Assembly (NCBI GenBank): GCA_032622095.1
Contig: CP136062.1
Location: forward strand, 140,944,351-141,008,350
Source: Siphonodentalium dalli
Lineage: Eukaryota; Mollusca; Scaphopoda; Gadilida; Siphonodentaliidae
Direction: 5' to 3'
Length of the DNA: 64,000 nt
Shown: positions 1-64,000 of the stretch, in pieces
Layout of the letters: every line of letters starts with the position of its first letter
Numbering within the stretch: position 1 is the stretch's first letter
The notes under the pieces: model-generated
The model's input: the letters and a program-made list of their open reading frames with translations, nothing else
What the model was told of the DNA's origin: nothing
The model's database searches: none
Made by a program: the position numbers and the translations under genes

Positions 1-273
1 CGGATGGCCTTCACGATGGGTATTGCTGTTAAAATAGTCAAACCTGTCAAAACTGCCAAAAACAGAAAGAATATTAAAATATAGACATTTTGTTAGCAAA
101 ATACTCGTCACTCAATATCTCCGTGTTGAATGGGTCACCGTGAATGAATCTCCCAAAACAATTGCCACAGTGTTGACTGTTTTGCTTATCTCTCACTCTT
201 TATGTGCTGAATATTATAAGTTACGGGACGCATAGTGGTCAGATATTGTGTCCTTATCTCACTTCGCCTAACA

Positions 274-410
274 TGTCATGTGGACTGTTTTTATGGAGAT
301 GTAACCGTGAGGTAAGTGGTCATAACTTGTGTAAAACCCGAAGGGTTTTACATACAAGTTATGACCACTTACCTCACGGTTACATCTCCATAAAAACAGT
401 CCACATGACA
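274..410. repeat. Hairpin, ~66-bp arms with 3-base loop
   Basis: The arm 274-339 is the reverse complement of 343-410 except for a 2-base indel. It lies inside the foldback element and probably marks a separate small inverted-repeat insertion, since the opposite arm of the host element lacks it. Confidence 0.8.
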
Positions 411-1828
411 GTTAGTTAATTCTTATATTTATATACATTTAGCGAAAAAGCCACTTTTGTAAATGTATTTAAATCGAAAAGTGTATCTTGACAAAACCAG
501 CCCAAAATATACCATAGCACCCTTGGCAAAAGTTAACAGGAACAATTTATCTTTATATTGAAACCCGATGATTTATTAAGTCAATCCTGCGCGAGTCCAC
601 AGGGACTTTGTAGAAAATATATTTATAAAATATACATAAACAATACGACAAGGGGAGACACCTGTCGGCACCCAAAAACCACAGTAGCGTTGAATTCCGA
701 CTAGCAACACCGATTTTGGTCGTGTAAACGGCAATTTCGCGTATATTTCGTCTAACAAATGTGATAGAAGCTCTCCTTACCTTGTTAGATCATCAGAATA
801 TCCGTTTAAACGTGTTTTACAACTTTGAGGTGGGATAAAATCACCTTGCTTGACCATCAACATGCAGGGGAAATAACTCTATCTATCATACCACAATTGG
901 TCTCTCAGAATAGGTCCCTCTATAAGGCGGTGTATAAAAGAAATGGTAACATTTCAACCTCGCAGATCAAGACTATCTTATATCATGTTCAACATAACAA
1001 TTTTAACATTTACAGGTATGCTACATAATTTAACGAGACCAATATTTCAGTAGATTGCACATTGTGAATGGAGTGTTCCTCACACAAAGGAAGGACCTCA
1101 CAAAAGAACAGAATATCACTGTGTAACGTCTGGATGTTAAAATATATTTTTCTGTTGTATGTTATTTTATTATCATAATACAACATTTTAAGTTGTAATT
1201 AAAGTGTATACTAGTTTATATTATATTTTGATTTGAACGTTTTGTTATATATAAAATATTCTTACCTGTGATTTTCTTCCCAAAAACATATAATTATAAA
1301 ACATGACACATGTAGGCCTATGCATAGGCTCACATGAGACTAGAAGGGAGGAAGATGATTTGACAACAAGCATCAGATGCGTATATAGAGCCATCTCCTC
1401 AGAAAAGAACAGATTACATATAGTGGTCAGTGAGAAGTGGAAGAGTAGATTAAGCTAAAGGGATAAAGAGCATGATGAGAAGATTAATGAACTGATGGAT
1501 TACAGTTGGGTAGAAGAGAGAAAAAACAATTAGCACATATATTTGCAATGATCAATTATCTTATGCATGATATGGTGTTATATATGAAATATTAGAACTA
1601 TGTGTAGAGTGGATTTATCACAATGACAATAACTTTGTATGGCGTTTTGTGCAAAAAAGTTACTGAAATTGTTACCACATTGTTAGCTACATGTATATCA
1701 TTTTCGATTTGTGTCTCTGAAGATTATCAAATTCAAGCAGGTACTTATTATGAATCAGAAATACAATTGGCAAACAACGAAATCGATTGCTAGTTAGTAT
1801 AAATGCTTGAGTTGCATCAAATATATAG

Positions 1829-1976
1829 AGAGTAATCAATTGGTTCCGAGAATTACGTTAAATAATTCACGAGAGACGAGAGACGTCGGCAAGAAACGAG
1901 TGCGCGTTTCTTACCCAAACGTCTCATGCCTCGAGCGAATTATTTAACGTAATTCTCGGAACTAATTGATTACTCT
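1829..1976. repeat. Inverted repeat, 40-bp arms
   Basis: Arms 1829-1868 and 1937-1976 are reverse complements with one or two mismatches and surround a core of about 68 bases. This is a MITE-like structure inside the foldback element. Confidence 0.7.
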
Positions 1977-2235
1977 ATTTATTACACTTCTACGTCAATT
2001 TGGTTCACCAAATATTATTAAAACTCGCAGAATTAATGCATGAAAGTCCCAATGTGGAGAAAGATAAGCAATCGAAACTTCAGTCTAAATCAGTAAGCGA
2101 CATCATCAATGACAATATTGGAGACTAATATACGGTATTCGGTCATATAAGTTATTGCCTGCTGGTATCACACCAGAGTGCAGCACCATGAATGTAACTG
2201 CATGTCGTTTTAGTCGCCTCTGCCAGGCTCTGCTC

Positions 2236-2500
2236 CATGTTTTTAAAGTGATGTGATCACTCCAGTAGGGTGATCTATTAAAAATGTAGATTAATCTTGT
2301 TCAAAGTAGGTATTTTTTACAAATATTATATCCAAATTGACAATAAACACCATCATTCTTATATATTAATTGAATGCAGTGACTCTCGATGGCGAAATCA
2401 CTTTCGTCAGTTTATCGCCGCGTTGTCTATGGAGTGGTACAGTCCATTTGCTTCAGATTACTGGTGATCTTCGTAGAATGCTAAATTCCTACAGTTGGTA
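2236..2500 (-). repeat. Dispersed repeat, inverted relative of 25975-26335
   Basis: Read on the minus strand, this stretch resembles 26210-26340: shared blocks include GTTCAAAGTAG, a run reading ATTTGGATATAATATTTGTA, and the GATCACCCTACTGGAG motif. A related copy of the 5' part is at 11035-11272. Confidence 0.55.
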
Positions 2501-3856
2501 TAGCTCCTGAATACTATCTGTTCAGTTTCACATACCCGAACAAGTACATATGTAATATTTTATTAATGCAACGTGACACAGTAAACTACACAGTTCTGTT
2601 CTGAGGTCCTTCATTTGGTTACAATACACCAAATACAAATTAGTAGAGTGATTTCCCCTGGGACCCCCAAGCTAGGATCAGCATAACAAAAATTCTGGCA
2701 GCTGAATGGTCAATGATATATGGATGAAAAGTGCACGAAAAAATGCACAGATGTGTTTCCCATCAAATATAACCACATGGTAAATGGTTATGGCTGTGCA
2801 AGTGGCGAATAATTTATGGGAGGTGTTTGTGTTTTTTTCGATGTCATTTTTTTCACAATTTTAAGGGTAGTGTGACGTTTGTCAAGCTCCAGTGTGATCT
2901 ACCATGTTAACAAGTACTTTTTTGCACATTTCTGTGTGTCTAAAAGGACGTTCTTTAATTTCAAATACTCGTGCAGGTCAAAGCTTTGCAGCGAATATAG
3001 GCCAGCGGGATTTGTTAACACTGGGGCCTATGTAAATCATTTGGTGTATTGTAACCATTTGTGTTAGGAGCACTCCATTCATAATTTGTAAACTACTAAA
3101 TTATTGGTCTCATTAAATTACATATTTTATTATCTATTATTATATTATATATTATTGCATACTTGTAAATGTTAAAATTGTTGTTGAACATGATATAAGA
3201 TAGTCTTGATCTGCGAGGTTGAAATGTTACCATTTCTTTTATACACCGCCTTATAGAGGGACCTATTCTGAGAGACCAATTGTGGTATGATAGATAGAGT
3301 TATTTCCCCTGCATGTTGATGGTCAAGCAAGGTGATTTTATCCCACCTCAATGTTGTAAAACACGTTTAAACGGATATTCTGATGATATAACAAGGTAAG
3401 GAGAGCTTCTATGACATTTGTTAGTCGAAATATACGCGAAATTGCCGTTTACACGACCAAAATCGGTGTTGCGAGTCGGAATTCAACGCTACTGTGGTTT
3501 TTGGGTGCCGACAGGTGTCTCCCCTTGTCGTATTGTTTATGTATATTTTATAAATATATTTTCTACAAAGTCCCTGTGCGCGAGTCCAAATGCGCCCAAA
3601 ACATTATGCGCTCGTCTTTCCAAAACCTATGACGCGACGATGTAATTATGAGCCTGGTGTTATGAGCTGCTGCGCGTTCACCGAGAAATAACTGCAACTA
3701 GCCACGTGGGCGCCGACCAATCAGAATGCTGGATTTAGTGATAATCACACTTAGTATGTAAATATATCAATATTAGGTGAAGCCGTATGTCGAGCCTAAT
3801 ATTGATCTCGCTGAGCCTCACATGACACAATATCTGACCACTAAGCATCCTGTAAC

Positions 3857-4190
3857 GTATTTATTATGTCAGTGGACAAAATCCAGCATGCCCCAAAAAT
3901 GTGTTGGCCATTAACTTATGTAACGTCACAGTGACGCGCCATGGGCGTTGAACATCAACGCATTGAGTCAATGGCTAATCACCAGAAGTAGGACAACTTC
4001 TTGAGTTTGATAGTTAATTTATGAGTTTTTAGAATTCCTCAGATATAATGCATGCATGTTTTGGTACATGGAACTATGTCTTTAAATTCAAAGAAAATGT
4101 TTAACGACAGATATCCCCTTTCTTGGCACCAAAATACACAAACAAAATTCCCGAGGTGACAAAGTTTCTGAAAACAAGATGGTGGATAAG
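3857..4190. other. Unannotated spacer
   Basis: No gene or clear repeat boundary is seen between the foldback element and the hAT element. Confidence 0.4.
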
Positions 4191-4198
4191 ACCTACTA

Positions 4199-5031
4199 TA
4201 GTGTTGAAACGATTAGCGTTTTTAATGAATCGACTAGTCGCCAGAGATAACCGACTACTAGTCGGACCCCTTCTAAGAGTTCCAGTTTCTATGCCCATAT
4301 GACGTATAAAACGGGCCATGTGGCATCGCAGTTTTGATTATCCAACTCTTCGTTTCAGAACGTTAAAACAGAAAGCACGTGAACTATATACATGTAATCT
4401 CCCGTTTTGCCCGTAAGTCTCCCAATTTGATGTCTTAAACCCGGCTCTCCTGCAACCTCCATATAATCTCATGGTTTGGGGAATGTAGGTAATAAAACAT
4501 TTTATATAAACAATATTGTCGCCGGTAACCAGGAAATAAATAGGCAAGTCTTGTTAGTAAGTCTCGCTAACGAGATGTCTGGTGTGTTCTTTTGTCTCTC
4601 TGAATTATGTTTTGTATATCACTGAAGCCATTTTGTTGCATCATTACTTTAGAAGTTATCACTGGTCAATTGCGTGCCATTGAACTACATGTAGACAGTG
4701 TTTGGTCGGCAGCGACACTTCGTGTCTTTGGTGATCAACATAAAAGAAACCGCGCATACATTGGGTTCAGTTCAGGTCATGGAGTTCACAGCTCGTGCAT
4801 GACTGGCAGTGGCATCGTTAAAGGAACAATGCAATAAATTCCAATAATCTCTAAGAAGTTAATATGTATTAACCGTTACAGATTACGTGATAATATTGCC
4901 ATGCAATGGCACTGCTGTCATAATAGCAATTAGGTAGTGCTTTTTCTCGACTAGTCGACTAGCATATTTCGGGATCGACTAATTTAATAATCGCGTCGAT
5001 TTCGACTAATCGATTAATCATTTCAACATTG
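4199..5031. mobile_element. Non-autonomous hAT element, 833 bp
   Basis: The element starts TAGTGTTGAAACGATTA and ends with the inverted form (TAATCATTTCAACATTG). It is flanked by a perfect 8-bp duplication ACCTACTA (4191-4198 and 5032-5039). Subterminal copies of ACTAGTCG occur near both ends. An 8-bp duplication and this type of terminus are hallmarks of hAT. No transposase frame is present. Confidence 0.88.
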
Positions 5032-5207
5032 ACCTACTATTGGGTTCATATACAGTCACTCTTTATTGACGCTGATTGGCTAATCGCAAGAGCTGACATA
5101 ATAAAAACAAACGCTCGGCTTGCACAAGTGTGTTTTGTGAACAATATCCAATTCATGCTATCATTTTACTATTCTATTAGTATATATGTTCATAATTTGG
5201 TAATTAT

Positions 5208-5345
5208 TATACCCCCACTTTCGAAGAAAATGGGGGGTATACTGGATTGACTGCGTCTCTCCGTCCGTCACACATTCTCCCTCCGTGTGTCCGTCCGTTA
5301 TAACATACAACCAAAGCCACGTGTGCCTTTAAAACATTTTACACC
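5208..5345 (+). repeat. Hairpin-headed dispersed repeat
   Basis: A short hairpin (ACCCCCACTTTCGAAG paired with a GGGGGGT half, 5211-5238) is followed by GTCCGTCC-type short repeats. I know this type of sequence from several marine invertebrate genomes, but no ends or duplications can be set here. A similar GC hairpin is at 7424-7457. Confidence 0.4.
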
Positions 5346-5750
5346 ATTTGCCTGCCATATCCTGCTATATTTTCACCAAACTTTTGGGGGAGAGTCCCCA
5401 ATTTCCCTTGGAAAAATTCAAAGATCAAAATCATCACAGGTTTCTTTACAATCAACATCTAGTTGATAGAAATGAGACTGGATATTTATCAGACTGGTAT
5501 AGGTATAAAAGAAATGGATCATCATTTTGGAGAAAGTCGGTTCTACTATACATTAGTACATTCGGGAGGTTGATATTACTGTACCAAAAATCCAGTGCGA
5601 TGAATAATACAATTATTAATACGAAGCAAAATTTATTAAAATCCAATAAATTTTAACATAGAACTGATCAGAATCATAATTGGTCATAAGAACAGGACAT
5701 AATAACAAATTCAACTATTAACCATCATGGAAATTTTCTAGAACAATTAT
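5346..5750. other. Unannotated, no gene seen
   Basis: The open frames here are short and unconserved. The stretch probably continues the preceding dispersed repeat. Confidence 0.3.
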
Positions 5751-5961
5751 AGTAATGCCCTAAATAATTGACTCCTTAACCACAGCAGAATTATGGGTCA
5801 TTTTTCAGGATTTAGACAGAAATATGGCTTGTTGCCATTCATCGGAAAGCTCTCACTGAGAGCTTTCCGATGAATGGCAACAAGCCATATTTCCGACTAA
5901 ATCCTGAAAAATTACCCATAATTCTGCTGTGGTTAACGAGTCGATTATTTAGGGCATTACT
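5751..5961. mobile_element. MITE, near-perfect hairpin
   Basis: Arms of about 105 bases (5751-5853 and 5858-5961) are almost perfect reverse complements. The ends read AGTAATGCCCT and AGGGCATTACT. Such a foldback without coding capacity is typical of a MITE. Its superfamily is not assigned. Confidence 0.85.
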
Positions 5962-6227
5962 GTACCTATCAATTTGATGAAAAGAACCATACTATTGAAA
6001 AATAAATGTTGTTCACATTTATATGAAACAAATTTACATCACTTCACCTTCAGCATGCAATGAATCTGACTAGCATTTTATGAATTTTTGTTTTTTAACA
6101 TTCAAGTCAGGATATTCATTGTTTTCCACTTTCCGTTATTTCACTGGTATTTCTTTCATAGAGAATTGTCCGAAAAATAATTTCAACACATTTCTGTGCA
6201 ATCCAATAGAAATATTTTGAGCCCTTT

Positions 6228-6233
6228 TTTATT
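6228..6233 (-). terminator. LYAR poly(A) signal
   Basis: An AATAAA on the minus strand lies about 110 bases past the LYAR stop codon and is followed by an A-rich tract, which fits a short 3' untranslated region. Confidence 0.65.
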
Positions 6234-6343
6234 TGGAAAATTCATAGCATTAATTAAGCTCAATTCTTCAGTTATCATTCAGAGCTGTTATTAATGGTCA
6301 AGTCTAAAGCTGCCAATACATTATTTTCAGTAGACAACTAATA

Positions 6344-6478
6344 TCACGTTGCAGCAAGTTTCACTTTTTCTTTATGAACTTTGAACAAAGGGTTTTTTGT
6401 AACTTTTTTCTCCGCCTTCGCTAGTAGCTTTTCCTCTGATTTGTAGAATCCTCCTTGTGACATGTATTCGGCTACAAT
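6344..6478 (-). CDS. LYAR: LYAR terminal exon
   Basis: These 44 codons plus TGA begin IVAEYMSQGGFYKSEEKLLA and end with NPLFKVHKEKVKLAAT. The NPxFK...KVKL ending is diagnostic of the LYAR C-terminus. The acceptor is TTATCTACAG. The intron before it is about 7.5 kb and carries a complete copy of the tandem-repeat element plus nested DNA transposons. Confidence 0.93.
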   Translation of the reverse strand: MVAEYMSQGGFYKSEEKLLAKAEKKVTKNPLFKVHKEKVKLAAT

Positions 6479-9400
6479 CTGTAGATAAGAAAATAAACCA
6501 TATAAATTACAAATTTGGCTAGATCTATTATTTGGTGTGATTGGCCCATGGATGATTGGGATTCAGATTTGTCAAATGGGGTCATCTGGTCAACAAGAGC
6601 ATAGCTAGGGCATGGCAAAATACACCCTTTAGCCATTTTGAATTGTACTACCGCAAAATAAAATACTAATTTGAGCTTACAAAGAATATCTGATATACCC
6701 CTAATTTCAATGCCAAAATTCTATGTCGAAAAATTGCCGTAACTCATGTGAAAATAACTGGACAGAACCCATATTCGAAATTAGCCTGTAGTTTTAGCTG
6801 GGAAACACACATACCAGCTTTGGTTCAAATCAAATAATCCAAACATGAGTTATCGGTTAGAAACTGAAATGTTATGAAATCGGTCAAATTTTAAGTTGAA
6901 AAAGAGCCGTAACTCAAGTAAAAACAAGCAGTCGCAGACGGCGGTATCCCCCACCGAAATTGTGCAGTTGGGGAAGTGCAGTCTCAATAATGTTTGCGTT
7001 CTCAGTATGTGCTAAACAAGAGGTGGGATTTTGTCAAAAAGCCTGGCTTGCGAACTCATTTTAGGTACTGGTCATGGGAACGAATATACCAAAAATCTTT
7101 TAAATCCGTTAGCCCTGTGATGTCATCCATTTGCCCCCAAAAAAATAAACAAAGTCCAATAACTCTGCTGAAAATATCCGGCCGGACCTGGTTTGCGAAC
7201 TCGTTCTAGATACTGGTCATGTGAACTCATATACCAAAAATCTTTGAAATCCGTTGACATTTGTGGAAATGAGCCCTGTGACGTCGTCCATTTGCACACA
7301 CAAAAATAAACAAAGTCCAATAAGTCCGCTTAAAATATCCGGCCGGACCTGGTTTGCGAACTCGTTCTAGATACTGGTCAAGTGAACTCATACAGACTCA
7401 TACAGAACCAGAACCCATTACTATATCCCCCGCAAATTTTAAATTTGGCGGGGGATAATAATTGGATGCTTGGCCTGTATCTTTAGCTGGGATATACACA
7501 TACCAAATTTGGTTCAGATCAAATAATCCAAACTGGAGTTATCGGTCAGATACAAAAAATGTTAACAGATGGTCAAATAGTAATTCGAAAAAGGGCCGTA
7601 ACTTATGTCAAAATAATGGGAGGGAACACATATTCGAACTTGGCCTCTATTTTTAGTTTGGAAATACACATACCAACTTTTGTTCAGATCAAATAATCCA
7701 AACTGGAGTTTTCGATCGGAAACCAAAAATGTTAACAGACGGACAGGACAGACAGACTGATTACATAATACAACCTTTTTTCAAAAGGACATATAATGAA
7801 AGTGTCAATGACACTGTAGCTCAACTTAGGTAGGGGAATAATTTAATGATTGACAGTAAATGGAGGAATAGGAAAGGTGCTAATTGAAATGTCTAACCTG
7901 TGCCAAAGGATTTAGTCATGCAAAGAGTAAAATCCAAGATGGCTGCTGGCGGCCATGTTTTTTTGGCCAATTGACCCCAAAAGGACTCGTTCTCATCTAC
8001 GTGTCATTGTTAACATCCATGACAAATTTCATGAAGATCTGACCAAAGCTACGACCTGTAGCCCGCGCCAAAGGATATACATGTAGTCATGCAAAGAGTA
8101 AAATCCAAGATGACTGCTGGCAGCCATGTTTTTCAGCCGAATGATCCCAAAATGACTCGTTCCCATCTACATGTCATTGTTAACATCCATGACAAATTTC
8201 ATGAAGTTCCGACCAAAGCTACGACCTGTAGCCCATGCCATAGGATTTTAGTCATGCAAAGAGTAAAATCCAAGATGGCTGCTGGCGGCCATGTATTTTG
8301 GCCGAACGACCCCAAAATTACTCGTTCCCATCTACATGTCAATATTAACATCTACGACATTTTTCATGATGATCAGACGAACAGTACGACCTGTAGCCCA
8401 CGCCAATGGATTGAATTTTGAAATCCAAGATGGCCACCAGCGGCCATGTTTTTCGGTCGAACGACCCCAAAATGACTCGTTCCCATCAACATGTCATTGT
8501 TAACATCCATGACAAATTTCATGAAGTTCCGACCAAAGCTACGACCTGTAGCCCATGCCAAAGGATTTTAGTCATGCAAAGAGTAAAATCCAAGATGGCT
8601 GCTGGCGGCCATGTATTTTGGCCGAACGACCCCAAAATGACTCGTTCCCATCTACATGTCAATATTAACATCTACGACATTTTTCATGATGATCAGACGA
8701 ACAGTACGACCTGTAGCCCACGCCAATGGATTGAATTTTGAAATCCAAGATGGCCACCAGCAGCCATGTTTTTCGGTCGAACGACCCCAAAATGACTCGT
8801 TCCCATCTACATGTCAATGTCAACATTCATGACAAATCTCATAAAGATCAGACCGAAGGTACGACCTGTAGCCCGCGCCAAAGGAAATTGTTGATGGACA
8901 CACGGACGACAAACCATGGCAATAGCTCAAACTTACAAAGTAAGTTGAGCTAACAATAATGATTAACAAACAAAGGAGTCGCAAAAGCTTTTAGTTTTAT
9001 TTCTAAAGCTTTTATTAATTAATGTCCTCCCTTAATTAATGCCAACATCAATGGCATAATCCCGATTAAAACAATAAACTTGACAAGTGGGCGCAGTCAT
9101 TTATTTACGGAAGCAGTCTTTGCCGAAACGCATTGCCGAAACGAACTTCCAAAGCTCCTATTGTACATAACCTGATAGTGTCGTAATTGTTTTATATCTG
9201 AAAAGCGGGATGGCATCCTGTAGGCTACTAATTTATAAACTCATGGAATTCCAATGGTCTAATTATTTCTGATACTAACGATAATGACTTTCGATGGTTA
9301 GATATGTAATCCCCCGATAATCCCGGCGAATGTCGGCGACTTCAAATATATCGTGCCGGGGTTGAATGTGAACAACTTGTTTGATCAGAAAGGGATATTT

Positions 9401-12400
9401 TAAAGAAATGGTTCAGAGAGATAGGACAACAACATTATGACAGATATATTATAATATATTTTGTTGGCAAAGCAAGTCAAATTACCACCGGTAAATCTCA
9501 GTTTGGTCAAATTTGGAAGGCGACTTCGTTTTCGCCTCGCGGACGTCCAAGGGTGAAGTCACCAGCCGGAAAGCGAGAACTTCACCCGAGTCGCCTCCTA
9601 GCTTGGGGCCTGATTTTACGTAGCATGATGCATCCATACTAATGAAGGGCATGCTCGCTGATAAAAACAAATCTGAATCATTGCATGGTTTAATTAGTTA
9701 TTAGTGCCCATTTAAGACATCTCAGGTCAACAGGACCAATCTAATAAGATTCCCCAGGTCAAATTACCCATATGTACAAACTTTCAGCTCCGAGAGTCCA
9801 ACTGTTTGGTTGCCTCTTGCCAAAATATATATGAAATAATTATTAGTGCCCTTTTAACCCTTTCATGACTGGAGCTTCCTGAAATTTTTTGAAAACTCTG
9901 TGCCAATGTGGTTCTCATGGAAGTATCAAGGACAACAATCTAAACTGTGGAAAATTTGAAGTATGATAAAATTGCACATCGTCTTGATTCCGTGGTGATT
10001 GTCATGATAATTAACGATTCGCTATGATGTGAAGTTCGAAGCCTTGACCACTGGTGAAATGTCAATGGCCTGTAATTAGTGTAATAACTGGCTCACCTTG
10101 GCCATGAAACTTACATTTATTAATATTATTTATACATATCCAATGTCAAATTGGAATGATATAGAAATTGAGTCATTGAATTTCGTGGATTCCTTCAGAT
10201 TGCTCGGTTTATTTCTATTCAAAATATGGAACTATATCTTCATGGAGCAGAGTACAATTTCTAGGAGGAAGTGATATGGATTGTTCGTAAACTGTCAATC
10301 TTGTCCAGTTCAGCAACTATTTGACAGATTATGGAGTCTGTAGCACGACTTTTCAGTCAGTGTGAATGAGGATTAACATGCTGTCTGGTGTGATTTCGGA
10401 TGTTTATCGGTGGGTTCTCCCCCCCCATGAAAAATTTCCGTTTTACCGGCTCCTCATTTCGCAAACTGCATTTTCCATCGTAAAACCCACCGATAATCAG
10501 CATAAAATCACACCAGACAGCATTTTTATCCCTAATTCTACTAACAATTAATTTGAATAGTGAAACTGGTTTGAATACCTTTGAATCACAGTTTTGTGAT
10601 TCATGCAATGCGAATATTCATGCATTTGGGCAATTCTTTCAGTGGCTTTCTAGAGGTCGTTGATTTCTATGTACAGCGAAGTGATTTCCCAGTTAAATTT
10701 ACACTGCGCACTGTCTTGATTCACACATAATACTTATGTCATCATATGATATGGCCTGGAGATAAATACTGATATGGGCTTTGTTAAAATACCCAATACC
10801 AAACCAAATCATCGGTCTTTCGTCTAATGTGGGGGGGGGGGGGGATATCGTGGTATACCAGCACAAATGAAGCAACCTCAAATTTACCAAATAGAACAAA
10901 TAAAACACGTATTTTCAGCCCTATATAAATATTTTGTTTGAAATTCTTCTGTATATATATGTATGTTTTAAAATTTGAGATACCTCTGTGCACAAGTATA
11001 TATAATTTTGGGGTTGTTTTAACTTAAATACATATTATGGACTTGTTCAGGTGTGTGAAATTGATTAGTTAGTATTCAGACGCTATTCCAACTGGAGGAA
11101 TGTCGCATTCTACTTACATGCCAAAGATTTCAAAGAAATCGACCATACCACTCAATAGAAAACATCGCCTGAACTACACACAATTGCAAATATCTACATC
11201 TCGATTTGGGACGCAACTATTAGCAACAATCTAACATAAACAATTTCATCATCGAGAGTCATTGCATTTTAGACACCCACCCCAAAACCCCAACGCTTTA
11301 TGTTGGTCCCCTCTGTAAAAACGACCAACCGCTCTATATTGGTCCCTTCTTTGAAATGTTACTTCCTGTTTACAAACATGTACAAGACAAATATTTTCTT
11401 GGCTGATAATTATGCGATAATCAGCAGTAATCAGCGATAATCTCAACTAAATTGAACTCTAAGCAATCAACAAAGGTAGAATATGATGTGATTATATTGG
11501 TAAATTTATAACCCAGCCTATTCATCTGTGTGAGTAGATGAAAAATATGTTGAATCCCCTGGAATGACAACAAAAAATAACTAGGGCCAGTGTTAGGGAC
11601 TATAATAGAATAAAAAATTACACAAAATTAAATTTATCTTTTTTTCAGACATCAACCAGCATCAACTAGTAGGCCTAGAGCCTATAGTAATACCAAAAAG
11701 GAAAATGTGCATCAGAATTAGCTTTTATGTATGCCTGCATGACCACCGACCCGACCTCGCATTACGACTTAGGACTAGGCCTAAAATATTATTTAACCCT
11801 TTGAGTTTGAACGCGGATGGTCAATTTAGTGCCAAATCCATATACACGGATGTGCACTTTAGTGACATGTGACCGTGGAGATGAGGTCACAGTAAGCGTA
11901 ATGTCATTGTGTTGGTGTAGGGAAGATAACTCCAATTTGGTCTTCTGTTTACAGTATACCGGTTGTACTCTTGATTTACTATTATATGTCTACCTGTGTC
12001 TACTATATATTATTAACTATAGAGATGGGCGGTTAACCGTGGAATCAGTTCGGTTTCGGTTGTCGGGAAAAACCGGAAATGACAACCGTGGTAAGTTGGG
12101 AAAACCCGTAGTTTCGGTTGTCACAACTTCCTGTAATCATGGCAGAGCACGACGAACAAACGAGTCCTGTGTGGAAATATTTTTCAAAGAAAGATAAGAA
12201 ATCTAAGTGTGCCGCCTGTAATATATGCAGAAAGGAGTTCGCATCGTGAAATCGCGCGACGAATTAATTACGTTGCTTCCGTGTACACCTATTTTCGCCG
12301 TAGTAAACACAACACAAGTCAGTTTATTTCTCATGTTCTTTTAATCATTAAGGCCATACAAATACTCTGAAAGGTGAATTTGATAACGAGGATACGATAT

Positions 12401-15400
12401 CAAAAGGTATCAATGATTGTTACCCGCAATCCCTATTAGTTTTTATCACTGTTTGGATGTTAAATCGTCAAATATATTTGTGCGCCGTTGATTAAAAATG
12501 TTATGCCGGAATCGGAGCCGGAATGAATTATACCGTTTGTCGGTAAACGGTTGAGAAATAGCACTCATTCAGGTGACTTGTATTGGATGCATGTATAGTG
12601 TGTACAGTATTATGTTCCCTAAATATGGTAATAGGCATATAGCCAGATAATGTGATTGAGAGATTCTAGTCATGTTTTATTTTCATTTTGTTGTTTATTT
12701 CAAATTTAATTTTTCAAATCATAACTATACACATATATCTAGTCACACACATTAGTTTTATGCCAATATAAATGATCATTATATTATTTCACATTTATGA
12801 TCACATGATGCTGAATTGCAGTCATACACAATACACAGACTCACTTGCATTCTAGCACTGCCACTCGACATGGACATTAACAATATACATGTAATAGTAA
12901 CAATATGATACATAATTTACAATTATAAAAGGACATGTACCTCACAAGTTATGGTGATAAAATTGGTGTGTTTTCTTTGTAATGTGATGAAGCATAATTA
13001 GATTTTGTTCACATTAGTCATTTTTATTAATAAAAACCGAAATCGAGACTCAACTCTTTTTCCACAACCGAAACCGAGGCAAATTTTCACAACCGCCCAT
13101 CTCTAATTAACTATACATTATTCTGATACACTGAGAATTCCGGTGGTTATTTGAATGAGTGGGAGCCCCGCGCCAGGGTTCTACTAATGCTCTGGGGCCA
13201 TAATGTTCGAAGGGTTAAAAATGAAATGAGTTGCCCTGCGTTGAGTGTCACATGGCCATAATTGTATCACATATGCTGATATGCAATCAATTTTAGTGTA
13301 CAAACACTGATACAAATACTTATTTCATACATTGCACTCATGCATCAACTAACTGTATGAATAAAGAGTATAAGAATTATTGTAATTAATATTCTGTCAT
13401 GAATTGTTAGCTGATATTGTCAGACTGCATTAAGTTCACCCTACCCTAGAGCTATCTGAAGTATTTTTGGAGTTCACTACACCGTGAACTAGACAATTTT
13501 CATTATAAAAACTGCCAAGCTAGCTGAAACAGACACAATAAAAAAAATTTGCATGCAAAATAAATCAATGAAAATTTTGGGACCCACCCCCACAATATTC
13601 ACTATTTTTCCATTTTATATCAACTTATGGGGGTAATTATAACAATATTGAATGTATTAGTGCTTCTCATATTGCAACAAGCCACAACATATAAACAAAT
13701 ATGTTTAAAACAGTTGAAAATATGTCAATGAAAAAAAATGCAAAAAAAGTGGTCAAAAACTGTTTCCGGCCTTGGGTACCCACCCCACCCCCCCCCCCAT
13801 ACCTCACGTCTCGTAAAAAAAATTCGCCCCCCCCCCCCCTGATTTCACCACCTGTAAATGATCCACCTGGAAATCAATGTAGATTGTGACAATATTGTAT
13901 TGTGCTCTTGTCAGAGCAATTCCTTAACAAAAGTTGATAAAAGTTGAAAGTATTGTAAAATTTTAAACCTTTTTTCTGAGCCTTTTCAGCGAGATTTCTC
14001 CCTTCTTCTCCAGAATGGCACGAATATTCTCATCCCACGAGAACTTTACATTGGTAGCTTTTTCAGGTTCTATGTCTTCTTCTACATCATTCACCAACAG
14101 TCTGCCATCATCTCCTGATAAGAAAGTTTAAACCTATTATTGTCACATCATTTGTAATTGTCAGGGGCTAACCAAATAGGGTGGAGAAGACTAAATTTTC
14201 TAATTGTCACCAATGCACCTCTGCAATTCATGTTGGCCACAGCACTCAATTTGGCAGGCACATAATAGGTAAAACACCCTCTGAAAATTTTAATTCATAC
14301 TCTGAATTTGGGTCATTAAAATTAATTATCTGTGTCCTCAGGCAATTAGATCTCAATTTTACAATGAAGAAGGGAGGCTATTTATTTTTCCTCTCCAAAT
14401 CTAGAAAAAATACTCCAGAAACAAACAAAATAATTTTCATTGTTCAAATCCAATATTTCTAACTAAAAATATTGAATTTTTTTTTTTATAATCCTTTTTA
14501 AAAGAAAATTTCAGTGACAAGGGAGGTGCCTCAGCGCACAGATTTTTTATTTATTTGGCTTTGGTTCTGATCGATAAAACACCTCAAGTTATTAACCTGT
14601 TACAGGGTTCATACACTTTTCTGGGAATCAAGTTTGAGCACTTTTTAAGGACTGGGTAAAGCATTTTTTAAAGAAATATCACATGCTTACTTCTCTATTT
14701 CAAAACTATTACATGTGTATATTTAAATATCTGTGTTGAGCAAGTTTATTCGCTGTGAAATGCAGTAGAGTGTTTCAAATCACTTTAAGTACTATTTACT
14801 ATTATAACCTACAATAAATATTTAATTCAACATAAAACTACAGTGTTCAAAATTGTAAATTAAAATAATTGTTGAAATTAGATTTACTCATCTATCACTT
14901 TTTGAAAGTATTAACTACTTGTATGTCATCATATTTAAGAGAAATAAGAGATTTGATGAGTGAGCCTCCCCAATACAATGTCTATCTCCTTTCTACATGT
15001 AAAGCATTACCATTCGCACTTGTTGCATTTTACCAGCCTTACTCAAGCATATTAATCCCAGTTGGATTGGTAACACATTTCCTGACAGCATTTGATATTT
15101 CTCAGACACAACCAAGTTCCTTGCATTAGTGACATCAAATAAAATTCAAGGCAGATTTCAAGGTGCATATGCATATTGCTCACATATTTTGATGACCTTT
15201 TGTGAAGTGGGAATACCAGATCACTATTTACCTGTGTAATACACTTTAAATGTATATTGTCCCACAGACATCGTGGTGTCAAATTCTTATTACTGGTACT
15301 AATTCACTGATGACTCCTATGATCCTTCTGGGATTTGAAGACTTTTCAAGGGTTGCAGTTAATTTTAAGTAATTTTCAAGTACCGACCTCTATTTAAATG

Positions 15401-18400
15401 CTTTTTAAAGAGTGGGTCGAAATTTTACATTAAAGTGGTGCTGTACGTGAATCCGACCATTTAATAGATGCCTTCCACTTCATCCAATGGAAAATATGCT
15501 ACAAATGAATTAATTTGAGTCGAGGATGCATACTGAATACAGACAAATAATCAAAAGAACAGCAGGTATCAACATTAAAATTATATTAAATAGAGTTTAT
15601 GACTCGAGCCATAAACTTTGATTATGGTATATTAGAAGTTTCAGGTTTGCGACGTAACCACATTGCATAATGGACAGTGGATTGGAGTGAAATTAGCACA
15701 CGTCATATAAGCCTGAGTTTAGTGTGCCTGTAATTTGCAGAATGAGGTCCCCAGAGGCAGGGACCAGCCGAGAGGGCGACGTGGGCGACTTCTTCGCCCT
15801 CGCGCCGTCCGCTTCGCCTTATTTTTGCAGTCGGGCGAAGTTCAAGTCGCCCTAAAAATTCCAAAGTTGACTGACGAAATTCGGCAAAATGCCCCAAATA
15901 ATTTATGATAATTTACAACTGTCAACTGTGATTGCACACAATACTCCACTATCAGGGTGTATCATGGTGTTATAAAACAATTAACACCTGTAATGCTCCA
16001 ATCTGGAAGCATGTTGACAACGGAGTCTGATTACTGGCAGCTGTGAAAACATCGTCGGGCCTCAAGTGTTAATCTGGTTGTTGTTATTTTTAGATTACCG
16101 TGATTACCACACCTTACAAGAAGATTACAACTCACACCTCTCACAATGTGTCAATTCATCACTCCCTCAATGGAGTTTGGTTAAAGAAATTTTAAAACAA
16201 ATTCATTTGTGAAGCATATTAAAATTTCGAACGGGATTACTAACAGAGCGCAGTAAAAGTGTTCATGATTTCGTTTCGTTTCTGTTTGATAAATATTGTT
16301 GGCATTTTTAACAACCCGAAAAATATGAAATAAAATCCTGTCATTCTCTCACAATTACGATATAAAATGCTGCTATCCTCTCACAATTATGTTTGGGTAT
16401 TATTAATAGTTATTAGGGTCATGAAGTGAACATAATGACTCCATATTTCAACCATTGTTTCATAAGTTTAATTGACATATTTCATCTCTCCTATTTTCGT
16501 TCTATAGCGACTCCTGTCGTAGTACTGATCAATTTAAATTTTGTAGACTCACTTCGCCCGATAGAACGGCCACTTCGCCTTATTTTTATAGTAGGGCGAA
16601 GTCATTTCGCCCTGAAAATCTGGTCTAGGCTGGTCCCTGCCCAGAGGGTGAATTTAGTGATGCTATCCCGCATATCGGGCTAGCATCACTAAATTCACCC
16701 TCTGGGGACTCATTCTGCTTATGGCCTCATCTTCTCTGGAAAGTTTTTTTATTATCAAATTTCTATAGAAAATTCTTCACATATATTCTATTTCTTTTTC
16801 AGTAAGTTTCTCTTTATCCCAAAATTGGCAGTCGACACATTGTATAATCAAGGTTCCCAATGGGTGTACATCACAATATTCACCATTTGGGAACTGCAAT
16901 CTGAGTCTATGTCTCCCATAGCAGATGAGGGCATGCAGAATGAGGTCCCCTAGAGGGGGAATTTGGTGATGCTAGCCCACTGTGCGGGGACCTCATTCTG
17001 CAAATGACAGGCGCATTAAACTCAGACTTGAGGCCATGCAGTTAAAGCAATCACAAAATATATGACATCAAATTCAAGACATTCGCCAACGATTTATCAA
17101 AAATTATTAATACCTGGATGTGGTGACATAAATCTAACATTTAGTTTGACACATTCGTCTGGAAATAGTATGAGAAGAATTGGAAGATCTCTTTGGCGAT
17201 AGTATTCCGTTTTTTTGTGTCATCTGTAAATTGGTATCATTGAGTGATTCGAATATTGTACTCAAATCAAAGTGACAGTTGATATATTTTGATCTACAAA
17301 CATATTTACTTGCAAAGCGATGTCCGTTCCATCAGCACTCACACATGGCGTATTGTTAATGTTCTTGTTATTTCAGGTTAAACAAATACTGGAAATTTAG
17401 TCACAGTCTTCCTTTAAGTGTACTGACCCTGTTTTTTTTATTGTTGGAAAATAATCATATCTAAATACATAATATACCTTCTGTTTTCATTTTTTTGACT
17501 TTCTCCTGCCCATCAACATTTTCTTCGTCATTGTCCTCATGTTTTCTTTTCTTTTTATTCTTCTTTGTCTTCTGTACAGGCTCATCTTCTGTGTTTTCTT
17601 CCTCCTACGATGACATAACAAAAATAGAAATATGAGGGTGCATATGATTTTAATGTTGTTGATAATTAACCCTATCAGTTTTTGCCATAAAAGATCCCTC
17701 AGAGCTAATTTGTCGGTAACTTGCTTGCAGGTCGGTTTACAAAATAAATATTATTATTGAGTATTGTCCATAATTGTAATGTTTATTCTTCCTCAAAAGG
17801 AATATCTAAATCTTGGGACGAGTTAATTATTTTGTGATCATTGATGAATCTTCGTTTGAGCATCCAAATATCTGGTAATTTGCCTGTCATTTGCAGAATG
17901 AGGTACCCAGATGGTGAAATTAGTGATGCTTCCCTGTACAGTTGGCTAGCATCACCAAACTCACCCTCTGGGGACTTCATTCTGCATAGGCCTCATCTTC
18001 TGGGATGTATATTATAGTCTCAAATTAACATTGTTTTTAGTTACTTTTTCCCTTCTGTTCAGTTTCTATATCCCCTAATTTGAAGAAGATAAAAAGCATA
18101 ATCGAGGTGACTAATGGGTTAACATCACCAAGTTCAATTGGGGAACTTCAATCTGATCCTGGTCTCCCACAACAGCTGAGGACTAAGCAGAATGAGGTTA
18201 CCAGAGGGTGAATTTGGTAAAGATAGCCTGCCGTGCAGGGTGGCGTCACTAAATTCACCCTCTGGGGACCTCATTCTGCAAATGACAGACACACTATTTC
18301 AAGGCTTGACCAATATTATTGGCTTAGCTTTTACCTATATAATGCATATTTTAGGTGAAATACCCAGGGGTGATATTACATATATATCTACCTTGACATG

Positions 18401-21400
18401 CTTTGATTTCTTGCTCTTCGTGGCTTGCTTCTGTCTTTCTTCTTTTTTCTCCCTTTTGTTGAGTTTTTTTTCTTTGTGGTCACCATTCTCAACTTGAGGA
18501 GCTGGTTGTACCAAGTTTTCTTCACATGATCCAGCATCACCATTTGCTTGAACTGTGGGCTGAATGAGAAAATAAGTGTCAGTGACACTACAGCTCGTTT
18601 AAACCTGGGACCAGCTTAGACCAAGTCTTCTCAGTCCACAACAGCTTTGGATATCGGTTGGGTTGATGCCGTTTTGGACAGAGTCCATCCTGTTACTCTT
18701 CTGTAATGGCTTTCATTGAAAAGATGTACTACATTTACATGTCCGCGATTAATTTGCCTTCAAAATGATAAATCATTTACCATGATAGAAAAAGATATAT
18801 GTGATGAAACGATCATTTAATGTACGGGTAATGCTTTAAATACATATATTTTCTTATTGTGACCACAACATTATGTTACATCGTTTGCGAGACTATATTG
18901 GCGTTCGCGACATCGCACTCAGTTGGTTTAAGTCTTATCTTTCCAATAGGAAGCAAAAGGTATTGATAGGAGACATTTACTCGGACGAAGTGAGTCTAGA
19001 TGTTGGAGTTCCTCAAGGGTCCATACTGGGACCCCTATTATTTCTTATCTACACCCTCCCACTTGGACGTATTTTGGATAATCATGCTGTCAGTTACCAT
19101 CTTTATGCAGATGACACTCAAATATATGTTGAATTTGATCGGAAGGAAGTCGGCGGATACGATGAAGCCAAACGTTGTTTAGAAACATGTTTCTGTGATG
19201 TCAAAAACTCGATGCTTGATAACAAATTAAAGCTGAATGATGATAAATCCGAATTTCTGGTCATAGCCTCCAAATATCACCTTAATGCACTTTCGGCAGT
19301 GGTTGAATGGTTGTGTTGATTCCAGCTTCGACATACAACTTGGTGATAGCATCATTTCTTCATCAAAGCAAATTCGAAACCTAGGTGCATATTTTGATTC
19401 CAATATGATTATGGACACAATGGTGTCTAACATTCTAAAAATGTTATTTCCACTTGCAATGTTTAAGAAGAATCAGATCACATCTTACAAAAGAAGCAAT
19501 GAAACATGCTGTGCTTTCGCTTATTGTATCACGTATAGACAGTCTTAACTCCCTACTGACTACCATCACTCAGGAGAATGTGGATAAGATCGACATTTAG
19601 ATAAACAATTGTGTTCGCTTAATGAATAATAAATGTAAATATGATCATATAACCCAATTTCTAATCCAAGAGCATATCATGACATTCAGATTTAGGATTC
19701 AGTTTAAATGCGCTGTAATTGTGTTCAAATCTCTCCACATGGAAAACCTGATTATATCACGGACATGTTTCAAGTGAGATCGGGAGGAATAACTCAGTCC
19801 AACACCACCGGATTCCACCTGAATACCATCGGCGGCAAACCAAACAATAAGCATGGAAAGTTATGCTTCCAGGAAGTGTCCATCGCGCTATGGAACAAAC
19901 TGCCAATGAACATCAGGCGCTGTCACTCTGTTCAAAGTTTAAAAAAGTTTCTGAAAACATATCTGGTTTGTCAATGTTTTCAGTTGCCAAATTGACATTA
20001 TTCGCACTTATTTTCGATTCACTAATTTTTCATATATTCCGGATACATGATTTGTTACTTTTTAGCTGTGTACATAGCTGTTTTTATGTAGAATTTTAAT
20101 TCTCCTTGGCCTCTTTTAAACTCACATATCTTTTAGTATCCATATTATGTTATCTCTTTGTTTTAAACTGTATTTCTATTGTAAAGCGCATTGAAACTAA
20201 TTTACTGCTAATGCGTTTTTAAATGTAAATATATTAAATAATAATAATAATAATAACGCGAAAAATTTAAATTCTCTGGAAAACAAGGCTCTGTTTACTT
20301 ATAAATCTCGTTGCTTTGACATTCAACAGACCTCTGATATGTGAATGTTTGATATCATCATGCATGGGAAAGGCTGCCCTCTAACCTAACGACATACAAG
20401 CAAGATAACTCCAGCCCACAATTCCGGTCGTAAAGTCCATTATAGAAGAGTAAAGGGATGGGACTCGATCCAAAACAGCATCAACCCAACTGATATCCCC
20501 AAGCTGTTTTGGACCGTGAATACTTGGTCTAGGACAGCTTGGAAGATGAACTACATCAATGTCCCAGGAAGAGGTGACTTGTCAGCAAATCCATCATGAA
20601 AATGTCCATTGTCCAAACAGACTAGAAAGAATGCATATCAGTGAAAATAAAAAATAAAATAGTGTTTTTTTTCTGATTATAAATGGGTTCTTGCATTATC
20701 TACAGAATAGAAAGACAATATTGGGGTTCCATGACTGGAGCTTCCTGAAATTTTGTGAAAACCTTGTGCCAATGCATTCTCTTATACTGTATATGCGACT
20801 CAGGGAGACGCCCATATATAAGTGAATGCACTGGCACAGGATCTTTAATGCTGCACCAGCGCAGTTCCCGTCATGAAAGGGTTAATTGAACTGCAGCCTT
20901 TATGACTTTTCCATGATAGTAATCCAATTTTCACCAATAAATTAATAGGAACAAGTGACTTATCTCTATTTGAAACCTCTAGGCTAGTCCATAAGGCCTA
21001 ACAAAATTATACGTTTGTTTCCGCTAACGGACTGAAAAAAAATTGGGTAGGTAGGTAGGCAAAACTTTTTTTTTTTAAAAATCTTTTTATTTTTTCAGGA
21101 TGCAATTCACTGCGTCATATTTAAGGAAATTTTAGACATTACAGGCCATATTATTGCTAATTTGTTTAGCCCATAAAGATAAAACAAAAACACAATCTCA
21201 GGGAGATATAACAAAGCTAAAATGGGACAACAACGTTCATTTTATCTGTTTTATAACATGTCCGTAACGCAGGTTTCACTTCTGCATCAAACTCCCCACA
21301 TTATTGTGGGCAGTTGCAGTGCATATTCCCGGGGCCGCAGATGCATAAGGGTGACCAGTGACTTCGTCCCACTGCATTCTCGTGCCACCAATTTTTGTCC

Positions 21401-24400
21401 CGAAAAGGTGACCTCGTCCCACTTGTCGGTGATCTCGTAAAATCCCATAAAATCGGAATGAGGTCGCCATTTTGGGACGAAGTCACTAGCATTCCGCATA
21501 AGACACTATGCGTGGTGGGATGAGATGGTGGGCGCGGACGCTTATATATATTATTATTGTGGGCCATTGCAGACACTCTATGGCGCATAAGATACATTAT
21601 ATATTATTATTGTGGGCCATTGCAGACACTCTATGGCGCATAAGATACATTATATATTATTATTGTGGGCGGTTGCGGCGCATATTCCCATAGCCGCAGG
21701 CAGACACTGGGTGGTGGGATGGGCTGGTGGGATGGGCTGGTGGGTGGGCTTATATATATACCGTATATTATTACTGTGGGGGGGGGGGGGGGGCGCTTGC
21801 AGACGTATTCCGGTGCATGCGGCGCATACAACAATCCTCGTGAGTGCCCAATAAACATACGTGCGGAATAATAGTATGTGGTGGAATTTTTAGGAGAATT
21901 AAAAAAAATTTGTGGTAAAAATATGAAACTGACTGTAAACATTTGTCCAAAAAAAATAGCCCAAGCTGAATTAAGTAGCTAGGAGGAATCTTCTAAGATG
22001 AATTACTGAGGCTTTGGGAGGACGTGTATTGGTTTGAGTCACCGAGCTTCTAATTTCTAAAAAAAAAAAAAAATAATAACTTTGAAAAAAAAGTTTGCTT
22101 TTTAAACAATATTTGTTCTAAATTCAATAAAATTGAATTCAATTAGATAAGTGGAAACCCTATATTTGTTAGACCTGAACTTGGCTGAAGGTTTAAAGCT
22201 GCACTGAATCAAGCCCATTGTGACTGTATGATAAAAACGATGTATATGTACCACGAAAATAGGAAACTTGATCATTAGTTGACACTATTCAACGTACCAA
22301 TATGAAATGTTCGTAGAAATAAATGTTATGCTGTGGTTAAATAGTTAATGTTAAGTCATCAATAACTAATGGATTAACCCATTCTCGGATCATAGATTGT
22401 TTTGTCAAAGTTCAAATAAATTTTGAATGAAAAAACGTACCGCAGTTATTTCATACGCATTGACAATTTCATAACGAAACGATACCGGAAGTAGGTCTTG
22501 CACACTCGTCTACCGGTAATTCCAATGAATTAATTAATAATAGTTACAAATTACAATGGAATTATGCCTAATTTGTTTTAATTACCAACAACAAAAATAT
22601 CATTGTTGGTTTTCTTCCAATATAATAGAGATTTAGATATTTAAAAAAAAAATCTCAAAATAAAAAGTTTAGAGTCGGCGGTTTAAAATAGGGTCGGTCG
22701 GGTTAGCGGAAACAAACGTATATATTTTTTAGGCCTAATGTATATTGTAATCAACCGATGTGTGAACAAATCAGAATCTCAGTTCTCTAAAAGACCATCC
22801 ACATAATATTGTAAGTTATTCTGCAATTGTCACAGGGTTGTAGGGTGTTGACTGAACCTTTGTAAACTGAATTTAGTCTAACCCTTTATTAACTGGAGCT
22901 GCATGAAATTTTGTGAAAACCCTGTGCCAAGGCATTCTCTTATATATGCTTCATAGGGAGCCTTGCATATATAAGAGAGTAATCTTGGCCTAAAAAATTT
23001 ACATTGACCATGTAAGCCAGTGCATTCTCTTATATATGCGACGCTCCCTATGGCAGACTCGCTTATATAAGACAAATGCACTGGCACAGGATCTTTAATG
23101 CTGCACCAGCCAGCTCCTGCCAAGAAAGGGTTAAACATATCTTATTGTCATATTCTGAAAATATACCGGTACATGTATATGCAATGATTGACACAATAAT
23201 GAATACGAATAAAAAAAATTGGGATTGGGAGACAAGTGCCATCACCTACTGGTAGGTACGTCCCACTCCCGTAAACTGAATACAATGCACCTGCATAGGC
23301 ATCTCTACCAGAGCGCACCAGTTATACTTCCTTTCTGACTCTGTCACTGGCTGGGTGCCAGTCTGTGTTTCTATATATAGCAAGGGGATTTCCAGCGAAA
23401 CCTGATCTCTCCATTTAAGTCAAATTTTCTATGTGCTTTGAGAACAATTCCCAAACAAAAACATAATTACAGAATGGAAAATCAGAGCGGTAGTTTTGGT
23501 GACGATTTTCGCAAGCTGCTCGTCAAAATTGCAGCAAATTAGATCTCTTGTGTTTTGAATTGCCGTGCGAGTTGTGACAATGTTGCACACGTGCCTTTCG
23601 ACTTTTGTGTTGATAAAATAATCTGAGAACCAAATCACACCATTTCGAAATATAGTTCTTCGGTTTTAGTGGGACTTTTCAAACTTAAGGTTAAAAATTT
23701 ATACAAATTTTGTTCGATATTTTGTGTTCAAGGGCAGCATGTTTCTCTGTTCGCTTAGTATATATCTTAATATCGCGAAGTCCACCAAATGTGGGTGAAA
23801 TGTCGCCGGTAGCAGCGGTCTTACCGAGTCATCAAGGGAGGTAAACCCTGCATTAGAGATGGGCGGTTGTGAAATTTTGCCTCGGTTTCGGTTGTGGAAA
23901 AAGAGTTGAGTCTCGGTTTCGGTTTTTATTAATAAAAATTACTAATGTGAACAAAATCTAATTATGCTTCATCATATTACAAAGAAAACACACCAATTGT
24001 ATCACCATAACTTGTGAGGTACATGTCCTTTTATAATTTATAATATTAAATTATGTATCATATTGTTACTATTACATGTATATTGTTAATGTCCATGTCG
24101 AGTGGCAGTGCTAGAATGCAAGTGAGTCTGTGTATTGTGTATGACTGCAATTCAGCATCATATGATCATAAGTGTGAAATAATATAATGATCATTTATAT
24201 TGGCATAAAACTAATGTGTGTGACTAGATATATGTGTATAGTTATGATTTGAAAAATAAAATTGGAAATAAACAACAAAATGAAAATAAAACATGACTAG
24301 AATCTCTCAATCACATTATCTGGCTATATGCCTATTACCATATTTAGGGAACATAATATTGTACACACTATACAGTATACATGCATCCAATACAAGTCAC

Positions 24401-27400
24401 CTGAATGAGTGCTATTTCTCAACAGTTTACCGACAAATGGTATAATTCATTCCGGCTCCGATTCCGGCATAACATTTTTAATCAACGGCGCACAAATATA
24501 TTTGACGATTTAACATCCAAACAGTGATCAAAACTAATAGGGAATGCGGGGTAACAATCATTGATACCTTTTGATATCGTATCCTCGTTATCAAATTCAC
24601 CTTTCAGAGTATTTGTACGGCCTTAATGATTAAAATAACATGAGAAATAAACTGACTTGTGTTGTGTTTACTACGACGAAAATAGGTGTACACGGAAGCA
24701 ACGTAATTAATTCGTCGCGCGATTTCACCGTGCGAACTCCTTTCTGCATATATTACAGGCGGCACACTTAGATTTCTTATCTTTCTTTGAAAAATATTTC
24801 CACACAGGACTCGTTTGTTCGTCGTGTTCTGCCATGATTACAGGAAGTTGTGACAACCGAAACTACGGGTTTTCCCAACTTACCACGGTTGTCATTTCCG
24901 GTTTTTCCCCCCGACAACTGAAACCGAACTGATTCCACGGTTAACCGCCAATCTCTACCCTGCATGGAGTTTGCTGCATAGGCACAACAGCCAACATATA
25001 TACAGGTATGGTTAAAGGTTCCACATAGGGGTGTCCTAGTAGCTTTGAAGAGGGTAACCACCTACTAGAAAACAAATAAGGCTATCTGCTAGCTGTACAA
25101 ATGTACATATGGCCAGAGTTTTCTCAATGCTTGAAATCATTCAGCTGTGTTAGCAAATATTGGTAAGACTGTCCAGTCATACCCAGAAATATGCCCATGA
25201 CTTTAGGGCCCTGAAATTTGGGCATTTAATTTATGATTTGGGTATAGAACCATGAATCAATCGGGTGGTCACCCAAAAGATCCATGTGAAGTTTAGCGAC
25301 GATCGGACAAGTAGGGTGTCGTCTGTAGGGTGTACCAAAGGATTTAGTCATACAAAGAGTAAAATCCAAGATGGCCACTGGCGGCAATGTTTTTCAACAA
25401 AATTCAGAAATTTTGATGCTCCCATCTAGAGGTCACCCTGATGATTTATATGAATGTTGGTGATGATCAGATGAGGGATGTGGTCTGTGGTTGTGCCCAA
25501 GGATTTAGTCATGCAAAGAGTAAAATCCAAGATGTTTTATGTCAATACTAACATCCATGACAAATTTCATAATGATCAGACGAACACTCCGGCCTGTAGC
25601 CTGTGCTAGTGGATTGAATTTTGAAATCCAAGATGGTTGCTGGTCGCCATGTTTTTGGCCGACTGACCCCAAAATGACCCATTCCCATCTACATGTCAAT
25701 TCAATAGCCATGACAAATTTCATAATGATCCGACCAAAGGTACGACTTGTAGCCCGTGCCAAACGATTTAGTCATGCCAAACGATTTAGTCATGCAAAGA
25801 GTAAAATCCAAGATGTCTGCCAGTGGCCATGTTTTATGGCCAAATGGCCCCAAAATGACTCGTTCCATCAAAATGCTTGATTTGATATCTGTTCTTGGGT
25901 AATAATTGGATCAATCGCTATTATTAATGAAAGTTTGGTCTTGTTATTCTCTGATAGATCTTAAAGAAATATTATGTACTTGTTGGGGTGCGTGAAACTG
26001 ATAAGTTAGTGCTCAGGTGCTATGCCAACTGGAAGAATTTAGCTTTCTACCAACATCGCCGAAAATCTCAAGCAAATCGACCACAACACTCCATAGAAAA
26101 CATTGTCTGAACTACGCTCAATTGTAAATATTTACTACTCGATTCGGGATGCATCTATCGGCGATAAACTAATGAAACCCATTTTGCCATCGATAGTCGC
26201 TGCATTTAATTAGTATATAAGAATGACGGTGTGTGTTGTCAATTTGGATATAATATTTGTAAAATTAACTACTTTGAACAAGATTATTCTCGATTTCTAT
26301 TTGATCACCCTACTGGAGTGTTTCACATCACTTTAATATATACTACCTTGTCCTTATGAGCCATCAGGACATCCCAAACTTGCTCTATCTGGTTGGGGTA
26401 TACCCTCACACTATTCTGCATAAAATTCTGAAATGAATATTATAAAATTGATGCATATAACCTGTAAATACATTAAGGCTAATATGGATAGTGAGTGGCC
26501 TCTAATTTGTATCCCACAACTGATGGCCAATTTATCAAGATTTATTAAAACATTGAAAGTTTTCAGATGAAACAAGAATTGGCATACCCCAACACTGCCA
26601 AATTGAAACATGGTTAGGATGGAAACCAATTATAAAGTAAACAAAGAATGATGACTCTAGAATGGAAAATTAAACAACAACATTGGGCACACTTTTGAAA
26701 CCAGTCATGAGGGCGAACCTCAATATCCGGTAACCCATGGCTGAGATATTTGCCTGTACAGACAAAAACACCCACTATTTCAAGATGAATATAGAAGGAT
26801 AAATAAAACGCGAACAACATCTGTTGCTATTTTTTTTAAAGCAGTCATGATGGTGAACTTCCAGTGCTGGCCTTATGAAAAATCTGCAGGGGCTAAAATT
26901 CGCCCTCGCCAACATACTTTGCAGGGGCTAAAATATTTTGCAGGGGCAATTTCTGTTTTATGGGGTATTTATGTTGTAACATATGAAATACAAGTAAACT
27001 GACATATGTCATATTGCATATAACTTATTATGTGGTAAGTGATAATATTTAAATTTAATTAATTTATAATCATATATTAATTGTGAAATTATCAATGAAT
27101 GTTGTATAACTTATCAATGTTTAATAGAGTACTTTTATAAATGTTATACCATGTCTTGCATATATGGTATTGTTGTGTTTGTTCCTTTATGCCTGATCCA
27201 AGTGACCTACATGTATAATGGTTAACCAGAATCAGTCAATCATTATAATATATTTATATCATATATTACATGCTGTTATACTGTATAATACATGTATGAG
27301 GTGACATCATAAGATATTATTGTAAGTTAACCAGAATCAATCATTATGCCATACATATATTGTACATACATGTTTGTGTTTGTTCCTTTATACCTGAGTG

Positions 27401-30400
27401 ACCAAGTTAGTTACCTAACCAGAATCAATCATTATATCATGCATTTATTTGTTCCATACTTTTATCTATATAATCCATCGGTACATTCGCGGCTTCCGTA
27501 CATTTGTGAAATTTCGTCCACTTCTATCGCGTCAAAACATACATTATTCCGTACATATCATAAATTAAATCACTTCTATGTTTGTATCATCTCATAACCC
27601 ATCAATGCTATGTATAAATCACTCATTTCATGTAATTAATAGCACGATATCGCGATATTTATTCTTTGTTTTCGTCACTTCATTCAACTCATTTGTTTAC
27701 ATGTCAGCGAGCACTGTTGCGCGATTGGCGGATTCCTTCGTAGCCCCACCCATCGCTGTCAACAGCGCTCATCAAACCTTGTCGGTAAGGTATGATTTGC
27801 GGGTAGTACTGCACGTTCACAGTTAGGTCATGTAATCGTCAGTCTGTCACTGGTGACGGGTGTGTAGCATGGTTTTACCTAATTAGATATACCGGTGGCA
27901 GCCGACTGTTAACATAGCATGTGTCTCCTGCTTCAAATATGCGATGTCGCGATGCCTTATATGTTTTCAAACGGATAACTCATCAAAATTACTGCAAAAG
28001 TATGTTCGGTAGTGAATGTTGCGCGAGCGATATATCGCCCACGCCAAATTGAAATTGCGCGGGCGACGCGCGAGCGATAAAATCGCTCGCGCCATATTGC
28101 CAGGCCTGAACTTCCATTCCAAATTTCATTGAAATCGGATAACCAATGGCTGAGATATAGATCTGCGTGGACAGACAAACCGAAAGAGTCAATGACACTG
28201 TAGCTCAACTTGGGGCGGCATTAATTTTAAACTGAGCAGTCAATATAATGATAAAGAAGAATGAAAGTCAAAAAGTTTCAGTAAAGAGATTGTATTAAGT
28301 AGATGAACTTATTTTCATTTCAAACATGTCTCCAATAAATGTGGACTGCAGGGTGTGCCGATGGATTCAAATGTGAAATCCAAGATGGATGCTGGTGGCC
28401 ATGTTTTTTAACGAATTTCAGGAAAAATTTGATGGTTCCCATCTAGTGGTCAATAAGAAGATCGATTTGAATTTTGGTGACGATCGCATGAAGGATGTGG
28501 TCTGCAGGACGTGTCAAATGATTTAGTCATGCAAAGAGTCAAACTGACCTATTCCCCTATATTCTTTGTTTACATCTTTACAAACTAGCTCAAAACAGCT
28601 CAACAAGTAAAATAAGAGAATACGAACCACAAACTTTGCTTTCTTTTTAGGAATGTTTGGGTAATCTTTGAGCTTGTGTAGAACTGGTTTTAACTTTGGA
28701 TTGTTGCACTTTGCTATAGCTGCTTCAACTTGCTGAAAGGACAAATTTGTTTATAAATACAGAAGTGGTGAAACAAAAAGTACTAAACAGGATTTAACCC
28801 TTTACCCAACAACCCATTTACCCTGTGCCAATGCATTCTCTTATATATGCGAGTCGACCATAGGTCGCCTCGCATATATAAGAGAATGCATTGGCTTAAC
28901 ACATATTAAATTGTCAAAGAATGTAGAAAAATATTATAAAAATTGCTAAAAAATGTGAGAAAAAATTATAAATTTGTTAAAGAATGTAAGAAAAAATGGT
29001 AAAAAGTGTCTTAAAATTTTAAAGAATTTTTTTAGGCCAATGCATTCTCTTATATATGCGAGGCGACCTATGGTCGACTCGCATATATAAGAGAATGCAT
29101 TGGCACAGGGCATAACTGTAACCATCACAATGTGGTCAATGAACCGGTTCCAATGATATCCATATGTGTATGGTGTTATTGGGATATACGAAGATATTTT
29201 AGGCTGCTGAAACTTTATTTGGGCGTTTTTGGCCGTTCTGTTGGGTAAAGGGTTAAGGAGCTTATTCTCACTTATAATGATGTCTCTAGAAAGTGTATTT
29301 ATATTACCCTTGTAAAAACTGCAGTCATCACCTAAAAACCCAGAAACTGCATCACATGGTAATTGACCTTGTCTGGCCATGCAAATATTTCGGTAGATCA
29401 TTATATAGCTTGGACATTTACAGTATGTAACCACCATTTCCTAATAACTCTGGTTGGAATTGTAATGTTTGGAAATAGCTTGGAGGGAACTTTTATGGGA
29501 AAAACTTGGTTCTGGTAGGTCATAGACCAGCCTGGATTCTAGAGGTTTCAAATTGGGAGAAATAACTTCTCCCTATATGTTTATTAGGGAGAAGTTGACA
29601 GTTACCAGGGAGTGGTCATAAAGGCTGAAGTTCAATTTGCATCAGGCTTTTAGATTGGTGAAATTTGGGCACATCATGATGAACACCAGGTTTACTATGT
29701 GCCCCGAAAGTACCATATATAGGTTTATAAATTTTGGGTGTATTCTGAAGGGTGGTGTGTATATCAGTGAGTTATTTCTTAAATAAGTTAGTAAAATATG
29801 TCATCTTGCCTAATAAAAGTTTTATTAAAGTTCTAACTAAACATACATAAATAAAATAATAAGTTAGTATTCTCAGTATGCTTCTCTTGTTTTGGATATG
29901 TCAAATGCTCTTCATTTTACAATATGAATGACTTGCTTGACAATCTTGCATGGATCATTCAAACTTGCAAAGACAGAAATAAAATGTAGAAAAAAATGCC
30001 TTTCAGGTTAATATGTTGGGCACATTGTTCATCATCAATGTCAATTTTAAAGGCCTGAGGTACAAATGGAGGGTGAGGTACTGAACTGATCACAAGCAGT
30101 ATCGAAAACAAATCATAATAATAAACACGAAACTTTAAGATTTTGACTGGAGACCATGAATTTCAATAGCCATTAATAACTTATTGTGCATAAACTTAAT
30201 GAACTGAAATAATTATGGTGCTATTTACTTTCAAGCCTGCAAGCCTGTGTCTGTCATTTGCAGAATGAGGTCCCCAGAGGGTGATTGTATTGATGCTACG
30301 CTGCAAAGAGGGCTAGCATCACCAAATTCACCCTCTGGGGACCTCATTCTGCTTAGGCCTCATCTTCTGGGAAGTATCTATATTGTCTCAAATTAACATT

Positions 30401-33400
30401 GCTTTTAGATACCTTATCCCTTTTGGGAAGTTTAGCGGGATAGCATCACTAAATTCACCCTGTGGGGACCTCATTCTGCAAATGACAGATACATTATTTG
30501 CAAACTTGTTTACGTTGTTCATAACATATTGAAAACAGTTTGTTTACAGACCTCTGTCCATTTTTCTTGTTTGACTTCTCCTTTGTTGGCATTTGGCTTT
30601 GGTTTCCAATCCTGACCGGAATATTTCTCTTCTTCTGATATGCACTTAGTGTGTTCTTTGAAACTATCGCCTCTAAAAGCATGAGCAAAAATAACCTCAA
30701 GTAGTGTTAAGTTGGTATGTTGCGATGGCACAATTGCAGCTAATAACTAGAATGCACTCAGAGAGATGCCAACATGCGCAAAAATGTAATAAAAAATAAT
30801 TAAAACAATAATTTCACTGTATTTTACTTAATTTATTTAATTTAATTTAATTTAATGTTAGCAAAAAAAGACAATTACAATCTTCAATAATTTTATTTAG
30901 GGGATAACAGTGGGGTGTTATGTGATTTCGGAAAGGTACATGGCGAATATACTGTGGCAAATTTAGTTAATGGGCGACGGCAGAGCCGGAGCCCATTAAC
31001 GGGTATTTGCCACAGTATATTCGCCATGTACCTTTCCGAAATAACAAAACACCACACTGTTATCCTCATTCTAATGCTCTTCGAACTTAAAAATGTTATT
31101 TAGACAAACAAATGGCTCGTAATTATCAACGAAATGTGCGGCCATAGAAAACACTCAGCCAATTCACAACTTTTTATTTTAAATTTAATGCGCTAGATAA
31201 AATATAGTCCCCCAATTACCATCGCTCTTATCGTTAAAAATACTGATAAATATGAAAAATTGCCACCTCAAATAGAAATAAATATGCACAACAATTAGTT
31301 TCTGCATGTAACTGATGTCTTTTTCAGATGTTTACCACTTACAAATTGCGGTTTTGATTTTACCGCGATCTTGGAAGTTGAATTGAAACAATGGGAAATT
31401 GTTTACTCAATGCGATGTATTTCACGCCGTGTCTGTCGCGGTTTCATGTCAAGAAATTTGGTCAAATGATATCGAGACACTGACATTGGTGGGGTATAAC
31501 GTTGTGGTGTTTTGTATTTTCTGAAAGTACATGTATACAGGGCGAATGTACTGACTGTCAATTTTCGACAAAAGCCACATCGCTGGTTTGTTTATATAGC
31601 AACGAGCTAGTAACGGAAGTCAGTGCCAAGGGCGTCAACTCTATAATCTATTCCGTAACTTCGCTGGCATGTACTGCGTAAGGGTGACGTCATTGAGTGA
31701 AATCGGTAGGGTTACACCAATGTACGTACCTACGAATCTGACTGATCGCCATACTGTTGCGCGAGCGCACGTAAATATGATATTGGAGTAAATGCAATAT
31801 TTCAAATCAATCAACTGTAATAAATAAATTTTTCGACAATGTCAAACTGGTCAAATCCCTACAACTAAAACTTTATTGACATAAATACAAGTTGATTTTC
31901 CTTCGATTTGGAGACAGCTGCCATCTTTTATTGATTGAAAACAAGAAAAGTCATAATGCACATGCTTAATTACCACATAATGTTCATGCTATGGCTCAAA
32001 TTGCGTTGAAAATAGAATCTCTAAATTCATTCCAAGAGGTCATGCCAGGTCACTGCTCAATGTACGATTGGAGCATGGAGTAGAAATTTGAGTCCCATCC
32101 ACTCAAGCGATACAATCAGTTGATGTGTCATAAGCTGTGAATCCATTATACACTTTCGATTAGGACCCAAATTGCAATTTCACGACCAGATAGTAATTTC
32201 TGTTTTGTTTCGACCGATTGACTGCAAGCTTTATTGTATGCCTGGTGGGGATCAATTGCCAAAAGCCAAAAATGTTATGTAGGTGCCAATTTTTTTTGCA
32301 AACCGGAATTTTTTGTCGCAATTTAATTTTTTTATAGCAATTTGCTAAATTGGCAGCGCGAACCCTGATGCAAATAGACATGTTAAATTGCATCATGCTG
32401 GTTACACATGGAACTATTATGTGTTTACATATGTGATAACATGCATTGGGGAATTGCAATTTGAACTGGGTATCACCATATATGGAAGTTGTAAACCGCA
32501 CTCGCTCATAATCAAAACTACAAAGAAATTTTTTATTATAGGAGATTTTTGGCAAATATGATATCATGATTCAATGGTACATGTATTGTTGTGTGTATTT
32601 TTTGGTAATAAACTAATTTGGATAACTAAATCGGCAATTGGTGAAATTCTGTTGTCATCGCAACTAGATGATACTGGGACCATCAAATCGGATAATGCAT
32701 CTTTAAGCATATTTCAAATTCCATCTCTCAAAACTCCTCTGAAGCTGAAATGGATGCAGCCATGCAATTCTATATAAATTGTGTGCATTAACGGATACAA
32801 TGTAATGGAATCAATGATCATCACAACCCTATGAACGCCTTGGTGATATTGTAGTGTCATTCAATTTAAATGCAATGGTTTAGTTATTGGCAGTCGTTTT
32901 CTGTCTGCTTTTAGATTTTGATATTTCTTTGTTTTAATATCTTCTTTTAACACGTTCACTGCTGAAAACCAATGGGTAATTCCATCCCGTATGCCAACAT
33001 GGGATTTGATGTTTTGCCGATAGTAGATGATATTTTACGTCTGTATGAGTAATGGTTCGACCAATATCGGGTCATATGTTGCGGAAACATGTTATAAGAC
33101 TACAACGAGATAACTCGTAGTGACGTAGTCGGCACCTGGGACGGAATTTATTTGTGTTTCATCCCTGGTGCCAGCTACGAGTTATCTCGTAGGTAAATAC
33201 AATTACATTGTCAGTGTCTTAGATGACGAAGAGTGCTATACATGTACAAGCATATCGTATGTAAGACATGGTAAATTAATTTATATATGATAATTGGTAC
33301 AGACTACGTCGAATAAGACGTCAAAAAACATAATATGTATTTACCTACGAGATAACTCGTAGCTGGCACCAGCGATGACCACTGATGTGTTTCATCCCAG

Positions 33401-36400
33401 GTGCCGACTACGAGTTATCTCGTAGGAGCTTTATAACACGTTTCATCTTTCATTTGACCCGGATTTGATGGACAAAAAATGTATAAAGCACAATAAATCC
33501 TTTATATATACACAATGTGTCCGGGAATGGTCTAGTCGCACATGTATATCATGGTTCAGGGACGTACAGAAGAGGTCCTGGTGAATTGGAGTATCCTACC
33601 AAGATTTATATCTGGACCCCACCCCACGGGCTGTGGGAATCGTTGTATCTCAAGCCATCGTAATTATACATATAAAATCGATCAATGGGATCGTTGGGCA
33701 TGTATTGGCGCATACACCAACATTGCTTACGGTTTGTGTTATTATTTATGTGGTATGAACATTACTACAAGTTAACTCGTAGTAGCAGTCCCCATGGAAC
33801 TGTTTACTACGAGTTAACTCGTAGTGGCAGTGAACGTGTTAAGCTCTGAATAATATTTTAACCTACCCAGTTTTGCTAAAGTTGGTTAATTTAAAATGAA
33901 AACCGCATGCACTCTGAAAAAGATTCACTTTTTCTAAGTTAAAACCTAGCAGCTGTTCTTTGTCAAAATTCATTGGATTGAACTAAAATTTTAATTATGC
34001 TGTACATTCTCAATGTAGACCATGGACAATATTCATGAATTTTTTTCAAGAGAGTTTAACCCTTTAACCGCTGAATGGTTCTTCCATTTAGTTATAAAAT
34101 GAAATGTTGGAATGACCTAAATTATTAATTTGAGGGGTGTTCTGATATTAATGCAGAAGACAATAATATTCATATTCAGAGGGGAATATTCAGATAATAG
34201 CAAACAATTTTAGGTATTTGGTAAACTTTATGTTATCTGAGCATTCCCCAGGTACTTGTAAGTGATTATTTGGTCAAAGGGTTGAGTTATCATCTGGAGA
34301 AACAAATGAAAGTGTCAGTGACTCTGTAGATCAATATTAGGAGGGGATAATGTTATATGTTACAGCCATGGAGCGATAAGAAATGAGGAAAGTTGAAATG
34401 AGTAATACAGAGGACAACCAGAAGATCCATTATGTGGAGGTACAGAAAAATGTAACAAACAAACCTGTCGTCCAGACCATCCTATCAATCTAACCAGGTA
34501 CCCAATGTACATCTGGGGTAGATGGATTACTGGCTGTATTAGCTCTGCCAGTTTAGTGACTTGCTGACTACAGTAGAGACACAGTGAAGTGGAAACATCA
34601 CTGTAATAATCTTCACGAAGTTCACATGAGTTTGAATCCGCACTGATTTGCACTGTGCATATGCATACCAACGCGCAATGTGAGAATGCCTCCTCTTTGT
34701 ACTATGTGCAGGTCGGTGCTAGGGTGTTGCCTTCAGATCAGGTGCGGACATTAATGGCTGTCCATGGCAGGCCTGGAAATCTGAGGAGGGCTATTTGATA
34801 GCCCTCCTACAGCCCTCGCAACATTGACTCCAGGAGGGCTATTTTTAGCCCCCCTAAAGCCGGTCAAATCTTGCCAACATGAAATTCATTTTGTGAAATT
34901 AACCAGTTAGGACATATAACAAAAACTTTATCCTAATCTCTGACATCTTCTGGTATGTTCTCATCAACAAAGAACCAAACAGTGTTCAATACCACTAGAA
35001 ATATCCACTCGATTTCACTGGACAGATAACATTAATTCAATAGATGAGGGGAGTTAAGTCTAGGTGGGCTAATATTAGCCCTTCTAAGGCAACCCAAGAG
35101 GGATATTAATTTTCAGCCCTCTTCAAATTATCAAACCGCCATGCCTGAGTATCAACTCGGGTAAAATATCAAAACTGTAAAAGTTGAGGAGGGCTATAGC
35201 CCTCCTAGGCAAATCTAGGAGGGCTATTAATAGCCCTCCTGGATTTTCTAGATCGCCAGCCCTGCCATGGTTGGGATTAATTGATTACAAAATTTTGGCT
35301 GTAGGGCATGCCAAAATATTTAGTCATGCAAAGAGTAATATCCAAGATGGCTGCTGCTGACCATGATTTAAACAAATGACAGAAATATTTGATGGCTCCA
35401 ATCTACAGAGAACCCTGTAGAGCCATATTAAGTTTGGTGAAAAATCAGATGTGCTGAAGGATTAAGTCATTACAAAAAGTAAAAAAGGGCTCCCATCTTG
35501 TAGTCACCCCGAAGATGCATTTGAAGTTTGGTGACAATTGATGAGGCATGTGATCTGCAGGGTGTGGCAAAGGATTTAGTCATGCAATGTCAGAGTAAAA
35601 AATCCAAGATGGCTGCCAGCGGCCATGTTTTTGATCGAAAATCATTAAAATTTGATAGCTCCCATCTAGAGCCTAGAGGTGATCCTAAACATGCCTGTCA
35701 ATTTTCAAGAGATTTCTCCAATAATGCTGCCAGCCATTTTTTTCAAAACTCAGAAAAAATTGATAGGTCCCATCTATAGGTCAGCCTGAAGATCTGTATG
35801 TAGTTTTGATTCAATTGATAAAAAATGTTGGCTGTAGACGTGCCGAAGGATTTAGTAATAGAAAGAGTAAAATCCAAGATGGATGACAGTGGCCATGTTT
35901 TTCATAGAAAATCGTGCATATTCAATAGCTACCATCAAGATGTCACCCCAAAGATTTATGGAAGTTTGGGATCAACAGAATGAAAAATGTGGAATGTCAG
36001 CTGTGCCAAATGTTTTTGTCATGCAAAGAGTAAAATCCAAGAGGCTGCAAGCAGCAGTTCAAATTTGATAGCTCTCATCTAGAGTTGATCCTCAGTAAAC
36101 ATGGCGATGCATGTATATTTTCAAAACAATTTTCCACTAAATGTGGGATGTAGGGTGTGCCGATAAAGTAAAATGTGAAATCGAAGATGGTTGCTGGCGT
36201 TTTTAATAAATTTCGGAGGTCTAGAATTCACCCCGAAGATCCATATGAAGTTTGGTGACAATCGGATGAGGGATGTGGCCTGTAGATTGTGCCAAAGGTA
36301 ATTGTTGACAGACGCCAACCAATGGCAATATCTCAAACATCACAAAATCAAGTTGAGCTAAAAATGCACGGGTATTTTAATATCAAGAAAAGGGGAATAA

Positions 36401-36627
36401 TTTAACTCCAGTAAGAATTCATCAATTTATCCTCCCCCAACCTTATTATTGAAAGGGGTGGGGGTGGGTTGGGACATAGCATAGTTTCCTGCATTTTCTC
36501 ACTTGAATTCTTTTCCACAATCCATACAGGATACGACAGAACATCTACGGCATTTTGTGGTATAATGTTTCTCTACTTGATTTTTCTTTAGAGATTCACC
36601 ACACGCATCACATGTGAACACCACCAT
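6344..36627 (-). CDS. LYAR: LYAR orthologue, whole coding span (8 coding exons)
   Basis: This is the cell growth-regulating nucleolar protein, a nucleic-acid-binding factor of the nucleolus linked in vertebrates to pre-rRNA processing and ribosome biogenesis. The exons are 36503-36627, 30552-30672, 28628-28732, 26347-26427, 18392-18559, 17478-17604, 13969-14114 and 6344-6478, read in descending order. They join in phase to about 335 residues (human LYAR is about 379). Two C2HC fingers are visible: C6, C9, H21, C26 and C34, C37, H49, C52. They are followed by a KKAKF motif near residue 115, a lysine/glutamate-rich linker (residues 145-243) and the C-terminal LYAR domain (about 264-335). I recognised it by residue-level similarity to vertebrate LYAR in every exon except the lysine-rich exon 17478-17604, which fits by position, phase and composition. 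The introns are packed with mobile elements but no coding exon is disrupted. The promoter and any upstream untranslated exon were not found. Confidence 0.93.
6735..7745 (+). repeat. Second tandem family, ~145-170-bp units
   Basis: Units headed by CCGTAACTCATGTGAAAATA-like sequence recur at about 170-base spacing at 6735-6930 and 7455-7745. Between them, units containing CCTGGTTTGCGAACTC recur at 7042, 7187 and 7348. These differ in sequence from the monomers at 7916-8880 but have similar length. The block ends next to the tandem-repeat element at 7799. Confidence 0.65.
7799..8956 (+). mobile_element. Tandem-repeat element, copy 1 (short)
   Basis: This is a complete copy flanked by TAATG (7794-7798 and 8957-8961). 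The left module begins with the palindrome AGTGTCAATGACACT and then TAGCTCAACTT. The centre has about six monomers of 155-171 bp; the landmark GTCATGCAAAGAG is at 7915, 8086, 8251 and 8571, with a variant monomer between the last two. The right module contains GACGACAAACCATGGCAATA and ends AAGTTGAGCTAACAA. AGCTCAACTT near the left end and AAGTTGAGCT near the right end form inverted subterminal repeats. It sits in LYAR's last intron. Confidence 0.8.
8962..10379. other. Intron sequence with decayed repeats
   Basis: No gene is seen. One end of a piggyBac-like MITE (TTAA then CCCTTTCATGACTGGAGC) begins at 9854 and is related to 20730-20883, but its other end is not visible. A phrase GTTATTAGTGCCC / ATTATTAGTGCCC is duplicated near 9697 and 9840. 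Confidence 0.45.
10380..10521. repeat. Inverted repeat, MITE-like
   Basis: GCTGTCTGGTGTGATTT at 10380 is mirrored by AAATCACACCAGACAGC ending at 10521. A second inner pair (TATCGGTGGGTT / AACCCACCGATA) shows that the arms extend about 42 bases. Confidence 0.75.
10831..10844 (+). repeat. G14 homopolymer
   Basis: There are fourteen consecutive G residues in an intron, a likely length-variable site and possible assembly weak spot. Confidence 0.9.
11035..11272 (+). repeat. Dispersed repeat, direct relative of 25975-26210
   Basis: The two stretches share an ordered series of blocks, including CAATAGAAAACATCG / CCATAGAAAACATTG and CGAGAGTCATTGCATTT / CGATAGTCGCTGCATTT. Divergence suggests old copies. 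Confidence 0.65.
11262..11790 (+). repeat. Dispersed repeat, duplicated at 45340-45869
   Basis: About 520 bases are almost identical between the two places, from a TTTAGACACCCACCCC start to a GACTTAGGACT end. The further block ATGTCAATGAAAAAAAATGC, about 13722 here, follows directly at 45880 in the other copy. The copy here was therefore probably split by the TTAA element at 11797. Confidence 0.8.
12020..13105 (+). mobile_element. hAT element with BED-finger remnant, copy 1
   Basis: Ends TAGAGATGGGCGGTT and CAACCGCCCATCTCTA are inverted repeats. The 8-bp duplication ATTAACTA is perfect (12012-12019 and 13106-13113). Subterminal regions contain repeated CGGTTTCGGTT motifs. The only coding trace is the start of the transposase (12139-12249). 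This is an internally deleted derivative. Confidence 0.93.
12139..12249 (+). pseudogene. hAT transposase N-terminus, BED zinc-finger half
   Basis: The frame encodes 36 residues starting MAEHDEQTSPVWKYFSKKDK and ending CAACNICRKEFAS before a stop. VWKYF and the C-x2-C (CNIC) pair are the first half of a BED-type finger found at the N-terminus of hAT transposases. The rest of the finger and the whole catalytic domain are missing. Confidence 0.85.
13219..13968. other. Intron sequence, low-complexity C tracts
   Basis: No gene is seen. C-rich tracts at about 13780-13840, with A tracts, resemble the end of the dispersed repeat also found at 45876-45965. Confidence 0.5.
13969..14114 (-). CDS. LYAR: LYAR coding exon 7, start of C-terminal domain
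   Basis: Two bases complete the split glycine, then 48 codons contain VKFSWDENIRAILEKKGEIS and LKRLRKK. This is the conserved start of the LYAR C-terminal domain (a W, then an AIL and a K-LRKK pattern). The acceptor is TTATCAG and the donor GTTTAA, with the exon ending in phase 0. Confidence 0.92.
14115..15711. other. Intron sequence without clear features
   Basis: The sequence is AT-rich. No exon with LYAR similarity, intact inverted repeat or tandem array was seen. Confidence 0.4.
15712..17030. mobile_element. Paired-hairpin element, copy 1 (split by a hAT)
   Basis: Hairpin A (15737-15757 continued at 16648-16718) and hairpin B (16935-17001) have arms built on GCAGAATGAGGTCCCCAGAG with its reverse complement. 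Outer flanks (CTGAGTTTA...CTGTAATTTGC and GCAAATGACAG...TAAACTCAG) form a longer inverted repeat around the pair. A hAT element interrupts hairpin A, and hairpin B has lost part of one arm. Confidence 0.75.
15758..16639. mobile_element. Non-autonomous hAT element, 882 bp
   Basis: Termini CAGGGACCAGCC and GGCTGGTCCCTG (with a small indel-like difference inward) are flanked by an 8-bp duplication CCCAGAGG (15750-15757 and 16640-16647). Subterminal sequence repeats GGGCGAAGT. No transposase frame is seen. The empty site is recovered from other copies of the hairpin it struck. Confidence 0.9.
17478..17604 (-). CDS. LYAR: LYAR coding exon 6, acidic/basic linker
   Basis: It encodes EEENTEDEPVQKTKKNKKKR followed by more mixed-charge sequence ending KKMKTE, plus the first base of a glycine codon. 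The acceptor is ATCGTAG and the donor GTATAT. Low-complexity lysine and glutamate runs fit the variable middle of LYAR. Phase 1 at its end agrees with the next exon. The exon sits between two copies of the paired-hairpin element. Confidence 0.88.
17884..18288. mobile_element. Paired-hairpin element, copy 2
   Basis: Two hairpins (17893-17985 and 18187-18279) with arms of about 43 bases share the GAATGAGG...CCTCATTC core and are separated by about 200 bases. The outer flanks CTGTCATTTGC and GCAAATGACAG are inverted. It lies in the 787-bp intron between LYAR coding exons 5 and 6. Confidence 0.8.
18392..18559 (-). CDS. LYAR: LYAR coding exon 5, lysine-rich linker
   Basis: These 56 codons start PTVQANGDAGSCEENLVQPA and run into KLNKREKKEERQKQ and a KSKKSKHVK tail. 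The KREKKEERQK core is nearly identical to vertebrate LYAR. The composition (K, E, R) suggests a charged, probably disordered or helical nucleolar-targeting linker. The acceptor is ATTCAG and the donor GTAGAT, with phase 0 at both ends. Confidence 0.9.
18862..20260 (+). mobile_element. 5'-truncated LINE, L2/CR1-type
   Basis: The 5' end begins inside the reverse transcriptase. The 3' end has an untranslated stretch with TGTAAAGCGCATTGA and an AATAAT microsatellite tail (20239-20256), a pattern typical of L2/CR1-group LINEs. Clade assignment is from memory of family features and is not tested. Confidence 0.8.
18873..19995 (+). pseudogene. LINE reverse transcriptase, frameshifted
   Basis: Frame 18873-19319 carries ALSWFKSYLSNRKQ, the GVPQGSILGPLLFLIY motif and the catalytic YADDTQIY. 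Reading continues in a second frame (SKQIRNLGAYFDSN, about 19360-19410) and a third (VSRIDSLNSLL, about 19530). It then ends with FQEVSIALWNKLPMNIRR before a stop at 19995. The order of motifs is that of a LINE reverse transcriptase and its C-terminal tail. Several frameshifts and an in-frame stop make it non-functional. Confidence 0.88.
20730..20883. repeat. piggyBac-like MITE fragment
   Basis: The block ATGACTGGAGCTTCCTGAAA matches 9861 onward. An internal imperfect hairpin reads GCCAATGCATTCTCTTAT and its complement. The right end is GAAAGGGTTAA, a typical TTAA-bounded end. The left end is decayed. Confidence 0.55.
20995..22735. mobile_element. PIF/Harbinger-like element, copy 1
   Basis: The termini are GGCCTAACAAAATTATACG and its inverted relative. 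Both arms include CGTTTGTTTCCGCTAAC. It is flanked by TAA (20992-20994 and 22736-22738), the TWA 3-bp duplication typical of PIF/Harbinger. Subterminal GTAGGTAGGTAGG and CGACCGACCC-type motifs match the element at 62538. No transposase is seen. Confidence 0.78.
21541..21700 (+). repeat. 53-bp tandem repeat, about three units
   Basis: Units with TATTATTGTGGGC and CAGACACT recur at 21561, 21614 and (diverged) 21667, a period of 53 bases. A run of 18 G follows at about 21777. The tandem repeat is nested in the Harbinger-like element. Confidence 0.8.
22880..23133. mobile_element. piggyBac-like MITE with TATATA hairpins
   Basis: The ends ACCCTTTATTAACTGGAGC and GAAAGGGTTAAA are inverted relatives. 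Inside are two hairpin arms built on GCATTCTCTTATATATGC, as in the element at 28798. Confidence 0.65.
23134..23845. other. Intron sequence without clear features
   Basis: No exon, tandem array or clear inverted repeat was seen. Confidence 0.4.
23854..24957 (-). mobile_element. hAT element with BED-finger remnant, copy 2 (inverted)
   Basis: The ends and interior match 12020-13105 in reverse orientation. The 8-bp duplication CCCTGCAT is perfect (23846-23853 and 24958-24965). Few differences separate the copies, so both inserted relatively recently. Confidence 0.94.
24725..24835 (-). pseudogene. hAT transposase BED-finger half, copy 2
   Basis: It has the same 36-codon frame as copy 1, differing at the last residue (R in place of S), and the same premature stop. 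The stop and downstream deletion predate the spread of this family. Confidence 0.85.
25320..25880 (+). repeat. Diverged tandem-element monomers
   Basis: Four or five degenerate copies of the 160-bp monomer are present. Landmarks are GGATTTAGTCATACAAAGAG near 25340, GTCATGCAAAGAG at 25508 and 25790, and AAATCCAAGATGG-type blocks. Neither terminal module is present. Confidence 0.8.
25975..26335 (+). repeat. Dispersed repeat
   Basis: The first part matches 11035-11272 and the second part matches 2236-2500 in reverse. It ends 12 bases before a LYAR exon. Confidence 0.6.
26347..26427 (-). CDS. LYAR: LYAR coding exon 4, NFMQNS region
   Basis: These 27 codons begin NFMQNSVRVYPNQIEQVWDV, which matches the conserved segment after KKAKF in vertebrate LYAR (NWMKNS, then a QVW motif). 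The acceptor is ATTTCAG and the donor GTAGTA, with phase 0 at both ends. The exon is too short to stand out as an open frame and was identified by protein similarity. Confidence 0.92.
26873..28107. mobile_element. hAT-like element, 1235 bp
   Basis: A perfect 8-bp duplication GAACTTCC flanks it (26865-26872 and 28108-28115). The ends AGTGCTGGCC and GCCAGGCCT are short, imperfect inverted repeats. Flanking sequence reads continuously as one older repeat if the element is removed. No transposase frame is seen. Confidence 0.72.
28186..28545 (+). mobile_element. Truncated tandem-repeat element
   Basis: The left module (AGTCAATGACACTGTAGCTCA) is followed by about one and a half diverged monomers with AAATCCAAGATGG and GTCATGCAAAGAG, then stops. 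It ends about 80 bases from a LYAR exon. Confidence 0.7.
28628..28732 (-). CDS. LYAR: LYAR coding exon 3, KKAKF region
   Basis: It encodes QVEAAIAKCNNPKLKPVL and continues to PKKKAKF, a hallmark of LYAR just after the fingers. The acceptor is TTTCAG. The donor is ambiguous: cutting after 28631 ends the exon at KF with donor GTGGTT, whereas cutting after 28628 adds a valine codon with donor GTTCGT. I chose 28628 because the vertebrate protein has one residue between KF and the NxM motif that starts the next exon. Both donors are weak, and either choice keeps phase 0. Confidence 0.88.
28798..29252. mobile_element. piggyBac-like MITE with two mirrored hairpins
   Basis: The inverted ends are CCCTTTACCCAACA (14 bp, perfect) and the flanking duplication is TTAA (28794-28797 and 29253-29256). 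Inside are hairpins at 28827-28895 and 29034-29108. Their arms read GCCAATGCATTCTCTTATAT, and the second hairpin is the reverse complement of the first. Confidence 0.85.
29257..30249. other. Intron sequence without clear features
   Basis: No gene or structured repeat was recognised. Confidence 0.4.
30250..30488. mobile_element. Paired-hairpin element, copy 3 (second hairpin halved)
   Basis: A full hairpin lies at 30260-30352. A single arm at 30435-30479 is followed by CAAATGACAG, the inverted form of the left flank CTGTCATTTG. The spacer repeats the AGGCCTCATCTTCTGGGA phrase seen in copies 1 and 2. It lies 64 bases from LYAR coding exon 2. Confidence 0.75.
30552..30672 (-). CDS. LYAR: LYAR coding exon 2, end of zinc finger 2
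   Basis: The first base completes a lysine codon (AA+A), giving GDSFKEHTKCISEEEKY, which aligns closely with the vertebrate sequence at the same place and supplies H49 and C52 of finger 2. The acceptor is TTTTAG before 30672 and the donor is GTCTGT after 30552. Exactly 40 further codons end in phase 0. Confidence 0.93.
30902..31065. repeat. Hairpin, ~75-bp arms
   Basis: Arms around GGTACATGGCGAATATACTG and its complement pair nearly perfectly around a short GC loop (about 30975-30995). A related single arm lies at about 31490-31550. Confidence 0.8.
31066..32029. other. Intron sequence, no gene seen
   Basis: Apart from the hairpin-related arm near 31490, nothing was recognised. Confidence 0.4.
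32030..32779 (+). repeat. 750-bp direct duplicate, copy 1
   Basis: It is nearly identical to 37192-37948 across its whole length, from TTCCAAGAGGTCATGCCAGG to CCATGCAATTCTATATAAAT. A shorter, older relative is the element at 41516-41964. The two copies bracket LYAR's first coding exon. Confidence 0.85.
32951..33838. mobile_element. piggyBac-like element with six 18-bp palindromes
   Basis: It is flanked by TTAA (32947-32950 and 33839-33842), with inverted ends CACGTTCACTGC and GCAGTGAACGTG. The palindrome CTACGAGTTATCTCGTAG or close variants occurs at about 33103-33120, 33175-33192, 33345-33362, 33408-33425, 33765-33782 and 33807-33824. No transposase frame is seen. Confidence 0.85.
34060..34281. 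mobile_element. Small TTAA-type MITE
   Basis: The left end is TTAA then CCCTTTAACC. The right end is GGTCAAAGGG then TTGA, a mutated TTAA. It is 222 bp with no coding capacity. Confidence 0.6.
34309..36361 (+). mobile_element. Tandem-repeat element, copy 2 (diverged)
   Basis: It is flanked by AAATG (34304-34308 and 36362-36366). The left module AAAGTGTCAGTGACTCTGTA and the right module ending CAAGTTGAGCTAA correspond to copy 1. The monomers between (about 35310-36290) are degenerate, with repeated AAATCCAAGATGG blocks. A 497-bp inverted-repeat element is nested at 34768-35264. This copy looks the oldest of the three. Confidence 0.75.
34768..35264. mobile_element. Nested element rich in AGGAGGGCTAT palindromes
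   Basis: The start CAGGCCTGGAAATC and the end CGCCAGCCCTG resemble hAT-type ends, and CCATGG flanks both sides (34762-34767 and 35265-35270). Multiple AGGAGGGCTAT / ATAGCCCTCCT palindromes lie near both ends. Only 6 bp of duplication is certain. Confidence 0.6.
36503..36627 (-). CDS. LYAR: LYAR first coding exon, double zinc finger start
   Basis: It encodes residues 1-41 plus two bases of codon 42. The start codon at 36625-36627 sits in a good context (A at -3, G at +4). The peptide opens MVVFTCDACGESLKKNQVEK, matching the LYAR N-terminus, and carries finger 1 (C6, C9, H21, C26) and the first half of finger 2 (C34, C37). The donor GTGAG follows at 36502. An acceptor (TTTTTCCAG) precedes 36658, so the exon probably begins there with about 31 bases of 5' untranslated sequence, which implies a non-coding exon farther upstream. 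Confidence 0.93.
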
Positions 36628-37191
36628 TGTTTGTCGTTACCAAATATCAACAGGTAACCTGGAAAAATGAAACAAAAGGATAGAAAAGAATTAGAAATAT
36701 TAGAACACAAATGGATTTATTAGGGCTGCAATGATGCAGAGCTTCACTACTAGTATGCAATGCACATCACAATGTTTTGTAACAATAAGGTACCCATCAA
36801 GATGGATCATGTACAATTGCAAGTTGTCCTTTTAATTAATTCAGCCTTCGTTGCAGGAATCAAGTTGCTTGCAAGGCAACTACAACCTGATTGCTGCAAT
36901 TAGGAAGGCTGAGTTAATTTAGTGTACTCCCCCTGGAATTTTTCACATTTATACCTTATTTGTGCTTAAAGATACATACTTCTATTTAACACCCCTAAAT
37001 TACTATTTCTTCAGCTTCGGGGTAAAAAAATACTTGAAATGAGTCGAGGAACCCGCACACCAAAGCTCAGAGTTATCAGATTTGCATTTTTGAAATCTGT
37101 TATTTTTCACCACCTGGAATATTTTGTGGCCTGACAGAAATCCTGCTGACTTCTTCCAAAAATATTATAGTACAGACATGCGCAGAAACCG

Positions 37192-37948
37192 TTCCAAGAG
37201 GTCATGCCAGGTCACTGCTCAATGTACGATTGGAGCATGGAGTAGAGAAATTCGAGTCCCATCCACTCAAGCGATACAATCAGTTGATGTGACATAAGCT
37301 GTGAATCCATTATACACTTTCGATTAGGACCCAAATTGCAATTTCACGACCATATAGTAATTTCTGTTTTGTTTCCGACCGATTGACTGCAAGCTTTATT
37401 GTATGCCTGGTGGGGATCAATTGCCAAAAACCAAAAAGGTCACGTACATGTAGGTGCCAATTATTTTGCAAACCGGAATTTTTTGTCGCAATGTAATTTT
37501 TTTATAGCAATTTGCTAAATTGGCAGCGCGAACTCTGATGCAAATAGACATGTTATATTGCACCATGCTGGTTTAATACACATGGAACTATTATGTGTTT
37601 ACATATGTGATAACATGCATTGGGGAATTGCAATTTGAACTGGGTATCACCATATATGGAAGTTGTAAACCACACTCGCTCATAATCAAAACTACAAAGA
37701 ATTTTTGTATTATAGGAGATTTTTGGCAAATATGATATCATGATTCAATGGTATTGTTGTGAGTATTTTTTGGTAATAAACTAATTTGGATAACTAAATC
37801 GGCACTTGGTGAAATTCTGTTGCCGTCGCAACTAGATGATACTGGGACCATCGAATTGGATAATGTATCTTTAAGCATATTTTAAATTCCATCTCTCAAA
37901 ACTCCTCTGAAGCTGAAATGGATGCAGCCATGCAATTCTATATAAATA
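37192..37948 (+). repeat. 750-bp direct duplicate, copy 2
   Basis: This is the second copy of the repeat at 32030-32779, with scattered substitutions and small indels. Immediately upstream (36990-37140) is further sequence related to 41530-41660, so this copy retains more of the family's left side. Confidence 0.85.
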
Positions 37949-39536
37949 CTTAAAGAGCAAATACATGTATGATAGGCTCCGCCCAGAATATTGATCTGAG
38001 ATGATACCATTATACGTAAGGTAGTAAGGCTATGAAAACCAATTATGCTGGAATTACCCTTAAGCATAATTAATTGCAAGTGAGGGAATTTACGCTTAAA
38101 CGTAATTGCATGCTTAGCGAAATTGCATTATGCTTAAGCGTAATGAATTTTGCTAAATTTAAATAGCTACTAATTGTGAATTTGGCCTCCCATAGACATG
38201 ATCATATATTAGTGCTGAGACTGAAGCAGTGTGAAGTGTTATCTGTAATCTGATTACATATTATTATGGTGATGACATAGAGCAATATACAAGATTTTAC
38301 AAATATTGCAGTATAATAATAATTAAATTGTAGTATATAATAGTGATTGTTAGTTCTATGCAATATAACACTGTCAGCCTTTTAAATTTAGATAGATTTA
38401 GATTCAGGAATATATATAGTGAGAACTGATGTCATATAGACAACCATGTTGGACACCATCTCGAATAACAAAGTTTCCCCAAAGTGGATTTTATATGTGT
38501 TTATACTAAGGACTCTGCAGCGTCTTTTGACACAAAAATTGCTTCAATTTATTCCGGTTAACCCACTTTTCGCGTACCATAACCTAATCTAATACACGAC
38601 CATGTCACATTATCAGTCCTTCCCAGGAGACGGGAGCGATTGCTCTCGTACCCGTATGCACTCGCATTTTTTAATTCATGGGTGCTAACATTCGCACTCG
38701 TCCCTCTTGTCAAAATGTTGATGGTCACTGTAATCATTGATTAAATATTGAACTATTTGAAGGTGTGTTTAGAACCTTTCCCCATCTCTGTTAAATTATG
38801 GTCATGTGAAAGTGTAACTGGACATATATAGGTTTATCCTACAATGACATTTTGTTTGAGAAAAACCCAACTTATGATTATATTACGGGTGCAATTACAC
38901 ACGTCTTCTTAATTGCAAGAGCAAATAAGTGCTCTCACTGTGTTTTCCTTGTGGGAAGGACTGCATTATGTGTGTTTACTATTTTAAATTCTTCCATTAG
39001 TTGTTCCATCTGTCGTGAAATATGGGCATATGCCCTACAAGGGCCAGAACTCTAGTATGAAATTGTAGATAAAACCAGCGATGTGTGGATATCACCTCAC
39101 CATGCTGGTTTATCATCATACCAAAATGACATCAAACTCCGAAAAATTATCCATGAGTTATAAGGCAAAATGTTCATTGTACGATGTTTTCCAAGTCCAA
39201 CTATGGTAGGTATGCATGGACAAAACCCACAATATGTGGATGTCAGTTGTCCCATGTTGGTCTATATCACCATACTAAAGGACATCAAAATCCGATAACT
39301 GCAGATGCTTGAGTTATAATGCAAAATGTTTGTATGGACGGACGGACGAGGACATCGACTATATACATGTACCTATAGAACTTCATACGGGTGCATACTA
39401 ATACCCAGTCTGTGTAAACATACACTCGGTTCATACTGATACTGTTTTTATTTTGTATATGTGGGTATGTAGTCCAAAATTGACTATACATTGAATGTAT
39501 AGACCAACTTTCCCCACCGCTGGCAACAGAGGGTTT
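37949..39536. other. Upstream flank of LYAR, no gene seen
   Basis: A cluster of GCTTAAGCGTAAT-like words in both orientations lies at about 38050-38150. No exon was recognised. The LYAR promoter could be in this stretch, but nothing marks it. Confidence 0.35.
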
Positions 39537-39874
39537 CGTTCAAGTCCGGAAAGGAAGAATATGACACAAGACACGACCAAACGTGATTTTCGCAGGACAA
39601 CACATATAATAATGCATCACCTTGACATACCATTTACATTCCTTTTCCAAAAAAGAGAAATTTATCAAGGCTTTTTCTCGATCAGGCGAACGACTCACAA
39701 AGTATTGTGGCAATTTTTCGGGTCTGTTCAATCGAGTACCGAGTATAATTTTCCCTAGATACTGCGCAGTATGCCATGAACTCGAATTGAACAGACCCGA
39801 AAAATGGCCGACCTGCTTCACCGGTCGTTCGCCTGATCGCTTGTATCATATTCTTCCTTTCTGGACTTGAAGCG
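39537..39874. mobile_element. MITE with long inverted arms
   Basis: Arms begin TTCAAGTCC and contain GAAAGGAAGAATATGA, with inner paired blocks GATCAGGCGAACGAC and TTTTTCGGGTCTGTTCAAT mirrored near 39780-39840. It has no coding capacity; the overlapping open frames on the two strands are mirror images. Confidence 0.75.
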
Positions 39875-40682
39875 ACCTCTTGAGTCTTCCATTACAGGCA
39901 TCACAGAAATTTCGACTGGATATATTTATCTTGTAGATATTTTCAACTAGTTTACTCCAGACTGAATAATACCATATATTTGGCATAGACCTAATATACC
40001 TGATGTGATACCGTATATCCCATTGTGAATTTGTTTTGGGATCTTAAACTGGTATAGTAAGTAATGGAATTATGCACTAAAAATAATAATCGACAGTTCT
40101 AAAATAAATCCAAACACGAACTCAATCCTTTGTCAGTGGGGAGATCGTTCAACACCGTTGTTCGCCCACATCACCACCATTTCCTTCTGATTCGATGAAA
40201 TCTGGAATTTTTACTATGTTTTTATTGTGAGGTAAGCATACAAATCCGAGATGGAATGATCACTGACATGGGTGATATGTGCTTCACGTAACCCAGACAT
40301 GTGCAATAAATTAAACAGTGTGGCTGTTATACTGTTGAAAGTTGTAGAAACATTGACAATTTCAAGCTAGAATGTTGAAACTGACACGTACGAAGTAGGT
40401 ATTTTCCGAAAAACATTTAGACCACTGGTACATGTACGTGGTTTAAAGCTGCATATATATAACGGATGTAATCTATATAAATTTGGGCATTAATAAATGT
40501 ATATATAAAACAGAAGCGAGAGATAAATACACTTAAAATAACATGTTACAAAACTTCTCGCCTCGATTATTTTAAAAATAGTAACAATTGCCACCGTTGT
40601 TATCCGTTAAACTCGATTACTGCCGTTTGACATTGCTTCCCCACTGTTACTTGATTACATAATGTGATAATAAATAAATTAA
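39875..40682. other. Unannotated spacer
   Basis: No gene or repeat boundary was recognised. Confidence 0.35.
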
Positions 40683-42084
40683 GGACTTTGCTAACCCAAT
40701 TTTCCCCAAATTTGATGCAATCAAAATAAAGGATAATGTTCACTTTTATTAGTCATCACAGTAACCAAACCCATTGATGCAAAATATTAAGAGTATAATT
40801 CATGGTGAAATATGTTAGAAATACTAAATGTGAAATTTATAGAGGTTTTTAAAATCTATTTTTTCGAACCTAAATTCAACAAACACAAAGTCCATATCCA
40901 AGAAAAAAATATGGCAATGTGTAATGAACACTAAAGAATAATGAACACTAAAATAATATTCTTATTTATCAAGCGTTCTTTGATAAAATTACTAAGAACC
41001 AATTGTTTACAAATGATTGAGTAACTTGCCTGACAATCCCTTGTTGTGAGGTGACAGTTAAGTGTTAATATCTGTGGACAGCGGTGTGTTGTGAATCTCT
41101 TGACAAAAGAACTGTGTAATCCTCAATCTGGGGGTACCCCATGGCCCAGAAACTAGGTCACCAATCAGAAGATAATATTCTCATGGGTCAGCACCTGCTG
41201 ATCATAATCCCAGCTGACTTGAGTGAACATTAACTTGACCCATCAAATTCAGTTCCCAAATAGGCAAATAGCATTACTGAGCAATGAAATCTAACATTTG
41301 TAAACAACTGCCCAAAATCTGAATAACACTGAAGAAATGTTAGTACATCTTTATTGATCATCATTCTTCAGTGTTCAGTACACATACCCCTATCTTTTTC
41401 TTAGATATGGACTTTGTGTTTGTTGAATTTGGGTTCGAAAAAATAGATTTTAAAAACTTCTATAAATTTCACATTTTGAATTTCTAACATAATCTATCAT
41501 GAATTATACTCTTAAAGGTACTCAATCCGTTCAGACACTCCTAAGTTACTATTTATTTGGCTTCGGGGGTAAAAAATATTTGATTCGAGTCGAGGAATCC
41601 ACCCACCAAAGCTCAGAGTGATAAGATATCGATTTTTGAAGTTTGTTATTTCTCGAGATATGTAATAATATGCGGCCCAGAAACACGTGGTCAAAAGGAG
41701 GTTCTCGGACAAAATTGCGTATCAAGATGGATAACTCTAAAATCAAGTGGTAATACGGTAAAATTTTGAGTTAATAAGGCCATATTTTGTTAAACAAAAT
41801 GTTGATAAATAACAAGTTTTGGGAAATTTGATACCATATTTGACAGTGGTTAGCATTATTTATTTTGTTGCAATTAATTGATTCTGATAACTAAAGCGTA
41901 TTTTGAAGAAATGTTGTTGTTGTTGTATCTTGATGGTGTGGGGATCGGATGGAGTACGGTACCTTTAAAATGTTGCATCCGAATCGAAAGGTTTGGTTGC
42001 TGTGATTACTAATAAAAGTAAACATAAACCATTATTTTGGACTCCATCAAATTTGGGGAAAATTGGGTTAGGTTAGCAAAGTCC
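40683..42084. mobile_element. Foldback element with TAA duplication, carrying a nested insertion
   Basis: The ends GGACTTTGC and GCAAAGTCC are flanked by TAA (40680-40682 and 42085-42087), suggesting a PIF/Harbinger-like origin. The left arm 40683-40937 pairs with about 41362-42084 once the element at 41516-41964 is removed from the right arm. Confidence 0.75.
41516..41964. mobile_element. Nested TTAA element, 449 bp
   Basis: It begins AGGTACTC and ends GAGTACGGTACCT, with TTAA on both sides (41512-41515 and 41965-41968). The intact left arm of the host foldback preserves the empty site (about 40785-40800, reverse complement). It is related in sequence to the repeats at 32030 and 37192. Confidence 0.82.
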
Positions 42085-42725
42085 TAAAATCAATAATGGA
42101 AAATTGGTTAGTTTCTGAAGGGTTTAGATAGGCCCCTGCGAATCGGATTTTTTCTATCGAATCGAATACCGAATCAGGTAAATGGTATTCGATTTCGAAT
42201 CGAATTCGAATCGAATCAGACATTGTGTTGACATGTGAGGAGTTCATAAACAAAAGTAAATACTAATGAGAGAATTCATCGTACACACCGGCATTAATCC
42301 CTTGTGTGGGTTGTGGGATTGTCAACGGGACCTGATTCATTTTATCCACGGAAACAGCCGAATATGGACGATGTAATAGGGAAATAAGTTGGGTTTACTC
42401 AAAATCGGGAATGACACATCGGAACGAGTCACTTCCACCGCTGGTGGTGGTTGTTGTAGCTATATAATATCTATGTTATAATTGATATCACAACTTTTGT
42501 GTCCGACTAAAAGGTTCAAGGAACAGTCATGCTGTGAGCATAAGATTATAATCAAATGGCGATATCAATTCAAATCTTGATAGTGGGAAGCATATTTAAT
42601 AGCTCAGAGACTAGTATGCCGATCTGTGGGGCAGAAAATAAATTGATTCAACAATACCATCGTTATCTAAAGGTACTCAGAGTCATCACCTTGTTTCTAG
42701 CATTATAGACCCCATGTGATGGCAC

Positions 42726-43826
42726 TAGTGATGGGCGTTTACCGAGAAAACAATTCGGTTTCGGTTTTTAACAATAAACCGAAAACCGACCGACGCGATT
42801 CTGCTCAAACCGACATTCCGTTTTTTTATATGTTTATTTTTCACTTAAATCGACTTATTATACCTCCCCAGGTACTTATTAGTTGATATTGTTATCAAAT
42901 TATCGGCCTCTCTGATCAATATTATATCGGAATGTGTCCATTTCGTCTCAGATATGTGTTGTTATAATATCATAGGCGACTATTTTTGTTCTTTTTCAAA
43001 CATGGCCGAACAAAATAACGAACATGGTTCAACAAAAAGCCCTGTTTGGAGTTATTTTATGCGTCTAACTGGAGACGACTCCAAGAAATGTTGCTGCTTA
43101 ATATGTCATAAAAACGTCGCTTAAGCCAGAGTCTGTCTAACTATATGAATGCCGAACACAAGTCCAAATAAGGCGATAATCGCCAACCAAAAAAATGGAA
43201 GCATCTGCTAACTCGAAAACTAAACCAAGTAAATGGTATGAACACTTTGATCGTCTGGACATTCCGATGTGACATAATCTGGTAGAAGTTTGCAGCCATG
43301 TGCAGCTTGTAAACTATGTCGCAACATCACAGACATCAAAGCGATCACACATGCAGTCATTGAATGTGGGTCAATCATGCACGTGTCAAGAATTGTTACA
43401 GTCAGGTCAAGGACGCCCACTGGTTGTGATTTTGCTGCTGTTTGCGGTTGAATTCTCAGATACTAATTAATGCATATAATATGATAACTATGTTTTAAAC
43501 ATGTCAGAAAGGGATAAATAGTGAAGATGGGGGTGTTTATTTTTTAAAATACCGAATTGTATCATCTTATCGCGTTGGATTCAGTTTGCGTCGGCATTTT
43601 GTCCCATTGTTTACCTGTGATCGCATTTCCTTCCTCAAATATTCAACGTTATTGGGACATTATTGACTCTAATTACGGTTACTTTGAAAGTATATACTCA
43701 AATTGTATGTATTTCAGTCTAATTTCACTATCTAGTAAATAAAAAACCGAAAACCGAACCGAAACCGAGGTTTTTTCTCCCAGAAAAACCGAAACTGAAC
43801 GTAAAAATCAAAACCGGCCATCTCTA
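42726..43826 (+). mobile_element. hAT element with BED-finger remnant, copy 3 (diverged)
   Basis: The ends TAGTGATGGGCG and CGGCCATCTCTA have a perfect 8-bp duplication GATGGCAC (42718-42725 and 43827-43834). It has CGGTTTCGGTTTTT-type subterminal repeats like copies 1 and 2, but a different interior. Confidence 0.92.
43002..43124 (+). pseudogene. hAT transposase BED-finger half, copy 3
   Basis: The 40-residue frame contains SPVWSYFMRLTGDDSKKCCC and LICHKNVA, then a stop. Just downstream in a shifted frame, SLSNYMNAEHKS looks like the second (His) half of the BED finger, so this copy kept more of the gene but is frameshifted. Confidence 0.82.
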
Positions 43827-44053
43827 GATGGCACAATAGTGTTATTCCGTCAACGGGCGAGCCGACGAATCGTGTGTGTGCGACAGGAAACTGGTAAAAA
43901 CGCTGACCGTAAAGGACATCATTTGACTCAACCGTTGGCGAGAATGCCGCGAGATATTCGATTCGAAAACAACGTCAACAAGATTCGAAATAAAATTGAA
44001 TCGAATCGCAGGAACGATTCGAAATTTCGAATCGAATTCGAATATTCGCAGGG

Positions 44054-44816
44054 CCCTAATTTAGAATGACCAAGTTCTACATGTAGGTTATCATTTATGA
44101 TTATGCCAATAGCAATGCGTCATGCCATTGAATGGCAATGGACGGTTTCTTCAAAGTTCTTGAGTTCAAGTTCAACGAGTCTAAGTTTTATAAAGTAATC
44201 TAACCGTTAAAAACTTACAATAGTCAATACTGCAAAAGTTTAGAATAAAAGTTATATTAGTAGGCTAGATTTATCGTCTACGACCACTACTGTGTTCTTC
44301 TAAGTTCTAAAGGTGAAATGAGCTCGGATACTTAAAATTGAAACGTAAATATCGACACGTGCGATTATTCGAAAGCACTTCGAGGGAGGAACGAACTAAT
44401 ATAAAATTCCGGTAAACTAATTGAATTTGAAAGTGTTTTAACTTAAAAAAATTCCTACATATCCAAAATACAACTAAAATTAATATTATTTACAATAGCA
44501 TTAATATTTTTAGAATATCAATGTTACTGTTAGTAGCTTTCATGTTATCCGGAAATTTTCGGTAATTCGTTTCGGTTACTCATAAATATTTCCAGAACCA
44601 TTTTTATATTTTGTCACGTGTTTTCTGAAAAAATTGAAAACATTTTGCCTTCAATTATCTCAAGTATTCACTTACCTATTCTGACAACCCATATATATAG
44701 CTAGAGAATATTGAAACATCCAGTAGTTCACCAGTTGTTATAAGTTTTCACGTGCGTTAACTTGTGATAATTTTAGTTACAATTTTTAATTCCCTAAATT
44801 CGCGATACGTATGTAC
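44054..44816. other. Unannotated spacer
   Basis: AT-rich; no gene seen. It lies downstream (minus strand) of the ORF1-like gene's poly(A) signal. No reverse transcriptase frame follows the ORF here. Confidence 0.4.
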
Positions 44817-44822
44817 TTTATT
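44817..44822 (-). terminator. Possible poly(A) signal of the ORF1-like gene
   Basis: An AATAAA on the minus strand lies about 70 bases past the stop at 44893-44895. Confidence 0.45.
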
Positions 44823-44892
44823 TCAGACACGAGTGACGAGGTCCATTATATAAGTTAAATTATAAATAATAAATAAACAATTTAAAACAAAA

Positions 44893-45013
44893 TTAAGCAC
44901 GTAAGATGCATGCAGTTCCACAAACACGATCACATCTTGCAACATAAAATTTACGGACTAATGCATTCGTAGGCCATCTAGTTGATTCCAGAAAAGTGTT
45001 CAGCAGTCCAACT
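44893..45013 (-). pseudogene. ORF1-like protein, segment 4 (C-terminus)
   Basis: After the third insertion the frame resumes as LLNTFLESTRWPTNALVRKF and ends ...CGTACILRA with TAA. The W-P-x-x-x-L-V-R-K-F pattern matches the end of the same domain family, supporting the join. It is too short to be noticed as an independent frame. Confidence 0.68.
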
Positions 45014-45086
45014 TAGACACTACACCGCAAAAATGTCTGGTCCAAACTGCCCATTTTAGCGGCTGATGGCCCCCATTGACCTGGTG

Positions 45087-46399
45087 GGGAACATTTCTCT
45101 ATTCCGAAGGTTCGCTATTCCGAAGGTTCACTATTCCGAAGGTTCATTACTCCGAAGGTTCGCTATTCCGAAGGTTCTCTATTCCGAACGATTTGTTTTT
45201 TTAAAGGTTAATTCTATATTCAAGTATTGAGAGGGTTCTTTATCACGAAGACTCTTTTTTATGAAGGAAATAACTTAAAACATTGAAACAATAAATGTTA
45301 TTTTTTATTTTTTCGCGGGTTTCCCAGGAGGTGGGGAAATTTTAGACACCCACCCCGAAACCCGAAAGCTTTATGTTGGTCCCCTCTGTAAAAACGACCA
45401 ACCGCTCTATATTGGTCCCTTCTTTGAAAGACCAAATTAAATATTACTTCCTGTTAACAAACATGTGCAAGACAAATATTTTCTTGGCTGATAATTATGC
45501 GATAATCAGCAGTAATCGGCGATAATCTCAACTAAATTGAACTCTAAGCAATCAACAAAGGTAGAATATGATGTGATTATATTGGTAAATTTATAACCCA
45601 GCCTAGTCATCTCTGTGAGTAGATGAAAAATATGTTGAATCCCCTGGAATGACAACAAAAAATAACTAGGGCCAGTGTTAGGGCCTATAATAGAATAAAA
45701 AATTACACAAAATTAAATTTATCTTTTTTTCAGACATCAACCAGCATCAACTAGTAGGCCTAGAGCCTATAGTAATACCAAAAAGGAAAATGTGCATATG
45801 AACCAGTGTATGAATTAGCTTTTATGTATGCCTGCATGACCACCGACCCGACTTCGCATTTCGACTTAGGACTGTTGAAAATATGTCAATGAAAAAAAAA
45901 TGCAAAAAAAGTGGTCAAAAACTTTTTTCGGCCTCGGGTACACACCCCCCCCACCTCATGTCTCGTAAACAAATTAAGTGGGCCTTGAATGTTTATGTTT
46001 TTTTTTTTAAATACAGATTGCCAGTTCGGAAAAACTATATCTCTTACATGTAGTTTATTTCAGTCGTCGTGTTTTTAACTTTCCATAATGAACGATAAAC
46101 TGATACTCTTTTCTTGCTATTAATAACCGATATCTAGGACAATTTGGCAATTAGAAGTGGATGTATAAATGTACTATATATGAATACTAGCGTAATCGTA
46201 TTTTTCATTCCTCGTGTGGTTTTTGTGGTGGGGTGCAAATTTTGATTCATTTCTGGTTAAATACTCCCAGAATAGAAAACCTTCGGAATAGCGAACCTTC
46301 GGAATAATGAACCTTTGGAATAGGGAACCTTCGGAATAATGAACCTTCGGAATAGCGAACCTTCGGAATAATGAACCTTCGGAATAGAGAACCCTACCC
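45087..46399. mobile_element. Nested Mutator-like element with minisatellite arms
   Basis: A 9-bp duplication GACCTGGTG flanks it (45078-45086 and 46400-46408). The ends begin GGG, and the inverted arms consist of tandem 15-bp units CTATTCCGAAGGTTC (about 45100-45190, and in reverse 46270-46392). The intact right arm of the host hAT preserves the empty site near 48070. The interior contains the repeat shared with 11262-11790. A 9-bp duplication with GGG ends suggests a Mutator-like origin. Confidence 0.75.
45100..45190 (+). repeat. 15-bp minisatellite, about six units
   Basis: The unit is CTATTCCGAAGGTTC with minor variants. The same unit in reverse orientation fills 46270-46392 (about eight units). 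Confidence 0.88.
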
Positions 46400-46714
46400 G
46401 ACCTGGTGAGTGTTATCTGAACAAACACAAATTACTACTAAAGAAAACAAAATATCAACAAAATAAGCCTTGATATATAATAAACATGACTGGTATAAAT
46501 TTACCTTTGGTAAGCATAGCATAATCCAAGAAATCTCAATGTTTACACATTGTATCCTAGAATGACACACAGAAATGGTGAATCCCCAAAAAAGTTCCAG
46601 GAAAGACATCACATGTTTTTGGGAAAACCGGGGTCAACATCTTGTGTGGCAGGGAATATTTTGGGGGAATTTCCACTTTTGACCAATGACATGGTCTGAT
46701 CCTTTCCATGTGAC

Positions 46715-47845
46715 TTTTTACGGGAGCGGGTCGATTCGGTCCAGGGCTCTTTCGGCCTTGGACATTTCGGTCCAGGGCTCTTTCGGCCGGGCTTGTTCGG
46801 CCCCTATTCAATTCGGGTAATTAGGTAGTGTGGGTGTTAATTGGACGGCATGTTAATTGCCTTTGATTTGGGACCGGTCTTGTGATGACAATGGAGATTA
46901 TGTTTGTAATTAACGTTTTATTGGCAACAATAGTAATGGCTATATATACATAGTAATTAACACGGCAACAAATTCGAACAATAACGTGATATGAATATAT
47001 GATGAAAGATACAAACATTTATTGATTAAAAACAAGTTAAAACAGTAAATATATACAGTTTACATGATAAAACATATGATTATTTAATGATTAAAAACAA
47101 GATAAAACATGGAAAAATCAGTCAATACATTATTTATTTATAAATATTAAAATTTGCGTAGGTCTTCTTCTTTCTTCTTTATTTCTTGGATTGGTCGTTC
47201 TTGTAGATCGCGTTCACTTCCTTCAGAAATTAGGTTGTCTTGATGGTGCCGTCTTTGTATGATGCCCATATATATAGCGCCTCAAGGTCTCTGTCAATCT
47301 TTGTGTACTTCTGCTTTATGTCGGTTTCGTGGTCCCTCGCTGCTACAGCTACCTCGATATGTGCAGCTTCTTTTTGGAGCCCTTGGATGAGCGGGTAGAA
47401 AGACAATCTTGTTGTGATTGCATGAACAAGTCTCAACTCACCAACCGAGTGATTCTCAACTCAGATCAATCACCGTTTTATCTTGTCCAAACAAACATGC
47501 CAGAAGCCGTTCCGAGTGTAAAAAGGTAGATACATGTACCAATCTATATAGAAACATATATCTACAACTTTATTATCAACTTGTCTTTCTCACAGACAAA
47601 TCACAGGTAAGAATATTAAATCAAATCATAAGATCAATATATATAATATAAACTAGAGCAATGCTATTGATATTAAACGCTTTATTATAATAATAAAATA
47701 ACATACAAAAGAAAATTATATATAAACATCCAAATATCCTACTGATAAAAACATTTTTAGATGAGACTATTCGGCCCAAACCATGGGCCGAACAAGCCCG
47801 GTCGAACCAGCCCTGGACCGAATCGACCCCGACCCCTTTTGACCT
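46715..47845. repeat. Inverted GGCCGAA-rich arms within the hAT
   Basis: Words such as TCGGTCCAGGGCT and GGGCTTGTTCGGCCC at 46728-46804 are mirrored as GGGCCGAACAAGCCCG and AGCCCTGGACCGA at 47783-47822. They form the inner part of the long arms of the element at 45014-48136. Confidence 0.7.
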
Positions 47846-48136
47846 GGTCACTGCCTGATGACATCACCTGTTATACCACATGTTCAAGATGGCACTCCAT
47901 TTTTCGAAATGGAATTAATGTTTTTATTTTGGATTATGCTATGCTTACCAAAGGTAAATTTATACCAGTCATGTTTATTATATATCTATAAGAAAATATC
48001 AAGGCTTATTTTGTTGATATTTTGTTTTATTTAGTAGTAATTTGTGTTTGTTCAGATAACACTCAGCAGGTCAATGGGGGCCATCAGCCGCTAAAATGGG
48101 CAGTTTGGACTGGACATTTTTGCGACGTAGTGTCTA

Positions 48137-48676
48137 GTCCAACTGAACTTGATACATCTACTCTAAATGAAGAATAGCTGTCATGTTTCGTCACTAATTT
48201 ATGGCAGTTCACAACAACTGTATTAAATTCATCCCGGACATAGTCAACAACATTTTTCACAGTGGTATCTGGCGTTAATCGGGAAAGAAATATTGAGAAG
48301 GTGGAGTGTGATTTCACTGTCTTCAAATTGGCTGACTCTGCGCGATGATCTAATAACAAGGCTTCGTCTTGTCCTTGATGACCGTGAGTTTCTGTTGTCT
48401 GGCAGAGAGTATCGTTCAGTCATAATAGGTGTTTTCAAGACTTCAGCATACGTTGTCTTACTTCTACTCTTCGTAGTTGACCACTCATTCTCTGTGCTAT
48501 TTACCGATGTACATAATCCTTTCTGTCGCGTCTCCACAGATGATAGGGAAGTCTCATTTTCACGGCGTGTAGGCCTACAATGATCTGCTGCAATCCAACC
48601 AGGAGCGATAAATTTGGTTTTCCATTTACTCTCGTTATTAGAGACAGTTACTGGCATTTGCATTCCCTCTGCATTA
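48137..48676 (-). pseudogene. ORF1-like protein, segment 3 (with a frameshift)
   Basis: The frame starts AEGMQMPVTVSNNESKWKTK and continues through a charged linker (TTYAEVLKTP). A one-base shift near 48300-48360 moves it into the frame encoding FSIFLSRLTPDTTVKNVVDY, then HDSYSSFRVDVS. The SRLTPDTT...DSYSSFRV pattern is characteristic of an ORF1 nucleic-acid-binding domain seen in many invertebrate retroelement proteins (recognition from memory, not searched). Confidence 0.7.
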
Positions 48677-48772
48677 TTATCTCAACTTACTTTGTAAGTT
48701 TGAGCTATTGCCATGGGTTGGCGTCCGTCGTCCGTGTGTGCGTGTGTCCGTCAACAATTTCCTTTCCCGCGG

Positions 48773-51700
48773 GCTACAGGTCATACCTTTGGTCTGATCT
48801 TTATGAAATTTTTCTTGAATGTTGATATTGACATGTAGATGGGAACGAGCCATTTTGGTGTCATTCGGCAAAAAAACATGGCCGCCAGCAGCCATTTTGG
48901 ATTTCAAAATTCAATCCATTGGCGCGGGCTACAGGTCATACTGCTCGTCTGATCATCATGAAATTTGTCATAGATGTTAATATTGACATGTAGATGGGAA
49001 CGAGTCATTTTGGGGTCGTTCGGCCAAAAAACATGGCTGCCAGCAGCCATCTTGGATTTTACTCTTTGCATGACTAAATCCTTTGGCGCGGGCTACAGGT
49101 CGTAGCTTTGGTAAAATCTTCATGAAATTTGTCATGGATGTTAACAATGACATGTAGATGGGAACGAGTTGTTTTGGGATCATTCGGCCAAAAAACATGG
49201 CCGCCAGCGGCCATTTTGGGTTTCAAAATTAAATCCATTGGCGCGGGCTACAGGTCATACTGCTCGTCAGATCATCATGAAATTTGTCATGGATGTTAAT
49301 ATTGACATGTAGATGGGAACGAGTCATTTTGGGGTCGTTCGGCCAAAAAACATGGCCACCAGCAGCCATCTTGGATTTTACTCTTTGCATGACTAAATCC
49401 TTTGGCACGGGCTACAGGTCGTAGCTTTGGTGAGATCTTCATGAAATTTGTTATGGATGTTAACAATGACATGTAGATGGGAACGAGTCATTTTGGGGTC
49501 ATTCGGCATGAAAAAACATGGCCGCCAGCAGCCATCTTGGATTTTAATCTTTGCATGACTAAATCCTTTGGCGCGGGCTACAGGTCGTAGCTTTGGTTAG
49601 ATCTTCATGAAATTTGTCATGGATGTTAACAATGACATGTAGATGGGAACGAGTCATTTTGGGGTCATTCGGCCAAAAAACATGGCTGCCAGCAGCCATC
49701 TTGGATTTTACTCTATGCATGACTAAATCCTTTGGCGCGGCCTACAGGTCGTAGCTTTGGTCAGACCTTCATGAAATTTGTCATGGATGTTAACAATGAC
49801 GTGTAGATGGGAACGAGTCGTTTTGGGGTCATTCGGCCAAAAAACCTGGCCGCCAGCAGCCATCTTGGATTTTACTCTTTGTATGACTAAATCCTTTGGC
49901 GCGGGGCTACAGGTCGTACCTTTGGTCCGATCTTTATGAAATTTGTCATGAATGTTGACATTGTCATGTAGATGGGAACGAATCATTTTGGGGTCAATCG
50001 GCCAAAAAACATGGCCACCAGCGGCCATTTTGGATTTCAAAATTCAATCCATTGGCGCGGGCTACAGGTCATACTGCTCGTCTGATCATCATGAAATTTG
50101 TCATGGATGTTAATATTGACATGTAGATGGGAACGAATCATTTTGGGGTTGTTTGGCCAAAAAACATGGCCACCAGCAGCCATCTTGGATTTTACTCTTT
50201 GCATGACTAAATCCTTTGGCACGGGCTACAGGTCGTAGCTTTGGTCAGATCTTCATGAAATTTGTCATGGATGTTAACAATGACATGTAGATGGGAACGA
50301 GTCATTTTGGGGTCATTCGGCATGAAAAAACATGGCCGCCAGCAGCCATCTTGGATTTTAATCTTTGGATGACTAAATCCTTTGGCGCGGGCTACAGGTC
50401 GTAGCTTTTGTTAGATCTTCATGAAATTTGTCATGGATGTTAACAATGACATGTAGATGGGAACGAGTCATTTTGGGGTCATTCGGCCAAAAAACATGGC
50501 TGCCAGCAGCCATCTTGGATTTTACTCTTTGTATGACTAAATCCTTTGGCGCGGGGCTACAGGTCGTACCTTTGGTCCGATCTTTATGAAATTTGTCATG
50601 GATGTTAATATTGACATGTAGATGGGAACGAATCATTTTGGGGTTGTTTGGCCAAAAAACATGGCCACCAGCAGCCATCTTGGATTTTACTCTTTGCATG
50701 ACTAAATCCTTTGGCACGGGCTACAGGTCGTAGCTTTGGTCAGATCTTCATGATATTTCATATGGATGTTAACAATAACATGTAAATGGGAACGAGTCAT
50801 TTTGGGGTCATTCGGAAAAAAAACATGGCCACCAGCGGCCATCTTTGATTTCAAAATTTAATCCATTAGCATGGGCCACAGGTCGTACTCTTCGTCTGAT
50901 CATCATGAAATTTGTCATGGATGTTAATATTGACATGTAGATGGGAACGAGTAATTTTGGGGTCATTCGGCCAAAAAACATGGCCGTCAGCAGCCATCTT
51001 GGATTTTACTCTTTGTATGACTAAATTCTTTAGCACGGGCTACAGGTCGTACCTTTAGTCTGATCATCATAAAAATTTTCATGGATGTTAACAATGACAT
51101 GTAGATGGGAACGAGTCATTTTGGGGTCATTCGGCCAAAAAACATGGCCGCCAGCAGCCATCTTGGATTTTACTCTTTGTATGACTAATTCCTTTAGCAC
51201 GGGCTACAGGTCGTACCTTTAGTCTGATCATCATAAAATTTGTCATGAATGTTAACAATGACATGTAGATGGGAACGAGTCATTTTTGGGGTCATTCGGC
51301 CAAATAACATGGCCACCAGCAGCCATCTTGGATTTTACTCTTTGTATGACTAAATCCTTTAGCACGGACTACAGGTCATACCTTGAGTCTGATCATGATG
51401 AAATTTTTCATGGCTGTTGAAATTGGAATGTAGATGGGAACAAGTCATTTTGGGGTCTTTCGGACGAAAAACATGGCCACCAGCGGCCATCTTTGATTTC
51501 AAAATTCAATCCATTAGCACGGGCTACAGGTCGTACTGTTCGTCTGATCATCATGAAATTTGTCATGGATGTTAATATTGACATGTAGATGGGAACGATT
51601 AATTTTTGGTCATTCGGCCGAAAATATGGCCGCAGCAGCCATCTTGGATTATACATTTTGTATGACTAAATCCTTTAGCACGGGCTACAGGTCGTACCTT

Positions 51701-54700
51701 TAGTCTGCACGCCCGATAACCCTATAGGCTGGTGGCTGTGGGTAGGCATATTGCTGTAGTGATATTGTGTGGCGGTTTTCACATGTGTGCTCAGAATTTT
51801 AGGAAAATCATAAATTCTGAAATCCACCCGGCGAGAACGCTTATGGCATTAGATAGGACCATGACTGGTGTATTCATACACCATTTGTGATAGCCGTGTG
51901 CCTTTAGATATATTTTTTATTACTTAATTTGTCGAATTTTACAACCGGTTTTTGTCGTTTATCAAAGAAACTACATAATATAAATGGTAGAAATCTCGAT
52001 ATGTAGGCTTCATGTACACATGTCACTAGATGCACATTCCACTGATACAATGAAACCAAAATCCACAATAAAAGACATATTTTTCGTGGGAAAATATCGA
52101 TTTTCCTGAGTGTCATATCACAAATTTATGACAGGCATATTGCCTCCGCAGATAGGCTCATGGCAAAGCACAAACTTGTTATGATAGGCAAGTGGCATTG
52201 TTGATGGGCACGTGGTAAATATTGACCAAGCTCCAATTTAGCACTTTAAAGCCAACAATATGCAACTTCTGGCATATATTATTTTATAAATACACTCTGG
52301 AATGATTATTCATTCATATAAAATAGACACATAAAATAGAACAACACATATGTGTGCATTACGTGAAAATTAACGCACGAGTTTGTTACGCGGAATGTTA
52401 CAACGTTACAACGATGGGGCGCGAGTTGTAACTTGCAGCATAATTTAATTTTCTCACCACGCACACATAATGTGTGGTTGTGTTTTATTACACACCCACT
52501 AGAACTATTCAACATCGAGATTTAGCGTTTATTGATTCGTTTCTGTCGTAATTTATAGCCATTTTTATCAAACTGATAGGCGACTTTATTAATAAAGTTT
52601 GTAGTTCTTGTTCAAAAGATAAAGTTGACGTAATTTGTGACTCGTGACGTCGACGTTTTCCGTATTGTATACGTGTTGAATACGTTGGTAAAGATATTGT
52701 ATGGGCTACACTGATCAATATAAGAAAATTAACACAATAGGTGTACCATATAGTACTTTACCACTTCCGCAGTCGACCAATGCCCAGCATGAGTATGGCG
52801 TTTATACAGGGTATGAGACTGTAAAGGAGTTGTCCAGCACTAACAGGTGACCAAAACTATATTTGAGAGTGTAAAATATAAAATATGGGAAAGCAGTGCA
52901 TATGTGTCTTCGTAACGAGTTTCCTACAAATTGTTACAAATTTTTGAGAACTACGTAAATATATGTGTAAATATATTTGTCCTCTATAGACTCGAAAACG
53001 GCTGCACCGATTGGGCTCAAACTTCCCATCTAAGGGTAAAAACCCACGGGAATGGTCGTCGCGGCGTTTTGGAGAAGCTCAGAGCACCCGTTCTCCACTC
53101 TCAGTCACAAAAACGTCACTTCGTGGTTAATCGCGTTGATAGTTAAAGAGCGTTCCTATCCGCAGTGTCATTGATAAAGAGCTTATGTGTGTAATGTGAT
53201 TCTTACGTCTGGGTCTGGGCGTGTGCGTTTAAGACTGTATCCAGACATGAGCGTGTTGTGTGACGACATTCCCAACACCAAGCAGGGACAAATACCTATT
53301 AGCCAGCATCAAGGCGAGTCTTGTGACGTATTAATTCAAATGCTTTCGATCAAACAATATTCTCTGTCGCACTCATATTTCGTCATCTCTACGAATCCAC
53401 TGCATTCGACCTATTTTTAGAACGCAACACATGGTACCATAATTACGTCGCGTTGGTGATGGGGTGCACGGCGGGATTAATTTAAATATGTCATGTTGGT
53501 AACAATATCTAGCCGAGAATTCCTCAAACATACAGACGAATGCGAACAGCAAATTTAAAAATTGGTCACTTGACCTCCCAATGAATTCCAGGGAATGCGT
53601 GCCCATTATCGGGCCATTGTGTGTGTCGCGGTCGCGCAATTTTAACACTTTCGAGGTAAATACACGTGGTTGTGAATTACGTCACGCCACGTGGATCCAG
53701 GCGGAAGTTAACCTGACCCTTCCGATGCCGCGTACGTTATTTTTGACTGACCGCAGTGCCCGATCCGCCGAATGTGAACATGTTATCAACTGTTATGGCA
53801 GTCCGTGGCCCACGGCAGTCAATTGCCGTGTCGAATATTGAAGCCTACTGATCAATTCAAGGTCAAATCGGGTAAAACTGGCGGATTTCGACGAAATTTT
53901 ACACCTAGGTGCAGCATACGTGTCTCGGAAGCTGTTGCAATTGCTTTCTCGAACAAAGCCATGAGACGAACCACGCCAGTGGCTGGCTAACCTGTTCTTT
54001 CGCAGATCGCCAAAATAAAACCGGCTATAAATGGTAGCTATATTATCTATATGTAGTGGACCATGACCATTCAGCCTGAAAACTGCACAAAGCTGGCATG
54101 GCTCATTTTTTTACATTAAAATATGCTGAATAGCTATACTTTCCCCATTTTCAATTAAAACCCCATTTTGCAAGTTTGTCACAGTTAAAACGTTTTACAT
54201 TACAACTGCCAGTATTTAGTTCTTGGAAATAAGTAGTGTATGTTTCCTGACTCATGGACGATGTGAATTTACAACACTGTGAATAATATAGCATCACAAA
54301 GGCGTTTTTCTCAGACTAAAACCACTATTGATCATTGTGCTACATGCGTGTCTGTGTTTGCCATATGTCTATCCTCTCGGTATTTGGCTATTCAATATGC
54401 CTACCACAAAATATTGACGGGACAGTATGTCAAATAGCTTTTTTTAACTGAAAAATGCATTATTTGAGTTCGCAGTTATGTTTGTCTTGTCACTGAGATA
54501 TTATACCACATGTATCCACGAAAATAACTTACAAATCGACATGCTGAGCAAATTTGGGAGTTTGTTTACTTTGAAAGTTTGAAAAAGTCGACAAAATCCG
54601 ATATATTTTGTCTTCAAACAACGTATTCTACAATGCCAAATTGTTACCAAGAGGTTCAACTTATAAATCAGACATTACTGCATCTTACGTGATAATAAAA

Positions 54701-57700
54701 TCTGACCTTTTACATCGTATTTGATCAATTATAATCTAAAACATCCCTTGGTTGAGAAACCCGCCACGCAATATCACTACAGCAATATGCCTACCCACAG
54801 CCACCAGCCTATAGGGTTATCGGGCGTGGTCTGATCATCATAAAATTTGTCATGGATGTTAACAATGACATGTAGATGGGAACGAGTCATTTTGGGGTAA
54901 TTCGGCCAAAAAGCATGGCCGCCAGCAGCCATCTTTGATTTCAAAATTCAATTCATTAGCACGGGCTACAGGTCGTACTGTTCGTCTGATCATCATGAAA
55001 TTTGTCATGGATGTTAATATTGACATGTAGATGGGAACAATTAATTTTGGGGTCATTCGGCCAAACAACATGGCCACTGGCAGCCATCTTAGATTTTACT
55101 CTTTGCATGACTAAATCCTTTAGCACGGGCTACAGGTCGTACCTTTGGTCAGATCATCATTAAATTTGTCATGGATGTTAACAATGACATTTAAATGGGA
55201 ACGAGTCATTTTGGGGCCATTCGGCCAAAAAACATGGCCACCAGCAGCCATCTTGGATTTTACTCTTTGTATGACTAAATCCTTTAACACGGGCTACAGG
55301 TCGTACCTTTAGTCTGATCATCATAAAATTTGTCATGGCTGTTGAAATTGGAATGTAGATGGGAACGAGTCATTTTGGGGTCATTCGGAAAAAAAACATG
55401 GCCACCAGCGGCCATCTTTGATTTCAAAATTTAATCCATTAGCATGGGCCACAGGTCGTACTCTTCGTCTGATCATCATGAAATTTGTCATGGATGTTAA
55501 TATTGACATGTAGATGGGAACGAGTAATATTGGGGTCATTCGGCCAAAAAACATGGCCGTCAGCAGCCATCTTGGATTTTACTCTTTGTATGACTAAATT
55601 CTTTAGCACGGGCTACAGGTCGTACCTTTAGTCTGATCATCATAAAAAAATTCAGGGATGTTAACAATGACATGTAGATGGGAAACGAGTCATTTTGGGG
55701 TCATTCGGCCAAAAAACATGGCCGCAGCAGCCATCTTGGATTTTACTCTTTGTATGACTAAATCCTTTAGCACGGGCTACAGGTCATACCTTTAGTCTGA
55801 TCATCATAAAATTTGTCATGGATGTTAACAATGACGTGTAGATGGGAACGAGTCGTTTTGGGGTCATTCGGCCAAAAAACCTGGCCGCCAGCAGCCATCT
55901 TGGATTTTACTCTTTGTATGACTAAATCCTTTGGCGCGGGGCTACAGGTCGTACCTTTGGTCCGATCTTTATGAAATTTGTCATGAATGTTGACATTGTC
56001 ATGTAGATGGGAACGAATCATTTTGGGGTCAATCGGCAAAAAAACATGGCCACCAGCGGCCATTTTCGGTTTCAAAATTCAATCCATTGGTGCGGGCTAC
56101 AGGTCATACTGCTCGTCTGATCATCATGAAATTTGTCATGGATGTTAATATTGACATGTAGATGGGAACGAATCATTTTGGGGTTGTTTGGCCAAAAAAC
56201 ATGGCCACCAGCAGCCATCTTGGATTTTACTCTTTGCATGACTAAATCCTTTGGCACGGGCTACAGGTCGTAGCTTTGGTCAGATCTTCATGAAATTTGT
56301 CATGGATGTTAACAATGATATGTAGATGGGAACGAGTCATTTTGGGGTCATTCGGCATGAAAAAACATGGCCGCAGCAGCCATCTTGGATTTTAATCTTT
56401 GGATGACTAAATCCTTAGGCGCGGGCTACAGGTCGTAGCTTTGGTTAGATCTTCATGAAATTTGTCATGGATGTTAACAATGACATGTAGATGGGAACGA
56501 GTCATTTTGGGGTCATTCGGCCAAAAAACATGGCTGCCAGCAGCCATCTTGGATTTTACTCTTTGTATGACTAAATCCTTTGGCGCGGGGCTACAGGTCG
56601 TACCTTTGGTCCGATCTTTATGAAATTTCTCATGAATGTTGACATTGTCATGTAGATGGGAACGAATCATTTTGGGGTCAATCTGCAAAAAAACATGGCC
56701 ACCAGCGGCCATTTTGAATTTCAAAATTCAATCCATTGGCGCGGGCTACAGGTCATACTGCTCGTCTGATCATAATGAAATTTGTCATGGATGTTAATAT
56801 TGACATGTAGATGGGAACGAATCATTTTGGGGTTGTTTGGCCAAAAAACATGGCCACCAGCAGCCATCTTGGATTTTACTCTTTGCATGACTAAATCCTT
56901 TGGCACGGGCTACAGGTCGTAGCTTTGGTCAGATCTTCATGATATTTCATATGGATGTTAACAATAACATGTAAATGGGAACGAGTCATTTTGGGGTCAT
57001 TCGGAAAAAAAAACATGGCCACCAGCGGCCATCTTTGATTTCAAAATTTAATCCATTAGCATGGGCCACAGGTCGTACTCTTCGTCTGATCATCATGAAA
57101 TTTGTCATGGATGTTAATATTGACATGTAGATGGGAACGAGTAATTTTGGGGTCATTCTGCCAAAAAACATGGCCGTCAGCAGCCATCTTGGATTTTACT
57201 CTTTGTATGACTAAATTCTTTAGCACGGGCTACAGGTCGTACCTTTAGTCTGATCATCATAAAAATTTTCATGGATGTTAACAATGACATGTAGATGGGA
57301 ACGAGTCATTTTGGGGTCATTCGGCCAAAAAACATGGCCGCCAGCAGCCATCTTGGATTTTACTCTTTGTATGACTAAATCCTTTAGCACGGGCTACAGG
57401 TCGTACCTTTAGTCTGATCATCATAAAATTTGTCATGAATGTTAACAATGACATGTAGATGGGAACGAGTCATTTTTGGGGTCATTCGGCCAAATAACAT
57501 GGCCACCAGCAGCCATCTTGGATTTTACTCTTTGTATGACTAAATCCTTTAGCACGGACTACAGGTCATACCTTGAGTCTGATCATGATGAAATTTTTCA
57601 TGGCTGTTGAAATTGGAATGTAGATGGGAACAAGTCATTTTGGGGTCTTTCGGACGAAAAACATGGCCACCAGCGGCCATCTTTGATTTCAAAATTCAAT

Positions 57701-60000
57701 CCATTAGCACGGGCTACAGGTCGTACTGTTCGTCTGATCATCATGAAATTTGTCATGGATGTTAATATTGACATGTAGATGGGAACGATTAATTTTGGGT
57801 CATTCGGCCGAAAAACATGGCCGCAGCTGCCATCTTGGATTATACATTTTGTATGACTAAATCCTTTAGCACGGGCTACAGGTCGTACCTTTAGTCTGAT
57901 CATCATAAAATTTGTCATGGATGTTAACAATGACATGTAGATGGGAACGAGTCATTTTGGGGTAATTCGGCCAAAAAGCATGGCCGCCAGCAGCCATCTT
58001 TGATTTCAAAATTCAATTCATTAGCACGGGCTACAGGTCGTACTGTTCGTCTGATCATCATGAAATTTGTCATGGATGTTAATATTGACATGTAGATGGG
58101 AACAATTAATTTTGGGGTCATTCGGCCAAACAACATGGCCACTGGCAGCCATCTTAGATTTTACTCTTTGCATGACTAAATCCTTTAGCACGGGCTACAG
58201 GTCGTACCTTTGGTCAGATCATCATTAAATTTGTCATGGATGTTAACAATGACATTTAAATGGGAACGAGTCATTTTGGGGCCATTCGGCCAAAAAACAT
58301 GGCCGCCAGCAGCCATCTTGGATTTTACTCTTTGTATGACTAAATCCTTTAACACGGGCTACAGGTCGTACCTTTAGTCTGATCATCATAAAATTTGTCA
58401 TGGCTGTTGAAATTGGAATGTAGATGGGAACGAGTCATTTTGGGGTCATTCGGAAAAAAAACATGGCCACCAGCGGCCATCTTTGATTTCAAAATTTAAT
58501 CCATTAGCATGGGCCACAGGTCGTACTCTTCGTCTGATCATCATGAAATTTGTCATGGATGTTAATATTGACATGTAGATGGGAACGAGTAATATTGGGG
58601 TCATTTGGCCAAAAAACATGGCCGTCAGCAGCCATCTTGGATTTTACTCTTTGTATGACTAAATTCTTTAGCACGGGCTACAGGTCGTACCTTTAGTCTG
58701 ATCATCATAAAAAAATTCAGGGATGTTAACAATGACATGTAGATGGGAACGAGTCATTTTGGGGTCATTCGGCCAAAAAACATGGCCGCCAGCAGCCATC
58801 TTGGATTTTACTCTTTGTATGACTAAATCCTTTAGCACGGGCTACAGGTCATACCTTTAGTCTGATCATCATAAAATTTGTCATGAATGTTAATAATGAC
58901 ATGTAGATGGGAACGAGTCATTTTTGGGGTCATTCGGCCAAATAACATGGCCACCAGCAGCCATCTTGGATTTTACTCTTTGTATGACTAAATCCTTTAG
59001 CACGGACTACAGGTCATACCTTGAGTCTGATCATGATGAAATTTTTCATGGCTGTTGAAATTGGAATGTAGATGGGAACAAGTCATTTTGGGGTCTTTCG
59101 GACGAAAAACATGGCCACCAGCGGCCATCTTTGATTTCAAAATTCAATCCATTAACACGTGCTACAGGTCGTACTGTTCGTCTGATCATCATGAAATTTG
59201 TCATGGATGTTAATATTGACATGTAGATGGGAACGATTAATTTTGGGTCATTCGGCCGAAAAACATGGCCGCAGCAGCCATCTTGGATTATACATTTTGT
59301 ATGTCTAAATCCTTTAGCACGGGCTACAGGTCGTACCTTTAGTCTGATCATCATAAAATTTGTCATGGATGTTAACAATGACATGTAGATGGGAACGAGT
59401 CATTTTGGGGTAATTCGGCTGAAAAGAATGGCCGCCGGCAGCCATCTTTGATTTCAAAATTCAATTCATTAGCACGGGCTACAGGTCGTACTGTTCGTCT
59501 GATCATCATGAAATTTGTCATGGATGTTAATATTGACATGTAGATGGGAACAATTAATTTTGGGGTCATTCGGCCAAAAAACATGGCCGCTGGCAGCCAT
59601 CTTAGATTTTACTCTTTGCATGACTAAATCCTTTAGCACGGGCTACAGGTCGTACCTTTGGTCAGATCATCATTAAATTTGTCATGGATGTTAACAATGA
59701 CATTTAAATGGGAACAAGTCATTTTGGGGCCATTCGGCCAAAAAACATGGCCGCCAGCAGCCATCTTGGATTTTACTCTTTGTATGACTAAATCCTTTAA
59801 CACGGGCTACAGGTCGTACCTTTGGTCGAATCATTATGAAATTTGTCTTGACTTTTGACATTGACATGTAGATGGGAACGAGTCATTTTGGGGTTATTCA
59901 GCATTAAAACATGGCTGCCAGTGTCCATCTTGGATTCTACTCTTTGCATGACTAAAGCTATCAAATGTTTTTGCATTGTTGGAAAACATAGCCGCCAGCA
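48773..60000. repeat. Satellite-like array with higher-order duplication
   Basis: Monomer spacing, measured on GCTACAGG at 48773, 48928, 49092, 49247, 49411 and 49577, is 155, 164, 155, 164 and 166 bases. Multi-monomer blocks recur: about 49740-51700 matches 55810-57890, with roughly one extra monomer in the second, and 54840-55790 matches 57900-58860 and part of 59350-59830. These indicate segmental amplification on top of monomer tandems. Confidence 0.85.
51708..54828. mobile_element. 3.1-kb element with 68-bp inverted ends, 5-bp duplication
   Basis: The termini CACGCCCGATAACCCTATAG and their complement match for 68 bases with one mismatch (51708-51775 and 54761-54828). GTCTG is duplicated at 51703-51707 and 54829-54833. 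The interior has no transposase-like frame. Five-bp duplications occur in Transib and some hAT groups; the CAC start would fit Transib but the rest of the end does not match its usual heptamer, so I leave it unassigned. Confidence 0.88.
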
Positions 60001-60165
60001 ACCATCTTCGATTTTACTTTTATTTACATGTATATATATATCTCTTCATGTTGATAAACTAGTATTAGACATTCAACTTTCCACATTCCTAATCACTCCA
60101 TCGACAGTAACACATTAAATTATTCCCTTTCCAAGTTGAGCTACAGTATCATTGACACTTTCATT

Positions 60166-60960
60166 TTATTGATTATGAAAGGGATGAATACTAAAATATA
60201 TATAATTGTATGTTCTGCATTGTATGCAGTACAAAATAGCTCAAACTTATTTGGGTCCACTGTCGCTGTATAAGTTCGAACCACAGTAAAATCTAGCGTC
60301 CATATCGCAACTGAACATTGTAAATTCTCCGACAATAGACCGACGTATTGCGCTTGGAAACTTGAAAGATTTGATGTTGCTACGTCAACAGTCACTGAGC
60401 ATGTGTGCGTCCGTGATTATTGTCGGTGGCATTGTTTGATCTCGTTTAGCGGTCGCATGCATTTGCTGTACTCGGCAGTTCAGGGTACAAATTATTTTCA
60501 CATATTCTTATCTAATCACGATTCGGATGAAACGCATGCGTGTTTGGCATTGGAAAGTGGAAACATATGCCTCTATATAATAAGTCTGTTTGGTTCGCGC
60601 AAGATAATTACACACAAATCTGATAATCTGAGTAACGACAATAACACTAACTAGATTGAAAGTGTTTGTTGCAACAACAAAAAACATACTGAATTCCAAG
60701 ATGATTTAAATTGTTTTGTATGTTCGTTTGTTTGTTTGATACACCCAGTCACTCAGTAAGACAATCAGCTGCACATTTTGGCTCACACTATTGTGTATTG
60801 GCAATAAAGTTCACGGAGACTGTCGACGAACGCCATTTGTTTGCAGATTGGCAGTCACACATCGCCTTCCGTCATTAACCTCGTTAAAAAAAATCCACCG
60901 CATCGCGGTAATGTCAGCACATTTTACGTGATGCATTACCGCATGTCACTGCTCGTCTTC
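60166..60960. repeat. Copy of the Harbinger-like interior inside the array
   Basis: It is nearly identical to 62609-63352 apart from a small deletion in the latter. Its left border is a second array terminus (AGTATCATTGACACTTTCATT, 60145-60165). Its right border passes straight into an array monomer at an ACTGC shared by both. The open frames on both strands are matched between copies but not protein-like. Confidence 0.8.
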
Positions 60961-62405
60961 ATCATGAAATTTGTCATAGATGTTAATATTGACATGTAGA
61001 TGGGAACGAGTCATTTTGGGGTCGTTCGGCCAAAAAACATGGCTGCCAGCAGCCATCTTGGATTTTACTCTTTGCATGACTAAATCCTTTGGCGCGAGCT
61101 ACAGGTCGTAGCTTTGGTCAAATCTTCATGAAATTTGTCATGGATGTTAACAATGACATGTAGATGGGAACGAGTCATTTTGGGGTCATTCGGCCAAAAA
61201 ACATGGCCGCCAGTGGCCATTTTGGATTTCAAAATTCAATCCATTGGCACGGGCTACAGGTCATACTGCTTGTCTGATCATCATGAAATCGTTCGGCCAA
61301 AAAACATGGCTGCCAGCAGCCATCTTGGATTTTACTCTTTGCATGACTAAATCCTTTGGCGCGAGCTACAGGTCGTAGCTTTGGTCAAATCTTCATGAAA
61401 TTTGTCATGGATGTTAATATTGACATGTAGATGGGAACGAGTCATTTTGGGTTCGTTCGGCCAAAAAACATGGCTGCCAGCAGCCATCTTGGATTTTACT
61501 CTTTGCATGACTAAATCCTTTGGCACGGGCTACAGGTTGTAGCTTTGGTCAGATCTTCATGAAATTTGTTATGGATGTTAACAATGACATGTAGATGGGA
61601 AAGAGTCATTTTGGGGTCATTCGGCCAAAAAACATGGCCGCCAGCAGCCATCTTGGATTTTACTCTATGCATGACTAAATCCTTTGGCGCGTCCTACAGG
61701 TCGTAGCTTTGGTCAGACCTTCATGAAATTTGTCATGGATGTTAACAATGACTTTAGGTGGGAACGAGTCGTTTTGGGGTCATTCGGCCAAAAAACCTAG
61801 CCGCCAGCAGCCATCTTGGATTTTACTCTTTGTATGACTAAATCCTTTGGCGCGGGGCTACAGGTCGTACCTTTGGTCCGATCTTTATGAAATTTGTCAT
61901 GAATGTTGACATTGTCATGTAGATGGGAACGAGTCATTTTGGGGTCAATCGGCCAAAAAACATGGCCACCAGCGGCCATTTTGGATTTCAAAATTCAATC
62001 CACTGGCGCTGGCTACAGGTCATACTGCTCATCTGATCATCATGAAATTTGTCATGGATGTTAATATTGACATGTAGATGGGACCGAGTCATTTTGGGGT
62101 TGTTTGGCCAAAAAATATTATCTTGGATTTTACTCTTTGCATGACTAAATCCTTTGGCACGGGCTACAGGTCGTAGCTTTGTCAGATCTTCATGAAATTT
62201 GTTATGGATGTTAACAATAACATGTAAATGGGAACGAGTCATTTTGGGGTCATTCGGCAAAAAAACATGGCTGCCAGCGGCCATCTTAGATTTAACTTTT
62301 TGCATAACTAGGCCTTTCAACTTTCCACATTCCTAATCACTCCATTGACTTTAACACATGAAATTATTCCCTTTCCAAGTTGAGCTACAGTGTCATTGAC
62401 ACTTT
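60961..62405 (-). repeat. Second array block with its own terminus
   Basis: About eight more monomers, including partly deleted ones near 61290 and 62110, end with a full terminal module. The array end is therefore present twice, at 60120-60165 and 62360-62405. Confidence 0.8.
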
Positions 62406-62537
62406 CATTAGATTGATTGTTGTGATTATTCATTGGCATATTTGAAACATTATTGCGGTTTGATTCTAGTTCCTTTGCTGGTACGTCGACTGGCGTGTAT
62501 CTCTCTTCTCGTACAACACCACCACTACTCATATTTA
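62406..62537 (-). pseudogene. ORF1-like protein, segment 2
   Basis: The frame continues from segment 1 across the element at 62538-63814: NMSSGGVVREERYTPVDVPA, then an asparagine-rich linker ending NNHNNQSN at the second insertion. It is in frame with segments 1 and 3 after removal of one copy of each target duplication. Confidence 0.65.
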
Positions 62538-63814
62538 GGCCAAAACAAAAAATAGGTGTGTTTGGGGTCTCCCGACCGACCCTATAAAAAGTCGCCGACC
62601 CTAATTTTTTTATTGATTATGAAAGGGATGAATACTAAAATATATATAATTGTATAACTTAATTGGGTCCACTGTCGCTGTATAATTTCGAACCACAGTA
62701 TAATCTAGCGTCCATATCGCAACTGAACATTGTAAATTCTCCGACAATAGACCGACGTATTGCGCTTGGAAACTTGAAAGATTTAATGCTGCTACGTCAA
62801 CAGTCACTGAGCATGTGCGCGTCCATGATTATTGTCGGTGGCATTGTTTGATCTCGTTTAGCGGTCGCATGCATTTGCTGTACTCAGCAGTTCAGGGTAC
62901 AAATTATTTTCACATATTCTTATCTAATCATGATTCGGATGAAACGCATGCATGTTTGGCATTGGAAAGTGGAAACGTATGCCTCTATATAATAAGTCTG
63001 TTTGGTTCGCGCAAGATAATTACACACAAATCTGATAATCTGAGTAACGACAATAACACTAACTAAATTGAAAGTGTGTGTTGCAACAAAAAAAAACATA
63101 CTGAATTCCAAGATGATTTAAATTGTTTTGTATGTTCGTTCATGTGTTTGATACACCCAGTCACTCGGTAAGACAATCAGTTGCACATTTTGGCTCACAC
63201 TATTGTGTATTGGCAATACAGTTCACGGAGACTGTCGACGAACGCCATTTGTTTGCAGATTGGCAGTCACACATCGCCTCCCGTCATTAACCTCGTTAAA
63301 AAAATCTACCGCATCGCGGTAATGTCAGCACATTTTACGTGGTGCATGTCACTGCAGTACTAGCATTCGTTAACGTTGGTAATGTGGTGGTACCGCGAAT
63401 GGTCCGGTGGTACCGCGGTACCACTCGGTAGTGAAACCGCGAATCGGCGGTATCACGCGGTATTATATTTATATTTGTGTATTAATATGATCCATATATT
63501 CCATCCATATGAATGGGAAAGGTTCCATTTACCATTACATAAAGGCAACATTGCTTGATTTGCAACCAAATCTGCCCAAAAAGGTATGTTTCAGATAGAA
63601 AGGTATGTTTACAAATTAACTATAGAGATAATAAGTACTTTTGGTGTCCACTTTATGCTCATAAACCCTTTTACTGCACCTTAATTGAGGGAAAACCCCG
63701 GAAATTTCCAAATACTAAAAGTTTCTTAAAAAAAAAATAATTAAAAAACCTACCTACCTACCCTAATTTTTTAGTGGTAGTTGACCCCAAACACACCTAT
63801 TTTTTGTTTTGGCC
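62538..63814. mobile_element. PIF/Harbinger-like element, copy 2, in the ORF1-like gene
   Basis: Inverted ends of about 33 bases (GGCCAAAACAAAAAATAGGT and its complement) are flanked by TTA (62535-62537 and 63815-63817). The subterminal CCGACCGACCCTAT and CTACCTACCTACCC motifs tie it to the element at 20995-22735. No transposase is seen. Confidence 0.85.
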
Positions 63815-64000
63815 TTATCGTATTCGAAAGTACATCATTCGCACCTGGAATAGTCTTATTGAGGAGTCTCTCCAGTGAATCAATTTGTGTTTTCATCCTA
63901 TTTAACTCTGTTGATAAGCGACAAACACCACGATCAATCATGTTAATTGGCGGCAATTTTGACAGATCCCTTGCAACGAATATTACATTTACATTACATT
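63815..64000 (-). pseudogene. ORF1-like protein, segment 1 (runs off the window)
   Basis: The open frame includes NVIFVARDLSKLPPINMIDR and a heptad-like, probable coiled-coil stretch (LSTELNRMKTQIDSLERLL), ending DVLSNTI at the insertion site. This coiled-coil arrangement ahead of a hydrophilic linker is common in ORF1 proteins of invertebrate non-LTR elements. The start lies beyond the window. Confidence 0.65.

Follow-up and report, generated by a model that had tools for sequence, protein, structure and literature searches.

A satellite-like array of Siphonodentalium dalli very probably lies within a HINE, a non-autonomous Helentron with expanding internal repeats

A 64,000-nucleotide stretch of the Siphonodentalium dalli genome, hereafter the window, contains a long array of tandem monomers of about 160 bp. 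Our analysis makes it very probable that this array and its relatives form a family of HINEs, that is, non-autonomous Helentrons (rolling-circle elements), and that their internal 160-bp repeats expand once a copy has inserted. A search of the genome (2.23 Gb in nine contigs) returned 18,611 pattern matches to the 3' end of the family (27 bases; the count may take in relatives with other cores), 2,905 matches to the 5' end, and 153,490 matches to the monomer. With thousands of copies in one genome, the passage from mobile element to satellite is traceable copy by copy, through same-site pairs of unequal monomer number, ordered starting monomers, and block duplications in single arrays. That such a conversion takes place in situ, as the original prediction proposed, is supported by our data; the idea is not new, having already been published for oyster and Drosophila Helentrons (PMC8268682 and PMC7492417, in the parts of these papers available to us), and S. 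dalli provides a well-resolved example that also corrects a false reading of target duplication.

Window copies and the layout of their ends

Three elements in the window have the same two ends, the last and largest beginning at position 48678 on the plus strand. The features are as follows, monomer counts being HMM matches.

7796-8952, minus strand: complete HINE copy (copy 1) with six monomers
25333-25875, minus strand: monomer stretch with neither end detected at the search sensitivity used
28180-28506, minus strand: HINE relic with one monomer and the 3' end only, at the search sensitivity used
34306-36360, minus strand: complete HINE copy, more diverged; its monomers are degraded, and it contains additional internal sequence
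48678-48770, plus strand: 5' module of the large HINE, with subTIR TATCTCAACTTAC, complementary inverted repeat GTAAGTTTGAGCT, ATTGCCATGG, and a GTCC-rich stretch
48771-51707, plus strand: monomer array, part 1, with 18 monomer matches and the beginning of a split monomer
51708-54828, no strand given: 3,121-bp TIR transposon, a later insertion splitting one monomer
54829-59958, plus strand: monomer array, part 2, with 32 monomer matches; blocks recur 17-19 monomers apart with 0-1% divergence
60065-60164, plus strand: inner 3' module, with subTIR CAAGTTGAGCTA, palindrome AGTATCATTGACACT, and TTCAT; 3' end at 60145-60164
60165-60947, no strand given: first tandem copy of a duplicated flank, flank X, which is a dispersed repeat
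60948-62311, plus strand: duplicated array tail of about nine monomers, one of them broken
62312-62408, plus strand: outer 3' module, with subTIR CAAGTTGAGCTA, palindrome AGTGTCATTGACACT, and TTCAT
62419-62611, no strand given: 193-bp stretch between copies of ATTGATT (62412-62418 and 62612-62618), delimited by eye
62612-63347, no strand given: second tandem copy, flank X'; the stretch in which X recurs is 62608-63347

Related ends thus bound all three elements, in agreement with the prediction of shared terminal modules, whereas the searches detected neither end in the short minus-strand piece at 25333-25875 and only the 3' end in that at 28180-28506. The large element had been described as one 13.7-kb array. 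Monomers, mostly of 155 and 164 bp, do occupy most of 48771-62311, but the run is interrupted by the 3,121-bp transposon and by a tandem-duplicated tail and flank, and about 9.8 kb of the 13.7-kb stretch is HINE derived. The inserted transposon has 76-bp TIRs of 96% identity and a GTCTG duplicated at 51703-51707 and 54829-54833. Fifty monomer matches precede the inner 3' end and about nine follow it. X and X' are 93% identical over 773 alignment columns; X is part of a dispersed repeat (genome search, best 40 of 2,311 candidates scored), and X and X' have in common about 11 bases that precede the start of the other listed matches (window position 62618 or later). We infer that the array tail, its 3' end, and the flank were duplicated in tandem and that the 193-bp stretch, which by eye is missing from the inner copy and which we read as an insertion, came afterwards.

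The order of parts in the family is T|TAG, subTIR, inverted repeat, GTCC microsatellite, monomers, subTIR, palindrome, and TTCAT|T. On the 5' side, as read from the sequence, T|TAG leads into subTIR CTCAACTTAC, a complementary inverted repeat, ATTGCCATGG, and the GTCC-rich stretch; on the 3' side, the core of 155- and 164-bp monomers is followed by the second subTIR, the palindrome AGTGTCATTGACACT, and TTCAT. The 5' module of the large element is 93% identical to the end module of copy 1 over 56 bp, and in copy 1 the subTIR pair TAGCTCAACTTA and TAAGTTGAGCTA is 12 bp long and 100% complementary, within the 11-15 bp that mark the subterminal inverted repeats at both ends of HINEs. Two further HINE traits are present, an inverted repeat adjoining the 5' subTIR and a palindrome on the 3' side, the latter forming part of our 3' search pattern, and stem-loop folding is predicted for both element ends. 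The published HINE layout consists of subTIR, inverted repeat, microsatellite, tandem repeats, subTIR, and palindrome (PMC7492417 and PMC4067079, in the excerpts available); since the end layout found here is the same, we placed the family among the HINEs. Also in keeping with HINEs, and as originally proposed, coding capacity is absent: the longest open frame in the monomer array is 117 amino acids, three tested open frames from the large array or its inserted transposon had no Pfam match, and an Rfam search over 48600-62500 returned no match.

Insertion sites

Junctions were collected from a sample of 60 loci, 20 of them picked for searches placing both ends there and 40 drawn from the 85 exact 5' ends listed on C1 past 24.7 Mb (following their order as far as 85.1 Mb and passing over 11 that were clustered). 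The 5' end was found in 59 of the 60 loci, and 43 of these 59 also had the 3' end, with lengths of 0.3-2.0 kb where the 3' end was reached; the other 16 had no recognized 3' end within about 2.2 kb. The 43 loci and four window rows gave 47 records, from which same-site repeats (L010, L021, and the inner window end) were dropped, leaving 44. At the left junction, T stood at −4 and at −1 in 44/44 copies and at −3 in 43/44, with C at −6 in 27, A at −5 in 24, and CATT at −6 to −3 in 18. The right junction was TTCAT, from which no more than 2 of the 44 copies deviated at any one position. In one copy, L019, a base of TAG has been lost, which shifts its register by one.

Each copy had been predicted to carry a 5-bp flanking duplication, as would be the case for a MITE that moves by cut-and-paste, duplicates 5 bp of its target, and has a tandem core. 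CATTW does adjoin all three window copies, short inverted repeats lie near both ends, and the best of 54 fixed offset pairs reached a P of 0.008, uncorrected (90 positions matched versus 78.0), without a full 5-mer match. A MITE is contradicted, however, by the position of the inverted repeats, which are subterminal and asymmetric, not terminal, and by the flanks themselves: a 5-mer common to both flanks within 10 bases occurred in 14 of the 44 copies, compared to 14.3 expected from shuffled pairs (P = 0.64), and at the offsets printed a full 5-mer match was seen in 0 or 1 of 44. Flank-shared 7-mers were found in 5/44 copies versus 2.2 expected (P = 0.04), and none remained when the constant TTCAT was excluded.

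Empty sites bear on the same question. L001 and L010 occupy one site of a host repeat, of which 11 element-free copies were found, none with a duplication; ten of the 11 had at most one mismatch, and those ten read TCWCTTGTTAAGCAC uninterrupted across the T|T junction. Because the empty copies of this one host site read straight across, the element entered between two T's and nothing was duplicated. A 5-bp target-site duplication, whether at the 54 offset pairs or at free offsets, was thus rejected, as was the family's status as a target-duplicating transposon, and a MITE origin is extremely unlikely. Instead, as the 44 junctions, the empty host site, and the shuffles indicate, the family inserts at T|T in a T-rich site without target duplication, which is a further trait of HINEs. 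Since shuffles and empty sites show no duplication, the CATTW beside the three window copies is best read as the element's own TTCAT together with a target preference (CATTWT). Chance-level 5-mers remove the duplication and not the mobility, for the empty sites show insertion, and with its defined ends the family does move as a unit, as had been proposed. At a second site, the flanks of L013 rejoin, by eye, to a perfect palindrome. We tentatively raise the possibility that Helentron targets resemble the element's own 3' junction, host CATTWT|T mimicking terminal TTCAT|T as though the same nuclease site were used in donor and target, and that, with arrays here also reaching satellite length within recognizable ends, each long array might be a single datable expansion.

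Long arrays and growth of the monomer core

Terminal modules had been expected at array edges genome-wide. We examined the edges of 17 long arrays, which amount to a sample rather than a full count because the search lists are heuristic; both ends were present in 13, one end was missing in two, and two were unresolved. Of the ten places beyond the window that scored highest (monomer-array search, best 39 of 19,433 candidates scored), nine had both ends, and six further arrays picked from a second listing comprised four with both ends, one with no 3' end within 1.2 kb, and one unresolved. The array at 5.71 Mb of C1, counted as unresolved, has 100 N at its left edge, and its reading stops short of the right edge. 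Of the 32 monomer clusters listed for the beginning of C1, 16 had within 3 kb a 3' end that matched exactly and was correctly oriented, compared to 0-3 at six shifted positions; 16/32 is a lower bound, since exact ends alone were listed.

These counts also speak to whether the monomers might form an ordinary satellite whose edges abut common HINE ends by chance, for instance through HINE insertion into the satellite. Such an arrangement would suit the HINE at L008, which has monomer sequence on either flank, and the monomer stretches without detected ends. It is very unlikely in view of the correctly oriented ends at both edges of 13/17 long arrays, the excess of nearby oriented 3' ends over shifted positions, and a first monomer that is specific to its position. 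The first monomers of 38 complete copies were 9% apart from each other and 14-15% from monomers at other positions. Because first monomers resemble each other across copies, copies of the HINE family evidently inherit an ordered set of monomers.

Overall, monomer divergence was 14.0% within an element or array piece (62 groups) and 14.3% between groups. The nearest relative lay in the monomer's own group for 16% of all 449 monomers, compared to 2% with shuffled labels. In the large window array, the nearest relative lay within the same array for 42 of the 48 full monomers, where about 11% would be expected from that array's share alone (48/449), and its first monomer was closest to the first monomer of another copy. 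The window array thus opens with the first monomer typical of the family, and its growth was by duplication of blocks. Another array on C1 spans 5899327-5915099 (15.8 kb; the final 8 kb was read unbroken and most of the remainder through alignments) and contains a repeated eight-monomer block whose copies differ by 0-0.6%. Divergence fell weakly with monomer number across 62 elements or array pieces (rho = −0.27, P = 0.04), but among 37 complete elements the correlation was −0.21 with a P of 0.22; the weakness of this relation, examined as originally suggested, counts against our reading.

Expansion in place, as first proposed, is borne out by the same-site pair. L001 and L010 have six and eight monomer matches, respectively, a difference of one two-monomer block, and their matching monomers are 0-3% apart; because the two copies sit at one site, this is direct evidence that length changed after insertion. 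Alternatively, length might change during rolling-circle replication, by slippage or repeated rounds, with long arrays being born long by transposition. Whole Helitrons in tandem are known (PMC7492417, in the part available), and Rep-bearing copies in tandem occur in the S. dalli genome; we nonetheless regard this route as unlikely, given the unequal lengths at one site and the near-identical blocks within single arrays. In our reading, an endonuclease-bearing autonomous Helentron would supply Rep/helicase in trans and both element ends would be recognized as stem-loops; in a settled copy, monomers would exchange unequally or slip during replication, so expanding the core, and the outcome would be a satellite-like array flanked by old transposon ends.

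Related systems and the autonomous partner

The S. dalli family adds to a known kind of element, HINEs; it is abundant, and its long arrays are well preserved. The comparisons below concern the portions of the cited papers that were available to us. In Crassostrea gigas, each of the 13 major repeat clusters that were studied had its arrays in HINEs (PMC7492417). Cg_HINE of that species resembles our family in its 5' subTIR, complementary inverted repeat, GTCC-like microsatellite, tandem repeats of about 165 bp, 3' subTIR, palindrome, absence of a target-site duplication, and oligo-T target; the likeness is one of layout, and the longest Cg_HINE array in that survey had 29.3 monomers, compared to one array of 15.8 kb here (PMC7492417). 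CgiSat01 (HindIII/Cg170), also from C. gigas, is alike in that satellite monomers are borne by Helitron/Helentron elements, and a model of expansion within the element was stated for it; its longest element-associated array has 89 monomers and its longest standalone array 232 (PMC8268682). CgiSat01 thus has standalone arrays, whereas 13 of the 17 long arrays sampled here kept both ends.

The original prediction had likened the family to pearl, which proved apt in architecture, pearl having later been recategorized as a non-autonomous Helentron (PMC7492417). The pearl-type elements of bivalves (CvA, CvE, CvG, MgE, and DTC84) share this architecture and core repeats of about 160 bp; their cores have up to six repeats, unlike the long arrays here, and the likeness drawn here is one of architecture (PMC7492417, PMC5139131, and PMC11136912). 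Drosophila DINE-1 has, in layout only, a comparable subTIR, inverted repeat, 3' stem-loop, TT target, and internal tandem repeats (PMC4067079), and Drosophila DINE-TR1 is grouped with it as a similar system, again by layout only. The BIV160 satellite of bivalves has the same monomer length (PMC5139131). The proposed comparison with it, made at the published primer sites, gave no match: over 3 kb of the array, neither primer did better than its shuffled versions, and the forward primer site had no match in the genome at three or fewer mismatches.

A profile search for Helitron-like genes, in which 150 of 457 candidates were scored, gave 151 domain matches. One gene on C8, a single frame of 2,552 amino acids, has OTU, Rep, and PIF1 domains above the cutoffs and an endonuclease match at 22.9 bits (cutoff, 24.5 bits) and, judged by these predicted domains, carries the domain set of a Helentron. 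HINE ends were absent from the expected places around this Helentron and two others, both sides of which were read, and from 3.5-kb 3' pieces of eight more; the position of these pieces was estimated, and they may miss the true ends. HINE ends were also absent from a 10-kb stretch on C1 (L083), taken from between two Rep domains that stand in tandem in a different type of Helitron. The autonomous partner is one we infer, since no stretch read (C8 and ten others) has HINE ends in place. Two closely similar Helentron copies bear 174-bp tandem repeats with a short core shared with the monomer (best matches at an E value of about 8e-4), a likeness that hints at descent without proving it. Two Helentrons contain a HINE end, one of them a 3' end within its 5' part and the other a 5' end within its 3' part; we read both as insertions.

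Repeats in and beside the HINE copies

Two features accompany the large HINE (non-autonomous Helentron) of the window:
51708-54828, TIR transposon, lying inside the satellite array as an insertion
62619-63467, dispersed repeat of about 850 bp behind the 3′ ends; also at 60175-60947

The transposon has TIRs of 76 bp, beginning CACGCCCGATAACCC, and is flanked by a GTCTG duplication; none of three ORFs tested gave a Pfam match, and no coding sequence was recognised in it. For the dispersed repeat (62619-63467), a first look at the genome returned 2,311 candidates. A different repeat adjoins copy 1, a complete six-monomer HINE, at 7500-7700, and its core, GATCTGAACAAAAGTTGGTATG (reverse strand), is reminiscent of the HINE monomer core.

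A perfect palindrome, AGTGTCAGTGACACT, at 18575-18589 resembles the HINE 3′ palindrome. It matches the 3′ module weakly (23 bp, 87%), no monomers adjoin it, and it is possibly a further HINE relic or relative.

Clustered ends and Helitron-like genes

Six exact HINE 5′ ends, all in one orientation, lie within C1:28900124-28919980, and two of their spacings are exactly 5,637 bp; here a larger unit with HINEs inside may be repeated in tandem. Tandem Helitron-like Rep domains, spaced about 8-16 kb apart, were found at C1:114628540 and C1:114638548, C6:36914596-36934946, and C2:145183789 and C2:145199462, suggesting autonomous elements arranged head-to-tail. In one genomic stretch (L103:4542-4573), a HINE 3′ end is followed directly by a polypyrimidine tract and an ATG, which together appear to start a long Helentron frame.
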